The notes beneath the pieces were generated by a model, which did no database searches, was not told where the DNA came from, and saw only the letters and a program-made list of their open reading frames with translations. Shown piece after piece: positions 1 through 64,000 of a DNA stretch of 64,000 nt. Numbering within the stretch: the first letter of the stretch is position 1; the number at the start of each line of letters is the position of its first letter. Made by a program: the position numbers and the translations under genes. Location: assembly GCF_900167905.1 (NCBI RefSeq), contig NZ_FUYZ01000003.1, positions 186,001 through 250,000 on the forward strand, written 5' to 3'. Source of the stretch: Soonwooa buanensis. Lineage in GTDB: Bacteria > Bacteroidota > Bacteroidia > Flavobacteriales > Weeksellaceae.

Positions 1-2858
1 TGAACGTAAAACTACGAGTTTTAAGCGCTGGGGCAATTTTCTTTATGGGAGCCTCAATGTTTGCACAAAAAAAGAAATCTGATACAACTGAAACAAAGAT
101 ACAAGAAGTTGTTTTGGTGGGTGGGGTTAAGTTAGATCCAGCTGTAAAGTTAGGATCTTATAGTGTGGTATCTAAAGCCAATTTTGAATCGACACCAGTG
201 GCTTCTGTAGATGAGGTTTTGAATGGTCGCGTTGCTGGTCTGACCTTTTCTACTAATGGAGGAGATCCTGGATCAACATCAATGATTACCATCAGAGGAG
301 TTGGGTCTTTAATTGGTACTCCTAATCCACTTTATGTAATAGATGGTGTTATTGTTGGTAAAGGTTCAGATAGCTCCCAGGTTATGGAATCTTGGAATCC
401 GTTAGCAAGTATTGATCCTAATACTATTGAAAAGGTTGCTGTTTTAAAAGATGCTTCTGCTACGGCATTATACGGTGCTAGAGGTGCAAATGGTGTGATT
501 GTAATTACAACTAAAAGGGGAAAGTTTAATCAAAAAACTCGTTTTAACTTCTCTAGTGATTTGTCAGTACAGAATATTGCTTATGATAAGCAAAAGTATA
601 TGAATGCTTCCGAATATCTACAATGGGGAGGTATGATGTATGTCAATTCTGGTGTAGCAACAGATTTACAAGATGGTATTGCACAGTTTTCATACAATCA
701 GGATTACGATGGGCATACTAATGAAAATTGGCAAAAAGCTGTACAACGAAATAATTCGACGGTAAATACTTACAACTTCTCTGCAACTGGAGGAGGGGAG
801 AATACTTCTTTTAGAATAGGAGGATCGTATTATGAGAATGAACCTTTAGTTCTTAATTCGAAATTTAATCGTGTTAGTGTTAGTACTGCGATCGATCATA
901 GAATTACAGATAAATTGAATATTAATTATATTGGAAACTTTACTAATGTTGAAAGAAATACTTATGATGATGGTGGAGCTTATCGAAATCCATGGTTGAC
1001 AAACTGGTACATTGCACCAATTTACCCTGTTTATGATAAGAATGGTAATTATAATCAGTCCAACCTAGGTAAGGGTAATGAAAACGCAAACTTCAATCCA
1101 GTTGCGATTCAGAATATGGACTTTATGACTGGGTCAATTAAGACCTTTGTTTCCTCTTTGGGTGCAGAATGGCAAATGGCTAAAGGCTTGTATTTAAATT
1201 CTTTATACGGAGTTCAATATCAAGCTCTAGATGAGAAGAAATATTGGGATCCTAGAATTGGTGATGGGTTGAATTATGGGGGATATATCTTACAGAGTAG
1301 AACAAGTACTTTTGACTGGAACTGGAATAGTTCAATCAGCTATAGAAAAATTTTCGGTGACAAGCATGATTTTCAAGTTTATGTAGGAACTGAGTATCAA
1401 GAGCATAAATATTATGCTATGGGTACACAAGTAGATCATTTGTCAAAGCCAATTCCTTATGTTGCATTTGCAACCAATTACCTACAGCCGTGGGAGGAAC
1501 GGCTAAAGTGGACTCAAATTTCATACTATTCAAGATTAAACTATACTTTCGATGGGAAGTATAATTTGGCGGGGCAGATTAGAAGAGATGGTAACTCGAC
1601 TTTAGGTAATACAAAATTTGGTAATTTCTGGTCTGTAGCGGGTTCATGGAGTGTTGCAAAAGAGTCATTTATTCCAGAGTCTATTAATGAATTAACCTTG
1701 AGAGCCAACTATGGAGAGCTAGGGAATATACCATATGCTGACCAATGGGGCCCGCAATATAACGCATATGCTTTGGTTTCACCAACAGGATTATATGCTA
1801 ATGATGCAGCTACCACAATCGCAACGCCAGGTAATGAGTTATTAAAATGGGAAGTATCAAAGCAATATAATGTCGGATTGGATTTTGGACTTTTAAATAA
1901 TAATATCAGTGGATCGGTTGATGTATATCAACGTAAAACTACAGATGCTATTTATTCAATGGTAACGGCAGCTACTTCTGGTGGTCCAGGGTCATATTTC
2001 AAAAATATTGGAACAATATTGAATAAAGGGGTTGAAGCAACTATGACATTTAAGCCATTTAATAAAGAATTTAAGTGGATAATTGATGCAAATTTTGCAT
2101 ATAATAGGAATACTGTAGAAGATTTGATCGATCCTACATATATTGGACTAGATGGTGGTACAGGTAATAATATGAGAGCTGTAGCACAAGGACATTTATT
2201 AGGTGAATATTACACATATGTTTGGGCTGGTGTTGACAAAACGACAGGTGCAGGTTTGTTTTATACAGATGAAACAAGAACTGCAACTACCACTAATAGA
2301 TTAGAAGCAAAAAGAGTGTGGCAAGGCAAATCACCATTTCCTAAATACACTGGTGGTATTAAGTCGGAGTTTAGATACAAAAATTGGTCATTGAGCGCAT
2401 TCTTTACTGGTCAATTCGAATATTCTGTTCATAATAGATGGCAAGGTTATGTATTAAGTGATGGTTCTGCTGTTAACAACCAGACTACTGATGCATTATA
2501 TGATAGCTGGACTCCTGATAATCCTAATGCATCTAATCCAAAGCAACTTCTTAATAACCCCGCAAATGCTTCGGGACCATCATCTAGATGGATGCGAGAT
2601 GGAGATCACATTAGATTAAAAGAGGCAAGATTAAGTTATAGTTTCGGAAAGATGTTTAAAGAAGCTGTTGGCATTGACAATCTTACCGTTTATGTAAGAG
2701 GAGTTAATTTATGGCTTTATACATTCGATAAAAATCTAACATTTGATCCAGAATCTAACTCTAATGCCGGAGGTAGCGGTTGGGTTGGTAAAGGTTTGTA
2801 TGATTATACATCACCATTAATGAAAAGTATGTCATTCGGAATATCAGTTGATTTCTAA
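1..2858 (+). CDS. SusC/RagA-family TonB-linked outer-membrane receptor (5' end cut by one base)
   Basis: Outer-membrane TonB-dependent channel that, with its SusD partner, imports oligomers or other large nutrients. The window opens on TGAACG, in frame with an internal ATG at 45; adding one A upstream gives a start whose signal peptide (MNVKLRVLSAG..., ending in MFAQ) nearly matches that of the second SusC at 5914. The start codon therefore lies one base outside the window and the protein is about 952 aa. A plug domain follows the signal directly (GVGSL, YVIDGVIVG, KDASATALYGARGANGVI), then a long aromatic-rich beta-barrel ending in Phe. The N-terminal carboxypeptidase-regulatory-like domain of many SusC proteins is absent. 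The SusD gene starts 14 nt downstream. Substrate unknown. Confidence 0.93.
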   Translation, partial: NVKLRVLSAGAIFFMGASMFAQKKKSDTTETKIQEVVLVGGVKLDPAVKLGSYSVVSKANFESTPVASVDEVLNGRVAGLTFSTNGGDPGSTSMITIRGVGSLIGTPNPLYVIDGVIVGKGSDSSQVMESWNPLASIDPNTIEKVAVLKDASATALYGARGANGVIVITTKRGKFNQKTRFNFSSDLSVQNIAYDKQKYMNASEYLQWGGMMYVNSGVATDLQDGIAQFSYNQDYDGHTNENWQKAVQRNNSTVNTYNFSATGGGENTSFRIGGSYYENEPLVLNSKFNRVSVSTAIDHRITDKLNINYIGNFTNVERNTYDDGGAYRNPWLTNWYIAPIYPVYDKNGNYNQSNLGKGNENANFNPVAIQNMDFMTGSIKTFVSSLGAEWQMAKGLYLNSLYGVQYQALDEKKYWDPRIGDGLNYGGYILQSRTSTFDWNWNSSISYRKIFGDKHDFQVYVGTEYQEHKYYAMGTQVDHLSKPIPYVAFATNYLQPWEERLKWTQISYYSRLNYTFDGKYNLAGQIRRDGNSTLGNTKFGNFWSVAGSWSVAKESFIPESINELTLRANYGELGNIPYADQWGPQYNAYALVSPTGLYANDAATTIATPGNELLKWEVSKQYNVGLDFGLLNNNISGSVDVYQRKTTDAIYSMVTAATSGGPGSYFKNIGTILNKGVEATMTFKPFNKEFKWIIDANFAYNRNTVEDLIDPTYIGLDGGTGNNMRAVAQGHLLGEYYTYVWAGVDKTTGAGLFYTDETRTATTTNRLEAKRVWQGKSPFPKYTGGIKSEFRYKNWSLSAFFTGQFEYSVHNRWQGYVLSDGSAVNNQTTDALYDSWTPDNPNASNPKQLLNNPANASGPSSRWMRDGDHIRLKEARLSYSFGKMFKEAVGIDNLTVYVRGVNLWLYTFDKNLTFDPESNSNAGGSGWVGKGLYDYTSPLMKSMSFGISVDF

Positions 2859-2872
2859 AAAATTAAAGTACA

Positions 2873-4321
2873 ATGAAAATTAATAAATTTATAATTAGCG
2901 CATCCGTAGCGATGTTTTTGGCAGTCTCATGTTCAGAGGATCGCCTTAATGAAAAACCTTTGGATCAATTTCCTATTGAAAATGCTATTTCAGATGAGCA
3001 GGATATGAGACAAGTACTTAATGGGGTTTATGATGAATATTCAGGAGTTAGTGGATTTGGAGCTGATATTTTAGCTTTTGGCGATTTAATTTCCGATAAT
3101 GTTTTTATTTCTAGTACTAATAATGATGCATCATATAGAAATGTAGGCTTTTTGAACTGGTCCGCTGACTCAGGTGATTTTAATATGTTAAGTGTCCTTT
3201 ATAGTGGAATTACATTAGCGAATGCGGTTATCAACAATACATCAGTAGAAGCTAGTGATAACGTAGATAATCTAAAAGGAGAAGCTATGATTGCAAGAGG
3301 CTTAGGCTACTATTATGCAGTTAGCTTTTATTCTGCAAATCCAACTTCAAATCTTAATCAGGATTTGGGAGTTCCTCTCAATTTGGGAGGGTATAATCCG
3401 GATTTGAAGATACCTCGTGCTTCAGTTTCGGAAGTTTATGATCAAATTATAAAAGATCTAACAAATGGTATTAGCTTAATGACCAATGAGATGCCTAAAG
3501 ACAAAGGCTATCTTAGTCCAACAGCAGCTAGAATGCTTTTGTCAAGAGTTTACTTAACGCGAGGGAAAGCAGGCGATTACGAAAAAGCATTACAATATTC
3601 TAATGAAGTTATTAACTCCGCCGGTTCATCTAGTTTTGATTTTGTACAGAAGGAGAATTATGTTGATTATTTTACTAATCAAGATGTTGCTATTAGTGAG
3701 AATCAACCAGAAACAGTATGGGAAATTAACATGAATGCGATGCCTAGTGAGAATCCAGGTGTTAATTCTGCTTTAGCTGTTTTCTATGCAAATAATGGAG
3801 GAAAGCGAAGATTTTTGTTTAGAGATACTTTCTATAAAACGTTTGCTGCTAGTGATATCCGAAGTAAATTATTTCAGCCAGCAGGAGCACCAAGCGAAGG
3901 TACTAATCCAAAGGGAGTTTGGACAAAAAAGTACATCGTTAAAACGTCAAAAGGAAATTTTACACAAAATGTGAAAGTTTTACGTATGTCTGAAGCATAT
4001 CTCAATAAAATGGAGGCACTTGTGAAATTGGGAAGAAACCCAGAGGCGTTAATTGTTCTTAATGATTTTGCAACTTCTAGAGGTGCGGTAGCATATACGA
4101 CAGCAAACTTAGAGAATGTATTGACTGAACGAAGAAAAGAGTTTTTTGGAGAAGGTCAAAGGTACTTCGATTTGAAGAGAAACAACCTTGGTTTTTCTAA
4201 TGCTACAAATTGCTATAGTATTGTTTGTAGTGTTACACCTGATAGTAGGCTGTTTGTTATTCCGATGCCACTTCGCGAAATGAATGTTAATCCTAATATG
4301 AAGCAATATCCAGGATATTAG
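2873..4321 (+). CDS. SusD/RagB-family nutrient-binding outer-membrane lipoprotein
   Basis: Surface lipoprotein that caps the SusC channel and binds the substrate. The N-terminus is a lipoprotein signal with lipobox LAVSC, the Cys being residue 20. The rest is an alpha-helical TPR-like fold; the C-terminal motif ERRKEFFGEGQRYFDLKR (around residue 420) is diagnostic of SusD/RagB. Its 482 aa are usual for the family. It follows the SusC gene by 14 nt, so the two are co-transcribed, and a stem-loop follows the stop. No glycoside hydrolase lies in the same operon, so the ligand cannot be guessed; it need not be a glycan. Confidence 0.92.
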   Translation: MKINKFIISASVAMFLAVSCSEDRLNEKPLDQFPIENAISDEQDMRQVLNGVYDEYSGVSGFGADILAFGDLISDNVFISSTNNDASYRNVGFLNWSADSGDFNMLSVLYSGITLANAVINNTSVEASDNVDNLKGEAMIARGLGYYYAVSFYSANPTSNLNQDLGVPLNLGGYNPDLKIPRASVSEVYDQIIKDLTNGISLMTNEMPKDKGYLSPTAARMLLSRVYLTRGKAGDYEKALQYSNEVINSAGSSSFDFVQKENYVDYFTNQDVAISENQPETVWEINMNAMPSENPGVNSALAVFYANNGGKRRFLFRDTFYKTFAASDIRSKLFQPAGAPSEGTNPKGVWTKKYIVKTSKGNFTQNVKVLRMSEAYLNKMEALVKLGRNPEALIVLNDFATSRGAVAYTTANLENVLTERRKEFFGEGQRYFDLKRNNLGFSNATNCYSIVCSVTPDSRLFVIPMPLREMNVNPNMKQYPGY

Positions 4322-4334
4322 TTATAGAACTCGA

Positions 4335-4376
4335 GGGGATTAGTAATTAGCAATCCCCATATTTTAACTTTTTTTT
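4335..4376 (+). terminator. Probable intrinsic terminator after first SusCD pair
   Basis: A perfect 7-bp stem GGGGATT/AATCCCC (4335-4341 with 4352-4358) and a 10-nt loop are followed after a short AT stretch by a run of T. It would separate the SusCD operon from the next gene. The T-run is about 11 nt from the stem, so efficiency is uncertain. Confidence 0.5.
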
Positions 4377-4401
4377 AAAATAATTATTAACAAATAATCA
4401 A

Positions 4402-4409
4402 TATATTTG
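4402..4409 (+). promoter_or_regulatory. Promoter -7 element (TATATTTG) for the beta-propeller gene
   Basis: TATATTTG matches the Bacteroidota -7 consensus TAnnTTTG fully and sits 30 nt before the ATG at 4440. No clear -33 TTG was found. Confidence 0.55.
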
Positions 4410-4439
4410 ATTTTAGAACAAATTATAAATTTTAATATT

Positions 4440-5777
4440 ATGAAAAAATTATTACTTTCTTTAGGCGCTTTAGCAATGGCTAGTATGTCTTTTGCTCAAA
4501 ATAATCCAGGTTGGATTGGTATGCAAACACAAGCACCAGCTTTACATTACCCTTATGCAATGTCTGTTGTTGATGCAAATACTGTGTTGTTTGCGGATCA
4601 TGCATTGACTTCTGCTACAGATTCGAAAAATTATGTTACTAAAACTACTGATGGAGGAGCTACATGGTCAAGTATTCAAATAGCAGGTATCGGAACAGGT
4701 ACTGTTGGTGATTTTACTGCTGTAGATGCTAATACAGCATGGTTAATTTCATCAGGTACTGTGGCGCAAAATGGTGTGTGGAAGACGACAAATGGTGGTG
4801 CAAATTGGACTAAGCAGACGACTGCTGCTTTTAATACTAATAACACAACTGGTCAGTCTTTTGCCAATATCGTTTATTTTTGGGATGCAAACGAAGGTAT
4901 TGCTGTAGGTGACCCTGTTAATGGCGTTTTCGAAATGTACAAAACCACAAATGGAGGTACGAACTGGGCAAAAGTAGCGACAGCACCTGCTGCAGCTGGT
5001 GACTTTGGTTACACGCACATTAGATTCCTAAGTGGAAATAATATTTGGATGGGTACAGACACTGGTCGTATTTTGTATTCGCCTAACAAAGGTCAAACTT
5101 GGCAAGCATTTCAAAGTCCTGCAATTGACTTTGGAGGTGTTACAACAGCTGGTAGTTTTGCAAATTTAGCTTTCACAGATGCAACTCACGGATTGCTTCA
5201 GACGAATGATAATGAAGTTGTGGGCTTGTGGAAAACGACAGATAGTGGAGCTAATTGGACGGAAATATTCCCTACTGGTAATTTTTACGGTGAAAATGTA
5301 GGAGCAGTTCCAGGTACTGGAGTATATGTAAGTTCTAGTCAAGAAGGGGCATCATATTCTGTTGATGGAGGTCAAACATGGGTAGATATGGAGTTCCCGG
5401 CAGGAGAAGCTCCTTATGGTGGTACAATTCAATTTATCAACTCGACTGTGGGTTACATGGGGGGGATGAGTCAAGCACAACTTACAGCAGGACCAGTAAG
5501 TGCAATTTACAAATTCAAGGGACAGTTCTTAGCTGTTAATGATGTTAACGCTTCTAAGGCTAAGTTGACTATTGCTAACAACCCAGTTGGGGATAAAGTT
5601 GAATTAAAATCTACTAAAGAAATTGCAACTGCTACAGTTATTGACATGGCTGGTAAGGCTATTAAGAGAGAAAATGCTGCAACTTTCAATGTGTCTAACT
5701 TAACAAAAGGTACTTATATTATCCAAGTTAAATATACAGATGGAAGTTTCGAAAATACTAAAATGATTAAGAAATAA
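4440..5777 (+). CDS. T9SS-exported BNR/Asp-box beta-propeller protein
   Basis: Secreted protein of 445 aa. The start is the ATG at 4440, which gives a clean Sec signal (MKKLLLSLGALAMASMSFAQ); the open frame extends upstream only through the promoter. About six Asp-box/BNR-type repeats (TTDGGATWSS, TTNGGANWTK, TTNGGTNWAK, TTDSGANWTE, VDGGQTWVDM) indicate a six- or seven-bladed propeller, like sortilin/YCF48/sialidase folds. The last 70 residues, ending in KYTDGSFENTKMIKK, are a type A type IX secretion C-terminal sorting domain, so it is probably surface-anchored or released. No catalytic residues of a sialidase are evident; a binding or adhesion role is as likely as an enzyme. It lies between two SusCD operons. 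Confidence 0.88.
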   Translation: MKKLLLSLGALAMASMSFAQNNPGWIGMQTQAPALHYPYAMSVVDANTVLFADHALTSATDSKNYVTKTTDGGATWSSIQIAGIGTGTVGDFTAVDANTAWLISSGTVAQNGVWKTTNGGANWTKQTTAAFNTNNTTGQSFANIVYFWDANEGIAVGDPVNGVFEMYKTTNGGTNWAKVATAPAAAGDFGYTHIRFLSGNNIWMGTDTGRILYSPNKGQTWQAFQSPAIDFGGVTTAGSFANLAFTDATHGLLQTNDNEVVGLWKTTDSGANWTEIFPTGNFYGENVGAVPGTGVYVSSSQEGASYSVDGGQTWVDMEFPAGEAPYGGTIQFINSTVGYMGGMSQAQLTAGPVSAIYKFKGQFLAVNDVNASKAKLTIANNPVGDKVELKSTKEIATATVIDMAGKAIKRENAATFNVSNLTKGTYIIQVKYTDGSFENTKMIKK

Positions 5778-5800
5778 TTAGTATTTTAATAATAGAATAA

Positions 5801-5829
5801 GCCACCAAATAGCACATTTGGTGGCTTTT
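5801..5829 (+). terminator. Intrinsic terminator after the beta-propeller gene
   Basis: A perfect 10-bp stem GCCACCAAAT/ATTTGGTGGC with a 5-nt loop (AGCAC) is followed by TTTT. It lies 23 nt after the stop codon. Confidence 0.85.
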
Positions 5830-5854
5830 CATTTTATGTGTGAGTTGTTAAAAA

Positions 5855-5886
5855 TTTGGTCATGTTAAATATTATTAACATATTTG
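5855..5886 (+). promoter_or_regulatory. Promoter of second SusCD operon
   Basis: TTTGG at 5855-5859 (-33 element) and CATATTTG at 5879-5886 (-7 element, 7 of 8 matches to TAnnTTTG) are separated by 19 bp, as in the Bacteroidota primary promoter. It lies between the terminator and the ATG at 5914. Confidence 0.6.
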
Positions 5887-5913
5887 CCGTGGTAAATATT
5901 AAATAGTGTTAAT

Positions 5914-8760
5914 ATGAATGTAAAATTAAAAGTATTAACTGCTGGTGTGTTGTTTTTTACAGGGCAGGCAGTTTTTGCGCAACAAAAAGCTAAAGATACA
6001 GCTTCTACAAAAGAGATTGAAGAAGTTGTAATTGTTGGTTTTGGTCAAAAGAAGACCGTTCAAGAATTGACAGGTTCTGCTAGTGTAATGTCTGCTAAAT
6101 CTATAGAAGATGTGCCAGTAGCTTCTGTTGATAAAATGTTACAAGGTCGTGTAACTGGGGTACAAGCTGGTAGTTCTTCTGGGCAGCCAGGAGGTATGGC
6201 AAATGTACGTGTAAGAGGTGTATCATCTATTAACGGTGTGACGTCTCCTATTTACATCGTAGATGGTGTGAGAGTTGCTAATGGTGATTTAACAACTTCA
6301 AATACTACAGCTAACATCTTAGCTAACCTTAACCCAGATGATGTTGAGTCAATTACAGTGTTGAAAGATGCTGTTTCTACTGCGGTATATGGTGCTGATG
6401 CTGGTGCTGGGGTAATTGTTATTACTACTAAGTCTGGTAAGAAAGGAAAACCTAGATTTAATTTAGGATTTAACACTGGTTTTAATCAACAAGCTGTTAG
6501 TGGTCATAGAGGTATGACAGGTCAAGAATACAAGGAGTATGTGAGAGATGCCTATAATAATGCTAGTGGTAAAAACCTTTCTATTGAGGATATTGCTAAT
6601 GGTGCTATTAATGCTACATATACTTCTGTTTTTAGATCGCCTTATAGTACAGATTGGGAAAGTATCGTTAAAAAAGATGGTTTTCAGTCTAATGCTGATT
6701 TTAGCATGAGTGGTGGTAATGATAAGTTTACTTACTATGCATCTGCTAACATGTTTGATCAAAACAGTATTATTAAGAACTCTTTCTTCAAAAGATTATC
6801 TTATACTACAAAGTTAACGTACCAAGCGACAGATAAATTCAAAATTAGTACTGATTTCCAAATTTCTCATTCAAAAACGAGAACTTTACCTGATGGAGGA
6901 GGTTTCGCTAACCCAATTTTAGCACAATATTTTAACAGACCAACAGATCCTTCTAGAAATGCTGATGGTTCTTGGTATTGGAATCCTTCAACAGGAAGAT
7001 TAAGTAATAACCAATTTAATCCAGGTTATCTACTTGAGAAAAACTACAATCAGGCTGGTGCTCTTAGAGCATTCGCAAACGTTAATCTAGAATATAAAAT
7101 ATTACCTTACTTAACATACAGATTGGTTTTCTCTCCAGAATATGTTAACGTTGAAGAGGATACATATTGGAATCCACTACATGGTGATGGATACAACTAT
7201 GGAGGTTATCAAAGAACATCGGTTAATAGATTCTTTAACTTTAACGTGCAAAATATCTTAGACTTCTCTAAGAAATTTGGTGTGCATAATGTTGGGGCTT
7301 CATTGATTCAAGAAGCATATAAGTCTGATAGAAAATTCTTAACTGCTACAGGTATTACAGTAGGTACTCCAACATTAGAGACACTACATAACTTTGTAGT
7401 ACCTTACGGTTATGATGGTTCTAAAACTGTATCTTCTAGAAATGGTTATGCTGTAACGGGGCATTATGACTATGATAAAATGGTTTTAATTGATGCGTCG
7501 TATAGAAGAGATATTCTTTCTCAATTCTTACCTGGAAAAAAAGCTGGTAATTTCTGGTCTGCAGGTTTAGGAGTTGATTTAGCTAGAATCAATTTTGTAA
7601 AAGATTTGGAAGCAATTTCTATGTTTAAGTTTAGAGCTTCTTATGGTAAATTAGGTAACCAAGTTACAGCAAATCCATATGCGCTTTATGCTTACGATAT
7701 CAATTATGATGATTATGCAGCTGCTCAGTATTATAATGTATTGAATCCAAACCTATCATGGGAAACTGTTAACCCATTTAACGTTGGTTTAGATATTGGA
7801 TTACTAAGAGATAGAATTAAAATCTCAGCTGAATATTATAACAAGAAAACAAATGACTTAATCTATAATGTACCATTATCACCATCACAAGGTGCTATCC
7901 TTAATGATAACGGAACTTTAAGACCAGGTTTTATGGTTGACAATGTTGGTACCTTGGTTAATAAAGGTTTTGAATTCTCAGTTAATGCTGATATTTTCAG
8001 AGGAGCAAGAGATCAATTCAACTGGTCAATCGGTGCAAACCTTTCTACACTTAAAAATGAAGTTACAGAACTTTACGGTGCAACTGTAAATACAGGTACA
8101 ACAACATTAAGAGTAGGAGAAGGTGTGCGTACATTCTATTTAAGAAAATGGGCTGGTGTAGACGCTGCTAATGGCGATCCATTATGGTTTGTTAATGGTG
8201 TAGATGGAGCAACAACAAATGACTATACAAAGGCACAGCAAGCTGTACAAGGTTCTTTCTTGAGCAATGTATTTGGTGGAGCTAATACAAGTATTGCATA
8301 CAAAGGTTTCTCATTAGACCTACAGTTTACTTACGGATTTGGAGGGAAAATTTATGATGATTGGGCTTCCTATACATGGAGTGATGGTCAATATAGCTTA
8401 AACTACCCAGGTTATGGTGATGTAATCGGAGATTATTGGACACCTACTAACACCACTGCTTCTAATCCAAAACCAATGATTGGAGGTAATAAGAGATCAA
8501 ATGCTGCATCAACAAGATTCTTGTATGATTCAGATTTTATCAGATTGTCAAATGCAAGATTTGCATATACATTCAATAATGATTTCTTGAATGGATCAGG
8601 GTTAAACTCTGTTCAAGTTTATGTTATGGCAAACAATGCGTGGACACATAGATTTGACGACAGATTGAAGTTCGACCCAGAGGTAAACGTATCAGGTTAT
8701 ACTAACCTAAGTTTACCGGTATTAAAATCTTTCTTATTTGGTGTTAACCTAAGTTTCTAA
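5914..8760 (+). CDS. SusC/RagA-family TonB-linked outer-membrane receptor
   Basis: TonB-dependent outer-membrane channel of 948 aa, paired with the SusD gene 10 nt downstream. The signal peptide (MNVKLKVLTAG..., ending VFAQ) is followed by EEVVIVGFGQKK, and a plug with RVRGVSSI, YIVDGVRV, VLKDAVSTAVYG and AGVIVITTKSGK. The barrel ends in FGVNLSF with the expected terminal Phe. Like the first SusC it has no N-terminal carboxypeptidase-regulatory-like domain. Codon use looks more uniform (GCT, GGT, AGA) than in the first pair, suggesting higher expression; this is an impression, not a calculation. Substrate unknown. Confidence 0.94.
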   Translation: MNVKLKVLTAGVLFFTGQAVFAQQKAKDTASTKEIEEVVIVGFGQKKTVQELTGSASVMSAKSIEDVPVASVDKMLQGRVTGVQAGSSSGQPGGMANVRVRGVSSINGVTSPIYIVDGVRVANGDLTTSNTTANILANLNPDDVESITVLKDAVSTAVYGADAGAGVIVITTKSGKKGKPRFNLGFNTGFNQQAVSGHRGMTGQEYKEYVRDAYNNASGKNLSIEDIANGAINATYTSVFRSPYSTDWESIVKKDGFQSNADFSMSGGNDKFTYYASANMFDQNSIIKNSFFKRLSYTTKLTYQATDKFKISTDFQISHSKTRTLPDGGGFANPILAQYFNRPTDPSRNADGSWYWNPSTGRLSNNQFNPGYLLEKNYNQAGALRAFANVNLEYKILPYLTYRLVFSPEYVNVEEDTYWNPLHGDGYNYGGYQRTSVNRFFNFNVQNILDFSKKFGVHNVGASLIQEAYKSDRKFLTATGITVGTPTLETLHNFVVPYGYDGSKTVSSRNGYAVTGHYDYDKMVLIDASYRRDILSQFLPGKKAGNFWSAGLGVDLARINFVKDLEAISMFKFRASYGKLGNQVTANPYALYAYDINYDDYAAAQYYNVLNPNLSWETVNPFNVGLDIGLLRDRIKISAEYYNKKTNDLIYNVPLSPSQGAILNDNGTLRPGFMVDNVGTLVNKGFEFSVNADIFRGARDQFNWSIGANLSTLKNEVTELYGATVNTGTTTLRVGEGVRTFYLRKWAGVDAANGDPLWFVNGVDGATTNDYTKAQQAVQGSFLSNVFGGANTSIAYKGFSLDLQFTYGFGGKIYDDWASYTWSDGQYSLNYPGYGDVIGDYWTPTNTTASNPKPMIGGNKRSNAASTRFLYDSDFIRLSNARFAYTFNNDFLNGSGLNSVQVYVMANNAWTHRFDDRLKFDPEVNVSGYTNLSLPVLKSFLFGVNLSF

Positions 8761-8770
8761 AATTAAAAAA

Positions 8771-10258
8771 ATGAATAAAACAATAAAAATAGGAATTTTA
8801 TCTCTAATTGTAGGTTTAGGAGCAGTATCTTGTTCTGACGACTTTGTAGAAAGAGAATTCCATCAACAAGTAGAGCAAGGACCTCTTAAAACTGTTAACG
8901 AAATGCAAGCTTTCGTAATGGGAGGATATGCTTCAATGCGTAGTCCATATTACTATGGTGCTGACTTCCTAGCTTATGGTGAAGTTAGATCTGACGAAAT
9001 GATTAGTAACCTAGCTGGTGGTTACTATACTAATGTATTTAACTATACGATGTTGTCAAACGATCCTTATGCTACAAATACATATAACAAAATTTATGAG
9101 TTAGTTGCTAAGGCAAATATCGTTATTAACACAGATGTAAAGACTTTATCTGGTTCAGATTTGGATAGAGAGGATGCATTATTCTACCAAGGACAAGCTT
9201 ATGGTCTAAGAGCAATTGCATTTTTTGATGCATTAAGACTTTATGGACAAAAATATATTCCAGACGGAACAGGATTAGGAGTTGTATTACCTCTTAAATA
9301 TGATCCTAAAGCTTTACAACCAAGAGCAACAATTGCTCAAACTGAAGCTCAAATTGAAGCTGATTTTGCTAAAGCAATCGAGTTGATGGATGGTGGACAA
9401 ACTGGTGTTACAGAATTGTCTACTAATGCGCTTAAAGCTATGATGTCTAGATTTTATCTATATAAAGGAGATTATGCGAAAGTTAGATCATTATCAAATG
9501 ATTTACTTGGAAAATATACAGTTGTTGCATCAAATACTTTACAAACATCTTTCAGATTCGTAATGAATGGTGCTGCTCCTAACTCGATCTTCGAATTAGC
9601 AGTAGGACTTAATGCATCATTGTCTACATCATCTTATAGACATAGACTTAATCCTTACGGATATGGTAATATTGTAGTTAATGCTAGTACTGCAAACTTG
9701 TATGCTGATAATGATGCAAGAAAAACATTAATTACAGCTAATGGTGGTCAAAGATATTTATCTTTTGGTAATACTGCAGCTGGTAGTTTCGGTAAGTATA
9801 CACAACCTCAAGGTGCAGATAATATCAAAATGATTCGTTATGAAGAGATTTTGTTAAATGCTGTAGAAGCTGAATTAAAAGGTGGTGATGCAACAAAAGC
9901 TTTAGAATATTACAAAAACCTAATTGCTAATCGACTTTTACCTATTGCAAAAAAGGATGCTGATGGAAATCCTGTTTTAGATGCTGCTGGAAATCCTGTA
10001 ATGGTAAGTGGAGAAGAACAAGCAAACGCTATTACTTCTGTTGATATATCTATGCTTAAGAAAGAAAGAATGAAAGAACTTCTAGGGGAAGGTCTTCGTC
10101 AGTGGGACTTAAGAAGATGGGGAGATGCTGTTCCAAGACCGGAAGGAGCTGCTATTGGAAAAGATCCGAACCATGCTGCGTTCCCAATTCCAAGAACTGA
10201 AACGGATATAGCTAATACACCTGTATTACCTAACCCAGGATACGATAATTCAAAATAA
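8771..10258 (+). CDS. SusD/RagB-family nutrient-binding outer-membrane lipoprotein
   Basis: Lipoprotein partner of the preceding SusC. The lipobox is GAVSC with Cys at residue 21, followed by SDD. TPR-like helical regions and the C-terminal KERMKELLGEGLRQWDLRRWGD motif region identify SusD/RagB; 495 aa is a usual length. It begins 10 nt after the SusC stop and ends at a strong terminator, so the operon is just these two genes. It shares only family-level similarity with the SusD at 2873, so the two pairs probably handle different substrates. Confidence 0.92.
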   Translation: MNKTIKIGILSLIVGLGAVSCSDDFVEREFHQQVEQGPLKTVNEMQAFVMGGYASMRSPYYYGADFLAYGEVRSDEMISNLAGGYYTNVFNYTMLSNDPYATNTYNKIYELVAKANIVINTDVKTLSGSDLDREDALFYQGQAYGLRAIAFFDALRLYGQKYIPDGTGLGVVLPLKYDPKALQPRATIAQTEAQIEADFAKAIELMDGGQTGVTELSTNALKAMMSRFYLYKGDYAKVRSLSNDLLGKYTVVASNTLQTSFRFVMNGAAPNSIFELAVGLNASLSTSSYRHRLNPYGYGNIVVNASTANLYADNDARKTLITANGGQRYLSFGNTAAGSFGKYTQPQGADNIKMIRYEEILLNAVEAELKGGDATKALEYYKNLIANRLLPIAKKDADGNPVLDAAGNPVMVSGEEQANAITSVDISMLKKERMKELLGEGLRQWDLRRWGDAVPRPEGAAIGKDPNHAAFPIPRTETDIANTPVLPNPGYDNSK

Positions 10259-10283
10259 TTTTTTTTGAAATATTAAATACTTT

Positions 10284-10314
10284 AGCCATCTCAATTGAGG
10301 TGGCTATTTTTTTT
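10284..10314 (+). terminator. Intrinsic terminator after second SusCD pair
   Basis: A 9-bp stem AGCCATCTC/GAGGTGGCT (one G-U pair) with AATT loop is followed by a run of eight T. Confidence 0.85.
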
Positions 10315-10318
10315 AGAT

Positions 10319-10326
10319 TATATTTG
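10319..10326 (+). promoter_or_regulatory. Promoter -7 element (TATATTTG)
   Basis: Full match to TAnnTTTG, 17 nt before the ATG at 10344 and directly after the preceding terminator. Confidence 0.6.
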
Positions 10327-10343
10327 TAAATCAAATTACTTTT

Positions 10344-11021
10344 ATGAAAAAGATTTTTTTTGCAGTTGTAATGATTGCTTCACAAATGACATTTGCACAA
10401 GCGGGTAACGAGAATGTTTCATTTTCGACAGGTAATTTTTTTACTAGAGCTAACCGACCATCATCAAAAGACTATGTCATTGACGGATCTCCTTACACAT
10501 CAAGTAAAGATTTTGCTAAAGTTATAATTGCTAATTATAGTAAAGATGTTCAACCCTTGCGTTATAATGCATATGAAGATGAAATGGAGTTCTCTCAAAA
10601 TAACGAGACGTTTTTCGCAAATAAAGAGGAAGGATTGAAAATTAATTTTCCTGATCTCAAAAAGACTTATGTCTGTCTTAATTATCGTATTGACGATAAA
10701 AGTAAGTTGGGATACTTAGTACTTTTACAAGATGGCACAAAAACTAAATTATATAAACGTGAAAAAGTTGAGTTGCTAAAAGGAGAAAAAAGTCCAAATG
10801 CTTATGGTAAAGATGCTAATGACTATTACGCAAAAGAGAAAGATGTTTATTTAATCTATTCAAATAATTCTTATTATAAAATTCCTAAAAATATGAAAGA
10901 CTTTGTCAGTCTTCCTTTAGACAATAAAGAGAAAATCTCTGACTTCGTCAAGTCTAATAAGATCAATCTTTCAAAGGAAGCTGACTTAATAAAATTAGTT
11001 GAGTTTATTAATCAAAACTAA
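10344..11021 (+). CDS. Secreted protein of unknown function
   Basis: 225-aa protein with a Sec signal (MKKIFFAVVMIASQMTFAQ) and no recognised domain. The mature part is lysine- and asparagine-rich with alternating charged and aromatic residues (for example FATHFF-free stretches such as NETFFANKEEGLKI and YLIYSNNSYYKI), which suggests a soluble periplasmic or surface beta-rich protein. It has its own promoter and no obvious operon partner. Its C-terminus (NKINLSKEADLIKLVEFINQ) resembles that of a short fragment at 39915-40118 (about 9 of 20 identical by eye), so it belongs to a small paralogous family in this genome. Function cannot be assigned. Confidence 0.8.
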   Translation: MKKIFFAVVMIASQMTFAQAGNENVSFSTGNFFTRANRPSSKDYVIDGSPYTSSKDFAKVIIANYSKDVQPLRYNAYEDEMEFSQNNETFFANKEEGLKINFPDLKKTYVCLNYRIDDKSKLGYLVLLQDGTKTKLYKREKVELLKGEKSPNAYGKDANDYYAKEKDVYLIYSNNSYYKIPKNMKDFVSLPLDNKEKISDFVKSNKINLSKEADLIKLVEFINQN

Positions 11022-11036
11022 TTCATAAAAAACCTT

Positions 11037-11044
11037 TATTTTTG
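11037..11044 (+). promoter_or_regulatory. Promoter -7 element (TATTTTTG)
   Basis: Full TAnnTTTG match 17 nt before the ATG at 11062. Confidence 0.55.
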
Positions 11045-11061
11045 TATTTCAAAATTTACGA

Positions 11062-12978
11062 ATGAAATACATTCTTTTAATATTACTTTTCGGCGTTCAG
11101 CTTTTGTCAGCGCAGATTGTTACGACAAAGGACGAAACTAGAAAAAGTGAAGATACTTTGGTTGTGGTTTCGGGGAAGTCCGATTCTCTCGAAATTTTTA
11201 AACCTACAATTAACGATTACTTGTATCAAACCCAATTCTCGCAAAAGAAGCTGTTTGATACAAGTTTTTCTATTTCGCGTTCTTACGAATTCACGCAATT
11301 TAACAACCGTGATAATTTTGGTAAAATTCAGTTTTCCAATATTGGCTCAGGATTTCAACCTTTAATTTTTGAAACCAATAAAGAGCAAAATTTGTCCGTT
11401 TTACCAACCAATAAATCCTTTTTTATTCTCGGTGCGGACGATATCAAGTATTATGATGTCAAAACGCCTACTGCGACGTTTATTTATCATAATTCGATGA
11501 AGAACGGTGCGGCTTTGCAATCTACTTACACGCAAAATGTTGGTAAGAATTTCAATTTTGCGATAGAGTACATGGGACTTCGTTCGCAAGGCTTGTACAG
11601 AAACAGTTTGGCGGCTTCTAACAATACAATTTTTTCGGGACATTATATTTCTAAAAATAAAAAGTACGAAGCTTTTGCACATTACATCCATCAAAATGTA
11701 AACAACGAAGAGAATGGCGGTATTGCTGATCTAAGTGTCTTTTTGAGTGGTGATTCTCGTTTTAAAAACCGACAAAATTTAGAAACAAATTTAGAGGGTG
11801 TTACATCGAGACTTTACTATCGTCGCTATTATTTTAGCCATGAGTTTGCGCCTTTGGATTCAGAAAAGTATCCATTCAAATTGCGTCACACCATTTCGCA
11901 TCAAGGCAACAAGTATTATTTTAATCAAACGGTTGCAGATGATTTTTTTAGTAAAAATGTCATTAAAGGATACAGTTTAAATTCTAAAAAATATTCGGAT
12001 AATCTTAGTAATACATTTAGTTTGGTTTGGGACAAAGAGAATTTTAAGCTAGATGCAGGCGTTCGTCATCAGAATATAACTTTCGGAAACCTTTACCCAT
12101 CAGATTCTTTAGGAATTCCTGGTAAATTAAAAGAAAATAGATTCGGAGCTTTAGGGAATCTTCAAATTAAACTTTGGAATCGCTTTCAACTCAAATCTTA
12201 TCTTGAATTTTCTAATGGTAATACATTCGGAACCTTTCTTAAAACGACAAATTTAGTTGAGTTCGAACCTTTTAAAGATTACTTTGTCGATGCGCATTTT
12301 AATTTTCAAAGCGCGACACCGAGTTTTAATAACATCCTTAATAGTTCCAACTACGCGAGCTACAACTATTATCTGAGTGATCCAAAAAATCAAAGTGTGA
12401 CAGAGCTTGGTGCAAAACTACGACTAAAGTGGTTTGATGCTAATGTTTATCTCAATTTGGTACGTGTTGATAATTACGCTTATTTTAATAATCAAGGACA
12501 GTCTTTACAAGCCAGCGATGCACTCAACATCACACAAGTTGGCGGTGAAGCGACTTTGCGTTATGGGAAGTTTAACCTTAATGGTCGTCTACATTTTCAA
12601 AATGCCATTTCGGGAAAAGATTATTATCCGATGCCAAGCTTTATTGGACGAGCAAATTTGTTTTATCAAACCAAAGCTTTCAAAGATGCAGCGGAAATCC
12701 AAGCGGGTATCAAAATGTATTATTTTACAAAGTTTGCATCGCGAGATTACTCGCCGATTCTTAACGAATTTATGTTGCCGAATGACAAAGCTTATTCTAT
12801 CGGAGGACAACCAATTGCTGATGCTTACTTCAATCTAAAAGTTAAAAGAATGTTCTTCTACATCGAAGCGCAACATTTTAACACGACATTTTTACAGAAC
12901 AAATCTTATACAGCGCCATATTTTCCGATTTATGATTTTCGTCTTAACTTAGGGATTGTTTGGTACTTATTTAGTTAA
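11062..12978 (+). CDS. Putative outer-membrane porin (Porin_10-like)
   Basis: 638-aa outer-membrane beta-barrel protein with a Sec signal (MKYILLILLFGVQLLSAQ). The remainder alternates hydrophobic and polar residues with many Tyr/Phe/Asn, as in barrels, and ends in a hydrophobic strand (RLNLGIVWYLFS). Features such as FKPTINDYLYQTQF and FQPLIFET near the N-terminus resemble the 'putative porin' family common in Flavobacteriia. There is no TonB plug, so a passive pore is likely. The stop lies 10 nt before the bshC start and the two genes may be co-transcribed. Substrate unknown. Confidence 0.8.
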   Translation: MKYILLILLFGVQLLSAQIVTTKDETRKSEDTLVVVSGKSDSLEIFKPTINDYLYQTQFSQKKLFDTSFSISRSYEFTQFNNRDNFGKIQFSNIGSGFQPLIFETNKEQNLSVLPTNKSFFILGADDIKYYDVKTPTATFIYHNSMKNGAALQSTYTQNVGKNFNFAIEYMGLRSQGLYRNSLAASNNTIFSGHYISKNKKYEAFAHYIHQNVNNEENGGIADLSVFLSGDSRFKNRQNLETNLEGVTSRLYYRRYYFSHEFAPLDSEKYPFKLRHTISHQGNKYYFNQTVADDFFSKNVIKGYSLNSKKYSDNLSNTFSLVWDKENFKLDAGVRHQNITFGNLYPSDSLGIPGKLKENRFGALGNLQIKLWNRFQLKSYLEFSNGNTFGTFLKTTNLVEFEPFKDYFVDAHFNFQSATPSFNNILNSSNYASYNYYLSDPKNQSVTELGAKLRLKWFDANVYLNLVRVDNYAYFNNQGQSLQASDALNITQVGGEATLRYGKFNLNGRLHFQNAISGKDYYPMPSFIGRANLFYQTKAFKDAAEIQAGIKMYYFTKFASRDYSPILNEFMLPNDKAYSIGGQPIADAYFNLKVKRMFFYIEAQHFNTTFLQNKSYTAPYFPIYDFRLNLGIVWYLFS

Positions 12979-12988
12979 TTTTGGTGTG

Positions 12989-14566
12989 ATGAATATAGCT
13001 TTTAATCATATCAAAAATATACCTCAACTCATCAAGGATTTTCTTAATGATGATTTGGGCTTTGCTGGTGACAAGATTTTTAGTCTTGATAATATTTCAA
13101 AACAAATAGAATTAAAGCAAAAGTCTTTTCCAAAAGCTAATCGCGAGGTTTTATATACAAGTCTATCGAAGCAGTTGCAATCTTCTAAATTGACAGATTT
13201 GCAAAAACAGAATCTGGATCTTTTGAAGGATGAAGAGACATTTACGATAACGACAGGACATCAACTTAACCTTTTTACGGGACCTGTTTTTTTCATTTAT
13301 AAAATTTTGCAAACGATAAAAACTGCGAATTTTTTAAAAGAAAAATTTCCAACTAAAAATTTCGTTCCGATTTTTTGGATGGCTACTGAAGATCATGATT
13401 TTGATGAGATTGACCATTTCAAGACCGAAAATCATTTTTATCAAACTAAAGCCAAACAAGGTGGTGCAGTTGGTCGTATAAAAGTTGAAGATCAATTTTT
13501 TATTTCTGAGTTTGAGAAGGAGTTTAAAGATTATGTTTTCGGGACAGAGCTTATTCTGATGATGAAAGAAGCTTATAAAGTCGGAAATACTTTTGCCGAA
13601 GCAATCCGAATTATTGGGCAAAATCTTTTTGCAGATTATGGCTTATTAATGTTGGATGGTGATGATAAAGATCTTAAAACGTTGATGATTCCTACTTTTA
13701 AAAAGGAATTATTAAACGAACAACTTTTTAAAACCACAGCAGAAAAACGTCAACTTCTCGAACAAAAATACCATAAAGTCCAAGTTAATCCACGCGAAAT
13801 AAATCTTTTCTATTTGTCGGAAACACGTAATCGTATTGAAAAAATCGATGGTATTTACAAGGTTTTGGACACAGACATTAGTTTTTCTGAAGAAGAGATT
13901 TTAGAAGAATTAAATAATTTCCCCGAAAAATTTAGTCCAAATGCGGTGCTTCGCCCAGCTTATCAGGAAAGCATTTTGCCGAATTTGGCTTATGTTGGTG
14001 GTAACGCCGAAATCATGTATTGGTTGGAGCTTCCAGATTTTTTTAATTCTGTAGAACTGCCGTTTCCTATTTTAATTCCTCGAAATTCTCTTTTATTTTT
14101 AAATGAAAAAACATTTAAGAAAATTGAAAAATTAAATTTGACAATTGCAGAATTTTTTGATGACTTTTCGGTTATTATTAAAAAACATTTGGTGGAAAAT
14201 CATCCGCTTCATGAACTTTTAATTCAACAAGAAGAAAATTTAAAGAAACGTTTTTCTGTGTTAAAAGACGAAGCTGGTTTGACAGATATTAGTTTTAAAA
14301 ACCTTGTTGACGCCGAAGAAACGCGACAACTAAAATCCTTTAAAAGAATGCAAAAAAGATTGTTGCGTGCAGAGCGGATCAAACAAGGCGAAAAGCTAAA
14401 ACAATATGAAGATTTGTTTTTAAAAGTCCATCCTGGCGGAATTTGGCAAGAACGACAGTTTAATTTTTCTGTTTTTTATGCCGATGCTGGCCGAGATTGG
14501 CTAAAATCTTGTTACGATATGATGAATGTCGAAAAATCAGAATTGATCATTTCACATTTAATTTGA
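12989..14566 (+). CDS. bshC: Bacillithiol biosynthesis cysteine-adding enzyme BshC
   Basis: Putative cysteine ligase completing bacillithiol (Cys-GlcN-malate), the low-molecular-weight thiol of many Firmicutes and Bacteroidota. The start is taken at 12989 (MNIAFNHIKNIPQ...), giving 525 aa, usual for BshC; the open frame reaches back into the porin gene but that part is not conserved. Recognisable family blocks are TGHQLNLFTGPVFFIYKI, FWMATEDHDFDEI, RPAYQESILPNLAYVGG and the C-terminal VHPGGIWQERQFNF. BshA and BshB are not in the window. Neighbours do not add information. Confidence 0.93.
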   Translation: MNIAFNHIKNIPQLIKDFLNDDLGFAGDKIFSLDNISKQIELKQKSFPKANREVLYTSLSKQLQSSKLTDLQKQNLDLLKDEETFTITTGHQLNLFTGPVFFIYKILQTIKTANFLKEKFPTKNFVPIFWMATEDHDFDEIDHFKTENHFYQTKAKQGGAVGRIKVEDQFFISEFEKEFKDYVFGTELILMMKEAYKVGNTFAEAIRIIGQNLFADYGLLMLDGDDKDLKTLMIPTFKKELLNEQLFKTTAEKRQLLEQKYHKVQVNPREINLFYLSETRNRIEKIDGIYKVLDTDISFSEEEILEELNNFPEKFSPNAVLRPAYQESILPNLAYVGGNAEIMYWLELPDFFNSVELPFPILIPRNSLLFLNEKTFKKIEKLNLTIAEFFDDFSVIIKKHLVENHPLHELLIQQEENLKKRFSVLKDEAGLTDISFKNLVDAEETRQLKSFKRMQKRLLRAERIKQGEKLKQYEDLFLKVHPGGIWQERQFNFSVFYADAGRDWLKSCYDMMNVEKSELIISHLI

Positions 14567-14572
14567 AAGCCT

Positions 14573-14580
14573 TATTTTTG
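14573..14580 (+). promoter_or_regulatory. Promoter -7 element (TATTTTTG)
   Basis: Full TAnnTTTG match just after the bshC stop and 17 nt before the ATG at 14598. It shows that the LysM gene starts its own transcript. Confidence 0.6.
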
Positions 14581-14597
14581 TAAATATAAATTTCCAG

Positions 14598-16550
14598 ATG
14601 ATTAAGAAATTCTTTGTTTTATCAGCGTTAGCAACAGTTTTAACAGCAAGTGCACAGGCAACTCACAAGGTTGAACCTAAAGAAACGCCTTATGGTATTG
14701 CCAAAAAGTACGGGCTAACTGTAGCCGAATTGTACCAACTTAACCCTCAAGTTAAAGATGGTGCACTTGGTATTGGTGATGTGTTAAAGGTTTCAAAATC
14801 TGGAAAAGTTGTGACAACTACGACGACACCAAAAGTTACAACAACGACTTCGACTGCGAAAACGGGAGCGATTATTCTGCAACCGAAACAAACGATTTAT
14901 GGTATTACAAAACAATATCATATCTCGGAGGCTGATCTTAGAAAGCTAAATCCTGATTTAGATTCTCACATGAAAATAGGTGATCAGGTTATTCTTCCTT
15001 TGGAAAGTATAAAAAAATATGCTGAAAGTACAGAAGTTGTGGCAAGTACAACAACGACAACCACTACTACAACACAGCCTACTAAGATAGCAACTGTTGA
15101 GTCAAAAAATTTATATACTGTAAAAGAAAAAGACAATTACTATAAAATTTCGAGAGAATTTAACATCACTCAAAAACAATTGTTTGCTTTAAATCCTGGT
15201 CTTGAAGATAAAGGTCTGAAAGTGGGTGAGCAAATTCTAATTGCTGGTGATGCCGTAACAACCACCACAGAAATTGAAGATGTAAAGCCAACTAAAACAA
15301 CGACAACTACATCAACATCAAACAACAATAATACAACTGTTAATTCTACAAATTATTCAACGAGCAATTCGGATGATTTTATTACTTACACAGTAAAAAG
15401 TGGTGATACGGTTTTCGGAATTACGAATCGTTTTAATGTTGATCTAAGCGAATTGTTGGCGCTTAATCCAGATTTAATTAATGGTCTTCGTGCAGGAATG
15501 GTTTTAAAAATTAAAAAACTAGATCCTATGTACAGCAAGAAAAATGGTGATGCTCTTAACGTTGTTATGATGTTGCCATTTGGTTTTGATGCTAATGATA
15601 GTAAGTACAGATCGATGGCGTTAGACTTTATGACTGGTGCTAAGTTGGCGATCGAGCGTAACGTTGCTAGTGGGATGAATCTTGACATCAAAGTTATCGA
15701 TGCTGGTAATGAGAATACGTTTAAAAATAGCGTTTCACAGATTAATCAAGATAATACAGATTTGATAATTGGTCCTTTTTTTAAAACCAGTGTTTTAGAG
15801 GTTTTAGAATTTGTAAAAAATAAAAAAATCCCTGTTGTAGCGCCTTTTGCTAATTCGGAAGACTTATATGATTACAGTAATTTAATAATTGCAGAAACTA
15901 ACCAAGATGCTTACATTGAAAAGATTGTAAAAGAAGTTGGGCAAGTTTACTCCGATCAAAAAATATACATTGTAGCTGATGATTCTAAAGCAAATGCCAA
16001 TGCATTGAAAGTAGGTTTAGAAAAATCTCTAAAGAAGCCAGAAGTTATTATTGTAAATTCTGCTAACGATATAAAAGCAGACCAAAATATGATGACAGGC
16101 CAATCTGCGCCAGTTATTGCGGTATTGGCAAATGATGACGATAATGTTGGGACGGCTTTCGCAAATCGATTGATTGCCTTGTCAAAAGAAGTTACAGGCA
16201 ACAAAGCATTTAGCATGTTTTATAATTCAATCTTTGAGAAAAAGATGGATGACTTATCACAATCGAGTTTGGTGTATTTGATGGATAAAAAAATTAATAC
16301 AGAAGGTTCTTTCGAGAAGGAAGTTCTTAAAGATTATAAAACTAAATATTGCAAAACGCCAAGTCGCTACGCTGTTGTAGGATTTGACGTGGTTAATGAT
16401 ATGTTGTCTCGTGAAAATAAAAAAGGCGAGATTTTTAAACAAATTAATAAATCGCAAACGCAATTAGCAACAAAGTTCGAATTTACTCGAGCAAAACCAA
16501 ACGGTGCTTACATTAACACAGGTTACAGAGTGGTAAGATTGGTGCCTTAA
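14598..16550 (+). CDS. LysM-repeat protein with PBP1-like periplasmic-binding domain
   Basis: 650-aa exported protein (signal MIKKFFVLSALATVLTASAQA). Four LysM peptidoglycan-binding repeats follow, at about residues 22-65, 95-135, 170-215 and 260-300 (for example YGIAKKYGLTVAELYQLNP, YTVKSGDTVFGITNRFNVD), joined by Thr-rich linkers. Residues about 320-640 form a type I periplasmic-binding-protein fold (VVMMLPFGFD, LIIGPFFKTSVLEV, KIPVVAPFANSED). It probably anchors to peptidoglycan and may sense or scaffold cell-wall processes; the exact role is unknown. fabD follows after 28 nt. Confidence 0.88.
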   Translation: MIKKFFVLSALATVLTASAQATHKVEPKETPYGIAKKYGLTVAELYQLNPQVKDGALGIGDVLKVSKSGKVVTTTTTPKVTTTTSTAKTGAIILQPKQTIYGITKQYHISEADLRKLNPDLDSHMKIGDQVILPLESIKKYAESTEVVASTTTTTTTTTQPTKIATVESKNLYTVKEKDNYYKISREFNITQKQLFALNPGLEDKGLKVGEQILIAGDAVTTTTEIEDVKPTKTTTTTSTSNNNNTTVNSTNYSTSNSDDFITYTVKSGDTVFGITNRFNVDLSELLALNPDLINGLRAGMVLKIKKLDPMYSKKNGDALNVVMMLPFGFDANDSKYRSMALDFMTGAKLAIERNVASGMNLDIKVIDAGNENTFKNSVSQINQDNTDLIIGPFFKTSVLEVLEFVKNKKIPVVAPFANSEDLYDYSNLIIAETNQDAYIEKIVKEVGQVYSDQKIYIVADDSKANANALKVGLEKSLKKPEVIIVNSANDIKADQNMMTGQSAPVIAVLANDDDNVGTAFANRLIALSKEVTGNKAFSMFYNSIFEKKMDDLSQSSLVYLMDKKINTEGSFEKEVLKDYKTKYCKTPSRYAVVGFDVVNDMLSRENKKGEIFKQINKSQTQLATKFEFTRAKPNGAYINTGYRVVRLVP

Positions 16551-16578
16551 TAATTAATATAGGAAAGAGTTAATATAT

Positions 16579-17454
16579 ATGAAAGCACTTGTATTCCCTG
16601 GACAAGGGTCTCAATATGTTGGGATGGGTAAGGAGCTGTATGACGCCCGTAGAGACATCAAAGATTTGATGGATTCTGCAAATGAGATTCTTGGTTTCGA
16701 TATTCTTAACATCATGTTCGCAGGAACGGATGAAGATCTTAAAAAAACTAAAGTAACACAACCTGCAATTTTTATTCATTCTGTTGCTGGTGTTAAAGCT
16801 GCAGATGCTCTTGGTGCGCAGATGGTGGCAGGACATTCGCTTGGTGAGTTTTCGGCTTTGGTAGCAAACGGCGTTCTATCTTTTGAGGATGGACTAAAAT
16901 TGGTGGCTGCAAGAGCAGAAGCTATGCAAGAAGCTTGCGACATCAATCCAAGTTCTATGGCGGCTATTCTAGGTTTAGAAGATAAAGTTGTAGAAGATAT
17001 TTGTCAATCGATTGATGGTATCGTTGTTCCCGCAAATTATAACTGTCCTGGACAATTGGTAATTTCTGGTGAAACTTCGGCGGTTGAGGCAGCTTGTGTT
17101 GCACTGAAAGAAGCTGGAGCTAAAAGAGCTTTGTTGTTGCCAGTTAATGGTGCGTTCCATTCTCCTTTGATGCAACCAGCACAAGAAAGATTGGCGGCAG
17201 CTATTGAAAACACAAAGTTTAGAAAAGCGACGATTCCGGTTTATCAAAACATTACGACGACTGCAGTTTCAGATCCGTTGGAAATTCAAAAAAATCTTAT
17301 TGCACAATTGACAGGTCCAGTTAAATGGACACAAAGTGTACAAAATATGATTAAAGATGGAGCTGAGATGTTTATCGAAGTTGGACCAGGAAAGACTTTA
17401 CAAGGTCTTATCAAAAAAATTAACCCAGAAGTTTTTGTTTCTTCTGCATTATAA
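16579..17454 (+). CDS. fabD: Malonyl-CoA:ACP transacylase FabD
   Basis: Transfers malonyl from CoA to acyl carrier protein, supplying elongation units for fatty-acid synthesis in the cytoplasm. The 291 aa carry the FPGQGSQ N-terminus, the nucleophile motif GHSLGE (Ser87), NGAFHSPLM with the catalytic His, and the C-terminal EVGPGKTLQGLI. A purine-rich stretch AGGAAAGAG lies ahead of the ATG. It sits between the LysM gene and the GHMP kinase, 9 nt from the latter, so the three form one operon. Confidence 0.95.
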   Translation: MKALVFPGQGSQYVGMGKELYDARRDIKDLMDSANEILGFDILNIMFAGTDEDLKKTKVTQPAIFIHSVAGVKAADALGAQMVAGHSLGEFSALVANGVLSFEDGLKLVAARAEAMQEACDINPSSMAAILGLEDKVVEDICQSIDGIVVPANYNCPGQLVISGETSAVEAACVALKEAGAKRALLLPVNGAFHSPLMQPAQERLAAAIENTKFRKATIPVYQNITTTAVSDPLEIQKNLIAQLTGPVKWTQSVQNMIKDGAEMFIEVGPGKTLQGLIKKINPEVFVSSAL

Positions 17455-17463
17455 TTTAAAAAT

Positions 17464-18372
17464 ATGAGTCAAATTTTTTCTCGCGGGAAATTATTGCTCA
17501 CTTCAGAATACGTCGTGTTAGACGGCGCCAAAGCTCTTGCTGTACCAACCAATTGGGGGCAAGAGTTTTTTTTTAGAGAGCAACAAGAGTCCAATCATCT
17601 AGTTATTTGGACAGGAAAACATCAAGGACAAATTTGGTTAACGACTAAGATTGATTACAAATCTTGGCAAGTTCTCGAGTCTAATAATCCTGAAGCTGCA
17701 GAATTTGTTTTAAAAACTTTAAAAAACTGTCAGTTGCTTGGCTCGACAAAATTTGATACTAATCAAAATATTGAAATCACATCCGATTTGCAATTTCCTA
17801 GCAATTATGGTTTGGGAAGTAGCTCTACTTTGATGGCTTCTTTGGCGAAATGGGCTGGCGTTGATGCTTTTGTTTTAAATGAAAAATCTTTGGGCGGAAG
17901 TGGTTACGATGTTGCCGTTGCAAAAGCCAATCATTCGATTTTATTTAAAATTGAAAATAATTTGCCTACTTATGAAGAAGTCGATTTCAAACCCAATTTT
18001 TTGGAGGATTTAATATTTGTTCATCTTAACAAAAAACAAGATAGTAGGGAAGGCATTAGACTTTATCGTTCTAAAGAAAAATCCGTACATTTAATCGCGA
18101 AGTTTAATAACATTACACAACAAGTTTTAAACTCAAATCTACTTTCAGAGTTTTCTGATTTGATGATTGAGCACGAAAATCTGCTTTCGGAGTTTTTAGA
18201 ATTAGAAACTACGAAAAAGCGTTTTTTTGATGATTGTCCTAGTTTTATTAAGTCTTTGGGGGCTTGGGGAGGCGATTTTGTGTTAACTTCACGATTTGAG
18301 GATTACGAAAAATACTTTTCCAAAAAAGGTTTTGAAACAATAATACCATGGAATGAAATGGTATATTCGTAA
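17464..18372 (+). CDS. GYDIA-family GHMP kinase (mevalonate-pathway-like)
   Basis: 302-aa small-molecule kinase of the GHMP superfamily. The N-terminus SRGKLLLTSEYVVLDGAKAL is typical of mevalonate/phosphomevalonate kinases. The glycine-rich ATP loop is PSNYGLGSSST (about residues 112-122), and GGSGYDVAVAKA is this protein's version of the motif that names the Bacteroidota GYDIA group. A role in the mevalonate route to isoprenoids is likely by family; substrate specificity is not visible. Last gene of the fabD operon. Confidence 0.82.
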   Translation: MSQIFSRGKLLLTSEYVVLDGAKALAVPTNWGQEFFFREQQESNHLVIWTGKHQGQIWLTTKIDYKSWQVLESNNPEAAEFVLKTLKNCQLLGSTKFDTNQNIEITSDLQFPSNYGLGSSSTLMASLAKWAGVDAFVLNEKSLGGSGYDVAVAKANHSILFKIENNLPTYEEVDFKPNFLEDLIFVHLNKKQDSREGIRLYRSKEKSVHLIAKFNNITQQVLNSNLLSEFSDLMIEHENLLSEFLELETTKKRFFDDCPSFIKSLGAWGGDFVLTSRFEDYEKYFSKKGFETIIPWNEMVYS

Positions 18373-18442
18373 TTTTTAATTAATTTTTTTGAAAACTGAC
18401 TATTGTCATTTTATTTATTTTAAAAATCTTACTTTAACGTTT

Positions 18443-18450
18443 TAAATTTG
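18443..18450 (+). promoter_or_regulatory. Promoter -7 element (TAAATTTG) of pckA
   Basis: Full TAnnTTTG match, 30 nt before the ATG at 18480. Confidence 0.55.
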
Positions 18451-18479
18451 CAAAAGGTCAAAATAATATAGTAAAAATT

Positions 18480-20075
18480 ATGGAACACATCAAACGCTAC
18501 CTAGAGCGTAATGGTATCACAACTGACGCAGAGATACTTTACAATCCTTCTTACGAAACAATTTTTCAAGAAGAAATGAATCCTAATAACGAAGGATTTG
18601 CTAAAGGAACTTTAACTACAACTGGTGCAGTATCTGTGCAAACAGGTATTTTTACGGGAAGATCGCCAAAAGATCGTTACATTGTAAAAGATGCTGCTTC
18701 AGAAAATACAATCTGGTGGGATGGTAACATCAACAGACCAACAACGACGGCAATTTTTGACGAATTACTAGGTCTTGTACAAAAAGATATGTCGGGGAGC
18801 AAATTGTATGTTGTTGATACATTCTGCGGTACTAACCCAGACACTCGTCTTAAAGTTAGATTCGTAACTAAAGTAGCGTGGCAAGCGCATTTTGTAACTA
18901 ATATGTTTATCCGTCCTTCTCATTATGAGCTAGATCAATACGGAGAGCCAGATTTCTTAGTTATCAATTCAGCTGAGACTGTTAACCCGAACTGGAAAGA
19001 CCACGGACTTAACTCTGAGGTTTTCGTAATGTTCGATTTAACTAAGAAAATGCAAATCATCGGTGGTACTTGGTATGGTGGTGAAATGAAGAAAGGTATG
19101 TTCGCAATGATGAACTACTATTTACCTCTAAAAGGTATGGCTTCTATGCACTGTTCTGCTAACGTTGGCGAAGCTGGTGATGTTGCTGTATTCTTCGGAT
19201 TATCAGGTACTGGTAAAACTACACTTTCTGCAGATCCTAAGCGTTACCTAATTGGTGATGACGAGCACGGATGGGATAACAATGGTGTATTCAACTACGA
19301 AGGTGGTTGTTATGCGAAAGTTATCGACCTTTCTGCTGAGAAAGAACCAGACATCTATGGTGCTATCAGAAGAGATGCTTTGTTAGAAAACGTTGTGGTT
19401 AAAGATAATGGAGAAGTTGACTTTGCTGACGGATCTGTTACTGAGAATACGAGAGTTTCTTACCCAATCTATCATATCAACAAAATCGTTTTACCTTCAA
19501 AAGCTGGTCATGCTAAAAAGATCATTTATCTTTCTGCTGATGCTTTCGGTGTGTTGCCTCCAGTATCTATCTTAACAGATGATCAAGCACAATACCACTT
19601 CCTTTGCGGTTATACATCAAAACTTGCAGGTACAGAAAGAGGTATTACAGAGCCTACGCCATCTTTCTCTCCAGCATTTGGTGAGGCGTTCTTATCATTA
19701 CACCCAACAATGTATTCTCATACATTAATTGGTAAAATGAAAGAGCACGGTGCTAAAGCTTACTTAGTTAACACTGGATGGAATGGTACTGGTAAGAGAA
19801 TTTCTCTTAAAGATACGAGAGCAATTATCGATGCAATCATCGATGGTTCTATAGATAAAGCAGAAACTAACACTGTTCCTGTAATGAATCTTGAATTCCC
19901 AACGGCGTTACCAAACGTATCAGAAGGAATCCTTGATCCACGTGACACTTATGCTGATGCAGCAGAATGGGAAGCAAAAGCTAAAGAATTGGCTGCTAAA
20001 TACATTAAGAATTTTGAACAATATACAGATAACGACGAAGCTAAAGCATTAGTTGCTAGCGGCCCTCAAATCTAA
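18480..20075 (+). CDS. pckA: ATP-dependent phosphoenolpyruvate carboxykinase
   Basis: Converts oxaloacetate and ATP to phosphoenolpyruvate, CO2 and ADP, the first committed step of gluconeogenesis from TCA intermediates. Its 531 aa have [11 protein letters not shown], the substrate region [14 protein letters not shown], the P-loop [16 protein letters not shown] (from about residue 239), the metal-binding GDDEHGWD and the C-terminal TGWNGTG. It is monocistronic with its own promoter and a strong terminator. It would be needed if the cell grows on fumarate and pyruvate from the aromatic cluster at 40-57 kb. Confidence 0.97.
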
Positions 20076-20097
20076 TATTGATGTTATTTTAAATAAA

Positions 20098-20134
20098 GAA
20101 AGCCTTGCAATTTGCGAGGCTTTCTTGTTTTTTG
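20098..20134. terminator. Bidirectional terminator between pckA and Nudix gene
   Basis: An 11-bp stem GAAAGCCTTGC/GCGAGGCTTTC (one G-U pair) with AATTT loop has T-rich sequence on both outward sides. It lies between two convergent genes. Confidence 0.8.
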
Positions 20135-20137
20135 TAG

Positions 20138-20641
20138 TTAATATGTTTTGAAGAAATTTCTTTGGGAATCAAATGCGATGTCGTCCAAGTTGATGTCTTC
20201 TTTTTTAATCCAAACGAAATCCGAAACTTCATGCTCTTCCAATTCTGGAACAAATTTTTCCGAAACTTCATATTCATAAAATAGATCCAAAGTGTTGTAA
20301 TCAATGTCTTTGTAATGATAGACATTTGGTGCACTTGTAAGATATTTAAGTTTAGAAATATCGATGTCAATATTTAATTCTTCTTTTAATTCTCGACGAC
20401 AAGTTTCTTCAGCAGATTCTTTTGGATCAACAAAACCACCGCTAAGATCCATTTTTCCAATTGCAGGATTTTGATTTCTCTTGGTTAAAAAGATTTCTTC
20501 TCCGCAACGGATAACAACTGCGACTGCACCAGCACAATTATGATACATTGTATAGTCGCATTGTCCACAACTCCATTTTTTTTCGCCATCCCAATTAAGA
20601 GATTTATTTCCACATTTTGGACAATATTGTAGTTGATTCAT
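20138..20641 (-). CDS. Nudix hydrolase with N-terminal zinc ribbon
   Basis: 167-aa hydrolase of nucleoside-diphosphate-linked compounds. Residues 7-28 form a zinc ribbon (CPKC...CGQC). The Nudix box runs from about residue 69 (GGFVDPKESAEE...RRELKEEL) and contains the REL-x2-EEL catalytic core. This architecture is like NudC-type and other zinc-ribbon Nudix proteins, but it is shorter than NADH pyrophosphatase, so the substrate is open. It follows xerD by 6 nt and is the last gene of a minus-strand operon. Confidence 0.88.
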   Translation of the reverse strand: MNQLQYCPKCGNKSLNWDGEKKWSCGQCDYTMYHNCAGAVAVVIRCGEEIFLTKRNQNPAIGKMDLSGGFVDPKESAEETCRRELKEELNIDIDISKLKYLTSAPNVYHYKDIDYNTLDLFYEYEVSEKFVPELEEHEVSDFVWIKKEDINLDDIAFDSQRNFFKTY

Positions 20642-20647
20642 ATTTTT

Positions 20648-21553
20648 TTAAGCTTGATTTCTTGGGTGATAATTGAGAATAACATCTCGCAATTCTTCGG
20701 TTTTTAGATGCGTGTAGATTTCGGTAGTTGTAATACTGCTGTGCCCAAGCATTTCTTGGATGTAGCGGAGATCTGCACCATTCTGTAACAAATGTGTCGC
20801 AAAAGAATGTCTAAAAGTGTGCGGCGAAATGTTCTTGTTGACACCTGCACGATCTGTTAATTCTTTAATTATTAAGAATACAATCACGCGAGACATATTT
20901 GCACCTCGAGAATTTAAAAATAATATATCTTCATATTTTTTGTTTATTTTACCTTTAGCACGCGTGTCGCTAATGTAGGATAAAATAATCTCCGAGGTGT
21001 ATTCTGCTAAAGGAACTAATCTCACTTTTCCACCTTTACCTTCTACTTTTAGATAATGTTCTTTAAAATTGATGTTTGATATTTTAAGATCAATCAATTC
21101 CGAAACTCGTAATCCGCAAGCGTAAAGAACCTCGAGAATACAACGGTTGCGTTGACCAAGATCGTTACTTAGGTCAATACACTTTATGATACGCTCGATA
21201 TCTTCAATACTTAAAGTATCAGGAAGACATAATCCCAACTTTGGACCTTCTAGCAATGTGGCTGGATTGTCCTCACGGATTTCGTCTTCAACCAAATATT
21301 TAAAAAATGCTTTTATAGAAGATATCCAACGCGCTTGCGATCGCTCGCTAATTTTCTTTTTAGAAAGTTGATAAATGAATTCTTGTAGATTTTCGAAGCT
21401 TATTTCTAATGGAGAAATGCCTTCTAATTCTGTCATAGCGTACTCTTGAAGCTTTTTAATATCTCGTACATAAGCATCAAGTGTATTATCGGAAAAGTTC
21501 TTTTCAAATTTTAAATAATTTGAAAAGTCACTTATTTTTTCGGACCAGTTCAT
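20648..21553 (-). CDS. xerD: Site-specific tyrosine recombinase XerD
   Basis: Resolves chromosome dimers at dif together with XerC. The 301-aa protein has an N-terminal SAM-like core-binding domain and a C-terminal catalytic domain with all key residues: Arg149 (CGLRVSEL), Lys174, His245 and Arg248 (HTFRHSFATH), His271 (LGHSS) and the nucleophile Tyr280 (IYTHL). The chromosomal operon context (between dCMP deaminase and Nudix genes) argues for the housekeeping recombinase rather than a phage integrase. Confidence 0.92.
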   Translation of the reverse strand: MNWSEKISDFSNYLKFEKNFSDNTLDAYVRDIKKLQEYAMTELEGISPLEISFENLQEFIYQLSKKKISERSQARWISSIKAFFKYLVEDEIREDNPATLLEGPKLGLCLPDTLSIEDIERIIKCIDLSNDLGQRNRCILEVLYACGLRVSELIDLKISNINFKEHYLKVEGKGGKVRLVPLAEYTSEIILSYISDTRAKGKINKKYEDILFLNSRGANMSRVIVFLIIKELTDRAGVNKNISPHTFRHSFATHLLQNGADLRYIQEMLGHSSITTTEIYTHLKTEELRDVILNYHPRNQA

Positions 21554-21592
21554 CGTTTGTGTTTTTGTGTTGTGTTTTAGTTATTGTTTTTG

Positions 21593-22027
21593 TTAATTCT
21601 CATAGAGTTTTTGTTCACTTATTTTTAAAGTTTCTATTCCAGCGCTAATTAAAAAATCTAATCCAGAGTTATCTGAATAATCACTAGTATACACCACTTT
21701 GGTAATACCAGATTGTAATATCAATTTGCTGCATTCTTTACAAGGCGACATTGTTAAATATAATGTTGCTCCTTTTGCAGACTGTGTGCTAGACGATAAT
21801 TTTAGGATGGCGTTGGCTTCTGCATGTAGCACATACCAATGCGTTTTTCCTGATTCGTCTTCGCAATTATTTTCAAAACCCGATGGCGTTCCATTGTAAC
21901 CATCGGATATAATCATTCTATCTTTTACTATCAACGCACCGACCTGTTTTCTTTTGCAGTAAGAAAGGCTACTCCATTCAAGAGCCATTTTCAGATAAGC
22001 AACATCGAATTTATTAAAGTCCGTCAT
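21593..22027 (-). CDS. Deoxycytidylate (dCMP) deaminase
   Basis: Zinc deaminase making dUMP from dCMP for dTTP synthesis. In 144 aa it has the zinc and proton-transfer motif HAEANAIL (His68, Glu70) and PCKECSKLI (Cys96, Cys99). RKQVGALIVKDRMIISDGYNGTP is typical of the dCMP deaminase/ComEB family. It starts 1 nt after the enoyl-CoA hydratase stop, so the two are translationally linked. A ComE-operon role is not implied. Confidence 0.9.
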   Translation of the reverse strand: MTDFNKFDVAYLKMALEWSSLSYCKRKQVGALIVKDRMIISDGYNGTPSGFENNCEDESGKTHWYVLHAEANAILKLSSSTQSAKGATLYLTMSPCKECSKLILQSGITKVVYTSDYSDNSGLDFLISAGIETLKISEQKLYEN

Positions 22028-22028
22028 T

Positions 22029-22805
22029 TTAGAAATTTGGTTTTCTCTTTTCTAAAAATGCATCAACACCTTCTTTTTTATCTTCTAAACCAAACAATTC
22101 TCCAAAGCTTTTTATTTCTTGCTCAAAGCCTACTTGTGCATCATCTGACTTATTAACAGCTTGTATCGCTTTCTCAATAGCCATTGGCGAGTTTTTAGCA
22201 ATAGTCTCTGCAAGCTCAGTTGTTTTGGCTAAAAGTTCTTCTTGAGAATAGACCTCGTTAACCAAACCAATTTCTTTCGCGCGTTGCGCAGATACCATTT
22301 TCGCTGTGAAAATCATTTCATTAGCTATTCCTTTTCCTACCAATTTTGGAAGGCGTTGTGTTCCTCCATAACCAGGGATTAATCCTAAAGTTACTTCTGG
22401 TAGCCCAAGTTTTGCATTGTCGGATGCATAACGAATATGACACGCCATTGCTAACTCTAGACCACCACCCAAGGCAAAACCGTTAACAGCTGCAATAACA
22501 GGTTTGTTAAAGTTTTCAATTTTGTTAAAAATCATTTCTTGGTTATCTCTTGCCAAAGCCTCTGCTTGTACAACATCAAAATCCATAAATTCCTTAATGT
22601 CAGCGCCAGCAACAAAAGCCTTTTCTCCAGAACCTGTTAAGATGACAGCTCTAACTTCTTTGTCATTTGCAATACTATCCAAAGCCGTTGAAAGCTCTGT
22701 AAATACAGGTTTGTTTAGGGCGTTTAGACTTTGTGGTCTGTTAATTGTGATAACCGCAATTTTTTCTTTTTTCTCTAAAATGATATTTTCAAAATTCATC
22801 TTCAT
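22029..22805 (-). CDS. Enoyl-CoA hydratase/isomerase family protein
   Basis: Crotonase-fold enzyme of 258 aa that probably hydrates a short or medium enoyl-CoA. Family blocks are NRPQSLNALN, the oxyanion-hole segment GSGEKAFVAGADIKEF, AAVNGFALGGGLELAM and LPEVTLGLIPGYGGTQRL with the two catalytic Glu residues of hydratases. Two in-frame ATG codons (22805 and 22799) are possible starts. First gene of the operon with dCMP deaminase, xerD and Nudix. It may act in amino-acid, fatty-acid or aromatic degradation. Confidence 0.9.
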   Translation of the reverse strand: MKMNFENIILEKKEKIAVITINRPQSLNALNKPVFTELSTALDSIANDKEVRAVILTGSGEKAFVAGADIKEFMDFDVVQAEALARDNQEMIFNKIENFNKPVIAAVNGFALGGGLELAMACHIRYASDNAKLGLPEVTLGLIPGYGGTQRLPKLVGKGIANEMIFTAKMVSAQRAKEIGLVNEVYSQEELLAKTTELAETIAKNSPMAIEKAIQAVNKSDDAQVGFEQEIKSFGELFGLEDKKEGVDAFLEKRKPNF

Positions 22806-22869
22806 TCTCTTTTGAATGCAAAATACTAAATTAAACTTACTTATTAAATAAGTATCTTTCTTATTTGGA

Positions 22870-22877
22870 CAAAAATA
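22870..22877 (-). promoter_or_regulatory. Promoter -7 element for the enoyl-CoA hydratase operon
   Basis: On the minus strand the sequence reads TATTTTTG (plus-strand CAAAAATA), a full TAnnTTTG match 65 nt upstream of the start. Confidence 0.4.
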
Positions 22878-23038
22878 TGAATAAATATATGGATATTTTT
22901 AGGCATTATACATTTTATTTTGAGTTTTTTTTCTTTTTCTTAATCATGTGTTTAAGGTTTTTTATTTTTACTATTAAAAGCTTTTAATAATTCTATCAAA
23001 TATTAAACAGGTTTCTATTAAATATCAATTCAATTGAT

Positions 23039-23046
23039 TATTTTTG
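23039..23046 (+). promoter_or_regulatory. Promoter -7 element (TATTTTTG) of the enolase gene
   Basis: Full TAnnTTTG match 43 nt before the ATG at 23090. The 284-bp divergent gap (22806-23089) is AT-rich and otherwise shows nothing else. Confidence 0.5.
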
Positions 23047-23080
23047 TAAACATTTAAGAATGAATATTAAATCAAATTAA

Positions 23081-24382
<1,302 letters not shown>

Positions 24383-24405
24383 TAAATTTTAACAAAATTT
24401 TAAAT

Positions 24406-24434
24406 GAGCGAACTTTCGCTGTTCGCTCTATTTT
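24406..24434 (+). terminator. Terminator hairpin after the enolase gene
   Basis: A perfect 8-bp stem GAGCGAAC/GTTCGCTC with a 7-nt loop is followed by TATTTTAT. An ATG inside it (24404) opens a longer frame for the next gene but cannot be the real start. Confidence 0.65.
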
Positions 24435-24463
24435 ATGTATATTTAAACCAAAATTATATAATA

Positions 24464-25750
24464 ATGTCAGATAATAAAGTTATACTGAATTACGATGGTA
24501 ATTCTTATGAATATCCAATCGTTGACAGCACTTTAGGTGATAGAGGGATTGATATTTCAAAACTAAGAGATCAAACAGGTCTTATCACTTTAGATTTAGG
24601 ATACAAAAATACAGGAGCTACGCTTAGTGACATCACTTACCTAGACGGTGATAAAGGTGAATTGTACTATAGAGGTTATCCTATTGAGCAAATCGCAGAA
24701 AAATCGAACTTTACAGAAGTAATGTATTTATTACTTCACGGTGAATTGCCAACTGAAAATCAGTTCACTTCTTTCGATAATAATATCAAAAAATACAACT
24801 TCGTAGCAGACGAAATGAAGAAAATTCTAGACGTTTTCCCTCGTTCTGCTCACCCGATGGGAGTTCTTTCTTCTCTTACTTCAGCGTTAACGGCATTCAA
24901 CCCGAAAGCTGTAAATGTAAACTCTAAAGAAGAAATGGATCACGCAGCAGAATTAATGCTTGCTAAATTCTCTCACCTTTGTGCTTGGACTTATAGAAAA
25001 ACACAAGGTTTGCCAATCAACCACGGCGATAACAGCTTAAGCTATGTAGAGAATTTCTACAGAATGGCTTTCAGATTACCAAATGAAGAGTTTGTAATGG
25101 ATCCAGTTGTTGTTAACGCTTTAGATAAATTGTTAATTCTTCACGCTGACCACGAGCAAAACTGTTCTACATCTACTGTAAGAATGGTAGGTTCTGCACA
25201 CACAGGATTATTCGCTTCTATTTCTGCAGGTGTTTCTGCACTTTGGGGTCCACTTCACGGTGGTGCAAACCAAGCAGTAATCGAAATGCTAGAAATGATC
25301 GAAGCTGATGGTGGAGATGTTAACAAATGGGTAGAAAAAGCGAAAAACAAAGAAGATAATTTCCGTTTGATGGGCTTCGGACACAGAGTTTACAAAAACT
25401 TCGATCCAAGAGCAAAAATCATCAAAAAAGCGGCTGATGATATCCTTAACGCATTAGGAATCCAAGATAAAGCTTTAGATATTGCGATGCAATTAGAGAA
25501 AGTAGCGTTAGAAGACGATTACTTCGTATCTAAAAAATTATATCCAAACGTAGATTTCTATTCAGGAATTATCTACAGAGCATTAGGAATTCCTACAGAA
25601 ATGTTTACAGTAATGTTTGCATTAGGAAGACTTCCAGGATGGATTTCTCAATGGAAAGAAATGAGACTTCACGGTGACCCAATCGGTCGTCCAAGACAAG
25701 TATATCAAGGTGCAGGTGTAAGAGATTACGTTGCAATGACTAACAGATAA
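24464..25750 (+). CDS. gltA: Citrate synthase
   Basis: Condenses acetyl-CoA with oxaloacetate into the TCA cycle. The start at 24464 (MSDNKVILNYDG) gives 428 aa, the usual size of the bacterial type II enzyme; an upstream in-frame ATG lies within the enolase terminator and is rejected. Active-site blocks are GSAHTGLFASISAGV with His, LWGPLHGGANQAVIEML, MGFGHRVYKNFDPRA and the Asp-containing NVDFYSGIIYRALGIP. TATATTTA at 24438-24445 (7 of 8 to TAnnTTTG) could be its -7 element. A strong terminator follows. Confidence 0.97.
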   Translation: MSDNKVILNYDGNSYEYPIVDSTLGDRGIDISKLRDQTGLITLDLGYKNTGATLSDITYLDGDKGELYYRGYPIEQIAEKSNFTEVMYLLLHGELPTENQFTSFDNNIKKYNFVADEMKKILDVFPRSAHPMGVLSSLTSALTAFNPKAVNVNSKEEMDHAAELMLAKFSHLCAWTYRKTQGLPINHGDNSLSYVENFYRMAFRLPNEEFVMDPVVVNALDKLLILHADHEQNCSTSTVRMVGSAHTGLFASISAGVSALWGPLHGGANQAVIEMLEMIEADGGDVNKWVEKAKNKEDNFRLMGFGHRVYKNFDPRAKIIKKAADDILNALGIQDKALDIAMQLEKVALEDDYFVSKKLYPNVDFYSGIIYRALGIPTEMFTVMFALGRLPGWISQWKEMRLHGDPIGRPRQVYQGAGVRDYVAMTNR

Positions 25751-25771
25751 GAAGTTTTAAACTTCAATATA

Positions 25772-25804
25772 AAACTCCCAAAGTAATTTGGGAGTTTTTT
25801 TTAT
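25772..25804. terminator. Intrinsic terminator after citrate synthase
   Basis: An 11-bp stem AAACTCCCAAA/TTTGGGAGTTT with GTAA loop and a run of T. A/T tracts on both sides mean it can also serve the convergent transporter gene. Confidence 0.85.
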
Positions 25805-25863
25805 GATTAAGTTTTTCATTTAAGTAAGACTTTCAGGTTTAAATCGAGAAAGCTTTTTCATTT

Positions 25864-26736
25864 TTATTCAACGGTTTTTCGAGAAGATAACATGTTGAGA
25901 GAAACACCTGTCAATATTAAAATAATTCCGATTAATAGATTTCTTGTAAAGTCTTCATTAAAGAATAAAACACTGACTGCTACAGCGATAACTGGTTCTA
26001 AAGCACCCATAATTGCGGTTGGTGTCGAGCCAATTTTTTGAATCGCTAAAACCAAAGCAACGCTCGATATTAAAGTTGTTACAAATGCAAATGTCACAAA
26101 ATTGAAAAATATAGAATAACTCGGAATTGCTAAACTCTCTTTTAAAACTAAAGATTTCATCAAGAAATATATTGATGTAAACAGCATTGAATAAAAAGAT
26201 AATTTAATTCCTGATACATTAATTTTGGCTTTATTAACGATGATGATATACAGTCCATAAAATAAGGCACTTAACAATACGATGCCTAATCCAACAAAAT
26301 TAATTTCGAGACTGTTGCCTTTTAGACAAAGTACAATTACACCAACAAATGTCAACAATAGTGAAACTATTCCCATTTTGGAAAGTTTTTCACCATAGAA
26401 TAGAAACATCACCAAGGCTACCAAAACTGGATATACAAACAAAACGGTTGATGCAATGCCAGCTGATAAATAATCGTAACCGAGGAATAAAAACTCCGAA
26501 GATAAGGCGTAAAACAATCCTAGAATTAATAAAACTAAGAACTCCCATTTATTAATTTTCAAATTCACTTTTTTAAAAATTAAATAGACGCCAACCATAA
26601 TTGCTGAAAACAAAAATCGATAAAACAATGTCACGTCCATCGAAAAGTTGATTTGCTTCATCGGAAGTATAAAAATGGGAATTAATCCGTACGAAATCGC
26701 AGAAATTGCAGCTAAAATATATCCTTGAGTCTTCAT
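25864..26736 (-). CDS. EamA/DMT-superfamily transporter
   Basis: 290-aa inner-membrane protein with about ten transmembrane helices arranged as two EamA repeats (first from GYILAAISAISYGLIPIF, second from FVGLGIVLLSALFYGLYI). The conserved GALEPVIAVAVSVLFFNE block near the end is typical of DMT-family exporters of metabolites or amino acids. Single gene with its own promoter. The substrate cannot be told from sequence. Confidence 0.88.
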   Translation of the reverse strand: MKTQGYILAAISAISYGLIPIFILPMKQINFSMDVTLFYRFLFSAIMVGVYLIFKKVNLKINKWEFLVLLILGLFYALSSEFLFLGYDYLSAGIASTVLFVYPVLVALVMFLFYGEKLSKMGIVSLLLTFVGVIVLCLKGNSLEINFVGLGIVLLSALFYGLYIIIVNKAKINVSGIKLSFYSMLFTSIYFLMKSLVLKESLAIPSYSIFFNFVTFAFVTTLISSVALVLAIQKIGSTPTAIMGALEPVIAVAVSVLFFNEDFTRNLLIGIILILTGVSLNMLSSRKTVE

Positions 26737-26755
26737 TTTTGTTGTTAAAACGCTG

Positions 26756-26763
26756 CAAAGCTA
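26756..26763 (-). promoter_or_regulatory. Promoter -7 element of the DMT transporter
   Basis: Minus strand TAGCTTTG (plus CAAAGCTA), a full TAnnTTTG match 19 nt before the start at 26736. The rest of the 259-bp divergent gap shows no gene. Confidence 0.5.
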
Positions 26764-26969
26764 CGACTAACTGTCTACATTTAGTCTATTGCACAGCTTT
26801 TTATGGTTATTAAATATTTTTGTTAAACGATTTGTTTTCACCAGTGATTGCGGGGGTTTTGGATAAAATTTTCTATAAATTGTTTATTACTGAAATATTT
26901 TCTTTTTATTTAAGCTTTATATAGATGATATTGCTCATGTAGACGACTATGAAAATGTTATGCAATCAT

Positions 26970-26977
26970 TATATTTG
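26970..26977 (+). promoter_or_regulatory. Promoter -7 element (TATATTTG)
   Basis: Full TAnnTTTG match 19 nt before the ATG at 26996; it rules out an upstream start at 26960, which would lie inside the promoter. Confidence 0.6.
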
Positions 26978-26995
26978 TGTCAGACGAGTAATTTT

Positions 26996-27910
26996 ATGAA
27001 GCTTAATATTAAAAATGAAACAGGAAGGCTAAAATCTGTTGTTTTGGGACAACCAAATTCTATTGGTGGCATCCCAAGATTGGAGGAAAGTTATGATGCA
27101 AAGTCCTACAATTCTATTCAGAAGAATATTTACCCTAAAGAAGTTGATATTGTTTCGGAGATGACGGCTTTCGAAGAGGTGCTTCTAAAACACAATGTCA
27201 AAGTTTATCGTCCAGAAGTTATTGAAGATTACAATCAAGTTTTTGCACGTGACGTAGCTTTTGTTATCGATGATAAAATGATTATTTCTAACATTATCGA
27301 AGATCGTGCTGACGAGCAGGAAGCTTATCGCAAAATTTTCGAAAAAGTGGCTTGGCGCAATATCATTAATTTACCAGAAACCGCTCATATCGAAGGCGGA
27401 GACGTAATTGTTTGGGACGATTTTATTTTTATCGGGACTTGTTATAGTCAAGATTATAGAAGTTTTAAAACCGCTAGAACTAATGAATACGCCATCGAAA
27501 TCCTAAAAGAATATTTTCCAAAAAAACGTATCCTCGATTTTGAATTAAAGAAAAATGATACCGAACCTTACAAAGGGATTTTACATTTGGATTGTACCTT
27601 TAATCCGATTGGGAAGGATAAATGTATTATTTACAAAGATGGTTTTGTAGACGAAAGCGATTATCAATTAATTGTTGATATTTTTGGGGAAGAAAACTGC
27701 TTCCATGTTGATGATCAGGAGATGTTTGAGATGGTTCCGAATGTATTTTCAATTTCGCCAGAAGTGGTTGTTTCGGATAAAACTTTTACTAGAATGAATA
27801 ATCATCTTCGCGATGTTTGGGGAATTACGGTGGAAGAAATCCCGTACAGAGAAATCTCTAAAATGGGCGGTTTGTTGCGTTGTTCTACTATGCCTTTGGT
27901 GAGAGAGTAA
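26996..27910 (+). CDS. Amidinotransferase/dimethylarginine dimethylaminohydrolase-family protein
   Basis: 304-aa pentein-fold guanidine-modifying enzyme. The start at 26996 (MKLNIKNETGRLKSV) begins at the family's normal N-terminus. Catalytic features are AHIEGGDVIVW, HLDCTFNPI with the catalytic His, and GGLLRCSTMPLVRE with the nucleophile Cys296. Members of this family hydrolyse or transfer from arginine, methylarginines or similar substrates; which one is not evident. A second, more distant pentein lies at 29586, with metY between them. Confidence 0.85.
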   Translation: MKLNIKNETGRLKSVVLGQPNSIGGIPRLEESYDAKSYNSIQKNIYPKEVDIVSEMTAFEEVLLKHNVKVYRPEVIEDYNQVFARDVAFVIDDKMIISNIIEDRADEQEAYRKIFEKVAWRNIINLPETAHIEGGDVIVWDDFIFIGTCYSQDYRSFKTARTNEYAIEILKEYFPKKRILDFELKKNDTEPYKGILHLDCTFNPIGKDKCIIYKDGFVDESDYQLIVDIFGEENCFHVDDQEMFEMVPNVFSISPEVVVSDKTFTRMNNHLRDVWGITVEEIPYREISKMGGLLRCSTMPLVRE

Positions 27911-27918
27911 AAATTTTT

Positions 27919-27950
27919 TTTGCATATTAAAAAATTAGTTAATACTTTTG
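27919..27950 (+). promoter_or_regulatory. Promoter of the metY riboswitch transcript
   Basis: TTTG at 27919-27922 and TACTTTTG at 27943-27950 are spaced 20 bp, matching the -33/-7 Bacteroidota pattern. The SAM riboswitch starts about 25 nt later. Confidence 0.6.
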
Positions 27951-27975
27951 TTTTGTAATTCTGAAATAAGAATTA

Positions 27976-28076
27976 CGCTTATCCAGAAAGATGGAGGGAA
28001 TTGACCCGATGAAATCTTGGCAACCTGCAAATGTAAGGTGCCGCATTCAACCTCAAGATTTGAGGAAAGATAAGTC
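27976..28076 (+). promoter_or_regulatory. SAM-I (S-box) riboswitch
   Basis: A SAM-sensing leader: P1 arms CTTATC (27978-27983) and GATAAG (28069-28074) enclose the conserved core AGATGGAGGGA, GACCCGATGAAA, TTGGCAACC and AAGGTGC. A terminator hairpin at 28116-28145 is the likely expression platform. When SAM binds, metY expression should be switched off. The 304-bp gap before metY is filled by promoter, riboswitch and terminator. Confidence 0.93.
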
Positions 28077-28115
28077 AGAGACACTTTTTGAAAAGTATTA
28101 TTAAAAATATTCAAA

Positions 28116-28145
28116 AAACTCTTTCGACTTGTCGGAAGAGTTTTT
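28116..28145 (+). terminator. Riboswitch-controlled terminator before metY
   Basis: A 12-bp stem AAACTCTTTCGA/TCGGAAGAGTTT (one G-U pair), CTTG loop and TTTTTC tail between the SAM aptamer and the metY start. Confidence 0.8.
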
Positions 28146-28202
28146 CTTTTTCCGGCAATTGCTCGACATCTTGGATAAGTATTTAGTTGATTAACAATTT
28201 AA

Positions 28203-29501
<1,299 letters not shown>

Positions 29502-29530
29502 CGATTCTGAAAACACAATGATAATTTTAA

Positions 29531-29557
29531 AAGTTCCGTAGTTATTCTGCGGAACTT
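29531..29557 (+). terminator. Terminator after metY
   Basis: An 11-bp stem AAGTTCCGTAG/CTGCGGAACTT (one G-U pair) with TTATT loop. The T-rich tail TATTTTTG just after it is also the next gene's -7 element. Confidence 0.65.
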
Positions 29558-29560
29558 TGC

Positions 29561-29568
29561 TATTTTTG
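29561..29568 (+). promoter_or_regulatory. Promoter -7 element (TATTTTTG)
   Basis: Full TAnnTTTG match 17 nt before the ATG at 29586, immediately after the metY terminator stem. Confidence 0.55.
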
Positions 29569-29585
29569 TGGCTTAACTAAAAATT

Positions 29586-30509
29586 ATGCAGACAACGAAT
29601 ACTGTTTTGATGATTGAGCCAATAGCTTTCGGCTATAATGCCCAAACGGCGGAGAATAATTATTTTCAGGTAGAGCAAAAAGGCGCTGAAGTTCAGGAAA
29701 AAGCTTTGGCGGAGTTTAATGTTTTTGTTGAAAAACTTAGAAGTAAAGGCATTAATGTTATTACGATAAAAGATACTTTGGAGCCCCACACGCCAGATTC
29801 TATTTTTCCGAATAATTGGGTGAGTTTTGCAGAAGACGGAACAGTTGTACTTTATCCAATGTTTGCACCTAATAGACGTGTGGAACGTCGCCAAGATATT
29901 TTAGATCAAGTTAAAGCTAAGGGTTTTAATATCAGTGAAATAGATGATCTTAGCGGAAGCGAACAAGATGAAAAATTCTTGGAAGGCACGGGAAGTATGA
30001 TTTTCGATCATGATAACAAAATAGCTTATGGTTCTGTTTCTCTAAGATTGGATGAAAAGTTGTTCCGTGAATTTTGTGCTAAATATAATTATACGCCAGT
30101 TGTTTTTCATTCGTTCCAAAGTTATGAGAATGAGCGACTTCCTATCTATCATACCAACGTGATGATGTGCGTTGCGGACCGTTTTGCTGTGATTTGTCTA
30201 GAATGTATTGATGATGAGGACGAAAGACAAAATGTTGTCAGCAGCCTTGCAGATTCTGGAAAAGAAATTGTTGAAATTACCGAAGCGCAAATGCAGCAGT
30301 TTGCTGGTAATATGCTACAAGTTAGAAATGATGAAGGAAAAACCTATCTTGTGATGAGTCAATCGGCTTATAAGTCTTTGAATAATAGTCAAATAAATCA
30401 AATTGAAAAGTATTCTGAAATTATTTATTCAGACCTTGAAACCATTGAAACCAATGGCGGTGGAAGTGCTCGTTGTATGTTGGCTGAGGTTTTCTTACCA
30501 AAGGCTTAA
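29586..30509 (+). CDS. ctlX: Citrulline utilization hydrolase CtlX-like / arginine deiminase-related protein
   Basis: 307-aa pentein-fold hydrolase of the amidinotransferase superfamily. Family features: SIFPNNWVSF, LYPMFAPNRRVERR, LEGTGSMIFD (general acid region), IYHTNVMMCV with the catalytic His, and ETNGGGSARCMLAEVFLP with Cys297. The NCBI family CtlX has this length and these motifs; activity on citrulline in this organism is not shown. Own promoter; followed by a 169-bp gap with a GC-rich repeat element. Confidence 0.82.
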   Translation: MQTTNTVLMIEPIAFGYNAQTAENNYFQVEQKGAEVQEKALAEFNVFVEKLRSKGINVITIKDTLEPHTPDSIFPNNWVSFAEDGTVVLYPMFAPNRRVERRQDILDQVKAKGFNISEIDDLSGSEQDEKFLEGTGSMIFDHDNKIAYGSVSLRLDEKLFREFCAKYNYTPVVFHSFQSYENERLPIYHTNVMMCVADRFAVICLECIDDEDERQNVVSSLADSGKEIVEITEAQMQQFAGNMLQVRNDEGKTYLVMSQSAYKSLNNSQINQIEKYSEIIYSDLETIETNGGGSARCMLAEVFLPKA

Positions 30510-30530
30510 TTTCTTTGGATGACAAACTCC

Positions 30531-30662
30531 TAGCCCTGATGGAAGCGGCATCCTTTGGCGTTGGAGTGAGGCGGCGGAGCGTAGCGGAGCCGTCCGAGCG
30601 ACAATGTGAAAGATATAGCATTTCGACTTCGCTCAACATAAACTCCCAGCAGGATTAGCTCC
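30531..30662 (+). repeat. GC-rich interspersed intergenic repeat element (copy 1)
   Basis: The 169-bp gap before speD is GC-rich and non-coding, unlike its AT-rich surroundings. It runs from TAGCCCTGATGGAAGCGGCA (30531) to GCAGGATTAGCTCC (30662); internal CGGAGCGTAGCGGAGCCG can fold into hairpins, and AAGATATAGC sits at 30609. A related, inverted copy occurs at 62560-62670 with the same end motifs. The segment CATTTCGACTTCGCTCAACA (30619 on) looks like a second small repeat nested inside. No transposase or target-site duplication was seen. Confidence 0.7.
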
Positions 30663-30678
30663 TAATAAACACAAATAA

Positions 30679-31029
30679 ATGAATGATAAAGGTTTACATA
30701 TTTTAATTAGTTTGAAAACACAAAGGAAAAATCTGCTTGTGGATTGTTCTTCTTTTGTGAGTTTTGCTAAAGAAATTCTAAAAAAATACGAGACCGAAGT
30801 CGTCGGAGAAAGTTTTCATATTTTTGAAAATGAGAGTTTTACAGCGTCGATTATTTTGAAGGAATCTCATCTTTGTATTCATACTTGGCCAGAATATCAG
30901 CAGTTACAATTCGATTTGTTTCTTTGCAATTATTTGCAGGATAATACGCAAAAAGTGGAAGCGATTGCATCGGAAATTTGTAAATATTTTGAAGGTGAAA
31001 TTTTGCAACAAGATAAAATCTATCGTTAA
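30679..31029 (+). CDS. speD: S-adenosylmethionine decarboxylase proenzyme (SpeD-like)
   Basis: Pyruvoyl enzyme forming decarboxylated SAM for polyamine aminopropylation. In 116 aa the whole processing site is kept: Glu62-Ser63 (self-cleavage, Ser becomes the pyruvoyl group), His68 in IHTWPE and Cys83 in FLCN, in the numbering usual for class 1b SpeD. A Cys at residue 66 replaces the commoner Ser/Thr at a variable site. The DUF4178 gene follows after 3 nt; no spermidine synthase is in the window. Confidence 0.9.
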
Positions 31030-31032
31030 GTT

Positions 31033-31518
31033 ATGGAATTTGTTTGTCCACTTTGTCAAGCTAAAAATGAACATCAACTCGATTTTAAGATCGAGGAATA
31101 TGTTTGTAGATCTTGCTATAACTTAATAGATGTCCGATCTAATAAATCTAGAAAACAACTTCCTAGACTAGCCTCAAATATTACTTTAGATACTTCGAAA
31201 AAAGGTGTCATAGACGGTGTAGAATATTTTGTTGTTGCCGTCGTAGTACGCAATTACGCCAATGTTGCGGATTGGCGAGAGTACTACCTTCGTGATAAGG
31301 AGGGGAACGATGCATTCTTAAGTGAGAGTGATGGACATTGGGTGTTTATGTTGCCGCAAGATGAAGAATTCTCTGAGCATCGCGGTTACTGCAATTTTAA
31401 AGGTCGAGTTTATCGTCATTATGAAACGACACCAAGTGGAATTTCGTACATGGAAGGTTTTTTTGATGAAAAAGTAAGCTTCAAACCAGCAACTTATAAA
31501 GAATATGTCATTGTTTGA
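31033..31518 (+). CDS. DUF4178 protein with N-terminal zinc ribbon
   Basis: 161-aa soluble protein. Residues 5-32 hold CPLC...CRSC, a zinc ribbon; the rest has the DUF4178 beta-barrel-like pattern (GVIDGVEYFVVAVVVR, WREYYLRDKEG, DGHWVFMLP, YMEGFFDEKVSF). DUF4178 genes are commonly found beside SpeD-like decarboxylases and membrane DUF350 genes in other bacteria, and here it directly follows speD. Its last four codons overlap the truncated barrel gene on the other strand, so its own 3' end may have been reshaped. Function unknown. Confidence 0.78.
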   Translation: MEFVCPLCQAKNEHQLDFKIEEYVCRSCYNLIDVRSNKSRKQLPRLASNITLDTSKKGVIDGVEYFVVAVVVRNYANVADWREYYLRDKEGNDAFLSESDGHWVFMLPQDEEFSEHRGYCNFKGRVYRHYETTPSGISYMEGFFDEKVSFKPATYKEYVIV

Positions 31519-33271
31519 AAAAAGATTTCTGCATCCCAATCATCGCCGACATTTCTTGTTTGTCTCCGAAGTTGGTTCTTATGTAGCGCAATTCATTGTT
31601 AAGGCCGACGCTTCCATCTGGATGTAACGGAATCCCTTGCAATGGCACTTGGGTAATAACATCTTTGTAATAAGAGTGACTCAAAATTAAAAAGTATGAA
31701 CTTTTGTACATGTAGGTTAGCTCATTGTTATAAGATGAAGCTGCTTTTACAAAAGGGTTATTTTGCGTATAATTAGTTTCAGTTAAAAGATTTTTCACAG
31801 GATTTAGTTCCCAAAAACTTGGTCGACGCATTCTGCTCGAAAAGGCATATGAGATGTTGTTCTTATCATTAATCGCGTAGTTAGCACTTAGATAAGGCAA
31901 GAAGTTTTTATAATTCTGTTCCACTCTCGCCATGTCAGGACGACTTTCTGGTGCATGGTCAGATGTACCAACGCTATTAGTGATCTCATAGCGCGAACCA
32001 ATTTTACCCGAAAATTTATCAGAGAATTTCTTTTCTAAAGTTAAATAAACGCCGTAGATATTTTCGTCGTAGATAAAGTAGTTCGGCTCAGATTTATTCG
32101 GCTTTTGAGGAATTAAGAAAAAAGTTTCGTATTGTGTGTCGTTATCGGTTTTTGTTTTATTGTAATTACCACCGATGGATACTGTAAAATCATTTTTAAA
32201 TTTCTTAATGTAATCCACCATTCCCGAAAAGTTATTAATCTTCTGTGGAATACTTTGGAGCACATATTTCATATTATCGCCATAACTTCCATTAACGTCA
32301 GACATCAACGTATTATTTGTGGTACTTTGGATACGTTTGTAGGTAAGATAAGCGGCATTAAGATTCAGTTTACTACCCAACGAATCGGTTTTTAATTCGT
32401 AGTTAAGGTTTAATGAATTGTTGTAAGAGCGCGTATCTTCTATGTTATAAGATCTTGTGTAGACAGGATCTTCTCCTTTAATTTTTGAAGTATTAAAAAA
32501 GTCAACAGTTGATCCATAACTTTTGTTGGCCCAAGTATTCCATGTTAAGGCAAGATTGCTTTTGTCAGTCAGTTGATAATCAATATTTAAATAACCACCA
32601 AGATTTTTGTTAGGATCTGCGATGCCTCCAACAGTTGTCGTTTCGCTGGTGTCGTTTCCGTTTTTTAAAACATAATCTTGACCTTGGATATTTTCACCGC
32701 CAGAAAGATTGGCGCTAACACCCAATTTGTCTTTTCTGTAGTTAAGTGTAACACTGGAAGACGTCTCGTTATATTTCGCTTGCGCGTTAGACATTCTGAA
32801 ATTACCATTAAGACCGTCCGATGTTTTTTTCTTTAAAACAATATTGATGATTCCGTCCGAAGCTTCAACTTGATATTCGCTTCCAGGCATTGTGATGACT
32901 TCAATTTTCTGAATATTTTCCGCAGGTGTATTTTTCAGAAACTGTGTTAAAGATTCTGCATCCATATTGGTTTTGCGACCATTAAGATATATGATGGCGT
33001 TGCTTTTTCCTGCAATCGTTAACGTCTTATCATCGGTTGTCGACACCAATGGCGTTTGTTTTAAAAGGTCAAAAGTCGTGTTACCTTTCGCAACTGGAGA
33101 TGCTGCTACATCGTAAACAAAACGGTCACTTTGCTTTTTGAAAACTTGTTTTGTAATCGTAACGCCATCTATCTCTTTCGCTTTTTGAGATTTGATAGTG
33201 TCACTTGGTTTTTGTTGGGCAAGTGCAAATCCACTGAAGAATAATGCGGCGATTAGGATGGGCGTTTTCAT
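31508..33271 (-). CDS. C-terminally truncated outer-membrane beta-barrel protein (OMP_b-brl_3 family)
   Basis: 587-aa paralogue of the neighbouring 751-aa protein. It has the same signal (MKTPILIAALFFSGFALAQQ), plug domain (TTFDLLKQTPLVSTTDD, IYLNGRKTNMDAESLTQF, EVITMPGSEYQVEASDGI) and barrel. Similarity runs to QKSFFKQ (QKSFFNQ in the paralogue) and then stops: a TGA follows at 31510-31508, inside the last codons of the convergent DUF4178 gene. About 163 residues, the final barrel strands and the C-terminal assembly signal, are missing. Without these the barrel is unlikely to insert properly, so it is probably a pseudogene left by a deletion. Confidence 0.85.
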   Translation of the reverse strand: MKTPILIAALFFSGFALAQQKPSDTIKSQKAKEIDGVTITKQVFKKQSDRFVYDVAASPVAKGNTTFDLLKQTPLVSTTDDKTLTIAGKSNAIIYLNGRKTNMDAESLTQFLKNTPAENIQKIEVITMPGSEYQVEASDGIINIVLKKKTSDGLNGNFRMSNAQAKYNETSSSVTLNYRKDKLGVSANLSGGENIQGQDYVLKNGNDTSETTTVGGIADPNKNLGGYLNIDYQLTDKSNLALTWNTWANKSYGSTVDFFNTSKIKGEDPVYTRSYNIEDTRSYNNSLNLNYELKTDSLGSKLNLNAAYLTYKRIQSTTNNTLMSDVNGSYGDNMKYVLQSIPQKINNFSGMVDYIKKFKNDFTVSIGGNYNKTKTDNDTQYETFFLIPQKPNKSEPNYFIYDENIYGVYLTLEKKFSDKFSGKIGSRYEITNSVGTSDHAPESRPDMARVEQNYKNFLPYLSANYAINDKNNISYAFSSRMRRPSFWELNPVKNLLTETNYTQNNPFVKAASSYNNELTYMYKSSYFLILSHSYYKDVITQVPLQGIPLHPDGSVGLNNELRYIRTNFGDKQEMSAMIGMQKSFFKQ

Positions 33272-33484
33272 AATTTTAAATTTTAGTTTTTCTCCGTATG
33301 AGATGTTGTGTAATTTTGATTGATATGTTGTTGGTTATGCCAACTAGTTACAAGATATTTTTAATTTAGATTTAAGTCTTTGACAATCACTTGTAAAAAA
33401 TATCTCTGAAGTTCTATTTTGTAAACAAATCAAACTTTGATTTTGTTACATTAATTTTTATCTTTTTTTAAATGAAGTTCGACT

Positions 33485-33523
33485 AAACGAAAGGCTTGAT
33501 CCAATGACAAAAGCCTTTCGTTT
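33485..33523 (-). terminator. Hairpin terminator downstream of the 751-aa barrel gene
   Basis: A perfect 13-bp stem AAACGAAAGGCTT/AAGCCTTTCGTTT with 13-nt loop, 21 nt past the minus-strand stop at 33545. The T-tract is short. The rest of the gap 33272-33544 is AT-rich with no gene. Confidence 0.65.
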
Positions 33524-33544
33524 TGGTTGAAAATTTAATACAGA

Positions 33545-35800
33545 TTAACGAGTTCTTGATTTGATATCATCGGCTGCGCCATCAACTTTTCTCGCTTTTT
33601 GTACTTTTTGATTTCCGAAATTGTAGGTAACACTCGCTGTTAGGCCTCTTCGGAAGGTGTCATTAGACAGATAATTGAAATTTCCGTCAGCTTGTTCGTC
33701 TTTGATTTTTACAATATTGGTTCTTAAAACATCGTTGACATTAACCGCGAATGTCCAATTATTCCAAAGTTTTTTGATGCTTAAATCCAATCCTGCAAGG
33801 CTTTGCAACTGTCCAAAATCGATTTGTTGTTTATCTACATAAAAGAAATTAACGCCTGCAAACCAAGTTTTTGCTTTGTCTAAACGAATCGTATTGTTGG
33901 TTTGAATTATTAAACTTGTCGACTTTTTTGTATTCGTGTACGTGTCAAAAATTTCGCCTGTTGTTGGATCCGAGTTCAAAGTTCCGTTATTGATATTATG
34001 TTGCAAACCGATATTAAAATTGGTTGTTAAATATTGGTTAAAGAAGCTTTTCTGCATTCCCAACATCGCCGACATTTCTTGTTTGTCGCCATAATTACTG
34101 CGGATGTAAGCCAATTGTCTGTAGGTATTTCCATCGCGAACGACATCTCTTTGTAACGGAACCATTGTAATTACATCTTTAAAATACGAGTGATTAAGGA
34201 TCAAGAAATATGAATTTTTAAACATATACGTCAACTCCTGATTGTATATTGAAGAGGATTTTACAAATGGATTATTTTGCGTGTAATTGTCTTGTGTAAT
34301 GATGTTTCGTACCGGATTCAATTCCCAAAAACTTGGTCTTCTCATTCGACTAGAGAACGCATACGAAATATTATTCTTATCATTAATCGCATAGTTCAAA
34401 CTTAAATAAGGTAAAATATTGTTGTAGTTTTTTTCAACACGTGCCATGTCTGGTCGTTCTGCTGGTGGATTATCCGAAGTTCCGATGCTGTTGGTGATTT
34501 CGTAACGTGTTCCAATTTTTCCAGAAAATTTATCAGAAAATTTCTTTTCCAATGTTAAATAAAAACCATAGATATTTTCATCATATTCAAATAAGTTTGG
34601 TTTGTATTTAGTTGCTTCGTTTGCAGCGAAATTCGTGCTTTCGTATTTCGTGTCGTTTTCTGTTTTTGTTTTATTGTAGTTTCCACCAATCGAAACCGTA
34701 AAATCATTTTTAAACTTCTTGATGTAGTCTGCCATTGCAGAAATATTGTTGATGTTTTGTGGTGTATCTTGAATAATTTGATTTGCTAAAGCACCTTGAT
34801 TCCAATTGGCGTCTGAAGCATAAGTTCTGTTATCCGAATCTTGAATTCGTTTGTAGGTAAGATAAGCCGCATTCAAATTTAATTTACTTCCTTCTTCATC
34901 TGTTTTTAATTCATAATTTAAATTGAAGTTGTTGTTATAAGATCTGTTGTTGAGCACATTTCGGCTCAAATTATAAAAACGATTCGTCAGATTTCCGTTA
35001 TCGTCGTAATTGCTGTACGTGTTGTTAAGTAAAATTGTCGCGCCTTTACTATTACTCGCCCAAGTGTTCCATGACAACGCAAGATTACTTTTGTCGGTTA
35101 ACTGATAATCCATGTTAATATAACCTCCCAAGTTTTTCTCTGGACTATCGATTGGACCAACCGATTCTGTTATTGTATTTTTATTTCCGTTTCTGATGAT
35201 GTATTCTTGAGGTTCGATTTCTTGACTTCCCGTGATATTGGCGTTAAGACCGAATTTTCCTTTTCTATAGTTAAGCGATGCACTACTCGATGTAGAATTA
35301 TATTTGTTTTGCGTGTTCGACATTCTGAAATTTCCGTTAAGTCCGTCCGTCATTTTTTTCTTCAAAACAATATTGATGATGCCATCCGAAGCCTCCACTT
35401 GATATTCGCTTCCAGGAAGTGTAATAACTTCAATTTTCTGAATGTTTTCTGCAGGTGTATTTTTTAGAAACGAAGTCAAAGACTCCGCATCCATATTGGA
35501 TTTTCTTCCATTGATGTACACAATCGCGTTATTTTTCCCAGCGATTTTCAATGTTTTATCGTCGGTTGTAGAAAGAAGTGGCGTTTGCTTCAACAAGTCA
35601 AAAGTTGTATTTCCTTTGGCTACAGGCGAAGCAGCAACGTCGTAAACGAAACGATCACTTTGTTTTTTGAAAACTTGTTTTGTAATCGTAACAGCTTCAA
35701 TCTCTTTTGTATTTTGAGATTTGATCGTGTCATTTGTTTTTTGTTGAGCAGTTGCAAATCCACTGAAGAATAATGCGGCGATTAATATAGGCGTTTTCAT
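33545..35800 (-). CDS. Outer-membrane beta-barrel protein, TonB-receptor-like (OMP_b-brl_3 family)
   Basis: 751-aa outer-membrane protein with Sec signal MKTPILIAALFFSGFATAQQ. A TonB-type plug spans about residues 35-165 (TTFDLLKQTPLLSTTDD, VYINGRKSNMDAESLTSF, ASDGIINIVLKKK). A C-terminal barrel follows (YAINDKNNISYAFSSRMRRPSFWELNP is the best block) and ends in ASVTYNFGNQKV plus a charged tail. No separate SusD or N-terminal TonB-box domain is evident. It has its own promoter. The tandem copy downstream (31508-33271) is truncated. Ligand unknown. Confidence 0.9.
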   Translation of the reverse strand: MKTPILIAALFFSGFATAQQKTNDTIKSQNTKEIEAVTITKQVFKKQSDRFVYDVAASPVAKGNTTFDLLKQTPLLSTTDDKTLKIAGKNNAIVYINGRKSNMDAESLTSFLKNTPAENIQKIEVITLPGSEYQVEASDGIINIVLKKKMTDGLNGNFRMSNTQNKYNSTSSSASLNYRKGKFGLNANITGSQEIEPQEYIIRNGNKNTITESVGPIDSPEKNLGGYINMDYQLTDKSNLALSWNTWASNSKGATILLNNTYSNYDDNGNLTNRFYNLSRNVLNNRSYNNNFNLNYELKTDEEGSKLNLNAAYLTYKRIQDSDNRTYASDANWNQGALANQIIQDTPQNINNISAMADYIKKFKNDFTVSIGGNYNKTKTENDTKYESTNFAANEATKYKPNLFEYDENIYGFYLTLEKKFSDKFSGKIGTRYEITNSIGTSDNPPAERPDMARVEKNYNNILPYLSLNYAINDKNNISYAFSSRMRRPSFWELNPVRNIITQDNYTQNNPFVKSSSIYNQELTYMFKNSYFLILNHSYFKDVITMVPLQRDVVRDGNTYRQLAYIRSNYGDKQEMSAMLGMQKSFFNQYLTTNFNIGLQHNINNGTLNSDPTTGEIFDTYTNTKKSTSLIIQTNNTIRLDKAKTWFAGVNFFYVDKQQIDFGQLQSLAGLDLSIKKLWNNWTFAVNVNDVLRTNIVKIKDEQADGNFNYLSNDTFRRGLTASVTYNFGNQKVQKARKVDGAADDIKSRTR

Positions 35801-35846
35801 AATAGTAATTTTTTTAGAAGTGTGTATGTCTTAATATTGAACAAAG

Positions 35847-35878
35847 CAAAGATATATATTAAAATTAGTATTATGCAA
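35847..35878 (-). promoter_or_regulatory. Promoter of the 751-aa barrel gene
   Basis: Minus strand: TTG at 35878-35876 and TATCTTTG at 35854-35847, 21 bp apart, a full -7 match. It lies 46 nt upstream of the start. The remainder of the 427-bp gap (35801-36227) is AT-rich, with no ORF or repeat seen, and ends at the terminator of the next gene. Confidence 0.55.
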
Positions 35879-36164
35879 TACAAAGTACTAAAAATGTTTT
35901 TGATTGAACTGTAATATGTTGACTTTCAGGTATGAAAATTTGAATTAATTATGAAGGAGTAATTTGTGTTTTATAAATAACTTGAATTATAGAAAATAAA
36001 ACGAACATTATTTTGCGTGAATTTTGAAAAAAATAGTATCGAAAACATGATGATCTTCTTATCATTAAAAATTCTTGATACAAAACTTTACAGATTTTTA
36101 TTAAAATGACAACGCATTTAAAAGAGATTTTTTAATTCGAATTCAGGTTAAAAAATTAATGCAC

Positions 36165-36194
36165 AAAAAAACACCGAAAAAAAAATTCGGTGTT
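36165..36194 (-). terminator. Intrinsic terminator after the DUF3817 gene
   Basis: A 9-bp stem AACACCGAA/TTCGGTGTT with a 7-nt homopolymer loop and, on the minus strand, a run of T. It is 33 nt past the stop at 36228. Confidence 0.8.
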
Positions 36195-36227
36195 GCTTAT
36201 TTTGAATTTCAATGTTAAAATTAAATA

Positions 36228-36569
36228 CTACTCGCGATCTTTTCGAGCTAACTTTTTTTCCACCCAAATCGTTGCGAAAGGGAAGAAAGCTGCCATTAGC
36301 GCAATGACAGAATCTTCATCATCCCAATTGTAAATTTTGCGTGCTGGCACACATAATAGAAGATAAAGTGTAAAAAATAAACCGTGGATATTTCCAACAA
36401 TGATAATGAAAATGGTTGGCAAAAGTCCTTCTTGATCATAACGTTTCCAAATCATCGCGAAGCCATACAGTAACAAACATGAAATCGCTTCTGCAACGCA
36501 AACTTGCTTAAACCATTTTAGGACTTTTTCTTCTGGATATTTTGAAAAGTATTTTTCGATGAAATTCAT
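36228..36569 (-). CDS. DUF3817 small membrane protein
   Basis: 113-aa inner-membrane protein with about three transmembrane segments (VAEAISCLLLYGFAMIW, PTIFIIIVGNIHGLFFTLYL, SVIALMAAFFPFATIWVE). The Glu/Ser in the first helix and the GNIHG motif match DUF3817. Function unknown. It closes a run of minus-strand genes starting with recJ; the gap to the alpha/beta hydrolase is 42 nt. Confidence 0.78.
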   Translation of the reverse strand: MNFIEKYFSKYPEEKVLKWFKQVCVAEAISCLLLYGFAMIWKRYDQEGLLPTIFIIIVGNIHGLFFTLYLLLCVPARKIYNWDDEDSVIALMAAFFPFATIWVEKKLARKDRE

Positions 36570-36611
36570 AATTCAGTTTAATTTTGAGCATACATAACTC
36601 AAGTTTTGAAA

Positions 36612-37532
36612 CTATTTTTTTACTTTAAGTTTAATAAAATCTAAAAATTTATTTTGCTGATCTACAAACAAATAATGCGAACAATTATCAAGAATTCTAA
36701 AATTGTTTGCTCCTACAATATTACGCAAATCCGTTAACTGTTTCACTGAAAAGATGCCGTCATTTTGTCCATAAATGGCAAAAAGAGGGATTTTCTTTTT
36801 CTTGATTTCTAAAAGAACAGCTTTGTTATCAATATTATTTTGAGTTTCATTTTTATAAAATAACAAAGGCGAATTATGGTTTCTAAAATTAGTTTTATAA
36901 AACTCCGAATTTTCAAATTCTTGTCTCAAATTTTGACTTTCTGTTGTCGGATTTGGCATCGAAAAATACCCCAAATCACTAGCGATATCATAAGTTTTCT
37001 TTCTGTACTCCGCTGTGTTTTTGTTCAGACTTTCAATCGTAGAGATTTCTCGAAGTTTATTTTTATCATTTTTAAAAGCTAATTTCGCAGTCTCCAAAAT
37101 ATGATTATAAGTCTCTTGTTGCGAGACCAAAGCGCCTGCAAGTATTAGAGATTTTACTTTTTCAGGATATTGATTCGTGTAAAGTGTCCCAACAATTCCG
37201 CCAAAACTATGCGCCAAAATGTTGGCTATCTCAAGATGATACAACTTGTAGATTTGGTTGAGGTCGTCAAAACTTTCTTGGAAAGTCATCGTCGCATTCT
37301 CATCTTTGGAACGACCTTCGCCGCGTCTGTCATAGACAATAACATAAAAACCTTTGTCTGCTAACTTTTGCGCAGTTGTAGCTTCGAACAAATTCGAATT
37401 TCCGCTTGGTCCACCATGGATAAAAATAATCGCTGGGTTTTTCTTTTCGCCGTAAGCTTTAGAATAAAGATTTTGTGCCTCCGAAATACCAAAGCAAACA
37501 AAAGAAAATAGGATGCTGAAAATAAGTTTCAT
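36612..37532 (-). CDS. Secreted alpha/beta hydrolase
   Basis: 306-aa alpha/beta-hydrolase with a Sec signal (MKLIFSILFSFVCFGISEAQ). The oxyanion motif is FIHGGPSGN, the nucleophile elbow LAHSFGG places Ser109, the Asp is in YGQNDGIF and the His in NCSHYLF. HGGPxG and YDRRGEGRS are reminiscent of proline iminopeptidases, but specificity is uncertain. It would act in the periplasm. It follows nadD by 29 nt. Confidence 0.85.
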   Translation of the reverse strand: MKLIFSILFSFVCFGISEAQNLYSKAYGEKKNPAIIFIHGGPSGNSNLFEATTAQKLADKGFYVIVYDRRGEGRSKDENATMTFQESFDDLNQIYKLYHLEIANILAHSFGGIVGTLYTNQYPEKVKSLILAGALVSQQETYNHILETAKLAFKNDKNKLREISTIESLNKNTAEYRKKTYDIASDLGYFSMPNPTTESQNLRQEFENSEFYKTNFRNHNSPLLFYKNETQNNIDNKAVLLEIKKKKIPLFAIYGQNDGIFSVKQLTDLRNIVGANNFRILDNCSHYLFVDQQNKFLDFIKLKVKK

Positions 37533-37561
37533 TTAATGCAAATTATCAAATAATCGAAAAC

Positions 37562-38149
37562 TTATTTATAAAAATTACTTCCGTCAAGATATTCAAAAAC
37601 TTCGGGAGGAAGCATTGGACGGACGTTTTTGCCTTCTTTAATCATGTTTCTAATGTCGGTTGCAGACAATTCGATAATAGGTGCGTTAATCAGAATAATA
37701 TTTTCGCTTTCGGAAGTGTAGTCGTTATTTTTCTTTTCGCCTTCAAACAGCCTTGGATAGACAATTATTTGATGGTTTTTTATTAAAACATCGGCGTTTT
37801 TCCACTTGTGAAGTCCAGCCAAATTATCTTCGCCCATGATCAAACTAAATTGAGTATTCGGATATTTTTCGTGGAGATAAGTTAGCGTGTCAATGGTGTA
37901 ACTTGGCTTTGGAAGCGAAAATTCAACATCCGAAGCGCGCATTTTTGGATAATGTTTAATAGATAAATTCACCATATCCAATCGATTATGATCAGCGAGA
38001 AGAGATTTTTTATCTTTAAAAGGATTTTGCGGACTTACCACAAACCACAATTCTTCCATGTCTGATTTTTCCAAAATATAGTTGGCCAAAATCAAATGTC
38101 CAATATGAATGGGATTAAACGAACCGAAAAACAAACCGATTTTTTTCAT
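37562..38149 (-). CDS. nadD: Nicotinate-nucleotide adenylyltransferase
   Basis: Adenylates nicotinate mononucleotide in NAD synthesis. 195 aa with the nucleotidyltransferase motif GSFNPIHIGH (residues 9-18), VSPQNPFKDK, FSLIMGEDNL and the C-terminal ISATDIR-like sequence LSATDIRNMIKEG. It begins 9 nt after the recJ stop, so the two share a transcript. Confidence 0.95.
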   Translation of the reverse strand: MKKIGLFFGSFNPIHIGHLILANYILEKSDMEELWFVVSPQNPFKDKKSLLADHNRLDMVNLSIKHYPKMRASDVEFSLPKPSYTIDTLTYLHEKYPNTQFSLIMGEDNLAGLHKWKNADVLIKNHQIIVYPRLFEGEKKNNDYTSESENIILINAPIIELSATDIRNMIKEGKNVRPMLPPEVFEYLDGSNFYK

Positions 38150-38158
38150 TTTTAAATT

Positions 38159-39868
38159 TTAAGAATGAAACTTAACATCTCTAATGTTTAAAAAATAAGA
38201 AACGTTGCCTTTCCAATGGTTTTCTTCAACCGTAAACGCCAAATCAAAAGACTTTGTACGGAAATCTTCTGCATAAACTCCCAGTTTAAAACCAATACAT
38301 TCGATGTTGCGATTGGTACTTGGTTGATGTACAAAAAATTTGAGATGATTGCCATCTTTACCCATGAGTCGGACGTAGCCTGCGACTTTTATATCTTTTA
38401 AAACCAAAACAGGTTTCATATTTTTTGGTCCAAATGGCGCCAACTTTCTATGGAAATTATAAAACTCGCGGTTGAGATCATCGATGTTGATAACGCTGTC
38501 GATGTAGATAGATGGTTCTTTCTGATGTTCTTGGATGTTGTCGCGAACGTAACCTTCGAACATAATTTTGAAAACTTCAAAATTCTCTTTATCCATCGAC
38601 AATCCTGCTGCTGCTTGATGTCCTCCAAATTTTTGGAAAAGATCCGAACAATAATCCAAAGCTTCATGAATATCAAAATCTGAAACCGATCTTGCCGAAG
38701 CAACCATTTCGCCATTGTTGCCGTCCGTGAAAACTAAAGTTGGCTTAAAGTGACTTTCGATTAATCGCGAAGCCACGATGCCGATAACGCCTTTGTTCCA
38801 AGACGGATCGTAGACAATAGTAGAGTAGGAGCTTTCAGTTGAAGATTCAACCTGATTCATCGCCGATTGTGTAATCGTGTGATCCATTTCTCGACGTTCA
38901 TCATTTAGGTTAATTATCTCATCTACAATCTGTTGTGCTTGTTTTAGATTGTCAGAGATCATCAACTCAACAGAAGCTTTCGCGTGCGAAATTCTTCCTG
39001 CAGCGTTTATTTTTGGAGCAATGTCAAAGACAATATTAGAGATTTCGAAATGCGCTAATTTCTCTTCCGGAATCAACAATCGCAAACCGAATTTTCTAGT
39101 TTTACGCAAGAATTTAAGCCCTTGTTTAGCCAAAACTCGATTTTCTCCAGTCATCGCAACAATGTCCGAAGCGATACTTATTGCTAATAAATCCGTTAAT
39201 TCGAAAAGTTCGTTTTCAGGAATTTTATATATTGTATTAAGTCCTTGACAAAGTTTGAAACCGACACCACAACCACTTAGTTCTTTGTAAGGGTAGCGAC
39301 AATCTTTACGTTTTGGATCAAGAACAGCCACCGCCTTTGGGATTTCGTCGCCTGGCAAGTGGTGATCACAAATGATAAAATCGACTTTTAGCTTGTTAGC
39401 ATATTCAATTTTATCGATAGATTTTATCCCACAGTCAAGCGCAATAATCAAGCTAAACCCATTTTCTTTCGCAAAGTCAATGCCTTCCGTCGAAATACCG
39501 TAGCCTTCCACATTACGATCTGGAATATAAAAATCAAGATATTTTTTGTCAACGATTTTGCTGAGGTAGAGGTACATTAGCGCCACAGACGTCGTTCCGT
39601 CCACGTCGTAGTCGCCGTATACTAATATTTTTTCGCCATTTTCGATAGCTGTTGCAATGCGTTCAACCGCTTTTTGCATGTCCGCCATCAAAAAAGGACT
39701 GTGGAAATCGTTTCCGTTTGGTTTAAAGAATTCGCGGGCACTTTGATAATTGTCGATGCCACGCAAAACGAGAAGTTTGGATTCTAAAGTTCCAAATCCA
39801 ATTGAGGAAATGAGACCATCTACTATGTCTTCATCGGGTTCTGGTTTATAAATCCATTTTTGACTCAT
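38159..39868 (-). CDS. recJ: Single-stranded-DNA-specific exonuclease RecJ
   Basis: 5'-3' ssDNA exonuclease for recombination and mismatch repair. The start is placed at 39868 (MSQKWIYKPEPDED), giving 569 aa, normal for RecJ; the frame stays open upstream but that part is unconserved. DHH-family motifs: VYGDYDVDGTTSVAL, LIIALDCGIK, FIICDHHLPGDE, SDIVAMTGENR; DHHA1-type motif KFGGHQAAAGLSM. A -7 element sits only 5 nt before this ATG. First gene of a run with nadD. Confidence 0.94.
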   Translation of the reverse strand: MSQKWIYKPEPDEDIVDGLISSIGFGTLESKLLVLRGIDNYQSAREFFKPNGNDFHSPFLMADMQKAVERIATAIENGEKILVYGDYDVDGTTSVALMYLYLSKIVDKKYLDFYIPDRNVEGYGISTEGIDFAKENGFSLIIALDCGIKSIDKIEYANKLKVDFIICDHHLPGDEIPKAVAVLDPKRKDCRYPYKELSGCGVGFKLCQGLNTIYKIPENELFELTDLLAISIASDIVAMTGENRVLAKQGLKFLRKTRKFGLRLLIPEEKLAHFEISNIVFDIAPKINAAGRISHAKASVELMISDNLKQAQQIVDEIINLNDERREMDHTITQSAMNQVESSTESSYSTIVYDPSWNKGVIGIVASRLIESHFKPTLVFTDGNNGEMVASARSVSDFDIHEALDYCSDLFQKFGGHQAAAGLSMDKENFEVFKIMFEGYVRDNIQEHQKEPSIYIDSVINIDDLNREFYNFHRKLAPFGPKNMKPVLVLKDIKVAGYVRLMGKDGNHLKFFVHQPSTNRNIECIGFKLGVYAEDFRTKSFDLAFTVEENHWKGNVSYFLNIRDVKFHS

Positions 39869-39873
39869 AGTTA

Positions 39874-39881
39874 CAAATTTA
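39874..39881 (-). promoter_or_regulatory. Possible promoter -7 element very close to the recJ start
   Basis: Minus strand TAAATTTG, a full TAnnTTTG match separated by only 5 nt from the recJ ATG. Transcription from it would give a leaderless or nearly leaderless mRNA. Confidence 0.35.
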
Positions 39882-39914
39882 GTCAAAAAAAATAGATAAT
39901 CATTATGTTGAAAA

Positions 39915-40118
39915 TTGAAGCAGTTACTTAAAAGTATTGTTGGAATAAGTTTTAATTTTTGTAATCGAATTAGTTGTTCCCCGTTTTGGAAAGACAAAGA
40001 TTTCTATCCAGTATATTTTGAGAAGACTAGTTTGCTAGAAATGTATACTAAAGACAATAAGTTTAAAATTGACGACGAACAAGATTTGATGAAAATTGTA
40101 AACTTCTTAAATAATTGA
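39915..40118 (+). pseudogene. Remnant fragment of a small protein family
   Basis: A short open frame with no ATG start and no clear signal peptide. Its last 30 residues (for example NKFKIDDEQDLMKIVNFLNN) resemble the C-terminus of the secreted protein at 10344-11021 (NKINLSKEADLIKLVEFINQ). It ends right at a strong terminator, as a real gene would. The N-terminal part is missing, presumably by deletion next to recJ. Likely a decayed paralogue rather than a functional gene. This also accounts for the 299-bp gap between recJ and the thioesterase. Confidence 0.45.
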
Positions 40119-40147
40119 AAAGACCTCACAATTTGTGAGGTCTTTTT
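40118..40147. terminator. Bidirectional terminator ending the catabolic operon
   Basis: A 13-bp perfect stem AAAAGACCTCACA/TGTGAGGTCTTTT with a 3-nt loop and T-runs in both directions, between the fragment above and the minus-strand operon ending at 40168. Confidence 0.88.
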
Positions 40148-40167
40148 GCTTAATTCAATATAAAAAT

Positions 40168-40575
40168 TTATCCAGCTAGATAATCTTCCATTTTACTGCG
40201 GAGTTTGTCCCAATCTTTTGGTTGGATGCCGCCATTTTCGAAACTGACGAAAACGATAGTCCCTTCGCCTTCTAAAACCGTTTTGTCACCAAGGCTAAAA
40301 ACGTATTGATAAGTGCATGAGGTTTTGCCAAGTTTGCTGATGTACATAGACTTGCTGATGGTATCACCTAATTTTGCAGGTGACTTAAATTGTGTCTTAA
40401 TATCAACCGTTGGAATCCCAGAATCTTGATGCATATTCTCGAAAGGATAATCTAGAACTTCACGGAAAAAATCTTCCATCAAGCCATTTAACATTTCAAA
40501 ATATCTTGGGTAAAAAACGATTCCCGCAGGATCGCAATGCTCGAAGCGGATGCGTTGTTCTTTTATAAATTTCAT
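40168..40575 (-). CDS. 4-hydroxybenzoyl-CoA-type acyl-CoA thioesterase
   Basis: Hot-dog-fold thioesterase of 135 aa. HCDPAGIVFYPRYFEM carries the catalytic Asp15 of the 4HBT family. It is the tenth and last gene of the minus-strand catabolic operon, 9 nt after the flavoprotein. In context it would release the hydroxylated ring from CoA (gentisyl-CoA or 5-hydroxyanthraniloyl-CoA) so that the ring-cleavage dioxygenase encoded on the other strand can act. The substrate is inferred from neighbours only. Confidence 0.87.
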   Translation of the reverse strand: MKFIKEQRIRFEHCDPAGIVFYPRYFEMLNGLMEDFFREVLDYPFENMHQDSGIPTVDIKTQFKSPAKLGDTISKSMYISKLGKTSCTYQYVFSLGDKTVLEGEGTIVFVSFENGGIQPKDWDKLRSKMEDYLAG

Positions 40576-40584
40576 CTTTTAAAA

Positions 40585-42159
40585 CTATTTTAAAGCTTGC
40601 GCGATCAAAAAGCCAGAACCACCACCAAGGCCAGGTCCAGGATGTGTTGAAGCACCACTTTGATAAAGATTCTTAATAGGTGTTGTATGATTCTTGGTCG
40701 ATTTCAAAGGTCGGAAAACTAAATACTGTTCAATCTCACAAAGGCCAGCATAAGGATCACCACCAACGAGGTTGACGTTTAGTTCACTTAAATCTTTCGG
40801 TGAAATAACTTTTCTTGCAACACAAGCAGATTTCACATTGCTAATATATTGGCTAATTCTGTCGATAATTCTGTCAGCATAAGCTTCCTTCAACTCATCA
40901 GTCCATTCGCCGTTACAAAGATGCGACAAGGTTCCTGCAGCATCTTTAATTGGAAAATTTGGACATTCTGGAAGCTGAATCCACAGAACATGTTTCCCAT
41001 CTTTTCCGCGCGTTGGATCAGTCGCAGTTGGTTGTCCAATGGCAACAGTTGGCATCTCGGGCAACTCCTGACATTTCGCTTGAATACAGGCTTTCGAAAT
41101 ATCATTAATACCATCCGACAAATGACAATAAGTAACTTTGGAAAGTGCCTCGTCGTACCATTTTGGTTCTTCGTCCATCACAACATGGATTTGCATATTT
41201 CCCATTCCGAAACGATAATTTTCGGCATCGTTTTTAACATCATTCGGAATTTTAGAAGATGATTTTAGAAGATTGCCATAAAGCTGTTTTGGCGTCACAC
41301 TTGCAACAACATTTTTAGCTTCGTAAGTTGTCCCATCTTTTGTTCTAACGCCTTTAACAACAGCATTTGGATCAACAAGGATTTCGTCAACCTCTTGATT
41401 TAGCATAATCGTTCCGCCATTCTTTTCAATAATATTTTTGAAAGCTTCAACGATTTTATAACTTCCACCTTTCACTAATGGTAAACTCACCAACTCAACG
41501 GTAAAAGCAATAATCTTCGCCATCGTAGATGAGAAAGGACTTTCTGGCGCTAATCCTGTGTGTAAAATCCATGGCGCCAAACTCGCCTGCAATTGCTTGC
41601 CTTTGTAATATCTTGGGAAATCATTTCGGACATTCGCTACAAATGAACCGACTTTCTCCGTTGTATTTTTAACTTTATTTTTCCAAACATATTTAGCCAA
41701 ATAAGTCGCCATCGATGTTGTCATCAATTCCTTTCCTAAAAAAGAAAATAACAAATCGGCATTCTGTTCGATAAAACCAATTTGATCACGATAACGCGTT
41801 CCATCACCTTCATAAAGTTGATTGTAGGTTTGGTCATTTTTTGTTTTATCGGTTGTTATCAAAGCATAAGATTTGTCGGACATCACCGTCCCAGTCGGTG
41901 TTGCCGTAGAAACAAATTCAACACCTTCTTTTGCTAAATCATCTTTTAGAGCAGCGTAACCTGGCGAGGTCACAAATAATGGATAAGCCGTGGAAAGTGT
42001 ATCGATAATACATCCCGCCAACTCTTCACTACGAATGCAGCCACCCAAAAATTCGGTTCTTTCTAAAAGTAAAACCGACTTGCCTGCTTTCGCCAAAAGA
42101 CTTGCACAGACCAAGTTATTAATTCCGCCACCTACAAGAATAGTATGATAATTCGGCAT
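40585..42159 (-). CDS. Phytoene-desaturase-like NAD(P)/FAD-dependent oxidoreductase
   Basis: 524-aa flavoprotein of the phytoene dehydrogenase/all-trans-retinol reductase group. The FAD-binding Rossmann motif is ILVGGGINNLVCASLLAKAG with LLLERTEFLGGC after it, and the C-terminal flavin motif is YQSGASTHPGPGLGGGSG. No carotenoid genes are nearby; it lies inside the aromatic operon between the IorB-like subunit (30 nt) and the thioesterase (9 nt). A plausible job is a hydride transfer on a ring-hydroxylated or partly dearomatised CoA ester, for instance re-aromatisation, but that is a guess. Confidence 0.82.
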   Translation of the reverse strand: MPNYHTILVGGGINNLVCASLLAKAGKSVLLLERTEFLGGCIRSEELAGCIIDTLSTAYPLFVTSPGYAALKDDLAKEGVEFVSTATPTGTVMSDKSYALITTDKTKNDQTYNQLYEGDGTRYRDQIGFIEQNADLLFSFLGKELMTTSMATYLAKYVWKNKVKNTTEKVGSFVANVRNDFPRYYKGKQLQASLAPWILHTGLAPESPFSSTMAKIIAFTVELVSLPLVKGGSYKIVEAFKNIIEKNGGTIMLNQEVDEILVDPNAVVKGVRTKDGTTYEAKNVVASVTPKQLYGNLLKSSSKIPNDVKNDAENYRFGMGNMQIHVVMDEEPKWYDEALSKVTYCHLSDGINDISKACIQAKCQELPEMPTVAIGQPTATDPTRGKDGKHVLWIQLPECPNFPIKDAAGTLSHLCNGEWTDELKEAYADRIIDRISQYISNVKSACVARKVISPKDLSELNVNLVGGDPYAGLCEIEQYLVFRPLKSTKNHTTPIKNLYQSGASTHPGPGLGGGSGFLIAQALK

Positions 42160-42189
42160 AAAATTGCTTTTTATTAAATTACTAAAAAC

Positions 42190-43713
42190 CTACAAACTCG
42201 CAATAAGTTTTTCGGTTTCTTTTTTATCATGATTCTGAATCGCCACCGATAAAATGTGTCGAACTTTTTCTTCAATTTCGGGGACATTCATATTGTCAGC
42301 CGCATATTTGTTGAGCATCGCAAATTTGGAATGTCCTTTCTTATAAGTATCGCCATAACCTTTTTTCAATCGGTATGAATTGGCAACTTCAACCGCCAAA
42401 TTGTAGTTAACTTTAGCGATTGTTTTAATCCTTTTCAGCCACTGATCGACATTTTCCATTTCCTCAAAATGACGGAAGGTTTTCATTCTCCAACCGCGCA
42501 TTCCACCCATCACGTACAACATCAAAAAGTTAAACAATCCTGTGGAATGCATTCTTCTATCTTTGTCAAATTTACGTTTGTAGAAATCGCGCATTTTAGC
42601 ATTGTCAATATATTTTAAACCCATTTTAGCTGGCAAAAATCCTATAACTTCTTCGTAACCTGGATGCAGATAATCGAGTGTGTTGACAATTTCGTTTTCT
42701 TTGGCACCGACTTGTTGATAAACTTCCTTTTGACGGTACTTTTTGGTCTTTTCATCAGATACAAAAATCAAATCGTCATAAGCCATTCCGACAGCTAAAT
42801 TTTTCGCCGTTTGTCTTGTTAATTGATAAGCTTTCTCAGCAGAATCCAATTGCAGAATTTGCGCAACTTTATCTAAATAAACTTTCCCGTATTTTAAATC
42901 CTGAAACTCAACAACATGATTGAGTCCGTGCCAAATGACATCATGCGTTTCTTTTGGAAATTTTGATTTTATCTCTTCTAAAACTTCACTTAATTTTTTA
43001 GATGAAACCGACGTTGGAAGCGCTTGGAAAACCGCAGGACGCATATCTGGAAGATAAGGTTTAGGTTGCGACGTAAAATCTTTAATGTATTGAAAAGCTT
43101 CATTAAAAGAGTTCACACTTTGCTTAATTCCTTTTCCACCTGAAGTTTCGATAACTTTGATAAACTCTTCTTTAGAAAAAGGAAGCGTTCCGCTCGCTGC
43201 CAAAGCTCCAAACATACTCGACGAAATAATACTTCCGTTTTTGGTAGCAATTAATTTAAGATTTCCAAACAGAGATTTTTTAGAATATTTTTCCGTCATT
43301 TCAAAAATACGCGCGCCATCGGCAATGCCGTCACCAGCACTTTCTTTTTCACGAATCGCCAAATTACGATTGGTAGAAAAAATCATCGTCGTTTTCTTTG
43401 ACACAAAACCACGTTGAATAGAGCGTCCAGCTTCCATCAACTCCGTCGCCATCAAAATATCCACATCGTGCGGACCTGGCATTTGTGAAAGCACAGGTGT
43501 TTTTTCGGCAACATTATCTTGCAGATTTTTAGTAGGAAATAATTCGATATAATAAACTGTTGCGCCCGTTCTCTGAGCCACACCAGCGATATAAGTGTAC
43601 TGAACAAAATAGCCATTGTTCTCGGCAAGTTGTGCAATCCAACCTGTCAGAACGCCGCCACCATCACCGCCAACTGCTAATAATGCTATTTTAATAGGTT
43701 CTAAAGTTCTCAT
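42190..43713 (-). CDS. IorB-like 2-oxoacid:acceptor oxidoreductase subunit (POR-gamma plus C-terminal domain)
   Basis: 507 aa. Residues 1-190 form the pyruvate:ferredoxin oxidoreductase gamma domain (LLAVGGDGGGVLTGWIAQ, GVAQRTGATVYYIE). The rest, with LHPGYEEVIGFLPAKMGLKY and KKGYGDTYKKGHSKF, is the extra C-terminal domain (DUF6537-like) of the long indolepyruvate oxidoreductase beta subunits. The start codon overlaps the IorA-like stop in ATGA (43710-43713), so the two subunits are translationally coupled. Together they decarboxylate an aryl-2-oxoacid to an acyl-CoA. Here isatinate (2-aminophenylglyoxylate) is a fitting substrate. Confidence 0.87.
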   Translation of the reverse strand: MRTLEPIKIALLAVGGDGGGVLTGWIAQLAENNGYFVQYTYIAGVAQRTGATVYYIELFPTKNLQDNVAEKTPVLSQMPGPHDVDILMATELMEAGRSIQRGFVSKKTTMIFSTNRNLAIREKESAGDGIADGARIFEMTEKYSKKSLFGNLKLIATKNGSIISSSMFGALAASGTLPFSKEEFIKVIETSGGKGIKQSVNSFNEAFQYIKDFTSQPKPYLPDMRPAVFQALPTSVSSKKLSEVLEEIKSKFPKETHDVIWHGLNHVVEFQDLKYGKVYLDKVAQILQLDSAEKAYQLTRQTAKNLAVGMAYDDLIFVSDEKTKKYRQKEVYQQVGAKENEIVNTLDYLHPGYEEVIGFLPAKMGLKYIDNAKMRDFYKRKFDKDRRMHSTGLFNFLMLYVMGGMRGWRMKTFRHFEEMENVDQWLKRIKTIAKVNYNLAVEVANSYRLKKGYGDTYKKGHSKFAMLNKYAADNMNVPEIEEKVRHILSVAIQNHDKKETEKLIASL

Positions 43714-45866
43714 GCCAACTGTCTTTTTTTCTCTCTTCTTTTTTGTAAATAACTAAAAATATTTTGCTTCACATTGTGCTTGAATTTCTCCCAAGATGTC
43801 GGATTTTTCACAACTTGTGCTTTGTAGAACGACGGACACAATACCGCAGCTTCTGCAACTTCGCCACAATTTCCGCAAGCCACACAAGACGAATCTATTG
43901 TTGCAATGGGATCTTCACGAAGTGGATTGTCGCTATACGTCAATGTTAAAGATGGACATCCCGAAAGTCGCATACACTCGTGGTCGCCAGTACAAACCTT
44001 GGAATCGACCCCGAATTTTTCGTTGACAACGCGTTTCTTTTCTTCGAGTTTTTTCTTTTTTACTTTATTATCACGTCGTTGCTTATTCAGCATACATTCG
44101 GATTGTGCGATAATTACCTTTGGACCTTTCTCGTTGGAGGTTAAAGCTTTCGTAATCACTTTAACCATTTTATCAACATCATAAGTATTGTCAATAAAAT
44201 CAACATGTTTAACCCCAACACCATGAACCGCTTTTTCGATTGGGTTATTAATCGTCCTAATTTTGTTGTTAAATCTGGACGATGGCACATCTTGACCGCC
44301 CGTCGCTGCCGCATAATTGTTGTCAATAATAATCGTCAATCCATCATTATTGTTAAAAACAGCGTTGGTAATCCCTGTTGTCAAACCATTGTGCCAAAAA
44401 CCGCCATCTCCCATGATGGAAATGACACGTTTTTGACCATTATCTTTTCGAACAAAATCCATGTTAAAAGCAGAAGCCGAAGCGCCACCTAAACCATAAC
44501 CCATGGTTGTTGCACCAATATTAAACGGTGGCAAAATCGAAAACAGGTGACAGCCAATATCCGCCGAAACGTGATAATCGCCCATATTCTGTTGCACCAA
44601 CTTTAAAGCAGCAAAAATTGGACGCTCGGGACAGCCTGTACAAAAACCTGCAGGTCTTGCAGGAACCGCTTCCGACAAAGTTTTGGCATCTTCGGGCAAG
44701 ATAGTAATAGCACCTTCTTTTTCGGTAATTTCGATTTCTTTTTGATAAAGATTAAAAAATTCGCCAAGAGCCGTTTCTAATCTACCAATGGTATAATCGC
44801 CGCCCATTGGTAACAAATCTTTACCGTGAAGTTTAGTTTTAACCTCGTTATGAAACATTGTTAAACCTATACTTTGCTCTATATAATTAGGCTGACCTTC
44901 CTCAACAAGAAGTACAGCTCTTTTGCCTTTGCAAAATTCTAAAACCTCATCGTCAATCACAGGATAAGTAACATTCATCACATAAACTGGAATTTTGACA
45001 TTACCCAAATGATCCGACAAATCAAACTGAACAAGCGCTCTATTCAAATTATTAAATAACGCACCCTGAACGATGATTCCGATATCGTCGCGCTCGCCAG
45101 ACAAAAATTCGTTCATCTTATTGTCTTTGATAAACTGAATAGCTGCTGGAAGTCGACGTTTTATCTTATCTTCTTCTTGAAGAAATGAAGCTGGCGGAAG
45201 TACAATTCTGTTAACATCGCGAACAGGATTGTTAAGCGCTTCGCCTAAAGTATATTTTGGTTTTTGATTTTCTTTAGCTACAAATTGTCCATACAAATGG
45301 CAAGATCTAACTCTCAGTTCCAAGAAAACTGGCGTGTTGCTCGCTTCCGAAAGCTGAAAAGCCTTTTCAGTAAAATGAACAATACTCGGTAAGTTTGGTC
45401 GCGGATCAATTAGCCACATTTGAGATTTCATCGCGAAAGCATGTGTACGCTCTTGCATAATACTCGAACCTTCACCATAATCTTCACCGATGATAACGAC
45501 CGTTCCGCCTGTAACGCCAGACGACGCCAAATTAGAAAGCGCATCCGAAGCGACATTGGTACCAACTGTGGACTTCCATGTAACTGCACCACGAACGGGA
45601 TACATTACCGATGCCGACAACATTGCCGCCGCTCCAGCTTCTGATGCTGAATTTTCAAAATAAACGCCAAGCTCCTTTAACAATGGATCTGCATCTGCAA
45701 ATACATCCATCAAATGCGAAATCGGCGAACCTTGGTAACCACCAACATAGCCAACGCCACATTGTAGCAAAGCTTTGGTCACGGCTAAAATTCCTTCGCC
45801 ATGGAAAATTTCGCCTTCTCCTAATCGTAATTTTTCAACTTCGTGTTTGAACGAACGTTCAGCCAT
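43710..45866 (-). CDS. IorA-like indolepyruvate:ferredoxin oxidoreductase subunit (TPP, 4Fe-4S)
   Basis: 718 aa. N-terminal pyrimidine-binding region (GVGYVGGYQGSPISHLMD), CTGCPERPIFAAL near residue 410, TPP-binding GDGGFWHNGLTTG with NNNYAAATGGQ, then a C-terminal iron-sulphur part: CTGDHECMRLSGCPSL (about 624) and CVACGNCGEVAEAAVLCPS (about 660). This is the architecture of aryl-pyruvate/arylglyoxylate ferredoxin oxidoreductases making aryl-acyl-CoA, CO2 and reduced ferredoxin. A 119-nt gap with a palindromic repeat separates it from the cyclase gene. Its occurrence beside a presumed aerobic monooxygenase set is unusual. Confidence 0.9.
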   Translation of the reverse strand: MAERSFKHEVEKLRLGEGEIFHGEGILAVTKALLQCGVGYVGGYQGSPISHLMDVFADADPLLKELGVYFENSASEAGAAAMLSASVMYPVRGAVTWKSTVGTNVASDALSNLASSGVTGGTVVIIGEDYGEGSSIMQERTHAFAMKSQMWLIDPRPNLPSIVHFTEKAFQLSEASNTPVFLELRVRSCHLYGQFVAKENQKPKYTLGEALNNPVRDVNRIVLPPASFLQEEDKIKRRLPAAIQFIKDNKMNEFLSGERDDIGIIVQGALFNNLNRALVQFDLSDHLGNVKIPVYVMNVTYPVIDDEVLEFCKGKRAVLLVEEGQPNYIEQSIGLTMFHNEVKTKLHGKDLLPMGGDYTIGRLETALGEFFNLYQKEIEITEKEGAITILPEDAKTLSEAVPARPAGFCTGCPERPIFAALKLVQQNMGDYHVSADIGCHLFSILPPFNIGATTMGYGLGGASASAFNMDFVRKDNGQKRVISIMGDGGFWHNGLTTGITNAVFNNNDGLTIIIDNNYAAATGGQDVPSSRFNNKIRTINNPIEKAVHGVGVKHVDFIDNTYDVDKMVKVITKALTSNEKGPKVIIAQSECMLNKQRRDNKVKKKKLEEKKRVVNEKFGVDSKVCTGDHECMRLSGCPSLTLTYSDNPLREDPIATIDSSCVACGNCGEVAEAAVLCPSFYKAQVVKNPTSWEKFKHNVKQNIFSYLQKRREKKRQLA

Positions 45867-45909
45867 AACTCCAATATTTAAGATTAAAATTAGATTTAGA
45901 ATTCACTAA

Positions 45910-45948
45910 GTTCTCGATACGATTTTTACAAAATCTACTCGAACTGAC
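45910..45948. repeat. Imperfect palindromic intergenic repeat (copy A)
   Basis: GTTCTCGATACGATTTT and AAAATCTACTCGAAC are imperfectly complementary around TAC, followed by TGAC. A related copy with TTCTCGATACAATTTTT lies at 59833-59884. It sits in the only long gap (119 nt) inside the minus-strand catabolic operon, where it could act as an mRNA stem-loop. Confidence 0.5.
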
Positions 45949-45985
45949 GTCGATTTTCTTTTCTAAACCTAAGGAAAGTATTATT

Positions 45986-46741
45986 TTACACAATTGCTAA
46001 AACTCGTAAAGGGCTTCCAGAGCCATCTTCGATTTTTAATGGTGCCGCGACAATGACAGCGCCTTTTGGTGGCAATTGGTCTAAATTTTTCAAACACTGC
46101 AAACCGTATTTACCTGCGCCATGCATTAACGTATGACACGGCAATTGGAATTCCCATGTGAAAGACATTCCTGCATCGGTATTAACCGTCTCAACGCCGA
46201 AACCTAAAACATCTTTAGAAATCATATATTCTACTGCTTCTTTGTTTGGTCCAGGTGTGTGGTTTAGTCCATTTTCGTCAGTATTGGTGAACGCCGCATC
46301 CAAAGTTTTTTTGCTCCAATCTGTACGGAACAGCACCCAAGAACCTTTCTCCAAATCGCCATGTTGTTTTTCCCATTCTTGAATAAATTCCGGGGTTAAA
46401 ACAAAATCAGGATTCTTTGCAACTTCTGCACTTGCATCGATAACACAAGCTCCTGCTATCATATTCTCAACTGGAATTTGGTCTACCGTATTATTTAGTT
46501 GATCTTTACCCGTAACCCAATGCGATGGCGCATCGAAGTGTGTTCCGAAATGCTCGCCCACGGTAAAGTTATTCCAATACCAGCCTGGTCCTTTCTCGTC
46601 ATAACGACAAATTTGCTCTTTCTTAAAAGTTGCGACTTGCCCCATTTCTGGAGGAAGTACCAGTCCTGGAAAACTTTCGTTAAGCGTATGCGTAAGATCT
46701 ACGACTTTTTTAGTTTTTAAAATATCTAATAAATTGCTCAT
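45986..46741 (-). CDS. Cyclase-family metal hydrolase (isatin hydrolase/kynurenine formamidase-like)
   Basis: 251-aa hydrolase of the cyclase family. The metal-binding motif HFGTHFDAPSHW gives His64, His68, Asp70 and His74, with the H-x3-H-x-D-x3-H spacing of isatin hydrolase and kynurenine formamidase; VLFRTDWS and GVETVNTDAG are further family blocks. These enzymes open a cyclic or formyl amide with Mn or Zn. In this operon, isatin to isatinate is the best fit; N-formyl-aryl hydrolysis is the alternative. It starts 10 nt after the bifunctional hydroxylase. Confidence 0.87.
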   Translation of the reverse strand: MSNLLDILKTKKVVDLTHTLNESFPGLVLPPEMGQVATFKKEQICRYDEKGPGWYWNNFTVGEHFGTHFDAPSHWVTGKDQLNNTVDQIPVENMIAGACVIDASAEVAKNPDFVLTPEFIQEWEKQHGDLEKGSWVLFRTDWSKKTLDAAFTNTDENGLNHTPGPNKEAVEYMISKDVLGFGVETVNTDAGMSFTWEFQLPCHTLMHGAGKYGLQCLKNLDQLPPKGAVIVAAPLKIEDGSGSPLRVLAIV

Positions 46742-46751
46742 TGGTGTGATT

Positions 46752-49064
46752 TTATTTTTTAAGTTGGTGACTTACGGGTTTTAATTCTTTTTTCATTTGC
46801 TCGAATTCTTCGCGATCCTTTTTAGCCTTCATATACTGTACAGCTGCGCCGCCCAAATAAGGTTGTGGAATACCGATTGACATTGGATCGTCGGCTTTAT
46901 ACTGCTCGTAAGCTTTTGCCGTTTGAACAAAATAAGGATCTGTCAACAAAGGTCTACCCAAAGCCACAAGATCTGCTCTAGCATTTAGTAACAAAGTGTT
47001 GACTTGGTCAATGGTTTCAATACGTCCAGAAGTCATTGTTGGGATTTCGATGGTGTTTCTGATCCATTCCGAAAATGGCGTTTGCCACATTCTTCCCATA
47101 AATGGCTTTTGATCAATCACAGTATTTCCTGTGCTTACGTTGATCATGTCAACGCCAAGGTTTTTTAATTGTTTAGCAACGTATTCAACCTCGTCTTTTG
47201 TAATGCCTTCTGGATGCCAGTCGGTTACATTTAATTTAACAATTAAAGGCTTGTCGCCAAGGACTTGCTTCATTGCGTTTACAATTTCTAGAGGATATTT
47301 TGCACGGTTTTCGATACTTCCTCCAAACTCATCTTGCCTTTTGTTGGTTAAAGGCGAAAGGAAACTTGCTAACAAAAATCCGTTGTGCATCTGCAATTCA
47401 ACCGCATCAAAACCGGCTTCTATCGCACGTTTGGTAGCATCTACAAATTGTTGCTTTACGACATTTAAATCCTCAGTATCCATTGCTTTCGGCGTTGGAA
47501 ACTCTGGTCTAAAAGCAATTGCATCAGCAGAAATTAATGGCCAAGCACCTTCTGTAAGTTGCTTTCCAAGATTTGTCGATTGACAAGAACCTTTTCTACC
47601 AGAATGTCCTAATTGTACAGCAATTTTGGAATCTGTATTTTCATGAATGAAATCCGTGATTCGTTTCCAAGCTTTTACCTGATCATCGTTGTATAAACCA
47701 TAACAACCTGGCGTGATTCGACCTGTCGGAGAAATTGCTGCCAAACCAGTTGTTATAAGCCCTGTTCCGCCAACTGCACGAGAACTAAGATGTACAAAAT
47801 CCCATTCTCCAGGAACACCGTCTACCGATTTGTATTGTCCCATCGCACTCATCGCAATTCGGTTATTTAGTTTTAAATTTCCTAATTGATAGGTTGTAAA
47901 TGCTGGTGGCGTATTGAGGTCTTCGGAATGATTTCTTTTATTAAAATTCTGAATAATGCGCTGTGCATATTTTTTGTCACGACGTGCTTGATTTTCGATG
48001 GTAATTTTTTTACTTCGAGACATTACAGCAAAACTGAATGTGTCAAAATCCAACTTCATGTGACGGTCAATATCTTCAAACCATTGTAAGGAAACGTCAG
48101 CAGCATGCTGAATCATATCAACTGGCGTGCGACGACGTTCTGTATAATCTGCCAAAGCTTTTTCCATGTTATCTTGGTTCGCAACAACTGCGTCGGACAA
48201 TCCTATCGCGCAATCCATCGCCAATTTGGTTCCGGAACCGATAGAAAAGTGAGCAGAAGTTTTGGCATCACCAATTAAAGCTTTGTTATTAAAATACCAA
48301 TTGGCATTGTAAATTCTTGGGAAAGTTCGCCACCAAGAACGATTACCAATCAGCTTGTGGCCTTGTAATTCTTCTTTGAAAAGTTCTTCTAATTTTGCCA
48401 AAGAGCCCGCTTCGTCTCTTTCATCAAAACCTGCTTTATCATAAGTCTCCTGAGAGCACTCGAAAATAAAAGTACTTTTGCCTTCTTCATATTGATAAGA
48501 GTGCGCACAAAAAGCACCATAAGGTGTATTTCTAAAAAAGTAAGTAAAGGAATCCAAAGGTCTTGTCGAACCGCACCAGATAAAACGATTTTTGCGCATT
48601 TCGGTTTCGGTGCCAAATTCTTTCTCGAATTGACCACGCATCTGCGAACCAATGCCGTCCGCAAATAATACCAAATCGCTATCCTCGAATTGCGATACAT
48701 CATCAACTTTAGCTTCGAAATGAAGATTAACACCTTCTTCGCGACAACGCTGTTGTAAAAGTTCTAACAAAGTTTTGCGAGAACAACCGCAGAAACCATT
48801 ACCTTCTATTCTTACAATTTCGCCATCACGAGCAACATCCAAGTTATCCCAATAAGCGAAACTGTTTCGGATCAATTCGTAAGAACGTGGATCGTAAGAC
48901 AAAAACTCACTAAGGGTTTCGTCCGAAAAGACCACACCAAATCCGAAAGCATCATCAGCTTTATTTTGTTCGTATATATCAATTTGTGCATTTGGAATTC
49001 TTTTCTTTGTTAAAATCGAAAAGTACATTCCTCCTGGACCTCCTCCAATTACCGTTATTTTCAT
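46752..49064 (-). CDS. Bifunctional salicylyl-CoA 5-hydroxylase / 2-aminobenzoyl-CoA monooxygenase-reductase
   Basis: 770-aa fusion. Residues 1 to about 385 are a class A FAD monooxygenase (VIGGGPGGMYFSIL, then FGFGVVFSDETLSEF; GDAKTSAHFSIGSG for the flavin). Residues from about 395 are an Old Yellow Enzyme-type FMN oxidoreductase (LGNLKLNNRIAMSAMGQY, QLGHSGRKG, ALGRPLLTDP). This architecture is that of 2-aminobenzoyl-CoA monooxygenase/reductase; the N-terminal half alone resembles salicylyl-CoA 5-hydroxylase. It should hydroxylate an aryl-CoA at C5, the OYE domain possibly reducing the ring. No CoA ligase is present, so the CoA ester must come from the IorAB-like enzyme. Confidence 0.88.
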   Translation of the reverse strand: MKITVIGGGPGGMYFSILTKKRIPNAQIDIYEQNKADDAFGFGVVFSDETLSEFLSYDPRSYELIRNSFAYWDNLDVARDGEIVRIEGNGFCGCSRKTLLELLQQRCREEGVNLHFEAKVDDVSQFEDSDLVLFADGIGSQMRGQFEKEFGTETEMRKNRFIWCGSTRPLDSFTYFFRNTPYGAFCAHSYQYEEGKSTFIFECSQETYDKAGFDERDEAGSLAKLEELFKEELQGHKLIGNRSWWRTFPRIYNANWYFNNKALIGDAKTSAHFSIGSGTKLAMDCAIGLSDAVVANQDNMEKALADYTERRRTPVDMIQHAADVSLQWFEDIDRHMKLDFDTFSFAVMSRSKKITIENQARRDKKYAQRIIQNFNKRNHSEDLNTPPAFTTYQLGNLKLNNRIAMSAMGQYKSVDGVPGEWDFVHLSSRAVGGTGLITTGLAAISPTGRITPGCYGLYNDDQVKAWKRITDFIHENTDSKIAVQLGHSGRKGSCQSTNLGKQLTEGAWPLISADAIAFRPEFPTPKAMDTEDLNVVKQQFVDATKRAIEAGFDAVELQMHNGFLLASFLSPLTNKRQDEFGGSIENRAKYPLEIVNAMKQVLGDKPLIVKLNVTDWHPEGITKDEVEYVAKQLKNLGVDMINVSTGNTVIDQKPFMGRMWQTPFSEWIRNTIEIPTMTSGRIETIDQVNTLLLNARADLVALGRPLLTDPYFVQTAKAYEQYKADDPMSIGIPQPYLGGAAVQYMKAKKDREEFEQMKKELKPVSHQLKK

Positions 49065-49099
49065 GAAAAATAATTTTAAATCTAGATAGCTAGAAATTA

Positions 49100-50185
49100 C
49101 TATCTAATGCCTCTTTCAGCTAAGATAGGCAAAACATTATCTCTAAAATATGGGAACTCTTTTACATAATCAAAAAATGATAAAGTCGTCCCTCCAAAAC
49201 CTGCATCGTGCAATGCACAAATTTTATCTGCAACCTGTTGTGGCGTACCAATCAATTGGAAACCACCATGACCAAGCGCCATACTTTCTCTAATCTGAGC
49301 TAACAAATCATGAGGAAAGCTGTGTGCGTGCGCAAATTGTAAATTAACCAAATTATCTACCGCAGCTTCATCAATATTATCGAGAACTCTTTTCTTTTCA
49401 GCTAAAGCTTCTTCTTCGGTTGGTCGACAGATAACGTGTGAAAAAGTTAGCACGCCAATGTTTTTTCCTTCAGATTCTGCTTGTTTTTTAAGATCTGCAA
49501 TTTCTGTTTTAGAACGTTCTAGATCGATAGCCGGTGTGAAAAGATAGTTCACATTATTAATTGCAAACGCGCGTCCTTGTGGAGAACCTGCTGCATTAAG
49601 AATTGGTGGCATTTTATCCAAAGTAGGAATTCCGTAGCTTCCTTTAGTTTTAAAATAAGTTCCGTTCCAATCGAATCTTTCTTTCGTTGTCCACAGTTTT
49701 TTTACAAAATCAATCCATTCTTGTGCGTAAGCGTAACGCGTCTCGTGATCGTTTGGTAGGTCTAATCCTAAAGCATCATATTCTGGCTTGTTCCAACCAG
49801 CAACGATATTTAATCCAATTCTGTCACCGCTCATTTGTGCCATTGTCGCAATTTGCTTTGCTATAACAAGAGGATGATTCGCCACCGTATGAACGGTTGC
49901 AAAGATTTGAATATTTTTAGTTTTCGCTAATAAAGCTGATGCCCAAGTAACAGTTTCTAAAACCTCACCATGGAAATCTGTTTCGCCGCCATAGCCAACC
50001 CAACGTGCGATTGGCAACATAAAATCTATACCTGCTTCATCTAACAAATGCGCCAATTTTTCATTGTTTTCCCAATTGGCTTTCCAACGATCTTCAAGTT
50101 TAGAAACGGTCATTCCTCCACTGCAGTTAGTGGAGAAAGTCCCGAGTATGAATTTATTTTTTTCTGTAAAAGGATGTGAACTCAT
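49100..50185 (-). CDS. LLM-class flavin-dependent monooxygenase (RutA-like)
   Basis: 361-aa luciferase-fold enzyme. The pattern LPIARWVGYGGETDFHGEVLE, IFATVHTVANHPLVIAKQ and RIGLNIVAGWNKPEYDALG resembles pyrimidine oxygenase RutA, which cleaves a cyclic amide with a flavin peroxide. It would use reduced FMN from the adjacent flavin reductase (33 nt upstream). In an indole pathway it could oxidise or open an oxindole such as dioxindole. The exact step is inference. Confidence 0.86.
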   Translation of the reverse strand: MSSHPFTEKNKFILGTFSTNCSGGMTVSKLEDRWKANWENNEKLAHLLDEAGIDFMLPIARWVGYGGETDFHGEVLETVTWASALLAKTKNIQIFATVHTVANHPLVIAKQIATMAQMSGDRIGLNIVAGWNKPEYDALGLDLPNDHETRYAYAQEWIDFVKKLWTTKERFDWNGTYFKTKGSYGIPTLDKMPPILNAAGSPQGRAFAINNVNYLFTPAIDLERSKTEIADLKKQAESEGKNIGVLTFSHVICRPTEEEALAEKKRVLDNIDEAAVDNLVNLQFAHAHSFPHDLLAQIRESMALGHGGFQLIGTPQQVADKICALHDAGFGGTTLSFFDYVKEFPYFRDNVLPILAERGIR

Positions 50186-50218
50186 TTTTAATAAATTGAA
50201 ATTTGGTTTAGAATTAAT

Positions 50219-50698
50219 TTATTTTAATTCTCTAAATTGACCTCTATGGAAAAGAATCGGATTACCATCTTCTTCTGCCGAAAAGTCTAACACTTCGCCA
50301 ATATAAAGTGTATGATCTCCTGCTAAATGCGAAGAATGAACTTTAGTAACGAAATGTGCCAAAGCATTTTTAAGCACCGGAACGCCGTCATATTCTATAA
50401 AGTCGACATTTAGTTCTGGATTATGCTTTCCTGCAAAATGATTGCAATGGTCATGATGGTCATCTTTCAAGATGCTAACACCATAGATCCCAGAGTTTTT
50501 AATCGTCTCGAACATTTTTTGATTATTCCCGATAGAAACTGCGATCAAAGGAGGATCCAAAGACACAGAAATAAATCCATTCGCGGTCATGCCGTGTACT
50601 GTTCCGTCTTCATTTTTACTTGTGATAACCGTAACACCCGTTGTAAAGGTTCCACAGGCATTACGGAAAGCTCTGCTGTCAAACTCTTTAATTTCCAT
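50219..50698 (-). CDS. Flavin reductase (StyB/HpaC-like)
   Basis: 159-aa NAD(P)H:flavin reductase. The block FRNACGTFTTGVTVITSKNE and GMTANGFISVSLDPPLIAVS are typical of the flavin reductase domain that feeds two-component monooxygenases. It sits 10 nt after the StyA-like gene and 33 nt before the LLM enzyme, so it probably supplies both with reduced flavin. Confidence 0.9.
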   Translation of the reverse strand: MEIKEFDSRAFRNACGTFTTGVTVITSKNEDGTVHGMTANGFISVSLDPPLIAVSIGNNQKMFETIKNSGIYGVSILKDDHHDHCNHFAGKHNPELNVDFIEYDGVPVLKNALAHFVTKVHSSHLAGDHTLYIGEVLDFSAEEDGNPILFHRGQFRELK

Positions 50699-50708
50699 AA
50701 TAGTTGTT

Positions 50709-51938
50709 TTATGCGTTTTCAGCGATTAATTCATCTGTTTTTGCAGGATCTAACCACCAAGGGAAGAATTGTCTTGGATCGTTAAAATTGTTAGCAAACA
50801 AATCCGCCAACTTCTGCGAACCTGCAGCAGCACCCAAGAATTTAAGAATGTGTGGCGGCGGTGGACCAAGCAATGTATTTGTCCAAAGCGCAACATCTTT
50901 TACATTTTCCCAATATTCATTGAAAGTATCATTCATCCAAGCTTCATCAAAAGGCTGATCACCTCTTTCTAAAATTGAATCATAATAAATTTTTGTACAC
51001 TTGGAAGCGTTATTAGAACCTTGTCCTGTAATAGGATCGTTAACAACCACAACATCCGCAATCCCGAAAACCTTTCTACCAGACGGCAAAGTCGCAACAG
51101 GCTTTCTAACGGTTGGTGCAAAACGACCTGACAAAATTCCGTTATCGTCTGTCAACTCTACATTTTGACAACGCTCATATTCCCAAGGTAAATATGTTTT
51201 TAAAATTTCTAAACTCTTTGCTAAATGTTCTTCTGGCGTTTTAACATCTTGCCAGCAATCCATTGGACCACCAACAATACCTTCCAATACCATAATCTCA
51301 CAAGGTCCGTTAATCGTTTCACTTGGGAAAACGAAATATTCGCCAACACCTGGAATTAAGTTAAACGCAACTTTGGAGAAAGGCTTGTTAGGCGTCATTC
51401 CTTTAACATAAGTCAAAGCCAAAGCACGCATCGGTTTGTCATACATACTTTTGTCCGCATCTCTTTCGAACATTTGCACAATACTTCCTTTTCCTGCCGC
51501 AAGAATTGTTAAATCACTTTGTGCTGTAATATCTTCAAGGTCGTTTTCATCAACATCTTTAATGATGATTTTGCCACCTAATTCTTCAAATTTTTCCATC
51601 CAGAAAGGCATCTTGATACGTTGGTCAACCGCGTAAGCATTTTTTTCTAGCTTACCCGCAAACGTAAACAATTTTTCACCTGGTTTTTCAGGATGAGGAA
51701 CTGTTACACCAAGACCTTCAACTGGCGGACAAGTATCTTCCCAGTAATTAATGTCTAATTCTCTTTCGTTTTCTAAAGCCATATCAAACATACATTGGCT
51801 TGACATTACTTTACCATATTTGATTTGCTCTGGCGTGCGGTTACTATAGATTGTTACGTCGTAACCTTTTTTTACCAATCCCAAACCTAATTGTAGTCCG
51901 GATTGACCTGCACCTACAATAGAAACTTTTCTTGACAT
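50709..51938 (-). CDS. Styrene/indole monooxygenase (StyA/IndA/IifC-like)
   Basis: 409-aa FAD-dependent oxygenase. GAGQSGLQLGLGL (residues 9 on) is the FAD motif; NRTPEQIKYGKVMSSQCMFD, VVNDPITGQGSNNASKC and FLGAAAGSQKLADLFANNFN follow the StyA template. StyA-family oxygenases epoxidise styrene and oxidise indole, and close homologues named IndA/IifC start bacterial indole degradation. The partner flavin reductase follows after 10 nt and an SDR precedes by 14 nt, as in indole operons. It likely produces indole epoxide or dihydrodiol. Confidence 0.9.
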   Translation of the reverse strand: MSRKVSIVGAGQSGLQLGLGLVKKGYDVTIYSNRTPEQIKYGKVMSSQCMFDMALENERELDINYWEDTCPPVEGLGVTVPHPEKPGEKLFTFAGKLEKNAYAVDQRIKMPFWMEKFEELGGKIIIKDVDENDLEDITAQSDLTILAAGKGSIVQMFERDADKSMYDKPMRALALTYVKGMTPNKPFSKVAFNLIPGVGEYFVFPSETINGPCEIMVLEGIVGGPMDCWQDVKTPEEHLAKSLEILKTYLPWEYERCQNVELTDDNGILSGRFAPTVRKPVATLPSGRKVFGIADVVVVNDPITGQGSNNASKCTKIYYDSILERGDQPFDEAWMNDTFNEYWENVKDVALWTNTLLGPPPPHILKFLGAAAGSQKLADLFANNFNDPRQFFPWWLDPAKTDELIAENA

Positions 51939-51952
51939 ATATAATATTTTGC

Positions 51953-52744
51953 TTATTGGTTTTTCATTAATTTTGACATCAAAGGATAGTGCTGTTCTGG
52001 TCCCATAGCGCTATAACCACCGTCCACAACAATCTCTGATCCAGTCATATAACTTGCATCATCCGAAGCTACAAAGGCAACAGCGTTAGCCACTTCTTCG
52101 CCATTTGCTACACGACCGAGAAGATTATAACCTTCTGTCACCTTATCGGCATGCGCACGATCATTTTGAGTTAAACCTTCGAAAGGTGCAGACCAAACAT
52201 GCCCAAGACGCACCATGTTAACACGGATTCCGTCTGGCGCATATTCCACTGCTTGGGTTTTGTTAAGATGAAGCAAAGTCGCTTTTGACACTGGATAAGC
52301 CCAACGCTCGATGTGTGGGAAAACACCCGAAATAGAACCTGTGTTCACGATACAACCTTTAGAAGCCTTAAGATATGGACGCGCCATTTCTCCAAGAATC
52401 GCAGCTGCAACGGCATTTACATTAAGTGTGTGCAGCCAAGTTTCGCGAGAAGTTTTTGCACCTTCGTCGCCGTAAGATGCCGCATTGTTAACAAGGACAT
52501 CTAACTTCCCGAATTTATCTATAGTTATTTTGATGAGGTTTTCGCAATCTTCATCTTTAGTAATATCAGTATGAACAAAAAGTGAGTTTTCGCCAAGGCT
52601 ATCTTGTGCTTTCTTTCCTAAATCGTCAGCAATATCTGCGATGACAACTTTCGCACCGAGGTCAACCATTTTTTTTGCGATTTCAAAACCGATGGAAGCA
52701 ACACCACCAGTTACTATAAACACTTTATCTTTTAATTGAATCAT
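51953..52744 (-). CDS. Short-chain dehydrogenase (IifB-like dihydrodiol dehydrogenase)
   Basis: 263-aa SDR. The NAD-binding motif reads TGGVASIG (residues 12-19, in place of the usual TGxxxGIG), NNAAS is at about 87-90, and the catalytic set is Ser139 in NTGSISG, Tyr150 and Lys154 in YPVSK. First gene of the ten-gene minus-strand operon. In characterised indole operons a related SDR oxidises indole-2,3-dihydrodiol to 3-hydroxyindolin-2-one. That role is inferred here. Confidence 0.88.
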   Translation of the reverse strand: MIQLKDKVFIVTGGVASIGFEIAKKMVDLGAKVVIADIADDLGKKAQDSLGENSLFVHTDITKDEDCENLIKITIDKFGKLDVLVNNAASYGDEGAKTSRETWLHTLNVNAVAAAILGEMARPYLKASKGCIVNTGSISGVFPHIERWAYPVSKATLLHLNKTQAVEYAPDGIRVNMVRLGHVWSAPFEGLTQNDRAHADKVTEGYNLLGRVANGEEVANAVAFVASDDASYMTGSEIVVDGGYSAMGPEQHYPLMSKLMKNQ

Positions 52745-52802
52745 AATAATGAATTTTCAAATTAATATTTTGTAATGTTTGTGTTTTGCTAAAGTATAAA
52801 AA

Positions 52803-52832
52803 AAATTCAACATTGGTAAAATAAATTCAACA
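52803..52832. promoter_or_regulatory. Candidate operator: direct repeats in the divergent promoter region
   Basis: AAATTCAACA occurs at 52803-52812 and again at 52823-52832, exactly 20 bp (two helical turns) apart, with a third partial copy (AATTCAAT) following. It lies in the 242-bp gap between the two divergent catabolic operons, close to a weak minus-strand -7 candidate (minus-strand TACTTTAG, 7 of 8). It could bind the IclR regulator encoded at 56875. The rest of the gap is AT-rich. Confidence 0.35.
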
Positions 52833-52951
52833 ATTCAATATTTTTTTTATCAAATTTTATCAATTGACTGATTTACAAGTAAATAATATTTAAAACAAAA
52901 TTTATTTTCACTTTTTTAGATTTTTATTCATCATTATTGAAATCAATTTTA

Positions 52952-52959
52952 TATTTTTG
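52952..52959 (+). promoter_or_regulatory. Promoter -7 element (TATTTTTG) of the plus-strand catabolic operon
   Basis: Full TAnnTTTG match 27 nt before the ATG at 52987. An apparent earlier TTG start lies within it and is rejected. Confidence 0.55.
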
Positions 52960-52986
52960 AATCAAAGTAAAAATCACCACCAAATC

Positions 52987-53988
52987 ATGTTAGGAAAATT
53001 TAAGGCTGCAACAGTCCAAACTAGCGCAGTATATTTTGACATCGAAGCAACCATTGATAAAGCTTGCAAACTGATTGCAGAAGCCGCAAGCAATGGCGCC
53101 GAACTAGTAGCGTTTCCCGAAGTTTTCATTTGTGCCTATCCTTATTGGAACTGGATTATGAATCCCGTGCAAGGCAGTAAATGGTTCAAAAAACTATATG
53201 AAAATTCAATTTCTGTTGATGATCCACGTTTGCAAAAGCTTTTTGATGCAGCAAGACTTCATAACATTAATGTTGTTATTGGTATCAACGAAAAAGACAA
53301 GCGTAAAACCGGAACCATCTACAATACCAATTTGATTATTTCGAATGAAGGTCAACTTTTGGGTAGACACAGAAAACTGGTTCCGACTTGGGCAGAAAAG
53401 CTAACTTGGACAGGTGGCGATGGCTCATCATTAAAGGTTTACGACACGTCTGTTGGTCCTTTGGGGACATTAGCTTGTGGCGAAAACACCAATACTTTGG
53501 CGCGTTTTGCTTTAATTTCTCAAGGTGAATTAATACACATTGCAAATTACATCAGTCTTCCTGTTGCGCCAGTGGATTACAATATGGCGGAAGCTATCAA
53601 AATCCGTGCGGCTGCGCATTCGTTCGAAGGTAAACTTTACACGATTATTTCTTGCAGCACGATTAACGAAGATATTATCAAACTTTTTGAGGAAGAAAAT
53701 CCAGAATGCAGAAATTTATTTAAAAGAGAAAATTCAGCATTTTCCGGTTTTATCGATCCTAACGGTCAGGTTATTGGCGAACCACTAATTGATAAAGAAG
53801 GTATAGCTTATGCTGAAATCGACCTTTCTGCATGTATTCAACCAAAACAGATGCACGACATCTTGGGGCACTACAATAGATTTGATATCTTTGATTTTAA
53901 GGTGAATACGACACCACAGATGCCTGCCCATTTTTACGAAACAACCGAAGAACAAGACAATATTAAAAATCAAACTTATGGAAACTAA
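52987..53988 (+). CDS. Nitrilase-superfamily carbon-nitrogen hydrolase
   Basis: 333-aa C-N hydrolase; start at 52987 (MLGKFKAATVQTS). The catalytic triad is Glu45 (AFPEVF), Lys130 (GRHRKLVPTW) and Cys164 (LACGENTN). The residue after the Cys is Gly, where classical nitrilases usually have Trp (CWE), so an amide or other substrate is possible. First gene of the plus-strand operon; the next gene overlaps its end by 11 nt. In context it could remove nitrogen as ammonia from a ring-cleavage amide (maleamate or maleamylpyruvate), or alternatively hydrolyse indole-3-acetonitrile. Confidence 0.85.
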   Translation: MLGKFKAATVQTSAVYFDIEATIDKACKLIAEAASNGAELVAFPEVFICAYPYWNWIMNPVQGSKWFKKLYENSISVDDPRLQKLFDAARLHNINVVIGINEKDKRKTGTIYNTNLIISNEGQLLGRHRKLVPTWAEKLTWTGGDGSSLKVYDTSVGPLGTLACGENTNTLARFALISQGELIHIANYISLPVAPVDYNMAEAIKIRAAAHSFEGKLYTIISCSTINEDIIKLFEEENPECRNLFKRENSAFSGFIDPNGQVIGEPLIDKEGIAYAEIDLSACIQPKQMHDILGHYNRFDIFDFKVNTTPQMPAHFYETTEEQDNIKNQTYGN

Positions 53989-55090
53989 TTACAGCGACGA
54001 CATCTACGGAAGAGCGAAAGTAAAAGGCTCCGAAGAACTCGAAAAATATTACGACGAGCTAAAAGACATGGACACGGGCGCACTTTGGACCGTTGCCAAC
54101 GACATTGAACCTTGGGAGCCGCACACTATTTCGGCACCGATGTTTTGGAGTTACGAAAAGCTAAGACCATTCGTTTTAGAAGCCGCTCGTTTGGTAACAC
54201 CAGGCGAAGCAGGAAGACGCGTTGTCTATCTTCAAAACAAAAACAGAATTAAAGAAAAAGCCGCGGTAGGCCTACTATACGCAGGCATCCAAATTACACA
54301 GCCAGGTGAGTTCACGCCAGCACATCGACATGCAGCTTCTGCGCTTCGCTTTATTATGGAAGGCGCAAAAGGCTACACGATTGTTGATGGTAACAAGATA
54401 GAACTTGGCGTTCGTGATTTTGTGATTACGCCAAATAGCGCTTGGCACGAGCACGGTGTTGAAAAAGATGGTCAAACTTGTATTTGGTTAGATGGTCTTG
54501 ATATCCCAATGATCAACGCTTTTGAAGCTAATGATTATGCGGTTTTAGAAGAAGAAAAAGGCGGTCAAGATTTAGTCGTTGCAGAGAATTATTCACCAAT
54601 GAGTTATTCTGGCGCTGGCGTTATCCCGATTGATAGAGAATGGAACAAACCATATTCACCGTTGTTTAAATATTCTTGGGAGAATACGAGAAATGCGATT
54701 CAGAATTTAGCAAAAGTGAGCGACGGAACGCCTTACGACGGTTACATTATGCGTTATGCCAATCCATTAACGGGCGGACATCCAATGTTAACGATGGGCG
54801 CAACAATGCAAATGTTAAAACCTGGACAAAAAACCAAAGCGCACAAACACACTGGATCTTCAGTTTTCCAAGTGGCACAAGGCGAAGGTTACGTGATTAT
54901 CGACGGTGTTAAATATGATTTTAAAGAAAAAGATACATTCTGTATTCCATCTTGGTTGTACCACGAATTCGCGAATACTTCCGAAACGGAAGAATTGTAT
55001 TTATTCTCATTTAACGATTTTCCAACTGTGGAAAAATTAGGTTTTTATCAAGAAAAAGCACATCCAGAAGGACACCAGCAATTAAAATAA
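53978..55090 (+). CDS. Gentisate 1,2-dioxygenase-family bicupin ring-cleavage enzyme
   Basis: 370-aa Fe(II) dioxygenase. The first cupin has the metal ligands His116 and His118 (HRHAASALRF) and His157 (WHEHG), a spacing as in salicylate/gentisate dioxygenases; a second cupin follows (KAHKHTGSSVFQV). Gentisate itself gives maleylpyruvate. If the substrate is 5-hydroxyanthranilate, cleavage beside the amino-bearing carbon would give an amide (maleamylpyruvate), which fits the adjacent C-N hydrolase. It overlaps the nitrilase-like gene and precedes the FAH gene by 11 nt. Confidence 0.9.
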   Translation: METNYSDDIYGRAKVKGSEELEKYYDELKDMDTGALWTVANDIEPWEPHTISAPMFWSYEKLRPFVLEAARLVTPGEAGRRVVYLQNKNRIKEKAAVGLLYAGIQITQPGEFTPAHRHAASALRFIMEGAKGYTIVDGNKIELGVRDFVITPNSAWHEHGVEKDGQTCIWLDGLDIPMINAFEANDYAVLEEEKGGQDLVVAENYSPMSYSGAGVIPIDREWNKPYSPLFKYSWENTRNAIQNLAKVSDGTPYDGYIMRYANPLTGGHPMLTMGATMQMLKPGQKTKAHKHTGSSVFQVAQGEGYVIIDGVKYDFKEKDTFCIPSWLYHEFANTSETEELYLFSFNDFPTVEKLGFYQEKAHPEGHQQLK

Positions 55091-55101
55091 AATATTAAAT
55101 T

Positions 55102-56013
55102 ATGAAGTTAGCAAGTTTTAGAAGTAGTATAGAATCAGAAATAAGATTAGGAATCATCGTTGACGACGTCATTATCGACATGGAATCTTGGGGTATCGAG
55201 CACGACTTAGATTTACCATCGACCATGTTAGAATTTATCGATTTAGGACCAGCCGCTGTCAAAGCAGTTTCCGAAACTTTAAAAAATATCGATGCAAGAA
55301 GCCTTGTTGCAACGAGTATTCCTTTGTCATCAGCGATTATTACTGCACCAATCCCAGCTCCTCGTAAAAATATTTTCGGAATTGGACTTAATTATACCGA
55401 ACACGTTGCTGAGTCTGCAAGAACATTGGACACTTCGAAAGAACTTCCACAACAATGTGTTATTTTCTCAAAACCTCCAACTACCGTAATTGGACCTGGC
55501 GATTCTATAAAACATAATGACCAAGTTACCAAACAAATGGATTGGGAAGGGGAACTTGCCGTTATTATGGGAAAAAAAGCAACGCATGTTTCTAAAGAAA
55601 ATGCTTTGGATTATGTGTTCGGTTACACCATTATTAACGACATCAGTGCAAGAGATTGCCGTCGTTCGGGACAATGGATCGTTTCCAAAGGTCAAGATAC
55701 TTTTGCACCGATGGGACCTTATGTTATCACGACTGACGAATTAACAGATCCACATAATTTACAAATTATCACCAAAGTTAACGGCGTTGAAAAACAAAAC
55801 GGTAACACAAAATTCATGCTTTTTAATGTTAATGATATTATCGAAGACATCAGCGAAGTAATCAGTTTGGAAGCTGGTGACATTATCGCAACAGGAACTC
55901 CAGCAGGCGTTGGCGCAGGTCGTGAACCTCAAGAATTCATGTGGCCTGGCGATGTTGTAGAAATTACAATTGACAAACTTGGAACTCTTAAAAATTACAT
56001 TGTAAAAGCTTAA
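55102..56013 (+). CDS. Fumarylacetoacetase-family hydrolase (acylpyruvate hydrolase)
   Basis: 303-aa FAH-family enzyme. Metal ligands are Glu149 and Glu151 (DWEGELAVIMG) and Asp180 (TIINDISARD), with KGQDTFAPMGPYV for the catalytic Lys. Such enzymes split acylpyruvates to pyruvate and an acid. Following a gentisate-type dioxygenase it would cut maleylpyruvate (or its amide, or fumarylpyruvate). Eleven nt after the dioxygenase and 6 nt before the isomerase, so one operon. Confidence 0.9.
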   Translation: MKLASFRSSIESEIRLGIIVDDVIIDMESWGIEHDLDLPSTMLEFIDLGPAAVKAVSETLKNIDARSLVATSIPLSSAIITAPIPAPRKNIFGIGLNYTEHVAESARTLDTSKELPQQCVIFSKPPTTVIGPGDSIKHNDQVTKQMDWEGELAVIMGKKATHVSKENALDYVFGYTIINDISARDCRRSGQWIVSKGQDTFAPMGPYVITTDELTDPHNLQIITKVNGVEKQNGNTKFMLFNVNDIIEDISEVISLEAGDIIATGTPAGVGAGREPQEFMWPGDVVEITIDKLGTLKNYIVKA

Positions 56014-56019
56014 TTAATT

Positions 56020-56778
56020 ATGTCTAAAAAATTGAATTACCGCATTGGACAGATTGTGCCAAGCTCCAATGTAACCATGGAAACCGAAATCCCCGCAATG
56101 TTCCGTGGACGCGAAAGCATTTTTCCAGAACGCTTTACATTTCATTCTGCTAGAATGCGTATGAAGCATGTTACTAAAGAAGAACTTGCGAAGATGGATG
56201 GCAATTCTGACCAATGTGCATTAGAATTATCGGATGCTCATGTTGATGTGATGGGTTATGCTTGTCTTGTTGCGATTATGTCGATGGGGAAAGGCTATCA
56301 TTGTGTTTCGCAAGAACGTCTTTACAAAAAAACAGTTGAAAATGATTATCCAACGCCAATTGTAACAAGTGCTGGCGCATTAATAGAAGGTTTGCAAACT
56401 TTAGGTGTTAAAAACATTGCAGTTGTGGCACCTTATATGAAACCGCTTACGCAAATGGTTGTCGAGTATATCGAAGATCAAGGTTTTACGGTTAAAGATT
56501 GGATTGCTTTGGAAGTTTCGGACAATTTGGAAGTTGCTGCTTTAGATCCAGAAAATCTTAAAACAATTTATAAAAAGTTAAACTTAGAAGGCGTTGAAGC
56601 GATTGTACTTTCAGCATGTGTACAAATGCCATCGTTACCTGCAGTTCAGTTTGTTGAAGACGAAGCAGGAATACCGGTTGTGACAGCCGCAATCTGTACC
56701 ACTTACAGAATGCTTAAAGAACTCGGACTCGAAGCGAAAGTACCAAATGCAGGAACTTTACTTTCAGGGAAATATTAA
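56020..56778 (+). CDS. Maleate cis-trans isomerase (NicE-like)
   Basis: 252-aa Asp/Glu-racemase-superfamily enzyme. The N-terminus IVPSSNVTMETEIPAM is characteristic, and both catalytic cysteines are present at Cys82 (GYACLVA) and Cys200 (LSACVQMPSL), the positions used by NicE of the nicotinate pathway. It turns maleate into fumarate for the TCA cycle. Its presence implies that the FAH enzyme releases free maleate or maleamate rather than fumarate. Last gene of the plus-strand operon, before a terminator. Confidence 0.9.
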   Translation: MSKKLNYRIGQIVPSSNVTMETEIPAMFRGRESIFPERFTFHSARMRMKHVTKEELAKMDGNSDQCALELSDAHVDVMGYACLVAIMSMGKGYHCVSQERLYKKTVENDYPTPIVTSAGALIEGLQTLGVKNIAVVAPYMKPLTQMVVEYIEDQGFTVKDWIALEVSDNLEVAALDPENLKTIYKKLNLEGVEAIVLSACVQMPSLPAVQFVEDEAGIPVVTAAICTTYRMLKELGLEAKVPNAGTLLSGKY

Positions 56779-56781
56779 AAT

Positions 56782-56820
56782 AAAATAAGGCTTTACTCAA
56801 AATGTAGAGCCTTATTTTAA
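56782..56820 (+). terminator. Intrinsic terminator of the plus-strand catabolic operon
   Basis: A 15-bp stem AAAATAAGGCTTTAC/GTAGAGCCTTATTTT (one G-U pair), 7-nt loop. It separates the operon from the IclR gene. Confidence 0.82.
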
Positions 56821-56847
56821 TCATAACATTATTGAAAACGAATTTCT

Positions 56848-56855
56848 TACTTTTG
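56848..56855 (+). promoter_or_regulatory. Promoter -7 element (TACTTTTG) of the IclR gene
   Basis: Full TAnnTTTG match 19 nt before the ATG at 56875 and after the terminator, so the regulator is separately transcribed. Confidence 0.55.
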
Positions 56856-56874
56856 TAGGAATTTAGAAACACAC

Positions 56875-57672
56875 ATGGAGGAAGGCAAAAAGAAACGCGG
56901 TATACAGTCTATTAATGTAGGATTCTCTATCCTAAAAGCATTAATGCAATCTCAATATCCATTACCATTAAAAGAAATTTCGGAACAAATTGGTTTGTCA
57001 CCAAGTAAAATCCACTCGTATCTTGTAAGTTTTCAGGAAGAAGAAATGGTGCAGCAAAACCCCGAAACTGGCTTTTATAGTTTGGGAACATCTTGTCTTA
57101 AATTAGGACTCGCTTATCTTGATCAATTCGATCTTACCGAATTGTGCAAACCTCACATGCGCCAATTAGCCAACGACCTTGGACACACTATTTTCTTAGG
57201 CGTTTGGGGAAATCGCGGTCCAACAATCATTTACAGATTGGATGGAACTTATAGCGAAACTTTATTCGATTTAAGAATCGGAAGCGTTTTACCAATTTTG
57301 ACTTCGGCGGTTGGTAAAAACTTTGCGGCGCATCTTCCCGAAAACCGCGTTATGCCATCACTAATCGAAGAATTAAAAAGCAACAAAGGCGAACTAAATC
57401 TTGATGAAAACCTACGCAATGTTGAAGAAATGTTAGCAACCATCAAAAAAGATGGCATCAGCCAAGGGCGTGCAGAAATGTTGTCTGATCTGACGGCGAT
57501 TTCGGTTCCTATTTTTGATTTTTCTAATAATATGATTGCAGGTTTAACGATTATGGGAAAAATTGGTGGATTGGATGATCGCATCAACGGAAGCGCCGCC
57601 AAAATGCTAAAACAAGCCGCTTTCGAAATTTCGCAAAAAAGAGGCTACAAGGTTTTGGAGCAGAATAATTGA
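56875..57672 (+). CDS. IclR-family transcriptional regulator
   Basis: 265-aa regulator with an N-terminal winged helix (LPLKEISEQIGLSPSKIHSYL, residues about 30-50, wing GFYSLG) and a C-terminal IclR effector domain (FLGVWGNRGPTIIYR, LPILTSAVGKNFAAHL, ISVPIFDFSNNMIAGLTI). IclR proteins often control aromatic-acid pathways through a pathway intermediate. Its position beside the cluster makes it the likely regulator of both divergent operons. Activator or repressor action is not evident. Confidence 0.9.
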   Translation: MEEGKKKRGIQSINVGFSILKALMQSQYPLPLKEISEQIGLSPSKIHSYLVSFQEEEMVQQNPETGFYSLGTSCLKLGLAYLDQFDLTELCKPHMRQLANDLGHTIFLGVWGNRGPTIIYRLDGTYSETLFDLRIGSVLPILTSAVGKNFAAHLPENRVMPSLIEELKSNKGELNLDENLRNVEEMLATIKKDGISQGRAEMLSDLTAISVPIFDFSNNMIAGLTIMGKIGGLDDRINGSAAKMLKQAAFEISQKRGYKVLEQNN

Positions 57673-57714
57673 TTTCAATTCCCTATCTATTATCCATAAA
57701 ATCAATAAACATAA

Positions 57715-58818
57715 ATGACTTTAGAAGAAGTATCTAATCATAATTTTTTGATACTACCAAAAACAATCCCAAATAATCAAAATTTCAGAGAGTTCCTAAA
57801 CAATCAACTTGAAGAGTATTTAAATTTGATAAAAGATATACATCCTCACGAAGTAGCTATTGTAGGGATGAAAAACAAAATTAATTTTAGGACAATATAT
57901 TCAATTCAAAAACAATTTGTTAATGGTATTAAAGAAACAATAGATTTATATTTTGATGGACAACCCGCCAATTCATACCAAAAATTTGATGAAATTCTTT
58001 CTGAAAGAATTAAAAAGTATGGAAAATTTCTAAATGAACAGGAAATAAATGCTGAAGAAAACTATTATAGGATAAGAATAAAATCTGAAAACTATCCATT
58101 AAAACCTTTTGAAATGTTTCACATCCCATTTGAATACAGAGGCAAGGTAACAACCCAAAGATATAGCATACCAGGATTCCCATCTCTTTATTTAGCAAAC
58201 AATCTTTATCTTGCATGGGAAGAACTAAATAGACCAAACCTTGAAAACTTTCAAGCAATACGTTTACAAAATAAGAAAAAATTTAAAGTATTAGATTTAA
58301 CCTCGAGTAATGTACAAGAAGGGAAGATTGATAATTTTTTTTATAAATACTTAATGACTTGGCCGTTAATAATTGCATGCTCGCTACGAGTTGCTGATTA
58401 TTCAAATATTTTTAAGCCTGAATATATAATGCCTCAAATTTTATTACAGTGGATTAGGAATTCGAAATCATTAGATGGCATTTTATACAGTTCAACGCAT
58501 TTAGATAATAAAAAAATTATTCAAGAAAATAAAATATTTAATTTAGTTCTCCCAGTTAAGGAAAACAAAGATAAAGGTTTTTGCTCCCACTTAACCTCAC
58601 TATTTGAATCTACAGAAACAATATCAAAACAATTAATGGATCTTTCCTCTGGAGGAATTGGCATAATATTCAACCCACAAGCGGATCAATTAATTAATGA
58701 AAAATTACCATCGTTAGAAATCATCAAGGGACAGTCTAATCCATACAACTTCTCTATTCTTGGAAAAATGGAAGCTAAACTTAATGGAATGAAGACTAAC
58801 AAGATACAAGTTTACTAA
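57715..58818 (+). CDS. RES-domain-like protein (possible NAD+ phosphorylase)
   Basis: 367-aa protein, visibly more AT-rich than the neighbouring genes. The first 100 or so residues are helical and unrecognised; the C-terminal part has HIPFEYRGKVTTQRYSIPG and SLYLANNLYLAWEEL, which follow the RES-domain pattern of conserved Arg, Tyr and Glu used by NAD-degrading RES toxins. No Xre-type antitoxin gene is adjacent. It could be a stress or defence effector, or an unrelated RES-fold enzyme. It has no visible role in the catabolic cluster and could have been inserted at its edge. Confidence 0.6.
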   Translation: MTLEEVSNHNFLILPKTIPNNQNFREFLNNQLEEYLNLIKDIHPHEVAIVGMKNKINFRTIYSIQKQFVNGIKETIDLYFDGQPANSYQKFDEILSERIKKYGKFLNEQEINAEENYYRIRIKSENYPLKPFEMFHIPFEYRGKVTTQRYSIPGFPSLYLANNLYLAWEELNRPNLENFQAIRLQNKKKFKVLDLTSSNVQEGKIDNFFYKYLMTWPLIIACSLRVADYSNIFKPEYIMPQILLQWIRNSKSLDGILYSSTHLDNKKIIQENKIFNLVLPVKENKDKGFCSHLTSLFESTETISKQLMDLSSGGIGIIFNPQADQLINEKLPSLEIIKGQSNPYNFSILGKMEAKLNGMKTNKIQVY

Positions 58819-58847
58819 TAAGGAATTGTGTAAACCCATTAGCAATA

Positions 58848-59669
58848 TTACTTCCCCTTCAAAACCTCCCAAGCTTCTTCGATATTATTTTGAAGCAAAT
58901 AAGATTGGGCTTTTTTATGGATTTCGGAATCGCAGGAAAATTCAGCTTCTGGAAGAACGTCAATATTTGCTAACATTCCTAAATCATTTCCTGTAAAGAC
59001 TTTACTACTTCTTATTTCGATGGGAAGTAAGTCAATTCCGATGTTTTGATTATTCGGTCGCGGAACTTTAAAAAGACTTTGTTCGTTACTTCGAGAATAC
59101 CAATCGCCGCCAAGACGCGCCACCAAATCTAATTTTAGTTGGTCAATTTTTCCATTCTCGCCAAAGCATTCATCTTTAACATGAACTTTCAGAACCTCAC
59201 AAATAACAAGATTACCTGCACCGCCATTTTCACCAAGAGGTTTAACCTCCAAAACTTCACATTCAAAATTAACAGGACATTCTGCAATCAATTTCGGCTT
59301 CACTAAATCTGCTTCCAAAGTCGTTAAATTTACTTTTTCAAACTCATTAACGTGACGACCAAAAGGCGCCGACGCCAACGAAATCTGCTGAACGATGTCA
59401 AAATTTACAACACCAACGACCACTTCCTGCGTTTCCAAAATGTTGTGAAGTGTATCTTTATTCGGATTGTCTTTTCCTTGACGCAAAGGCGAAAAAACAA
59501 GAATCGGTGGTTTTGCGCTAAACATATTAAAAAAGCTAAACGGTGACAAGTTGATATTTCCTTCCGCATCAATCGTCGACGCCAACGCAATTGGACGAGG
59601 CGCAATCACGTACTTCATAATATCTTGCATTTCGTAAGTCGAAATCTCTGTTGCCGCAAAATTTTTCAT
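58848..59669 (-). CDS. Flavin reductase-family protein (DIM6/NTAB type)
   Basis: 273-aa FMN-binding split-barrel protein. YVIAPRPIALASTIDAEGN, INLSPFSFFNMFSAKPPILV and FGRHVNEFEK are the usual family blocks. Unlike the 159-aa StyB-like reductase it has a longer C-terminal extension (from about 200). It stands alone between the RES gene and the glucosidase, convergent to the RES gene. It may supply flavin to one of the oxygenases, or be unrelated. Substrate unknown. Confidence 0.85.
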   Translation of the reverse strand: MKNFAATEISTYEMQDIMKYVIAPRPIALASTIDAEGNINLSPFSFFNMFSAKPPILVFSPLRQGKDNPNKDTLHNILETQEVVVGVVNFDIVQQISLASAPFGRHVNEFEKVNLTTLEADLVKPKLIAECPVNFECEVLEVKPLGENGGAGNLVICEVLKVHVKDECFGENGKIDQLKLDLVARLGGDWYSRSNEQSLFKVPRPNNQNIGIDLLPIEIRSSKVFTGNDLGMLANIDVLPEAEFSCDSEIHKKAQSYLLQNNIEEAWEVLKGK

Positions 59670-59781
59670 GCTATTTTTTCAATTTAGTTTGAATGCCTAA
59701 GTTCGCAATAAAAGCTTTAATACACAAAAAGCGAAGCAAGATTTTAACTGCAAAAATTCATTTAAATCTATATCGAAAGCG

Positions 59782-59812
59782 TAAAAAAAAGCCATCAAAA
59801 ATGATAGCTTTT
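59782..59812 (-). terminator. Intrinsic terminator after the glucosidase gene
   Basis: On the minus strand AAAGCTATCA pairs with TGATGGCTTT (one G-U pair) and a run of eight T follows. It lies about 107 nt past the stop at 59919. Confidence 0.6.
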
Positions 59813-59832
59813 AAACATTTAATTAAGTTTTA

Positions 59833-59884
59833 TTCTCGATACAATTTTTCTTTAGTTCATTTCGAAAAATCATACGAATTGATG
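59833..59884. repeat. Imperfect palindromic intergenic repeat (copy B)
   Basis: TTCTCGATACAATTTTT at 59833-59849 and TACGAATTGATG at 59873-59884 resemble copy A at 45910-45948. Intergenic, within the 249-bp gap 59670-59918, which also holds the terminator of the glucosidase gene and no coding sequence. Confidence 0.4.
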
Positions 59885-59918
59885 AATTTATTTTAAAACC
59901 TAGAACATTTTTATTTCA

Positions 59919-62522
59919 TTACGTTGTTAATCTTGGCTGAATAAGTTTTGCGACAGTTGCTGTCCATCCAGTTTGATGCGAGGCACCGACGCCACGACCA
60001 TTATCTCCGTGGAAATATTCATAAAACAAAATATAATCTTTAAAATTAGGATCCTGATTCATCTTTTCGTTTCCACCGTTAAAAGCACGATTTCCGTTTT
60101 CGTCTTTTAAGAAAATACTGCAAAGTCGGCGCGACAGATCTTTAGAGATTTCATCGAGATTACGTTCGATTCCGCTTCCTTTCGGATATTCGATTTTCAA
60201 ACTATCACCATAGAAAAAGTGAAAACGTTGCAAGCTTTCCACAATCAAAAAATTAATCGGAAACCAAATCGGTCCTCGCCAGTTGCTATTTCCTCCAAAC
60301 ATTCGGCTATCGCTTTCGGCAGGCGTATAATACACGACATAATCCTGTCCATCCACATTGAAACTAAATGGTGTATTCTCATAAACCTTCGACAAAGCAC
60401 GAATGCCATAATCACTCAAAAACTCAGCTTCATCGACCATTCTGTTTAAGACTTTTGTCAAACGAGTTTTACGCATAATGCTCATCAGATGTTTGTTACC
60501 TTCACCTTCAACATACCATTGCGAAACAAGTTTCGTCAAATCAGTTTTGTTGCGCAACACCCAATCCATACGTTTTTTAAAACTCGGTAGCTTCTCCAAA
60601 AGACTATGTTCGATAACCTCAACCGCGAACATTGGGATAAGCCCTATGATACTTCTTAATTTTAGGTTAACGCTATTTCCGTCTGACAACTTTAGCAAAT
60701 CATAGAAGAAACCATCTTCCTCATTCCAAAGTCCAATATTATTTTCTCCCAAATTCTCCATCGCTTCCGCAATGTATAAGAAGTGTTCAAAAAACTTAAT
60801 CGCCATATCTTCGTAGACAGGATTATAAGTCGCCAACTCCATCGCGATGCGCATCATGTTAAGCGCATACATCGCCATCCAACTCGTTCCGTCGGCTTGC
60901 TCCAAAGTTTGGCCAGCGTCCAATTCCATATTGCGGTCAAAAGCTCCAATATTATCAAGACCTAAGAAACCGCCACCAAAAATATTATTGCCATTGACGT
61001 CTTTTCGGTTAACCCACCAAGTAAAATTGAGTAGCAACTTCTGGAACACATTTTCTAAGAAAAACAAATCCGCTTTACCATTATGTTTTTCATCAATTTT
61101 AAAAACTCTGAAAGTCGCCCAAGCATGCACGGGCGGATTAACATCGCTAAAATTCCATTCGTAGGCTGGCTGTTGTCCGTTCGGATGTAGATACCATTCT
61201 TTAGTCAACAACATCAATTGATTTTTCGCAAAAGCCGCATCAATAACACTAAAACTTACACAATGGAATGCCAAATCCCAAGTCGCATACCACGGGTACT
61301 CCCACTTATCTGGCATCGAAATAATATCTTTATTATGAAGATGCTGCCAATCAACATTTCTTACAAAACCTTGTCGTTCTACAGGATGGTTAGGATCGCC
61401 TTTTAGCCATTTTCCAACATTGTAATGATAGAATTGTTTATTCCAAAGAAGTCCTGCAAATGCCTGTCGTTGCACATTTTTTTCGTCCTCGTCTTTTATG
61501 TCTTGCTGAATGCCAGCGTAGAAATCATTCGCTTCTTGAATTCGATGGTTGAACTGATCTTCAAAATCCCAAAACGCATCATCCATAATATGTGGCGACA
61601 ATCGGAATTCAAAAGTTTTATTGCCTTTCGCAGGAATCATCTCCTCACATCGGAAAGCCGCTTTTGTCCCAACTCGATTTGGATTAACAGAAGTTCCGCC
61701 ACGTAAAACATAATCGTTAATACCGTCTTTGTAAAACTTACCAGAAGTTGCTTCACCGAAAAGTTTAGGTCTATTGGTTTCATTGTCACAAAAAAGAGGT
61801 TCTACATTGCGATTTCGAGAGTACAGTTTCTTTATTGATAGACTATCGTGATGCACATCGATTTCAGCATCTTTCGAAAAACCTAGATTTGGTTTGTAAG
61901 TATTATAACCCCAAGACCAATTATTACGATACCAAAGCGTTGGCAACACCACCAAAGGCGCATCCTTGTCGCTTCGGTTATGGACATCAACTCTGACCAA
62001 AAAATCATCTTCTCCAACTTTCGCATATTCAATAAAAATATCAAAATACGCATCGTTGTCAAAAACGCCAGTATCAAAAATCTCATACTCCATTTCCTTG
62101 TTAGATCGTTGGGCATTGGTCGCCACCAAATCATCGTACGGAAAGGCATTTATCGGATATTTATACACCATTTTCATATAGCTGTGCGATGGCGTATTAT
62201 CAATATAGTAGAAAATCTCTTTAATATCTTCGCCGTGGTTACCTTGGTAATTGCTTAGCCCAAAGAAGCGCTCCTTAATCATTTTGTCATTTTTATTCCA
62301 AAACGAAAGCGCAAAACACAACATTTGCTTATCGTCAGAAACCCCTGCAATTCCTTCTTCCGCCCAACGATAAGTCCAACTTTCGGCGCGATCATGCGTT
62401 GTATAACCCCATGCATCGCCATTGCTACTATAATCTTCTCGCACATTTCCCCATTGGCGGTGGCTCACATACGGTCCCCATTTTTTCCAATTCGGATTAT
62501 TGAGTTTATCTTGTTCTGTCAT
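59919..62522 (-). CDS. Large MGH1/GH63-like glucosidase
   Basis: 867-aa (alpha/alpha)6-barrel glycoside hydrolase of the mannosyl-oligosaccharide-glucosidase-like group. Recognisable blocks: WKKWGPYVSHRQWGNVREDY at the N-terminus, WYATWDLAFHCVSFSVIDAAF, YEWNFSDVNPPVHAWA, LEQADGTSWMAMYALNMMRI and NWRGPIWFPINFLIVESL, which carry the acidic catalytic residues expected. No signal peptide, so it acts in the cytoplasm, probably on alpha-glucosides or trehalose-like compounds. A glucose-1-dehydrogenase-like SDR is next upstream, suggesting that the released glucose is oxidised. Confidence 0.86.
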   Translation of the reverse strand: MTEQDKLNNPNWKKWGPYVSHRQWGNVREDYSSNGDAWGYTTHDRAESWTYRWAEEGIAGVSDDKQMLCFALSFWNKNDKMIKERFFGLSNYQGNHGEDIKEIFYYIDNTPSHSYMKMVYKYPINAFPYDDLVATNAQRSNKEMEYEIFDTGVFDNDAYFDIFIEYAKVGEDDFLVRVDVHNRSDKDAPLVVLPTLWYRNNWSWGYNTYKPNLGFSKDAEIDVHHDSLSIKKLYSRNRNVEPLFCDNETNRPKLFGEATSGKFYKDGINDYVLRGGTSVNPNRVGTKAAFRCEEMIPAKGNKTFEFRLSPHIMDDAFWDFEDQFNHRIQEANDFYAGIQQDIKDEDEKNVQRQAFAGLLWNKQFYHYNVGKWLKGDPNHPVERQGFVRNVDWQHLHNKDIISMPDKWEYPWYATWDLAFHCVSFSVIDAAFAKNQLMLLTKEWYLHPNGQQPAYEWNFSDVNPPVHAWATFRVFKIDEKHNGKADLFFLENVFQKLLLNFTWWVNRKDVNGNNIFGGGFLGLDNIGAFDRNMELDAGQTLEQADGTSWMAMYALNMMRIAMELATYNPVYEDMAIKFFEHFLYIAEAMENLGENNIGLWNEEDGFFYDLLKLSDGNSVNLKLRSIIGLIPMFAVEVIEHSLLEKLPSFKKRMDWVLRNKTDLTKLVSQWYVEGEGNKHLMSIMRKTRLTKVLNRMVDEAEFLSDYGIRALSKVYENTPFSFNVDGQDYVVYYTPAESDSRMFGGNSNWRGPIWFPINFLIVESLQRFHFFYGDSLKIEYPKGSGIERNLDEISKDLSRRLCSIFLKDENGNRAFNGGNEKMNQDPNFKDYILFYEYFHGDNGRGVGASHQTGWTATVAKLIQPRLTT

Positions 62523-62559
62523 ATAATTTTATTTCTGAAGCTTTTCAGATTCATTTTTA

Positions 62560-62670
62560 GGAGCATCGAGATTGTTGAATTCTTAGACATCAAATCCCGC
62601 TGTCACTACTCGCTATTATATTTTTAAAAAAAATATAATGAGCTCAAACATGCCGTTCCATCGGGGCTAT
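62560..62670 (-). repeat. Interspersed intergenic repeat element (copy 2, inverted)
   Basis: Read on the minus strand it begins ATAGCCCCGATGGAACGGCA (62670) and ends ATGCTCC (62560), with an AT-rich perfect-looking hairpin around 62613-62640 and ACAGCGGGA near the 3' side. The end motifs and the order match copy 1 at 30531-30662. It fills most of the 209-bp gap between glucosidase and SDR genes. Confidence 0.65.
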
Positions 62671-62686
62671 ATTTGAAGATTTTTCA

Positions 62687-62708
62687 TTCTTTTGACTATC
62701 CAAAAGAA
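62687..62708 (-). terminator. Weak hairpin after the SDR gene
   Basis: TTCTTTTG/CAAAAGAA 8-bp stem with a 6-nt loop, 24 nt past the minus-strand stop at 62732. Low GC, so only a possible terminator. Confidence 0.3.
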
Positions 62709-62731
62709 CCAATCCAAAATACTGTTTTCTC

Positions 62732-63538
62732 TTAACCGTTATCAGCAAAACTTTCTAAACTCGACATTCCGCCATCGATGTAGATACTTGCTCCTGTAAT
62801 ATAATCTGAAAAGTCGCTTGCTAAAAATACTGCTAAATTTCCAATATCTTCTGCTTTTCCGATTCTATTATAAGGTATCAAAGTCATTAATGCATTAAAA
62901 GAAGCTTCGTTATCCCAAGCCGATTTGTTAATTGGCGTTTGGATGGCACCTGGACAGATATTGTTAATTCGGATTTTATCTTTTCCATATTCCTGAGCCA
63001 AAGTTTGCATCAACATTCTCAAAGCACCTTTACTAGAAGCGTAATTAGCATGTCCCGCCCAAGGGATACTTTCGTGGACGCTACTGATGTTTATGATTTT
63101 CCCTAACGAAATAGATTTATCATTCATCCCTCTTTTCAAAAACTCTCGAATCGCTTCACGCGCACAAAGAAACTGACCAGTAAGATTAACATCAATTACC
63201 TTTTGCCATTGTGCTAAAGTCATATCAATAAATTTTGCGTCTTGTTGTAGTCCAGCATTGTTTACAAGAATATCAACTGTTCCGTATGTATCGATCGTCT
63301 TTTGAAACATCGCTTGGACTTCATCTTCTTTACTAACGTCACATTGAACTAGCATGCCTTGTCCGCCTTTAGCAATAATATCATCAAGAATGATTTGTGC
63401 AGCTTCTTTCGAGTGCTCCGAAGAATGATTAACAATGACAATGGCGCCAGAAGCCGCTAAAGATTTTACAATTCCTTCTCCTATTCCACTGCTAGAACCA
63501 GTAACGATTGCAACTTGTCCATTTAATTTTATTTCCAT
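62732..63538 (-). CDS. SDR oxidoreductase, glucose 1-dehydrogenase-like
   Basis: 268-aa short-chain dehydrogenase. The start at 63538 (MEIKLNGQVAIVTG) is chosen; the frame extends ten codons further but into an unconserved basic stretch. Motifs: TGSSSGIGEGI for the cofactor, NNAG, catalytic Ser in INISSVHESIPWAGH, Tyr and Lys in YASSKG, then NICPGAIQTPIN. The SSVHExIPW pattern is typical of glucose 1-dehydrogenases. Its partner is the adjacent glucosidase. Upstream 63539-63757 is AT-rich and shows no gene. Confidence 0.85.
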   Translation of the reverse strand: MEIKLNGQVAIVTGSSSGIGEGIVKSLAASGAIVIVNHSSEHSKEAAQIILDDIIAKGGQGMLVQCDVSKEDEVQAMFQKTIDTYGTVDILVNNAGLQQDAKFIDMTLAQWQKVIDVNLTGQFLCAREAIREFLKRGMNDKSISLGKIINISSVHESIPWAGHANYASSKGALRMLMQTLAQEYGKDKIRINNICPGAIQTPINKSAWDNEASFNALMTLIPYNRIGKAEDIGNLAVFLASDFSDYITGASIYIDGGMSSLESFADNG

Positions 63539-63757
63539 TTTATGTTTTTTAGAATTCTTTTTTATCAAAAATCATACGAGAAAAATAAATTTCAAAAAAA
63601 ATTAAGCAAGATTAAAATAATTTAATTTTAAAAGGAAAAATCTCAAAACCCCGATAAATACTAACAATTGTTAGCTGATTATTTTAAATTATTATTGTGA
63701 AATATCATTTAATAACAATAATTTTTTCTAAAAATGGAAATATTTTAGATTATTTTA

Positions 63758-63785
63758 TTGAATTATCAAAATTTTCATATATTTG
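63758..63785 (+). promoter_or_regulatory. Promoter of the second SAM-riboswitch transcript
   Basis: TTG at 63758-63760 and TATATTTG at 63778-63785 (full -7 match), 17 bp apart, ahead of the riboswitch. Confidence 0.6.
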
Positions 63786-63811
63786 CACTACCGTTCATTC
63801 ACATATTGAAA

Positions 63812-63917
63812 ATGTTATCCAGAAAGGTTGAGGGATTAGACCCTATGAAACCTTAGCAACCCTTTGCAAAAGCCAAGAAGGTGCTACGTTCTACCAAGAT
63901 ATTTGGACAGATAACAA
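63812..63917 (+). promoter_or_regulatory. SAM-I (S-box) riboswitch, second copy
   Basis: P1 arms GTTATC (63814-63819) and GATAAC (63910-63915) enclose GGTTGAGGGA, GACCCTATGAAACC, TTAGCAACCC and AAGGTGC, the S-box core. Downstream, AAGTTCTTT near 63920 and AAAGAACTT near 63985 could pair in an expression platform. The controlled gene starts beyond 64000; a methionine or sulphur gene is expected. Confidence 0.92.
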
Positions 63918-64000
63918 CTGAAGTTCTTTACTCAGCCATTCTTAGAGGCATTTTCAATGAAAAAAATATTAAAGCATTGAAAAAAGAACTTTTAACTACA

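Follow-up and report, generated by a model that had tools for sequence, protein, structure and literature searches.

What might a gentisate-type ring-cleaving dioxygenase be acting upon when it is encoded alongside a C-N hydrolase? The question is raised by the window, that is, the whole 64,000-nucleotide stretch of Soonwooa buanensis DNA analyzed here, in which four nearly touching genes are found at 52987-56778, all on the plus strand, just as the sequence-only reading had placed them. These genes, with an associated codon and a neighboring gene, are:

52987..53988, + strand: C-N hydrolase (nitrilase superfamily), proposed maleamate or maleamylpyruvate amidase (NCBIfam, Pfam, PDB matches, alignment)
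53476..53478, + strand: codon of proposed catalytic Cys174 (numbering from TTG 52957), in L-A-C-G-E-N-T-N (invariant in 15/15 rows)
53978..55090, + strand: gentisate-type ring-cleaving dioxygenase, proposed 5-hydroxyanthranilate 1,2-dioxygenase (NCBIfam, PDB match, residue alignment)
55102..56013, + strand: FAH-family hydrolase, proposed to release pyruvate (NCBIfam, Pfam, PDB matches)
56020..56778, + strand: maleate cis-trans isomerase, NicE-like, both cysteines kept (PDB match 4FQ7)
56875..57672, + strand: IclR-family regulator, 3' of the isomerase gene (NCBIfam/Pfam profile matches)

The first two genes overlap by 11 bp, with gaps then of 11 bp (dioxygenase to FAH) and 6 bp (FAH to isomerase), and the Pfam families in order are CN_hydrolase, Cupin_2, FAA_hydrolase, and Amdase. 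Going by sequence comparison, the locus quite probably combines an upper pathway oxidizing indole as far as a CoA ester with a lower one centered on 5-hydroxyanthranilate (2-amino-5-hydroxybenzoate), one involving an amide-type ring cleavage.

The hydrolase reading frame is open from a TTG at 52957 to a stop at 53988, and the start previously chosen for it, ATG 52987, agrees with that of most aligned homologues. Its membership in the Pfam CN_hydrolase family is clear (141.9 bits, cut-off 23.2), while its score with the NCBIfam Nit6803 nitrilase model TIGR04048, 231.1 bits, falls below the curated cut-off of 502.6; among PDB entries it most resembles nitrilases and cyanide hydratases. Residues E55, K140, E147, and C174 (the latter in C-G-E-N), which we take to be the catalytic Glu-Lys-Cys residues, are invariant in 15/15 aligned rows. 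The C-G-E-N motif, which the sequence-only reading had called consistent with a maleamate role, is no fingerprint of it: at L094-L096 hydrolases with C-G-E-N have no dioxygenase beside them, and in six dioxygenase loci the same place is filled by a C-W-E-N hydrolase 31-34% alike. Two distantly related kinds of C-N hydrolase would appear, that is, to fill the proposed amidase role.

The dioxygenase has as its closest solved structure PDB 3BU7 (484 bits). It scores below cut-off with NCBIfam gentisate 1,2-dioxygenase (TIGR02272, 301.3 bits versus a curated 442.1) and with 5-aminosalicylate 1,2-dioxygenase (NF049978, 220 bits versus 650). Its N-terminal cupin is of the gentisate/salicylate type, possessing equivalents of H119, H121, and H160 as well as of R127, H162, and D174, i.e., the three-histidine iron site and surrounding shell whose roles are described in PMC10306065. 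Retained also are all of the residues there described as binding the carboxylate and 5-OH (R83, Y104, Q108, R127, H162, and D174, in SDO numbering). Comparison of the described catalytic residues did not separate the clade of the window dioxygenase from control gentisate dioxygenases.

A maleylpyruvate hydrolase, 6JVV, is among the PDB entries matched by the FAH protein. The isomerase is a close NicE homologue, its best PDB match being 4FQ7, a maleate cis-trans isomerase (344 bits, E 4e-102), with identity at 80 of the first 103 aligned residues and both cysteines (in GYACLVA and SACVQM) aligned; the second of these cysteines is changed to Ala in structures 4FQ5 and 2XED relative to 4FQ7 and 2XEC.

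Upstream, on the minus strand, are genes which may supply the substrate:

40168..40575, - strand: YbgC/FadM-like thioesterase, proposed 5-hydroxyanthraniloyl-CoA thioesterase (49 bits, below the cut-off of 68.7)
40585..42159, - strand: CrtO/phytoene-desaturase-like FAD oxidoreductase (NCBIfam)
42190..43713, - strand: indolepyruvate oxidoreductase subunit beta family protein (NCBIfam, 527 bits, cut-off 348)
43710..45866, - strand: indolepyruvate:ferredoxin oxidoreductase alpha-like protein, proposed to convert isatinate to anthraniloyl-CoA, this substrate being a prediction (NCBIfam, below its cut-off)
45986..46741, - strand: isatin hydrolase (best PDB match 5NMP, 352 bits)
46752..49064, - strand: 2-aminobenzoyl-CoA monooxygenase/reductase (ABM/R)-like protein, proposed anthraniloyl-CoA 5-hydroxylase, with altered reductase site (NCBIfam, tree, alignment)
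47391..47393, - strand: codon of Gln558, replacing the first old-yellow-enzyme (OYE) active-site His (alignment/tree)
49100..50185, - strand: luciferase-like monooxygenase, putative upper-pathway enzyme (NCBIfam, Pfam; also in Sphingobacterium cluster L006)
50219..50698, - strand: flavin reductase, StyB-like (NCBIfam)
50709..51938, - strand: StyA-like flavin monooxygenase, proposed indole oxygenase (NCBIfam, Pfam)
51953..52744, - strand: short-chain dehydrogenase (NCBIfam)

The isatin hydrolase is readily recognized as such (5NMP, 352 bits; 5NNB, 301 bits; 4J0N, 246 bits), and homologues of the thioesterase are found near ABM/R and dioxygenase genes in related clusters. None of the cluster proteins scanned bears the family name of an IifA-type oxygenase, the kind that makes anthranilate directly.

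The predicted route, in which every substrate and reaction is deduced from homology and gene company, would begin with indole being oxidized towards isatin by the StyA-like monooxygenase, the dehydrogenase, and the luciferase-like enzyme. Isatin hydrolase would then yield isatinate, which the IorAB-like enzyme would decarboxylate to anthraniloyl-CoA. The ABM/R-like protein would hydroxylate the latter at C5, with the ring staying aromatic, and the thioesterase would release 5-hydroxyanthranilate. Cleavage by the dioxygenase between C1 and C2 would give maleamylpyruvate, the amine carbon thereby ending up as a carboxamide. The FAH protein would split this into pyruvate and maleamate, the C-N hydrolase would convert maleamate to maleate and ammonia, and the NicE-like isomerase would convert maleate to fumarate. 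That FAH acts prior to deamidation is plausible, and mildly to be preferred over the reverse. The lower half of this scheme, i.e., 5-hydroxyanthranilate in, an amide out, ammonia removal by the C-N hydrolase, and maleate to fumarate, was the core of the sequence-only reading, and several comparative-genomic lines now lend it support.

One such line is gene company. Among 80 loci fetched via the hydrolase, homologues of the dioxygenase are present in 78, of FAH in 76, and of the isomerase in 73, though these loci are mostly from Flavobacterium and therefore are not independent. The co-occurrence of the four genes is more than chance. Searching instead via the dioxygenase alone provided 22 clade loci, from Pseudomonadota and plasmids, with a C-N hydrolase nearby in 18, versus 0/36 loci of distant gentisate dioxygenases (the control set, 30-41% identical to the window dioxygenase; Fisher p = 1.6e-11). 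Among 299 Pseudomonadota genomes, eight have a clade dioxygenase (at least 53% identity to the query), with a C-N hydrolase at 5/7 loci (three C-G-E-N, two C-W-E-N); left out of that count is genome G200, whose locus had supplied the query and had originally been fetched via the hydrolase. Among the plasmid matches listed (60 of 155), at least 17 records show 59% identity or higher to the dioxygenase, and 13 of the 15 plasmid loci examined have the hydrolase nearby. Counting against the reading, in 4/22 loci (L145, L146, L184, L186) no C-N hydrolase was recognized nearby. Within Bacteroidota, 6 of 345 genomes have the dioxygenase, the window counted, and in 6/6 a C-N hydrolase lies within approximately 0.5 kb. 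For the dioxygenase clade the count comes to 23/27 loci versus 0/36 controls, and the association is seen as well where no indole gene was found.

A second line concerns the 770-aa ABM/R-like protein, for which NCBIfam's best name is salicylyl-CoA 5-hydroxylase/oxidoreductase, at 876 bits versus a cut-off of 1078. It has the ABM/R architecture, i.e., a flavin hydroxylase domain (the N-terminal part resembling VioD) fused to an OYE domain (the C-terminal part resembling OYE-type reductases). The active-site histidine of the latter is missing, E-L-Q-M-H-N-G-F standing in place of E-L-H-x-A-H-G-Y. Across a tree of ABM/R copies this histidine is absent from 20/20 that are dioxygenase-linked (19 Gln, 1 Ser) and kept in 31/31 others, with supported branches forcing three separate changes; genome G428 has both kinds, His at L167 and Gln at L150. 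ABM/R is reported (PMC3534580) to make 5-hydroxyanthraniloyl-CoA under NADH limitation. With the reductase-site histidine lost, the protein should consequently stop at the aromatic 5-hydroxy product. As a point against, roseobacter clusters have no ABM/R adjoining them; the R. pomeroyi megaplasmid has a single ABM/R match, a His-type copy belonging to another cluster approximately 157 kb off (the shorter way around the circle).

Different entry modules, a third line, seem to feed the cassette: indole/isatin, CoA ligase, and Trp dioxygenase-kynureninase. Benzoate-CoA-ligase-like homologues are present in 72/80 of the hydrolase-fetched loci, and the indole module in 1/80 (L006). Trp 2,3-dioxygenase and kynureninase genes are found together in L013, L018, L031, and L068, and likewise in L089, an actinomycete locus; family membership was checked for the L013 pair, the L068 dioxygenase, and the L089 kynureninase. 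Two of these loci, L031 and L068, have an aromatic amino acid hydroxylase nearby as well, in which Leu occupies a pocket position held by Trp in the second copy of G200. As that of L068 passes the NCBIfam cut-off for phenylalanine 4-monooxygenase (283.8 bits versus 264.75) and falls short for tryptophan 5-monooxygenase (111.8 versus 705.5), a tryptophan role for it is a guess. Also on the negative side, searching the genomes of the gammaproteobacterial L013 and L018 revealed neither such a hydroxylase nor the isomerase, despite their Trp dioxygenase-kynureninase and cassette; the isomerase likewise was not found in G200, G403, or G420, with just a 25% match in G314, several of these genomes being MAGs.

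What, then, of other explanations? With a plain gentisate route, a true salicylyl-CoA 5-hydroxylase and thioesterase would provide gentisate, with maleylpyruvate then passing through the dioxygenase, FAH, and maleate isomerase series, and the hydrolase serving some other nitrile or amide. The NCBIfam name of the 770-aa protein, though below cut-off, and the retained gentisate-binding residues are in keeping with this. So too is 3BU7, by sequence match the S. pomeroyi dioxygenase, which is in print as a purified, characterized gentisate dioxygenase (PMC4585797, PMC4019311), and which as such counts against the 5-hydroxyanthranilate reading. Its gene, however, sits in a cluster of the C-N hydrolase/dioxygenase type, and the 23/27 versus 0/36 association, along with entry modules (isatin hydrolase, kynureninase) that supply an amine, leave the gentisate route improbable. 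Were 5-hydroxyanthranilate instead deaminated to gentisate, the ring product would be nitrogen-free. Enzymes of the nitrilase superfamily hydrolyze amides and nitriles and are not known to act on aryl amines, nor was any aryl-amine hydrolase recognized among 15 cluster proteins scanned. We hold this to be very improbable, even given the Nocardia opaca scheme of Cain 1968 (5-hydroxyanthranilate to gentisate to maleylpyruvate to pyruvate), as relayed in PMC4539516.

The hydrolase might alternatively be an upper-pathway nitrilase, e.g., for indole-3-acetonitrile, as its best PDB matches could suggest; its pairing with the dioxygenase in loci lacking the indole module, and its replacement by the C-W-E-N type in six dioxygenase loci, make that hardly credible. 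A more serious contender, tentative though it is, retains 5-hydroxyanthranilate and changes only the order of steps, with the C-N hydrolase deamidating maleamylpyruvate to maleylpyruvate, from which FAH would free maleate. Neither gene order nor family fixes the sequence of steps, and 6JVV is among FAH's matches, but an enzyme of the hydrolase's family may well be suited to small C4 amides.

The 5-hydroxyanthranilate reading, if correct, offers candidate genes for a branch of anthranilate/indole breakdown (Cain 1968; Claus and Kutzner 1983, as given in reviews), 5-hydroxyanthranilate being a product of indole or tryptophan and this side branch having been reported in the 1960s. It also predicts a function for a C-N hydrolase scoring as a nitrilase relative, suggests that the main substrate named in the 3BU7 entry is the wrong one, and leads to a sharp, testable claim as to how a hydroxylase/reductase turns into a pure hydroxylase. 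Whether everything holds jointly seems to us an even bet, the phenylalanine-hydroxylase match at L068 having made it slightly less likely: a widespread, separate lower pathway for aromatic amines, with a 5-hydroxyanthranilate core and amide-retaining cleavage, shared by Bacteroidota, Pseudomonadota, and Actinomycetota; as many as four entries (indole/isatin, anthranilate-CoA, a kynurenine route with tryptophan hydroxylation, and possibly, for roseobacters, 5-hydroxyindoles, e.g., serotonin products); ABM/R recruited at least twice, probably three times, via a broken reductase site; two distantly related C-N hydrolases recruited; and 3BU7 as a 5-hydroxyanthranilate dioxygenase.

Known systems each share parts with the window. 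The gentisate pathway (gentisate 1,2-dioxygenase, FAH-type hydrolase, and often maleylpyruvate isomerase) has in common the dioxygenase family, active-site residues, and FAH hydrolase, whereas the window adds a C-N hydrolase and a NicE-type maleate isomerase, neither of which was found in any of the 36 control loci. The end of nicotinate degradation (NicF, NicE) proceeds, as is proposed here, from maleamate to maleate to fumarate. NicF, however, is of the isochorismatase family, while the window's candidate amidase is a CN_hydrolase rather than of that fold, and the source of its maleamate would be a benzene ring. Anthraniloyl-CoA and an ABM/R-type enzyme would be shared with the 2-aminobenzoyl-CoA pathway of Azoarcus evansii, but in the window the reductase-site His is replaced, and genes for ring reduction and beta-oxidation-like steps give way to a thioesterase and a ring dioxygenase. 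With the iif/ind indole clusters it shares the StyA-like oxygenase, flavin reductase, and SDR, differing in its isatin hydrolase and IorAB-like enzyme; PMC6221969 links none of the iif genes to isatin, and as of 2018 the gentisate branch had no known gene. The 5-aminosalicylate pathway (MabB) likewise employs a gentisate-type dioxygenase on an amino-substituted substrate, as proposed for the window. In 5-aminosalicylate, however, the amine sits on C5 and not on the carbon that is cleaved, and no amide would form. As a minor observation, control locus L190 carries an annotated maleylacetoacetate isomerase.

The four cassette genes, which the sequence-only reading took to work in series, stand next to one another on one strand (an 11 bp overlap, then gaps of 11 and 6 bp), within a genome of 3.33 Mb whose proteins seem to be of Bacteroidota type. 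These genes, and those divergent from them, are as follows:

52987-56778, forward strand: nitrilase-superfamily (C-N) hydrolase, gentisate-type dioxygenase (53978-55090), FAH hydrolase and maleate-isomerase-like protein, with an IclR regulator next
Reverse strand, divergent from the cassette: short-chain dehydrogenase, StyA-like monooxygenase, flavin reductase and luciferase-like monooxygenase (the last at 49100-50185)
Reverse strand, divergent from the cassette: 770-aa fused flavin hydroxylase/old-yellow-enzyme (OYE) protein (46752-49064), i.e., resembling 2-aminobenzoyl-CoA monooxygenase/reductase (ABM/R), cyclase-family protein, IorA-like protein and IorB-like protein
Reverse strand, divergent from the cassette: CrtO-like FAD protein (40585-42159) and small thioesterase

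The earlier description of the isomerase as NicE-like is borne out by its top PDB match, the maleate cis-trans isomerase 4FQ7, both cysteines being retained. On its PDB match (5NMP, 352 bits), the protein of the cyclase family is an isatin hydrolase. The C-N hydrolase is found in 2 of 197 genomes of the window's family, that is, the window genome and one congener, and its AlphaFold model has a mean pLDDT of 70.6, with active-site loops below 50. The luciferase-like monooxygenase, which is 75% identical to its counterpart in a Sphingobacterium cluster, perhaps converts dioxindole to isatin. The CrtO/phytoene-desaturase-like FAD oxidoreductase lies within the reverse-strand gene group, and its step is not obvious.

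Following the mechanism described for GDO-type enzymes, i.e., attack at C2, oxygen insertion and hydrolysis of the ester formed (PMC4019311), cleavage of 5-hydroxyanthranilate would turn the amine carbon into a carboxamide (maleamylpyruvate), the enol oxygen presumably being the better leaving group. The FAH hydrolase would then cut beside the pyruvoyl carbon, giving pyruvate and maleamate, the C-N hydrolase would release ammonia from maleamate to give maleate, and the isomerase would convert maleate to fumarate. The C-N hydrolase may instead deamidate ahead of the FAH step.

The amide route calls for a substrate with its amine still attached, and it is upon ABM/R that this point especially bears. 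The Azoarcus enzyme is described as hydroxylating anthraniloyl-CoA at C5 and then reducing the ring, with 5-hydroxyanthraniloyl-CoA resulting when NADH is limiting (PMC3534580). Reduction of the ring in this way would rule out its cleavage by a ring dioxygenase. The OYE domain of the window protein reads E-L-Q-M-H-N-G-F, whereas its two best PDB matches read E-L-H-(G/M)-A-H-G-Y. A pattern scan of ABM/R copies returned Gln in 74, Ser in one (Sphingobacterium locus L006) and His in two (L152 and L153), with the broken copy of locus L010 yielding no residue and standing outside of the counts. The His-type copy of R. pomeroyi (L152) has as neighbours RidA, an AMP-binding protein, an acyl-CoA dehydrogenase, an enoyl-CoA hydratase, an SDR and a tryptophan dioxygenase, while that of L153 has an SDR, an enoyl-CoA hydratase and Rid. 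Within a separate set of 30 Pseudomonadota ABM/R loci, 29 are of the His type and one is of the Gln type, the latter (L175, which is the same as L151) adjoining a dioxygenase. These 30 were drawn from 53 ABM/R places, nine of which span the reductase domain only, with one further place (contig C29 of genome G428) read in locus L150. As the 29 His loci carry about 1.5 kb of flank, their status as ‘not linked’ relies on dioxygenase coordinates, with the closest instance of a clade dioxygenase (i.e., a close relative of the window's) lying about 30 kb away on the same contig, in genome G314.

In a tree of 51 ABM/R sequences, His is absent from 20/20 dioxygenase-linked copies and present in 31/31 others, with three label changes forced by supported branches; with an earlier, 48-row tree, holding the dioxygenase-linked copies together was rejected (p-AU 4.6e-5). 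The three His-less groups are Bacteroidota, Caballeronia/Cupriavidus/G428/G499, and Novosphingobium (L188, L189), the second and third of which branch from within the His copies. If His is assumed to be ancestral, as the OYE relatives suggest, then the change in Bacteroidota would be a loss as well. Both types occur in genome G428: one contig bears a His copy, and the Gln copy is the one adjoining its dioxygenase. Since a repeated change at this His tracks the presence of a dioxygenase neighbour, the dioxygenase would appear to act on the product of the hydroxylase half-reaction, with the amine still attached; in my judgement this is the strongest sign for an amine-bearing dioxygenase substrate.

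A C-N hydrolase also accompanies this dioxygenase clade. Among 345 Bacteroidota genomes, six (the window's included) have the dioxygenase and the hydrolase adjoins it in 6/6, with two further genomes possessing a 40-41% identical hydrolase relative without the dioxygenase. Among 299 Pseudomonadota genomes there were 42 dioxygenase matches, 8 of them with at least 53% identity to the query; none of the other 34 exceeds 40%. Setting aside G200, which is the query's own genome and entered via its hydrolase, the other 7 close loci include 3 with a C-G-E-N hydrolase (residues around the catalytic Cys) and 2 with C-W-E-N, with no C-N hydrolase in the 19-19.5 kb fetched for L145 and L146. Among the 60 plasmid records listed of 155, 17 have a close dioxygenase (at least 59% identity, the next listed being at most 45%). 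Nine of these have a C-G-E-N hydrolase nearby (NZ_CP109789 scored by coordinates alone) and four a C-W-E-N one (L185, L187, L188, L189). Two plasmid loci have no C-N hydrolase nearby, L186 and the transposase-flanked L184, and two (Novosphingobium humi) are outside of the count. Across Pseudomonadota and plasmids, a C-N hydrolase is seen in 18/22 clade loci versus 0/36 controls (Fisher p = 1.6e-11), or 23/27 versus 0/36 (p = 1.9e-13) upon adding the five other Bacteroidota. The controls are the 34 distant Pseudomonadota loci plus two records out of the remaining 138 plasmid ones, and within the 5.6 to 13 kb read they have no recognised C-N hydrolase and, likewise, an isomerase homologue in 0/36. 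The 4/22 loci lacking a C-N hydrolase are a weak point, counting against the amide route.

C-G-E-N, earlier taken as consistent with the route, does not by itself mark it, as this motif occurs without a dioxygenase in L094-L096 and is replaced by C-W-E-N in six dioxygenase loci (L147, L148, L185, L187, L188, L189). With the window hydrolase the C-W-E-N ones share 31-34% identity, so that one dioxygenase clade is served by two distant branches of a single superfamily. A variant cluster (L147, L148, L185) consists of dioxygenase, FAH hydrolase, C-W-E-N hydrolase and flavin reductase, without the NicE-like isomerase; it has a protein annotated in L185 as peptidase M29 (89-98% alike to that of L148), recalling NicX-type dioxygenases.

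A contig search with the hydrolase gave at least 585 loci, of which 80 were retained, mostly from Flavobacterium and biased toward hydrolase-bearing loci. Counting homologues covering more than half of the query length, these loci possess the dioxygenase in 78, FAH hydrolase in 76, isomerase in 73, ABM/R-like protein in 74, thioesterase in 73 and CoA ligase in 72. Gene order in L014 is flavin reductase, ABM/R, benzoate-CoA-ligase-like (343 bits versus a cut-off of 375), thioesterase, hydrolase, dioxygenase, FAH hydrolase, isomerase. Loci labelled as Limnohabitans (L007) and Bifidobacterium breve (L033) both carry the Flavobacterium-like operon and probably are mis-binned MAG contigs.

An unlikely alternative is that the dioxygenase simply cleaves gentisate. 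Its closest solved relative, 3BU7, is given as a characterised gentisate dioxygenase (PMC4585797; PMC4019311), and such published activity of a clade member is a weak point for the 5-hydroxyanthranilate reading. SPO_RS20405, on the R. pomeroyi megaplasmid, includes the 3BU7 segment of the PDB match without a single difference, and its cluster reads thioesterase-IorB-IorA / ALDH-aminotransferase-hydrolase-dioxygenase-FAH-isomerase. The window dioxygenase keeps the residues described as binding the carboxylate and the 5-hydroxyl, which fits with a substrate bearing a 5-OH along with either 2-OH or 2-NH2; none of the described active-site residues discriminates between gentisate and 5-hydroxyanthranilate. 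A related enzyme, 5-nitrosalicylate dioxygenase, is described as inactive on both (PMC10306065). Comparing 33 clade loci, chosen from 101, with the 36 controls, clade-specific columns include second-cupin H289, H291 and H331, with most controls lacking this His-x-His...His set, which suggests a second metal site. GDOsp presumably has two iron centres. Near Asp174 a clade column is Gln in 32/33 rows and Leu in the window.

If the substrate is 5-hydroxyanthranilate, then it may be reached in various ways. The window and Sphingobacterium L006 possess an indole/isatin module (StyA, SDR, flavin reductase, luciferase-like, isatin hydrolase, IorAB, ABM/R). A second module, IorAB plus thioesterase, occurs with ABM/R in Caballeronia L087, G499 (L151) and G428 (L150), and without it in roseobacters (L086, L091, L092) and Shinella (L090). 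Flavobacterium has a third (CoA ligase, ABM/R, thioesterase). The fourth, tryptophan 2,3-dioxygenase plus kynureninase, is seen in L013, L018, L031, L068 and the actinomycete Embleya L089. NCBIfam bears these names out, giving the tryptophan 2,3-dioxygenase 359 bits in L013 and 343 bits in L068 (cut-off 390.7), while the kynureninase in L013 and in L089, and an arylformamidase in L068, score above their cut-offs. Near the tryptophan dioxygenase, formamidase and kynureninase, L031 and L068 also possess an aromatic amino acid hydroxylase. Among the weak points, neither such a hydroxylase nor the isomerase was detected anywhere in the L013 and L018 genomes, and a close isomerase was not found in G200, G314, G403 or G420. 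At one pocket site the L031 and L068 hydroxylases have Leu, versus Trp in 3TK2 and 1LTU, which are solved phenylalanine hydroxylases, and in the second copy of the L068 genome, at L241. My guess, leaning on engineering work, is that this Leu lets the L068 enzyme accept tryptophan. Both possibly are bacterial tryptophan hydroxylases, despite that of L068 exceeding the NCBIfam cut-off for phenylalanine 4-monooxygenase, a naming which is a weak point for tryptophan entry. Should tryptophan be accepted, 5-hydroxyanthranilate would be the common product of the first, third and fourth modules.

The cassettes with IorAB plus thioesterase in L086 (R. pomeroyi megaplasmid), L090, L091 and L092 have no hydroxylase nearby; an aldehyde dehydrogenase also is present in L086, L090 and L091, and an aminotransferase in L086. 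That the roseobacter clusters have no adjoining Gln-type ABM/R is a weak point for the route; speculatively, such clusters take already 5-hydroxylated indoles, e.g., serotonin products.

According to a 2018 review on the breakdown of indole (PMC6221969), the gentisate pathway's gene had yet to be identified, and one from 2015 gives, for Nocardia opaca, anthranilate to 5-hydroxyanthranilate to gentisate (PMC4539516). 5-Hydroxyanthraniloyl-CoA is mentioned in PMC3534580. Nothing was found, within those portions of the PMC literature that are open-licence, on maleamylpyruvate, the amide route or a 5-hydroxyanthranilate dioxygenase route, a weak absence given that coverage. Every enzyme belongs to a known family; new are the gene combination, the proposed amide chemistry and the broken reductase.

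Elsewhere in the window, a flavin-reductase-like protein just past the cassette (58848-59669, reverse strand) shares about 35% identity with the gene that opens the Flavobacterium operon, and two similar outer-membrane-receptor-like genes stand in tandem at 31508-33271 and 33545-35800 (reverse strand), one being shorter (587 versus 751 aa).
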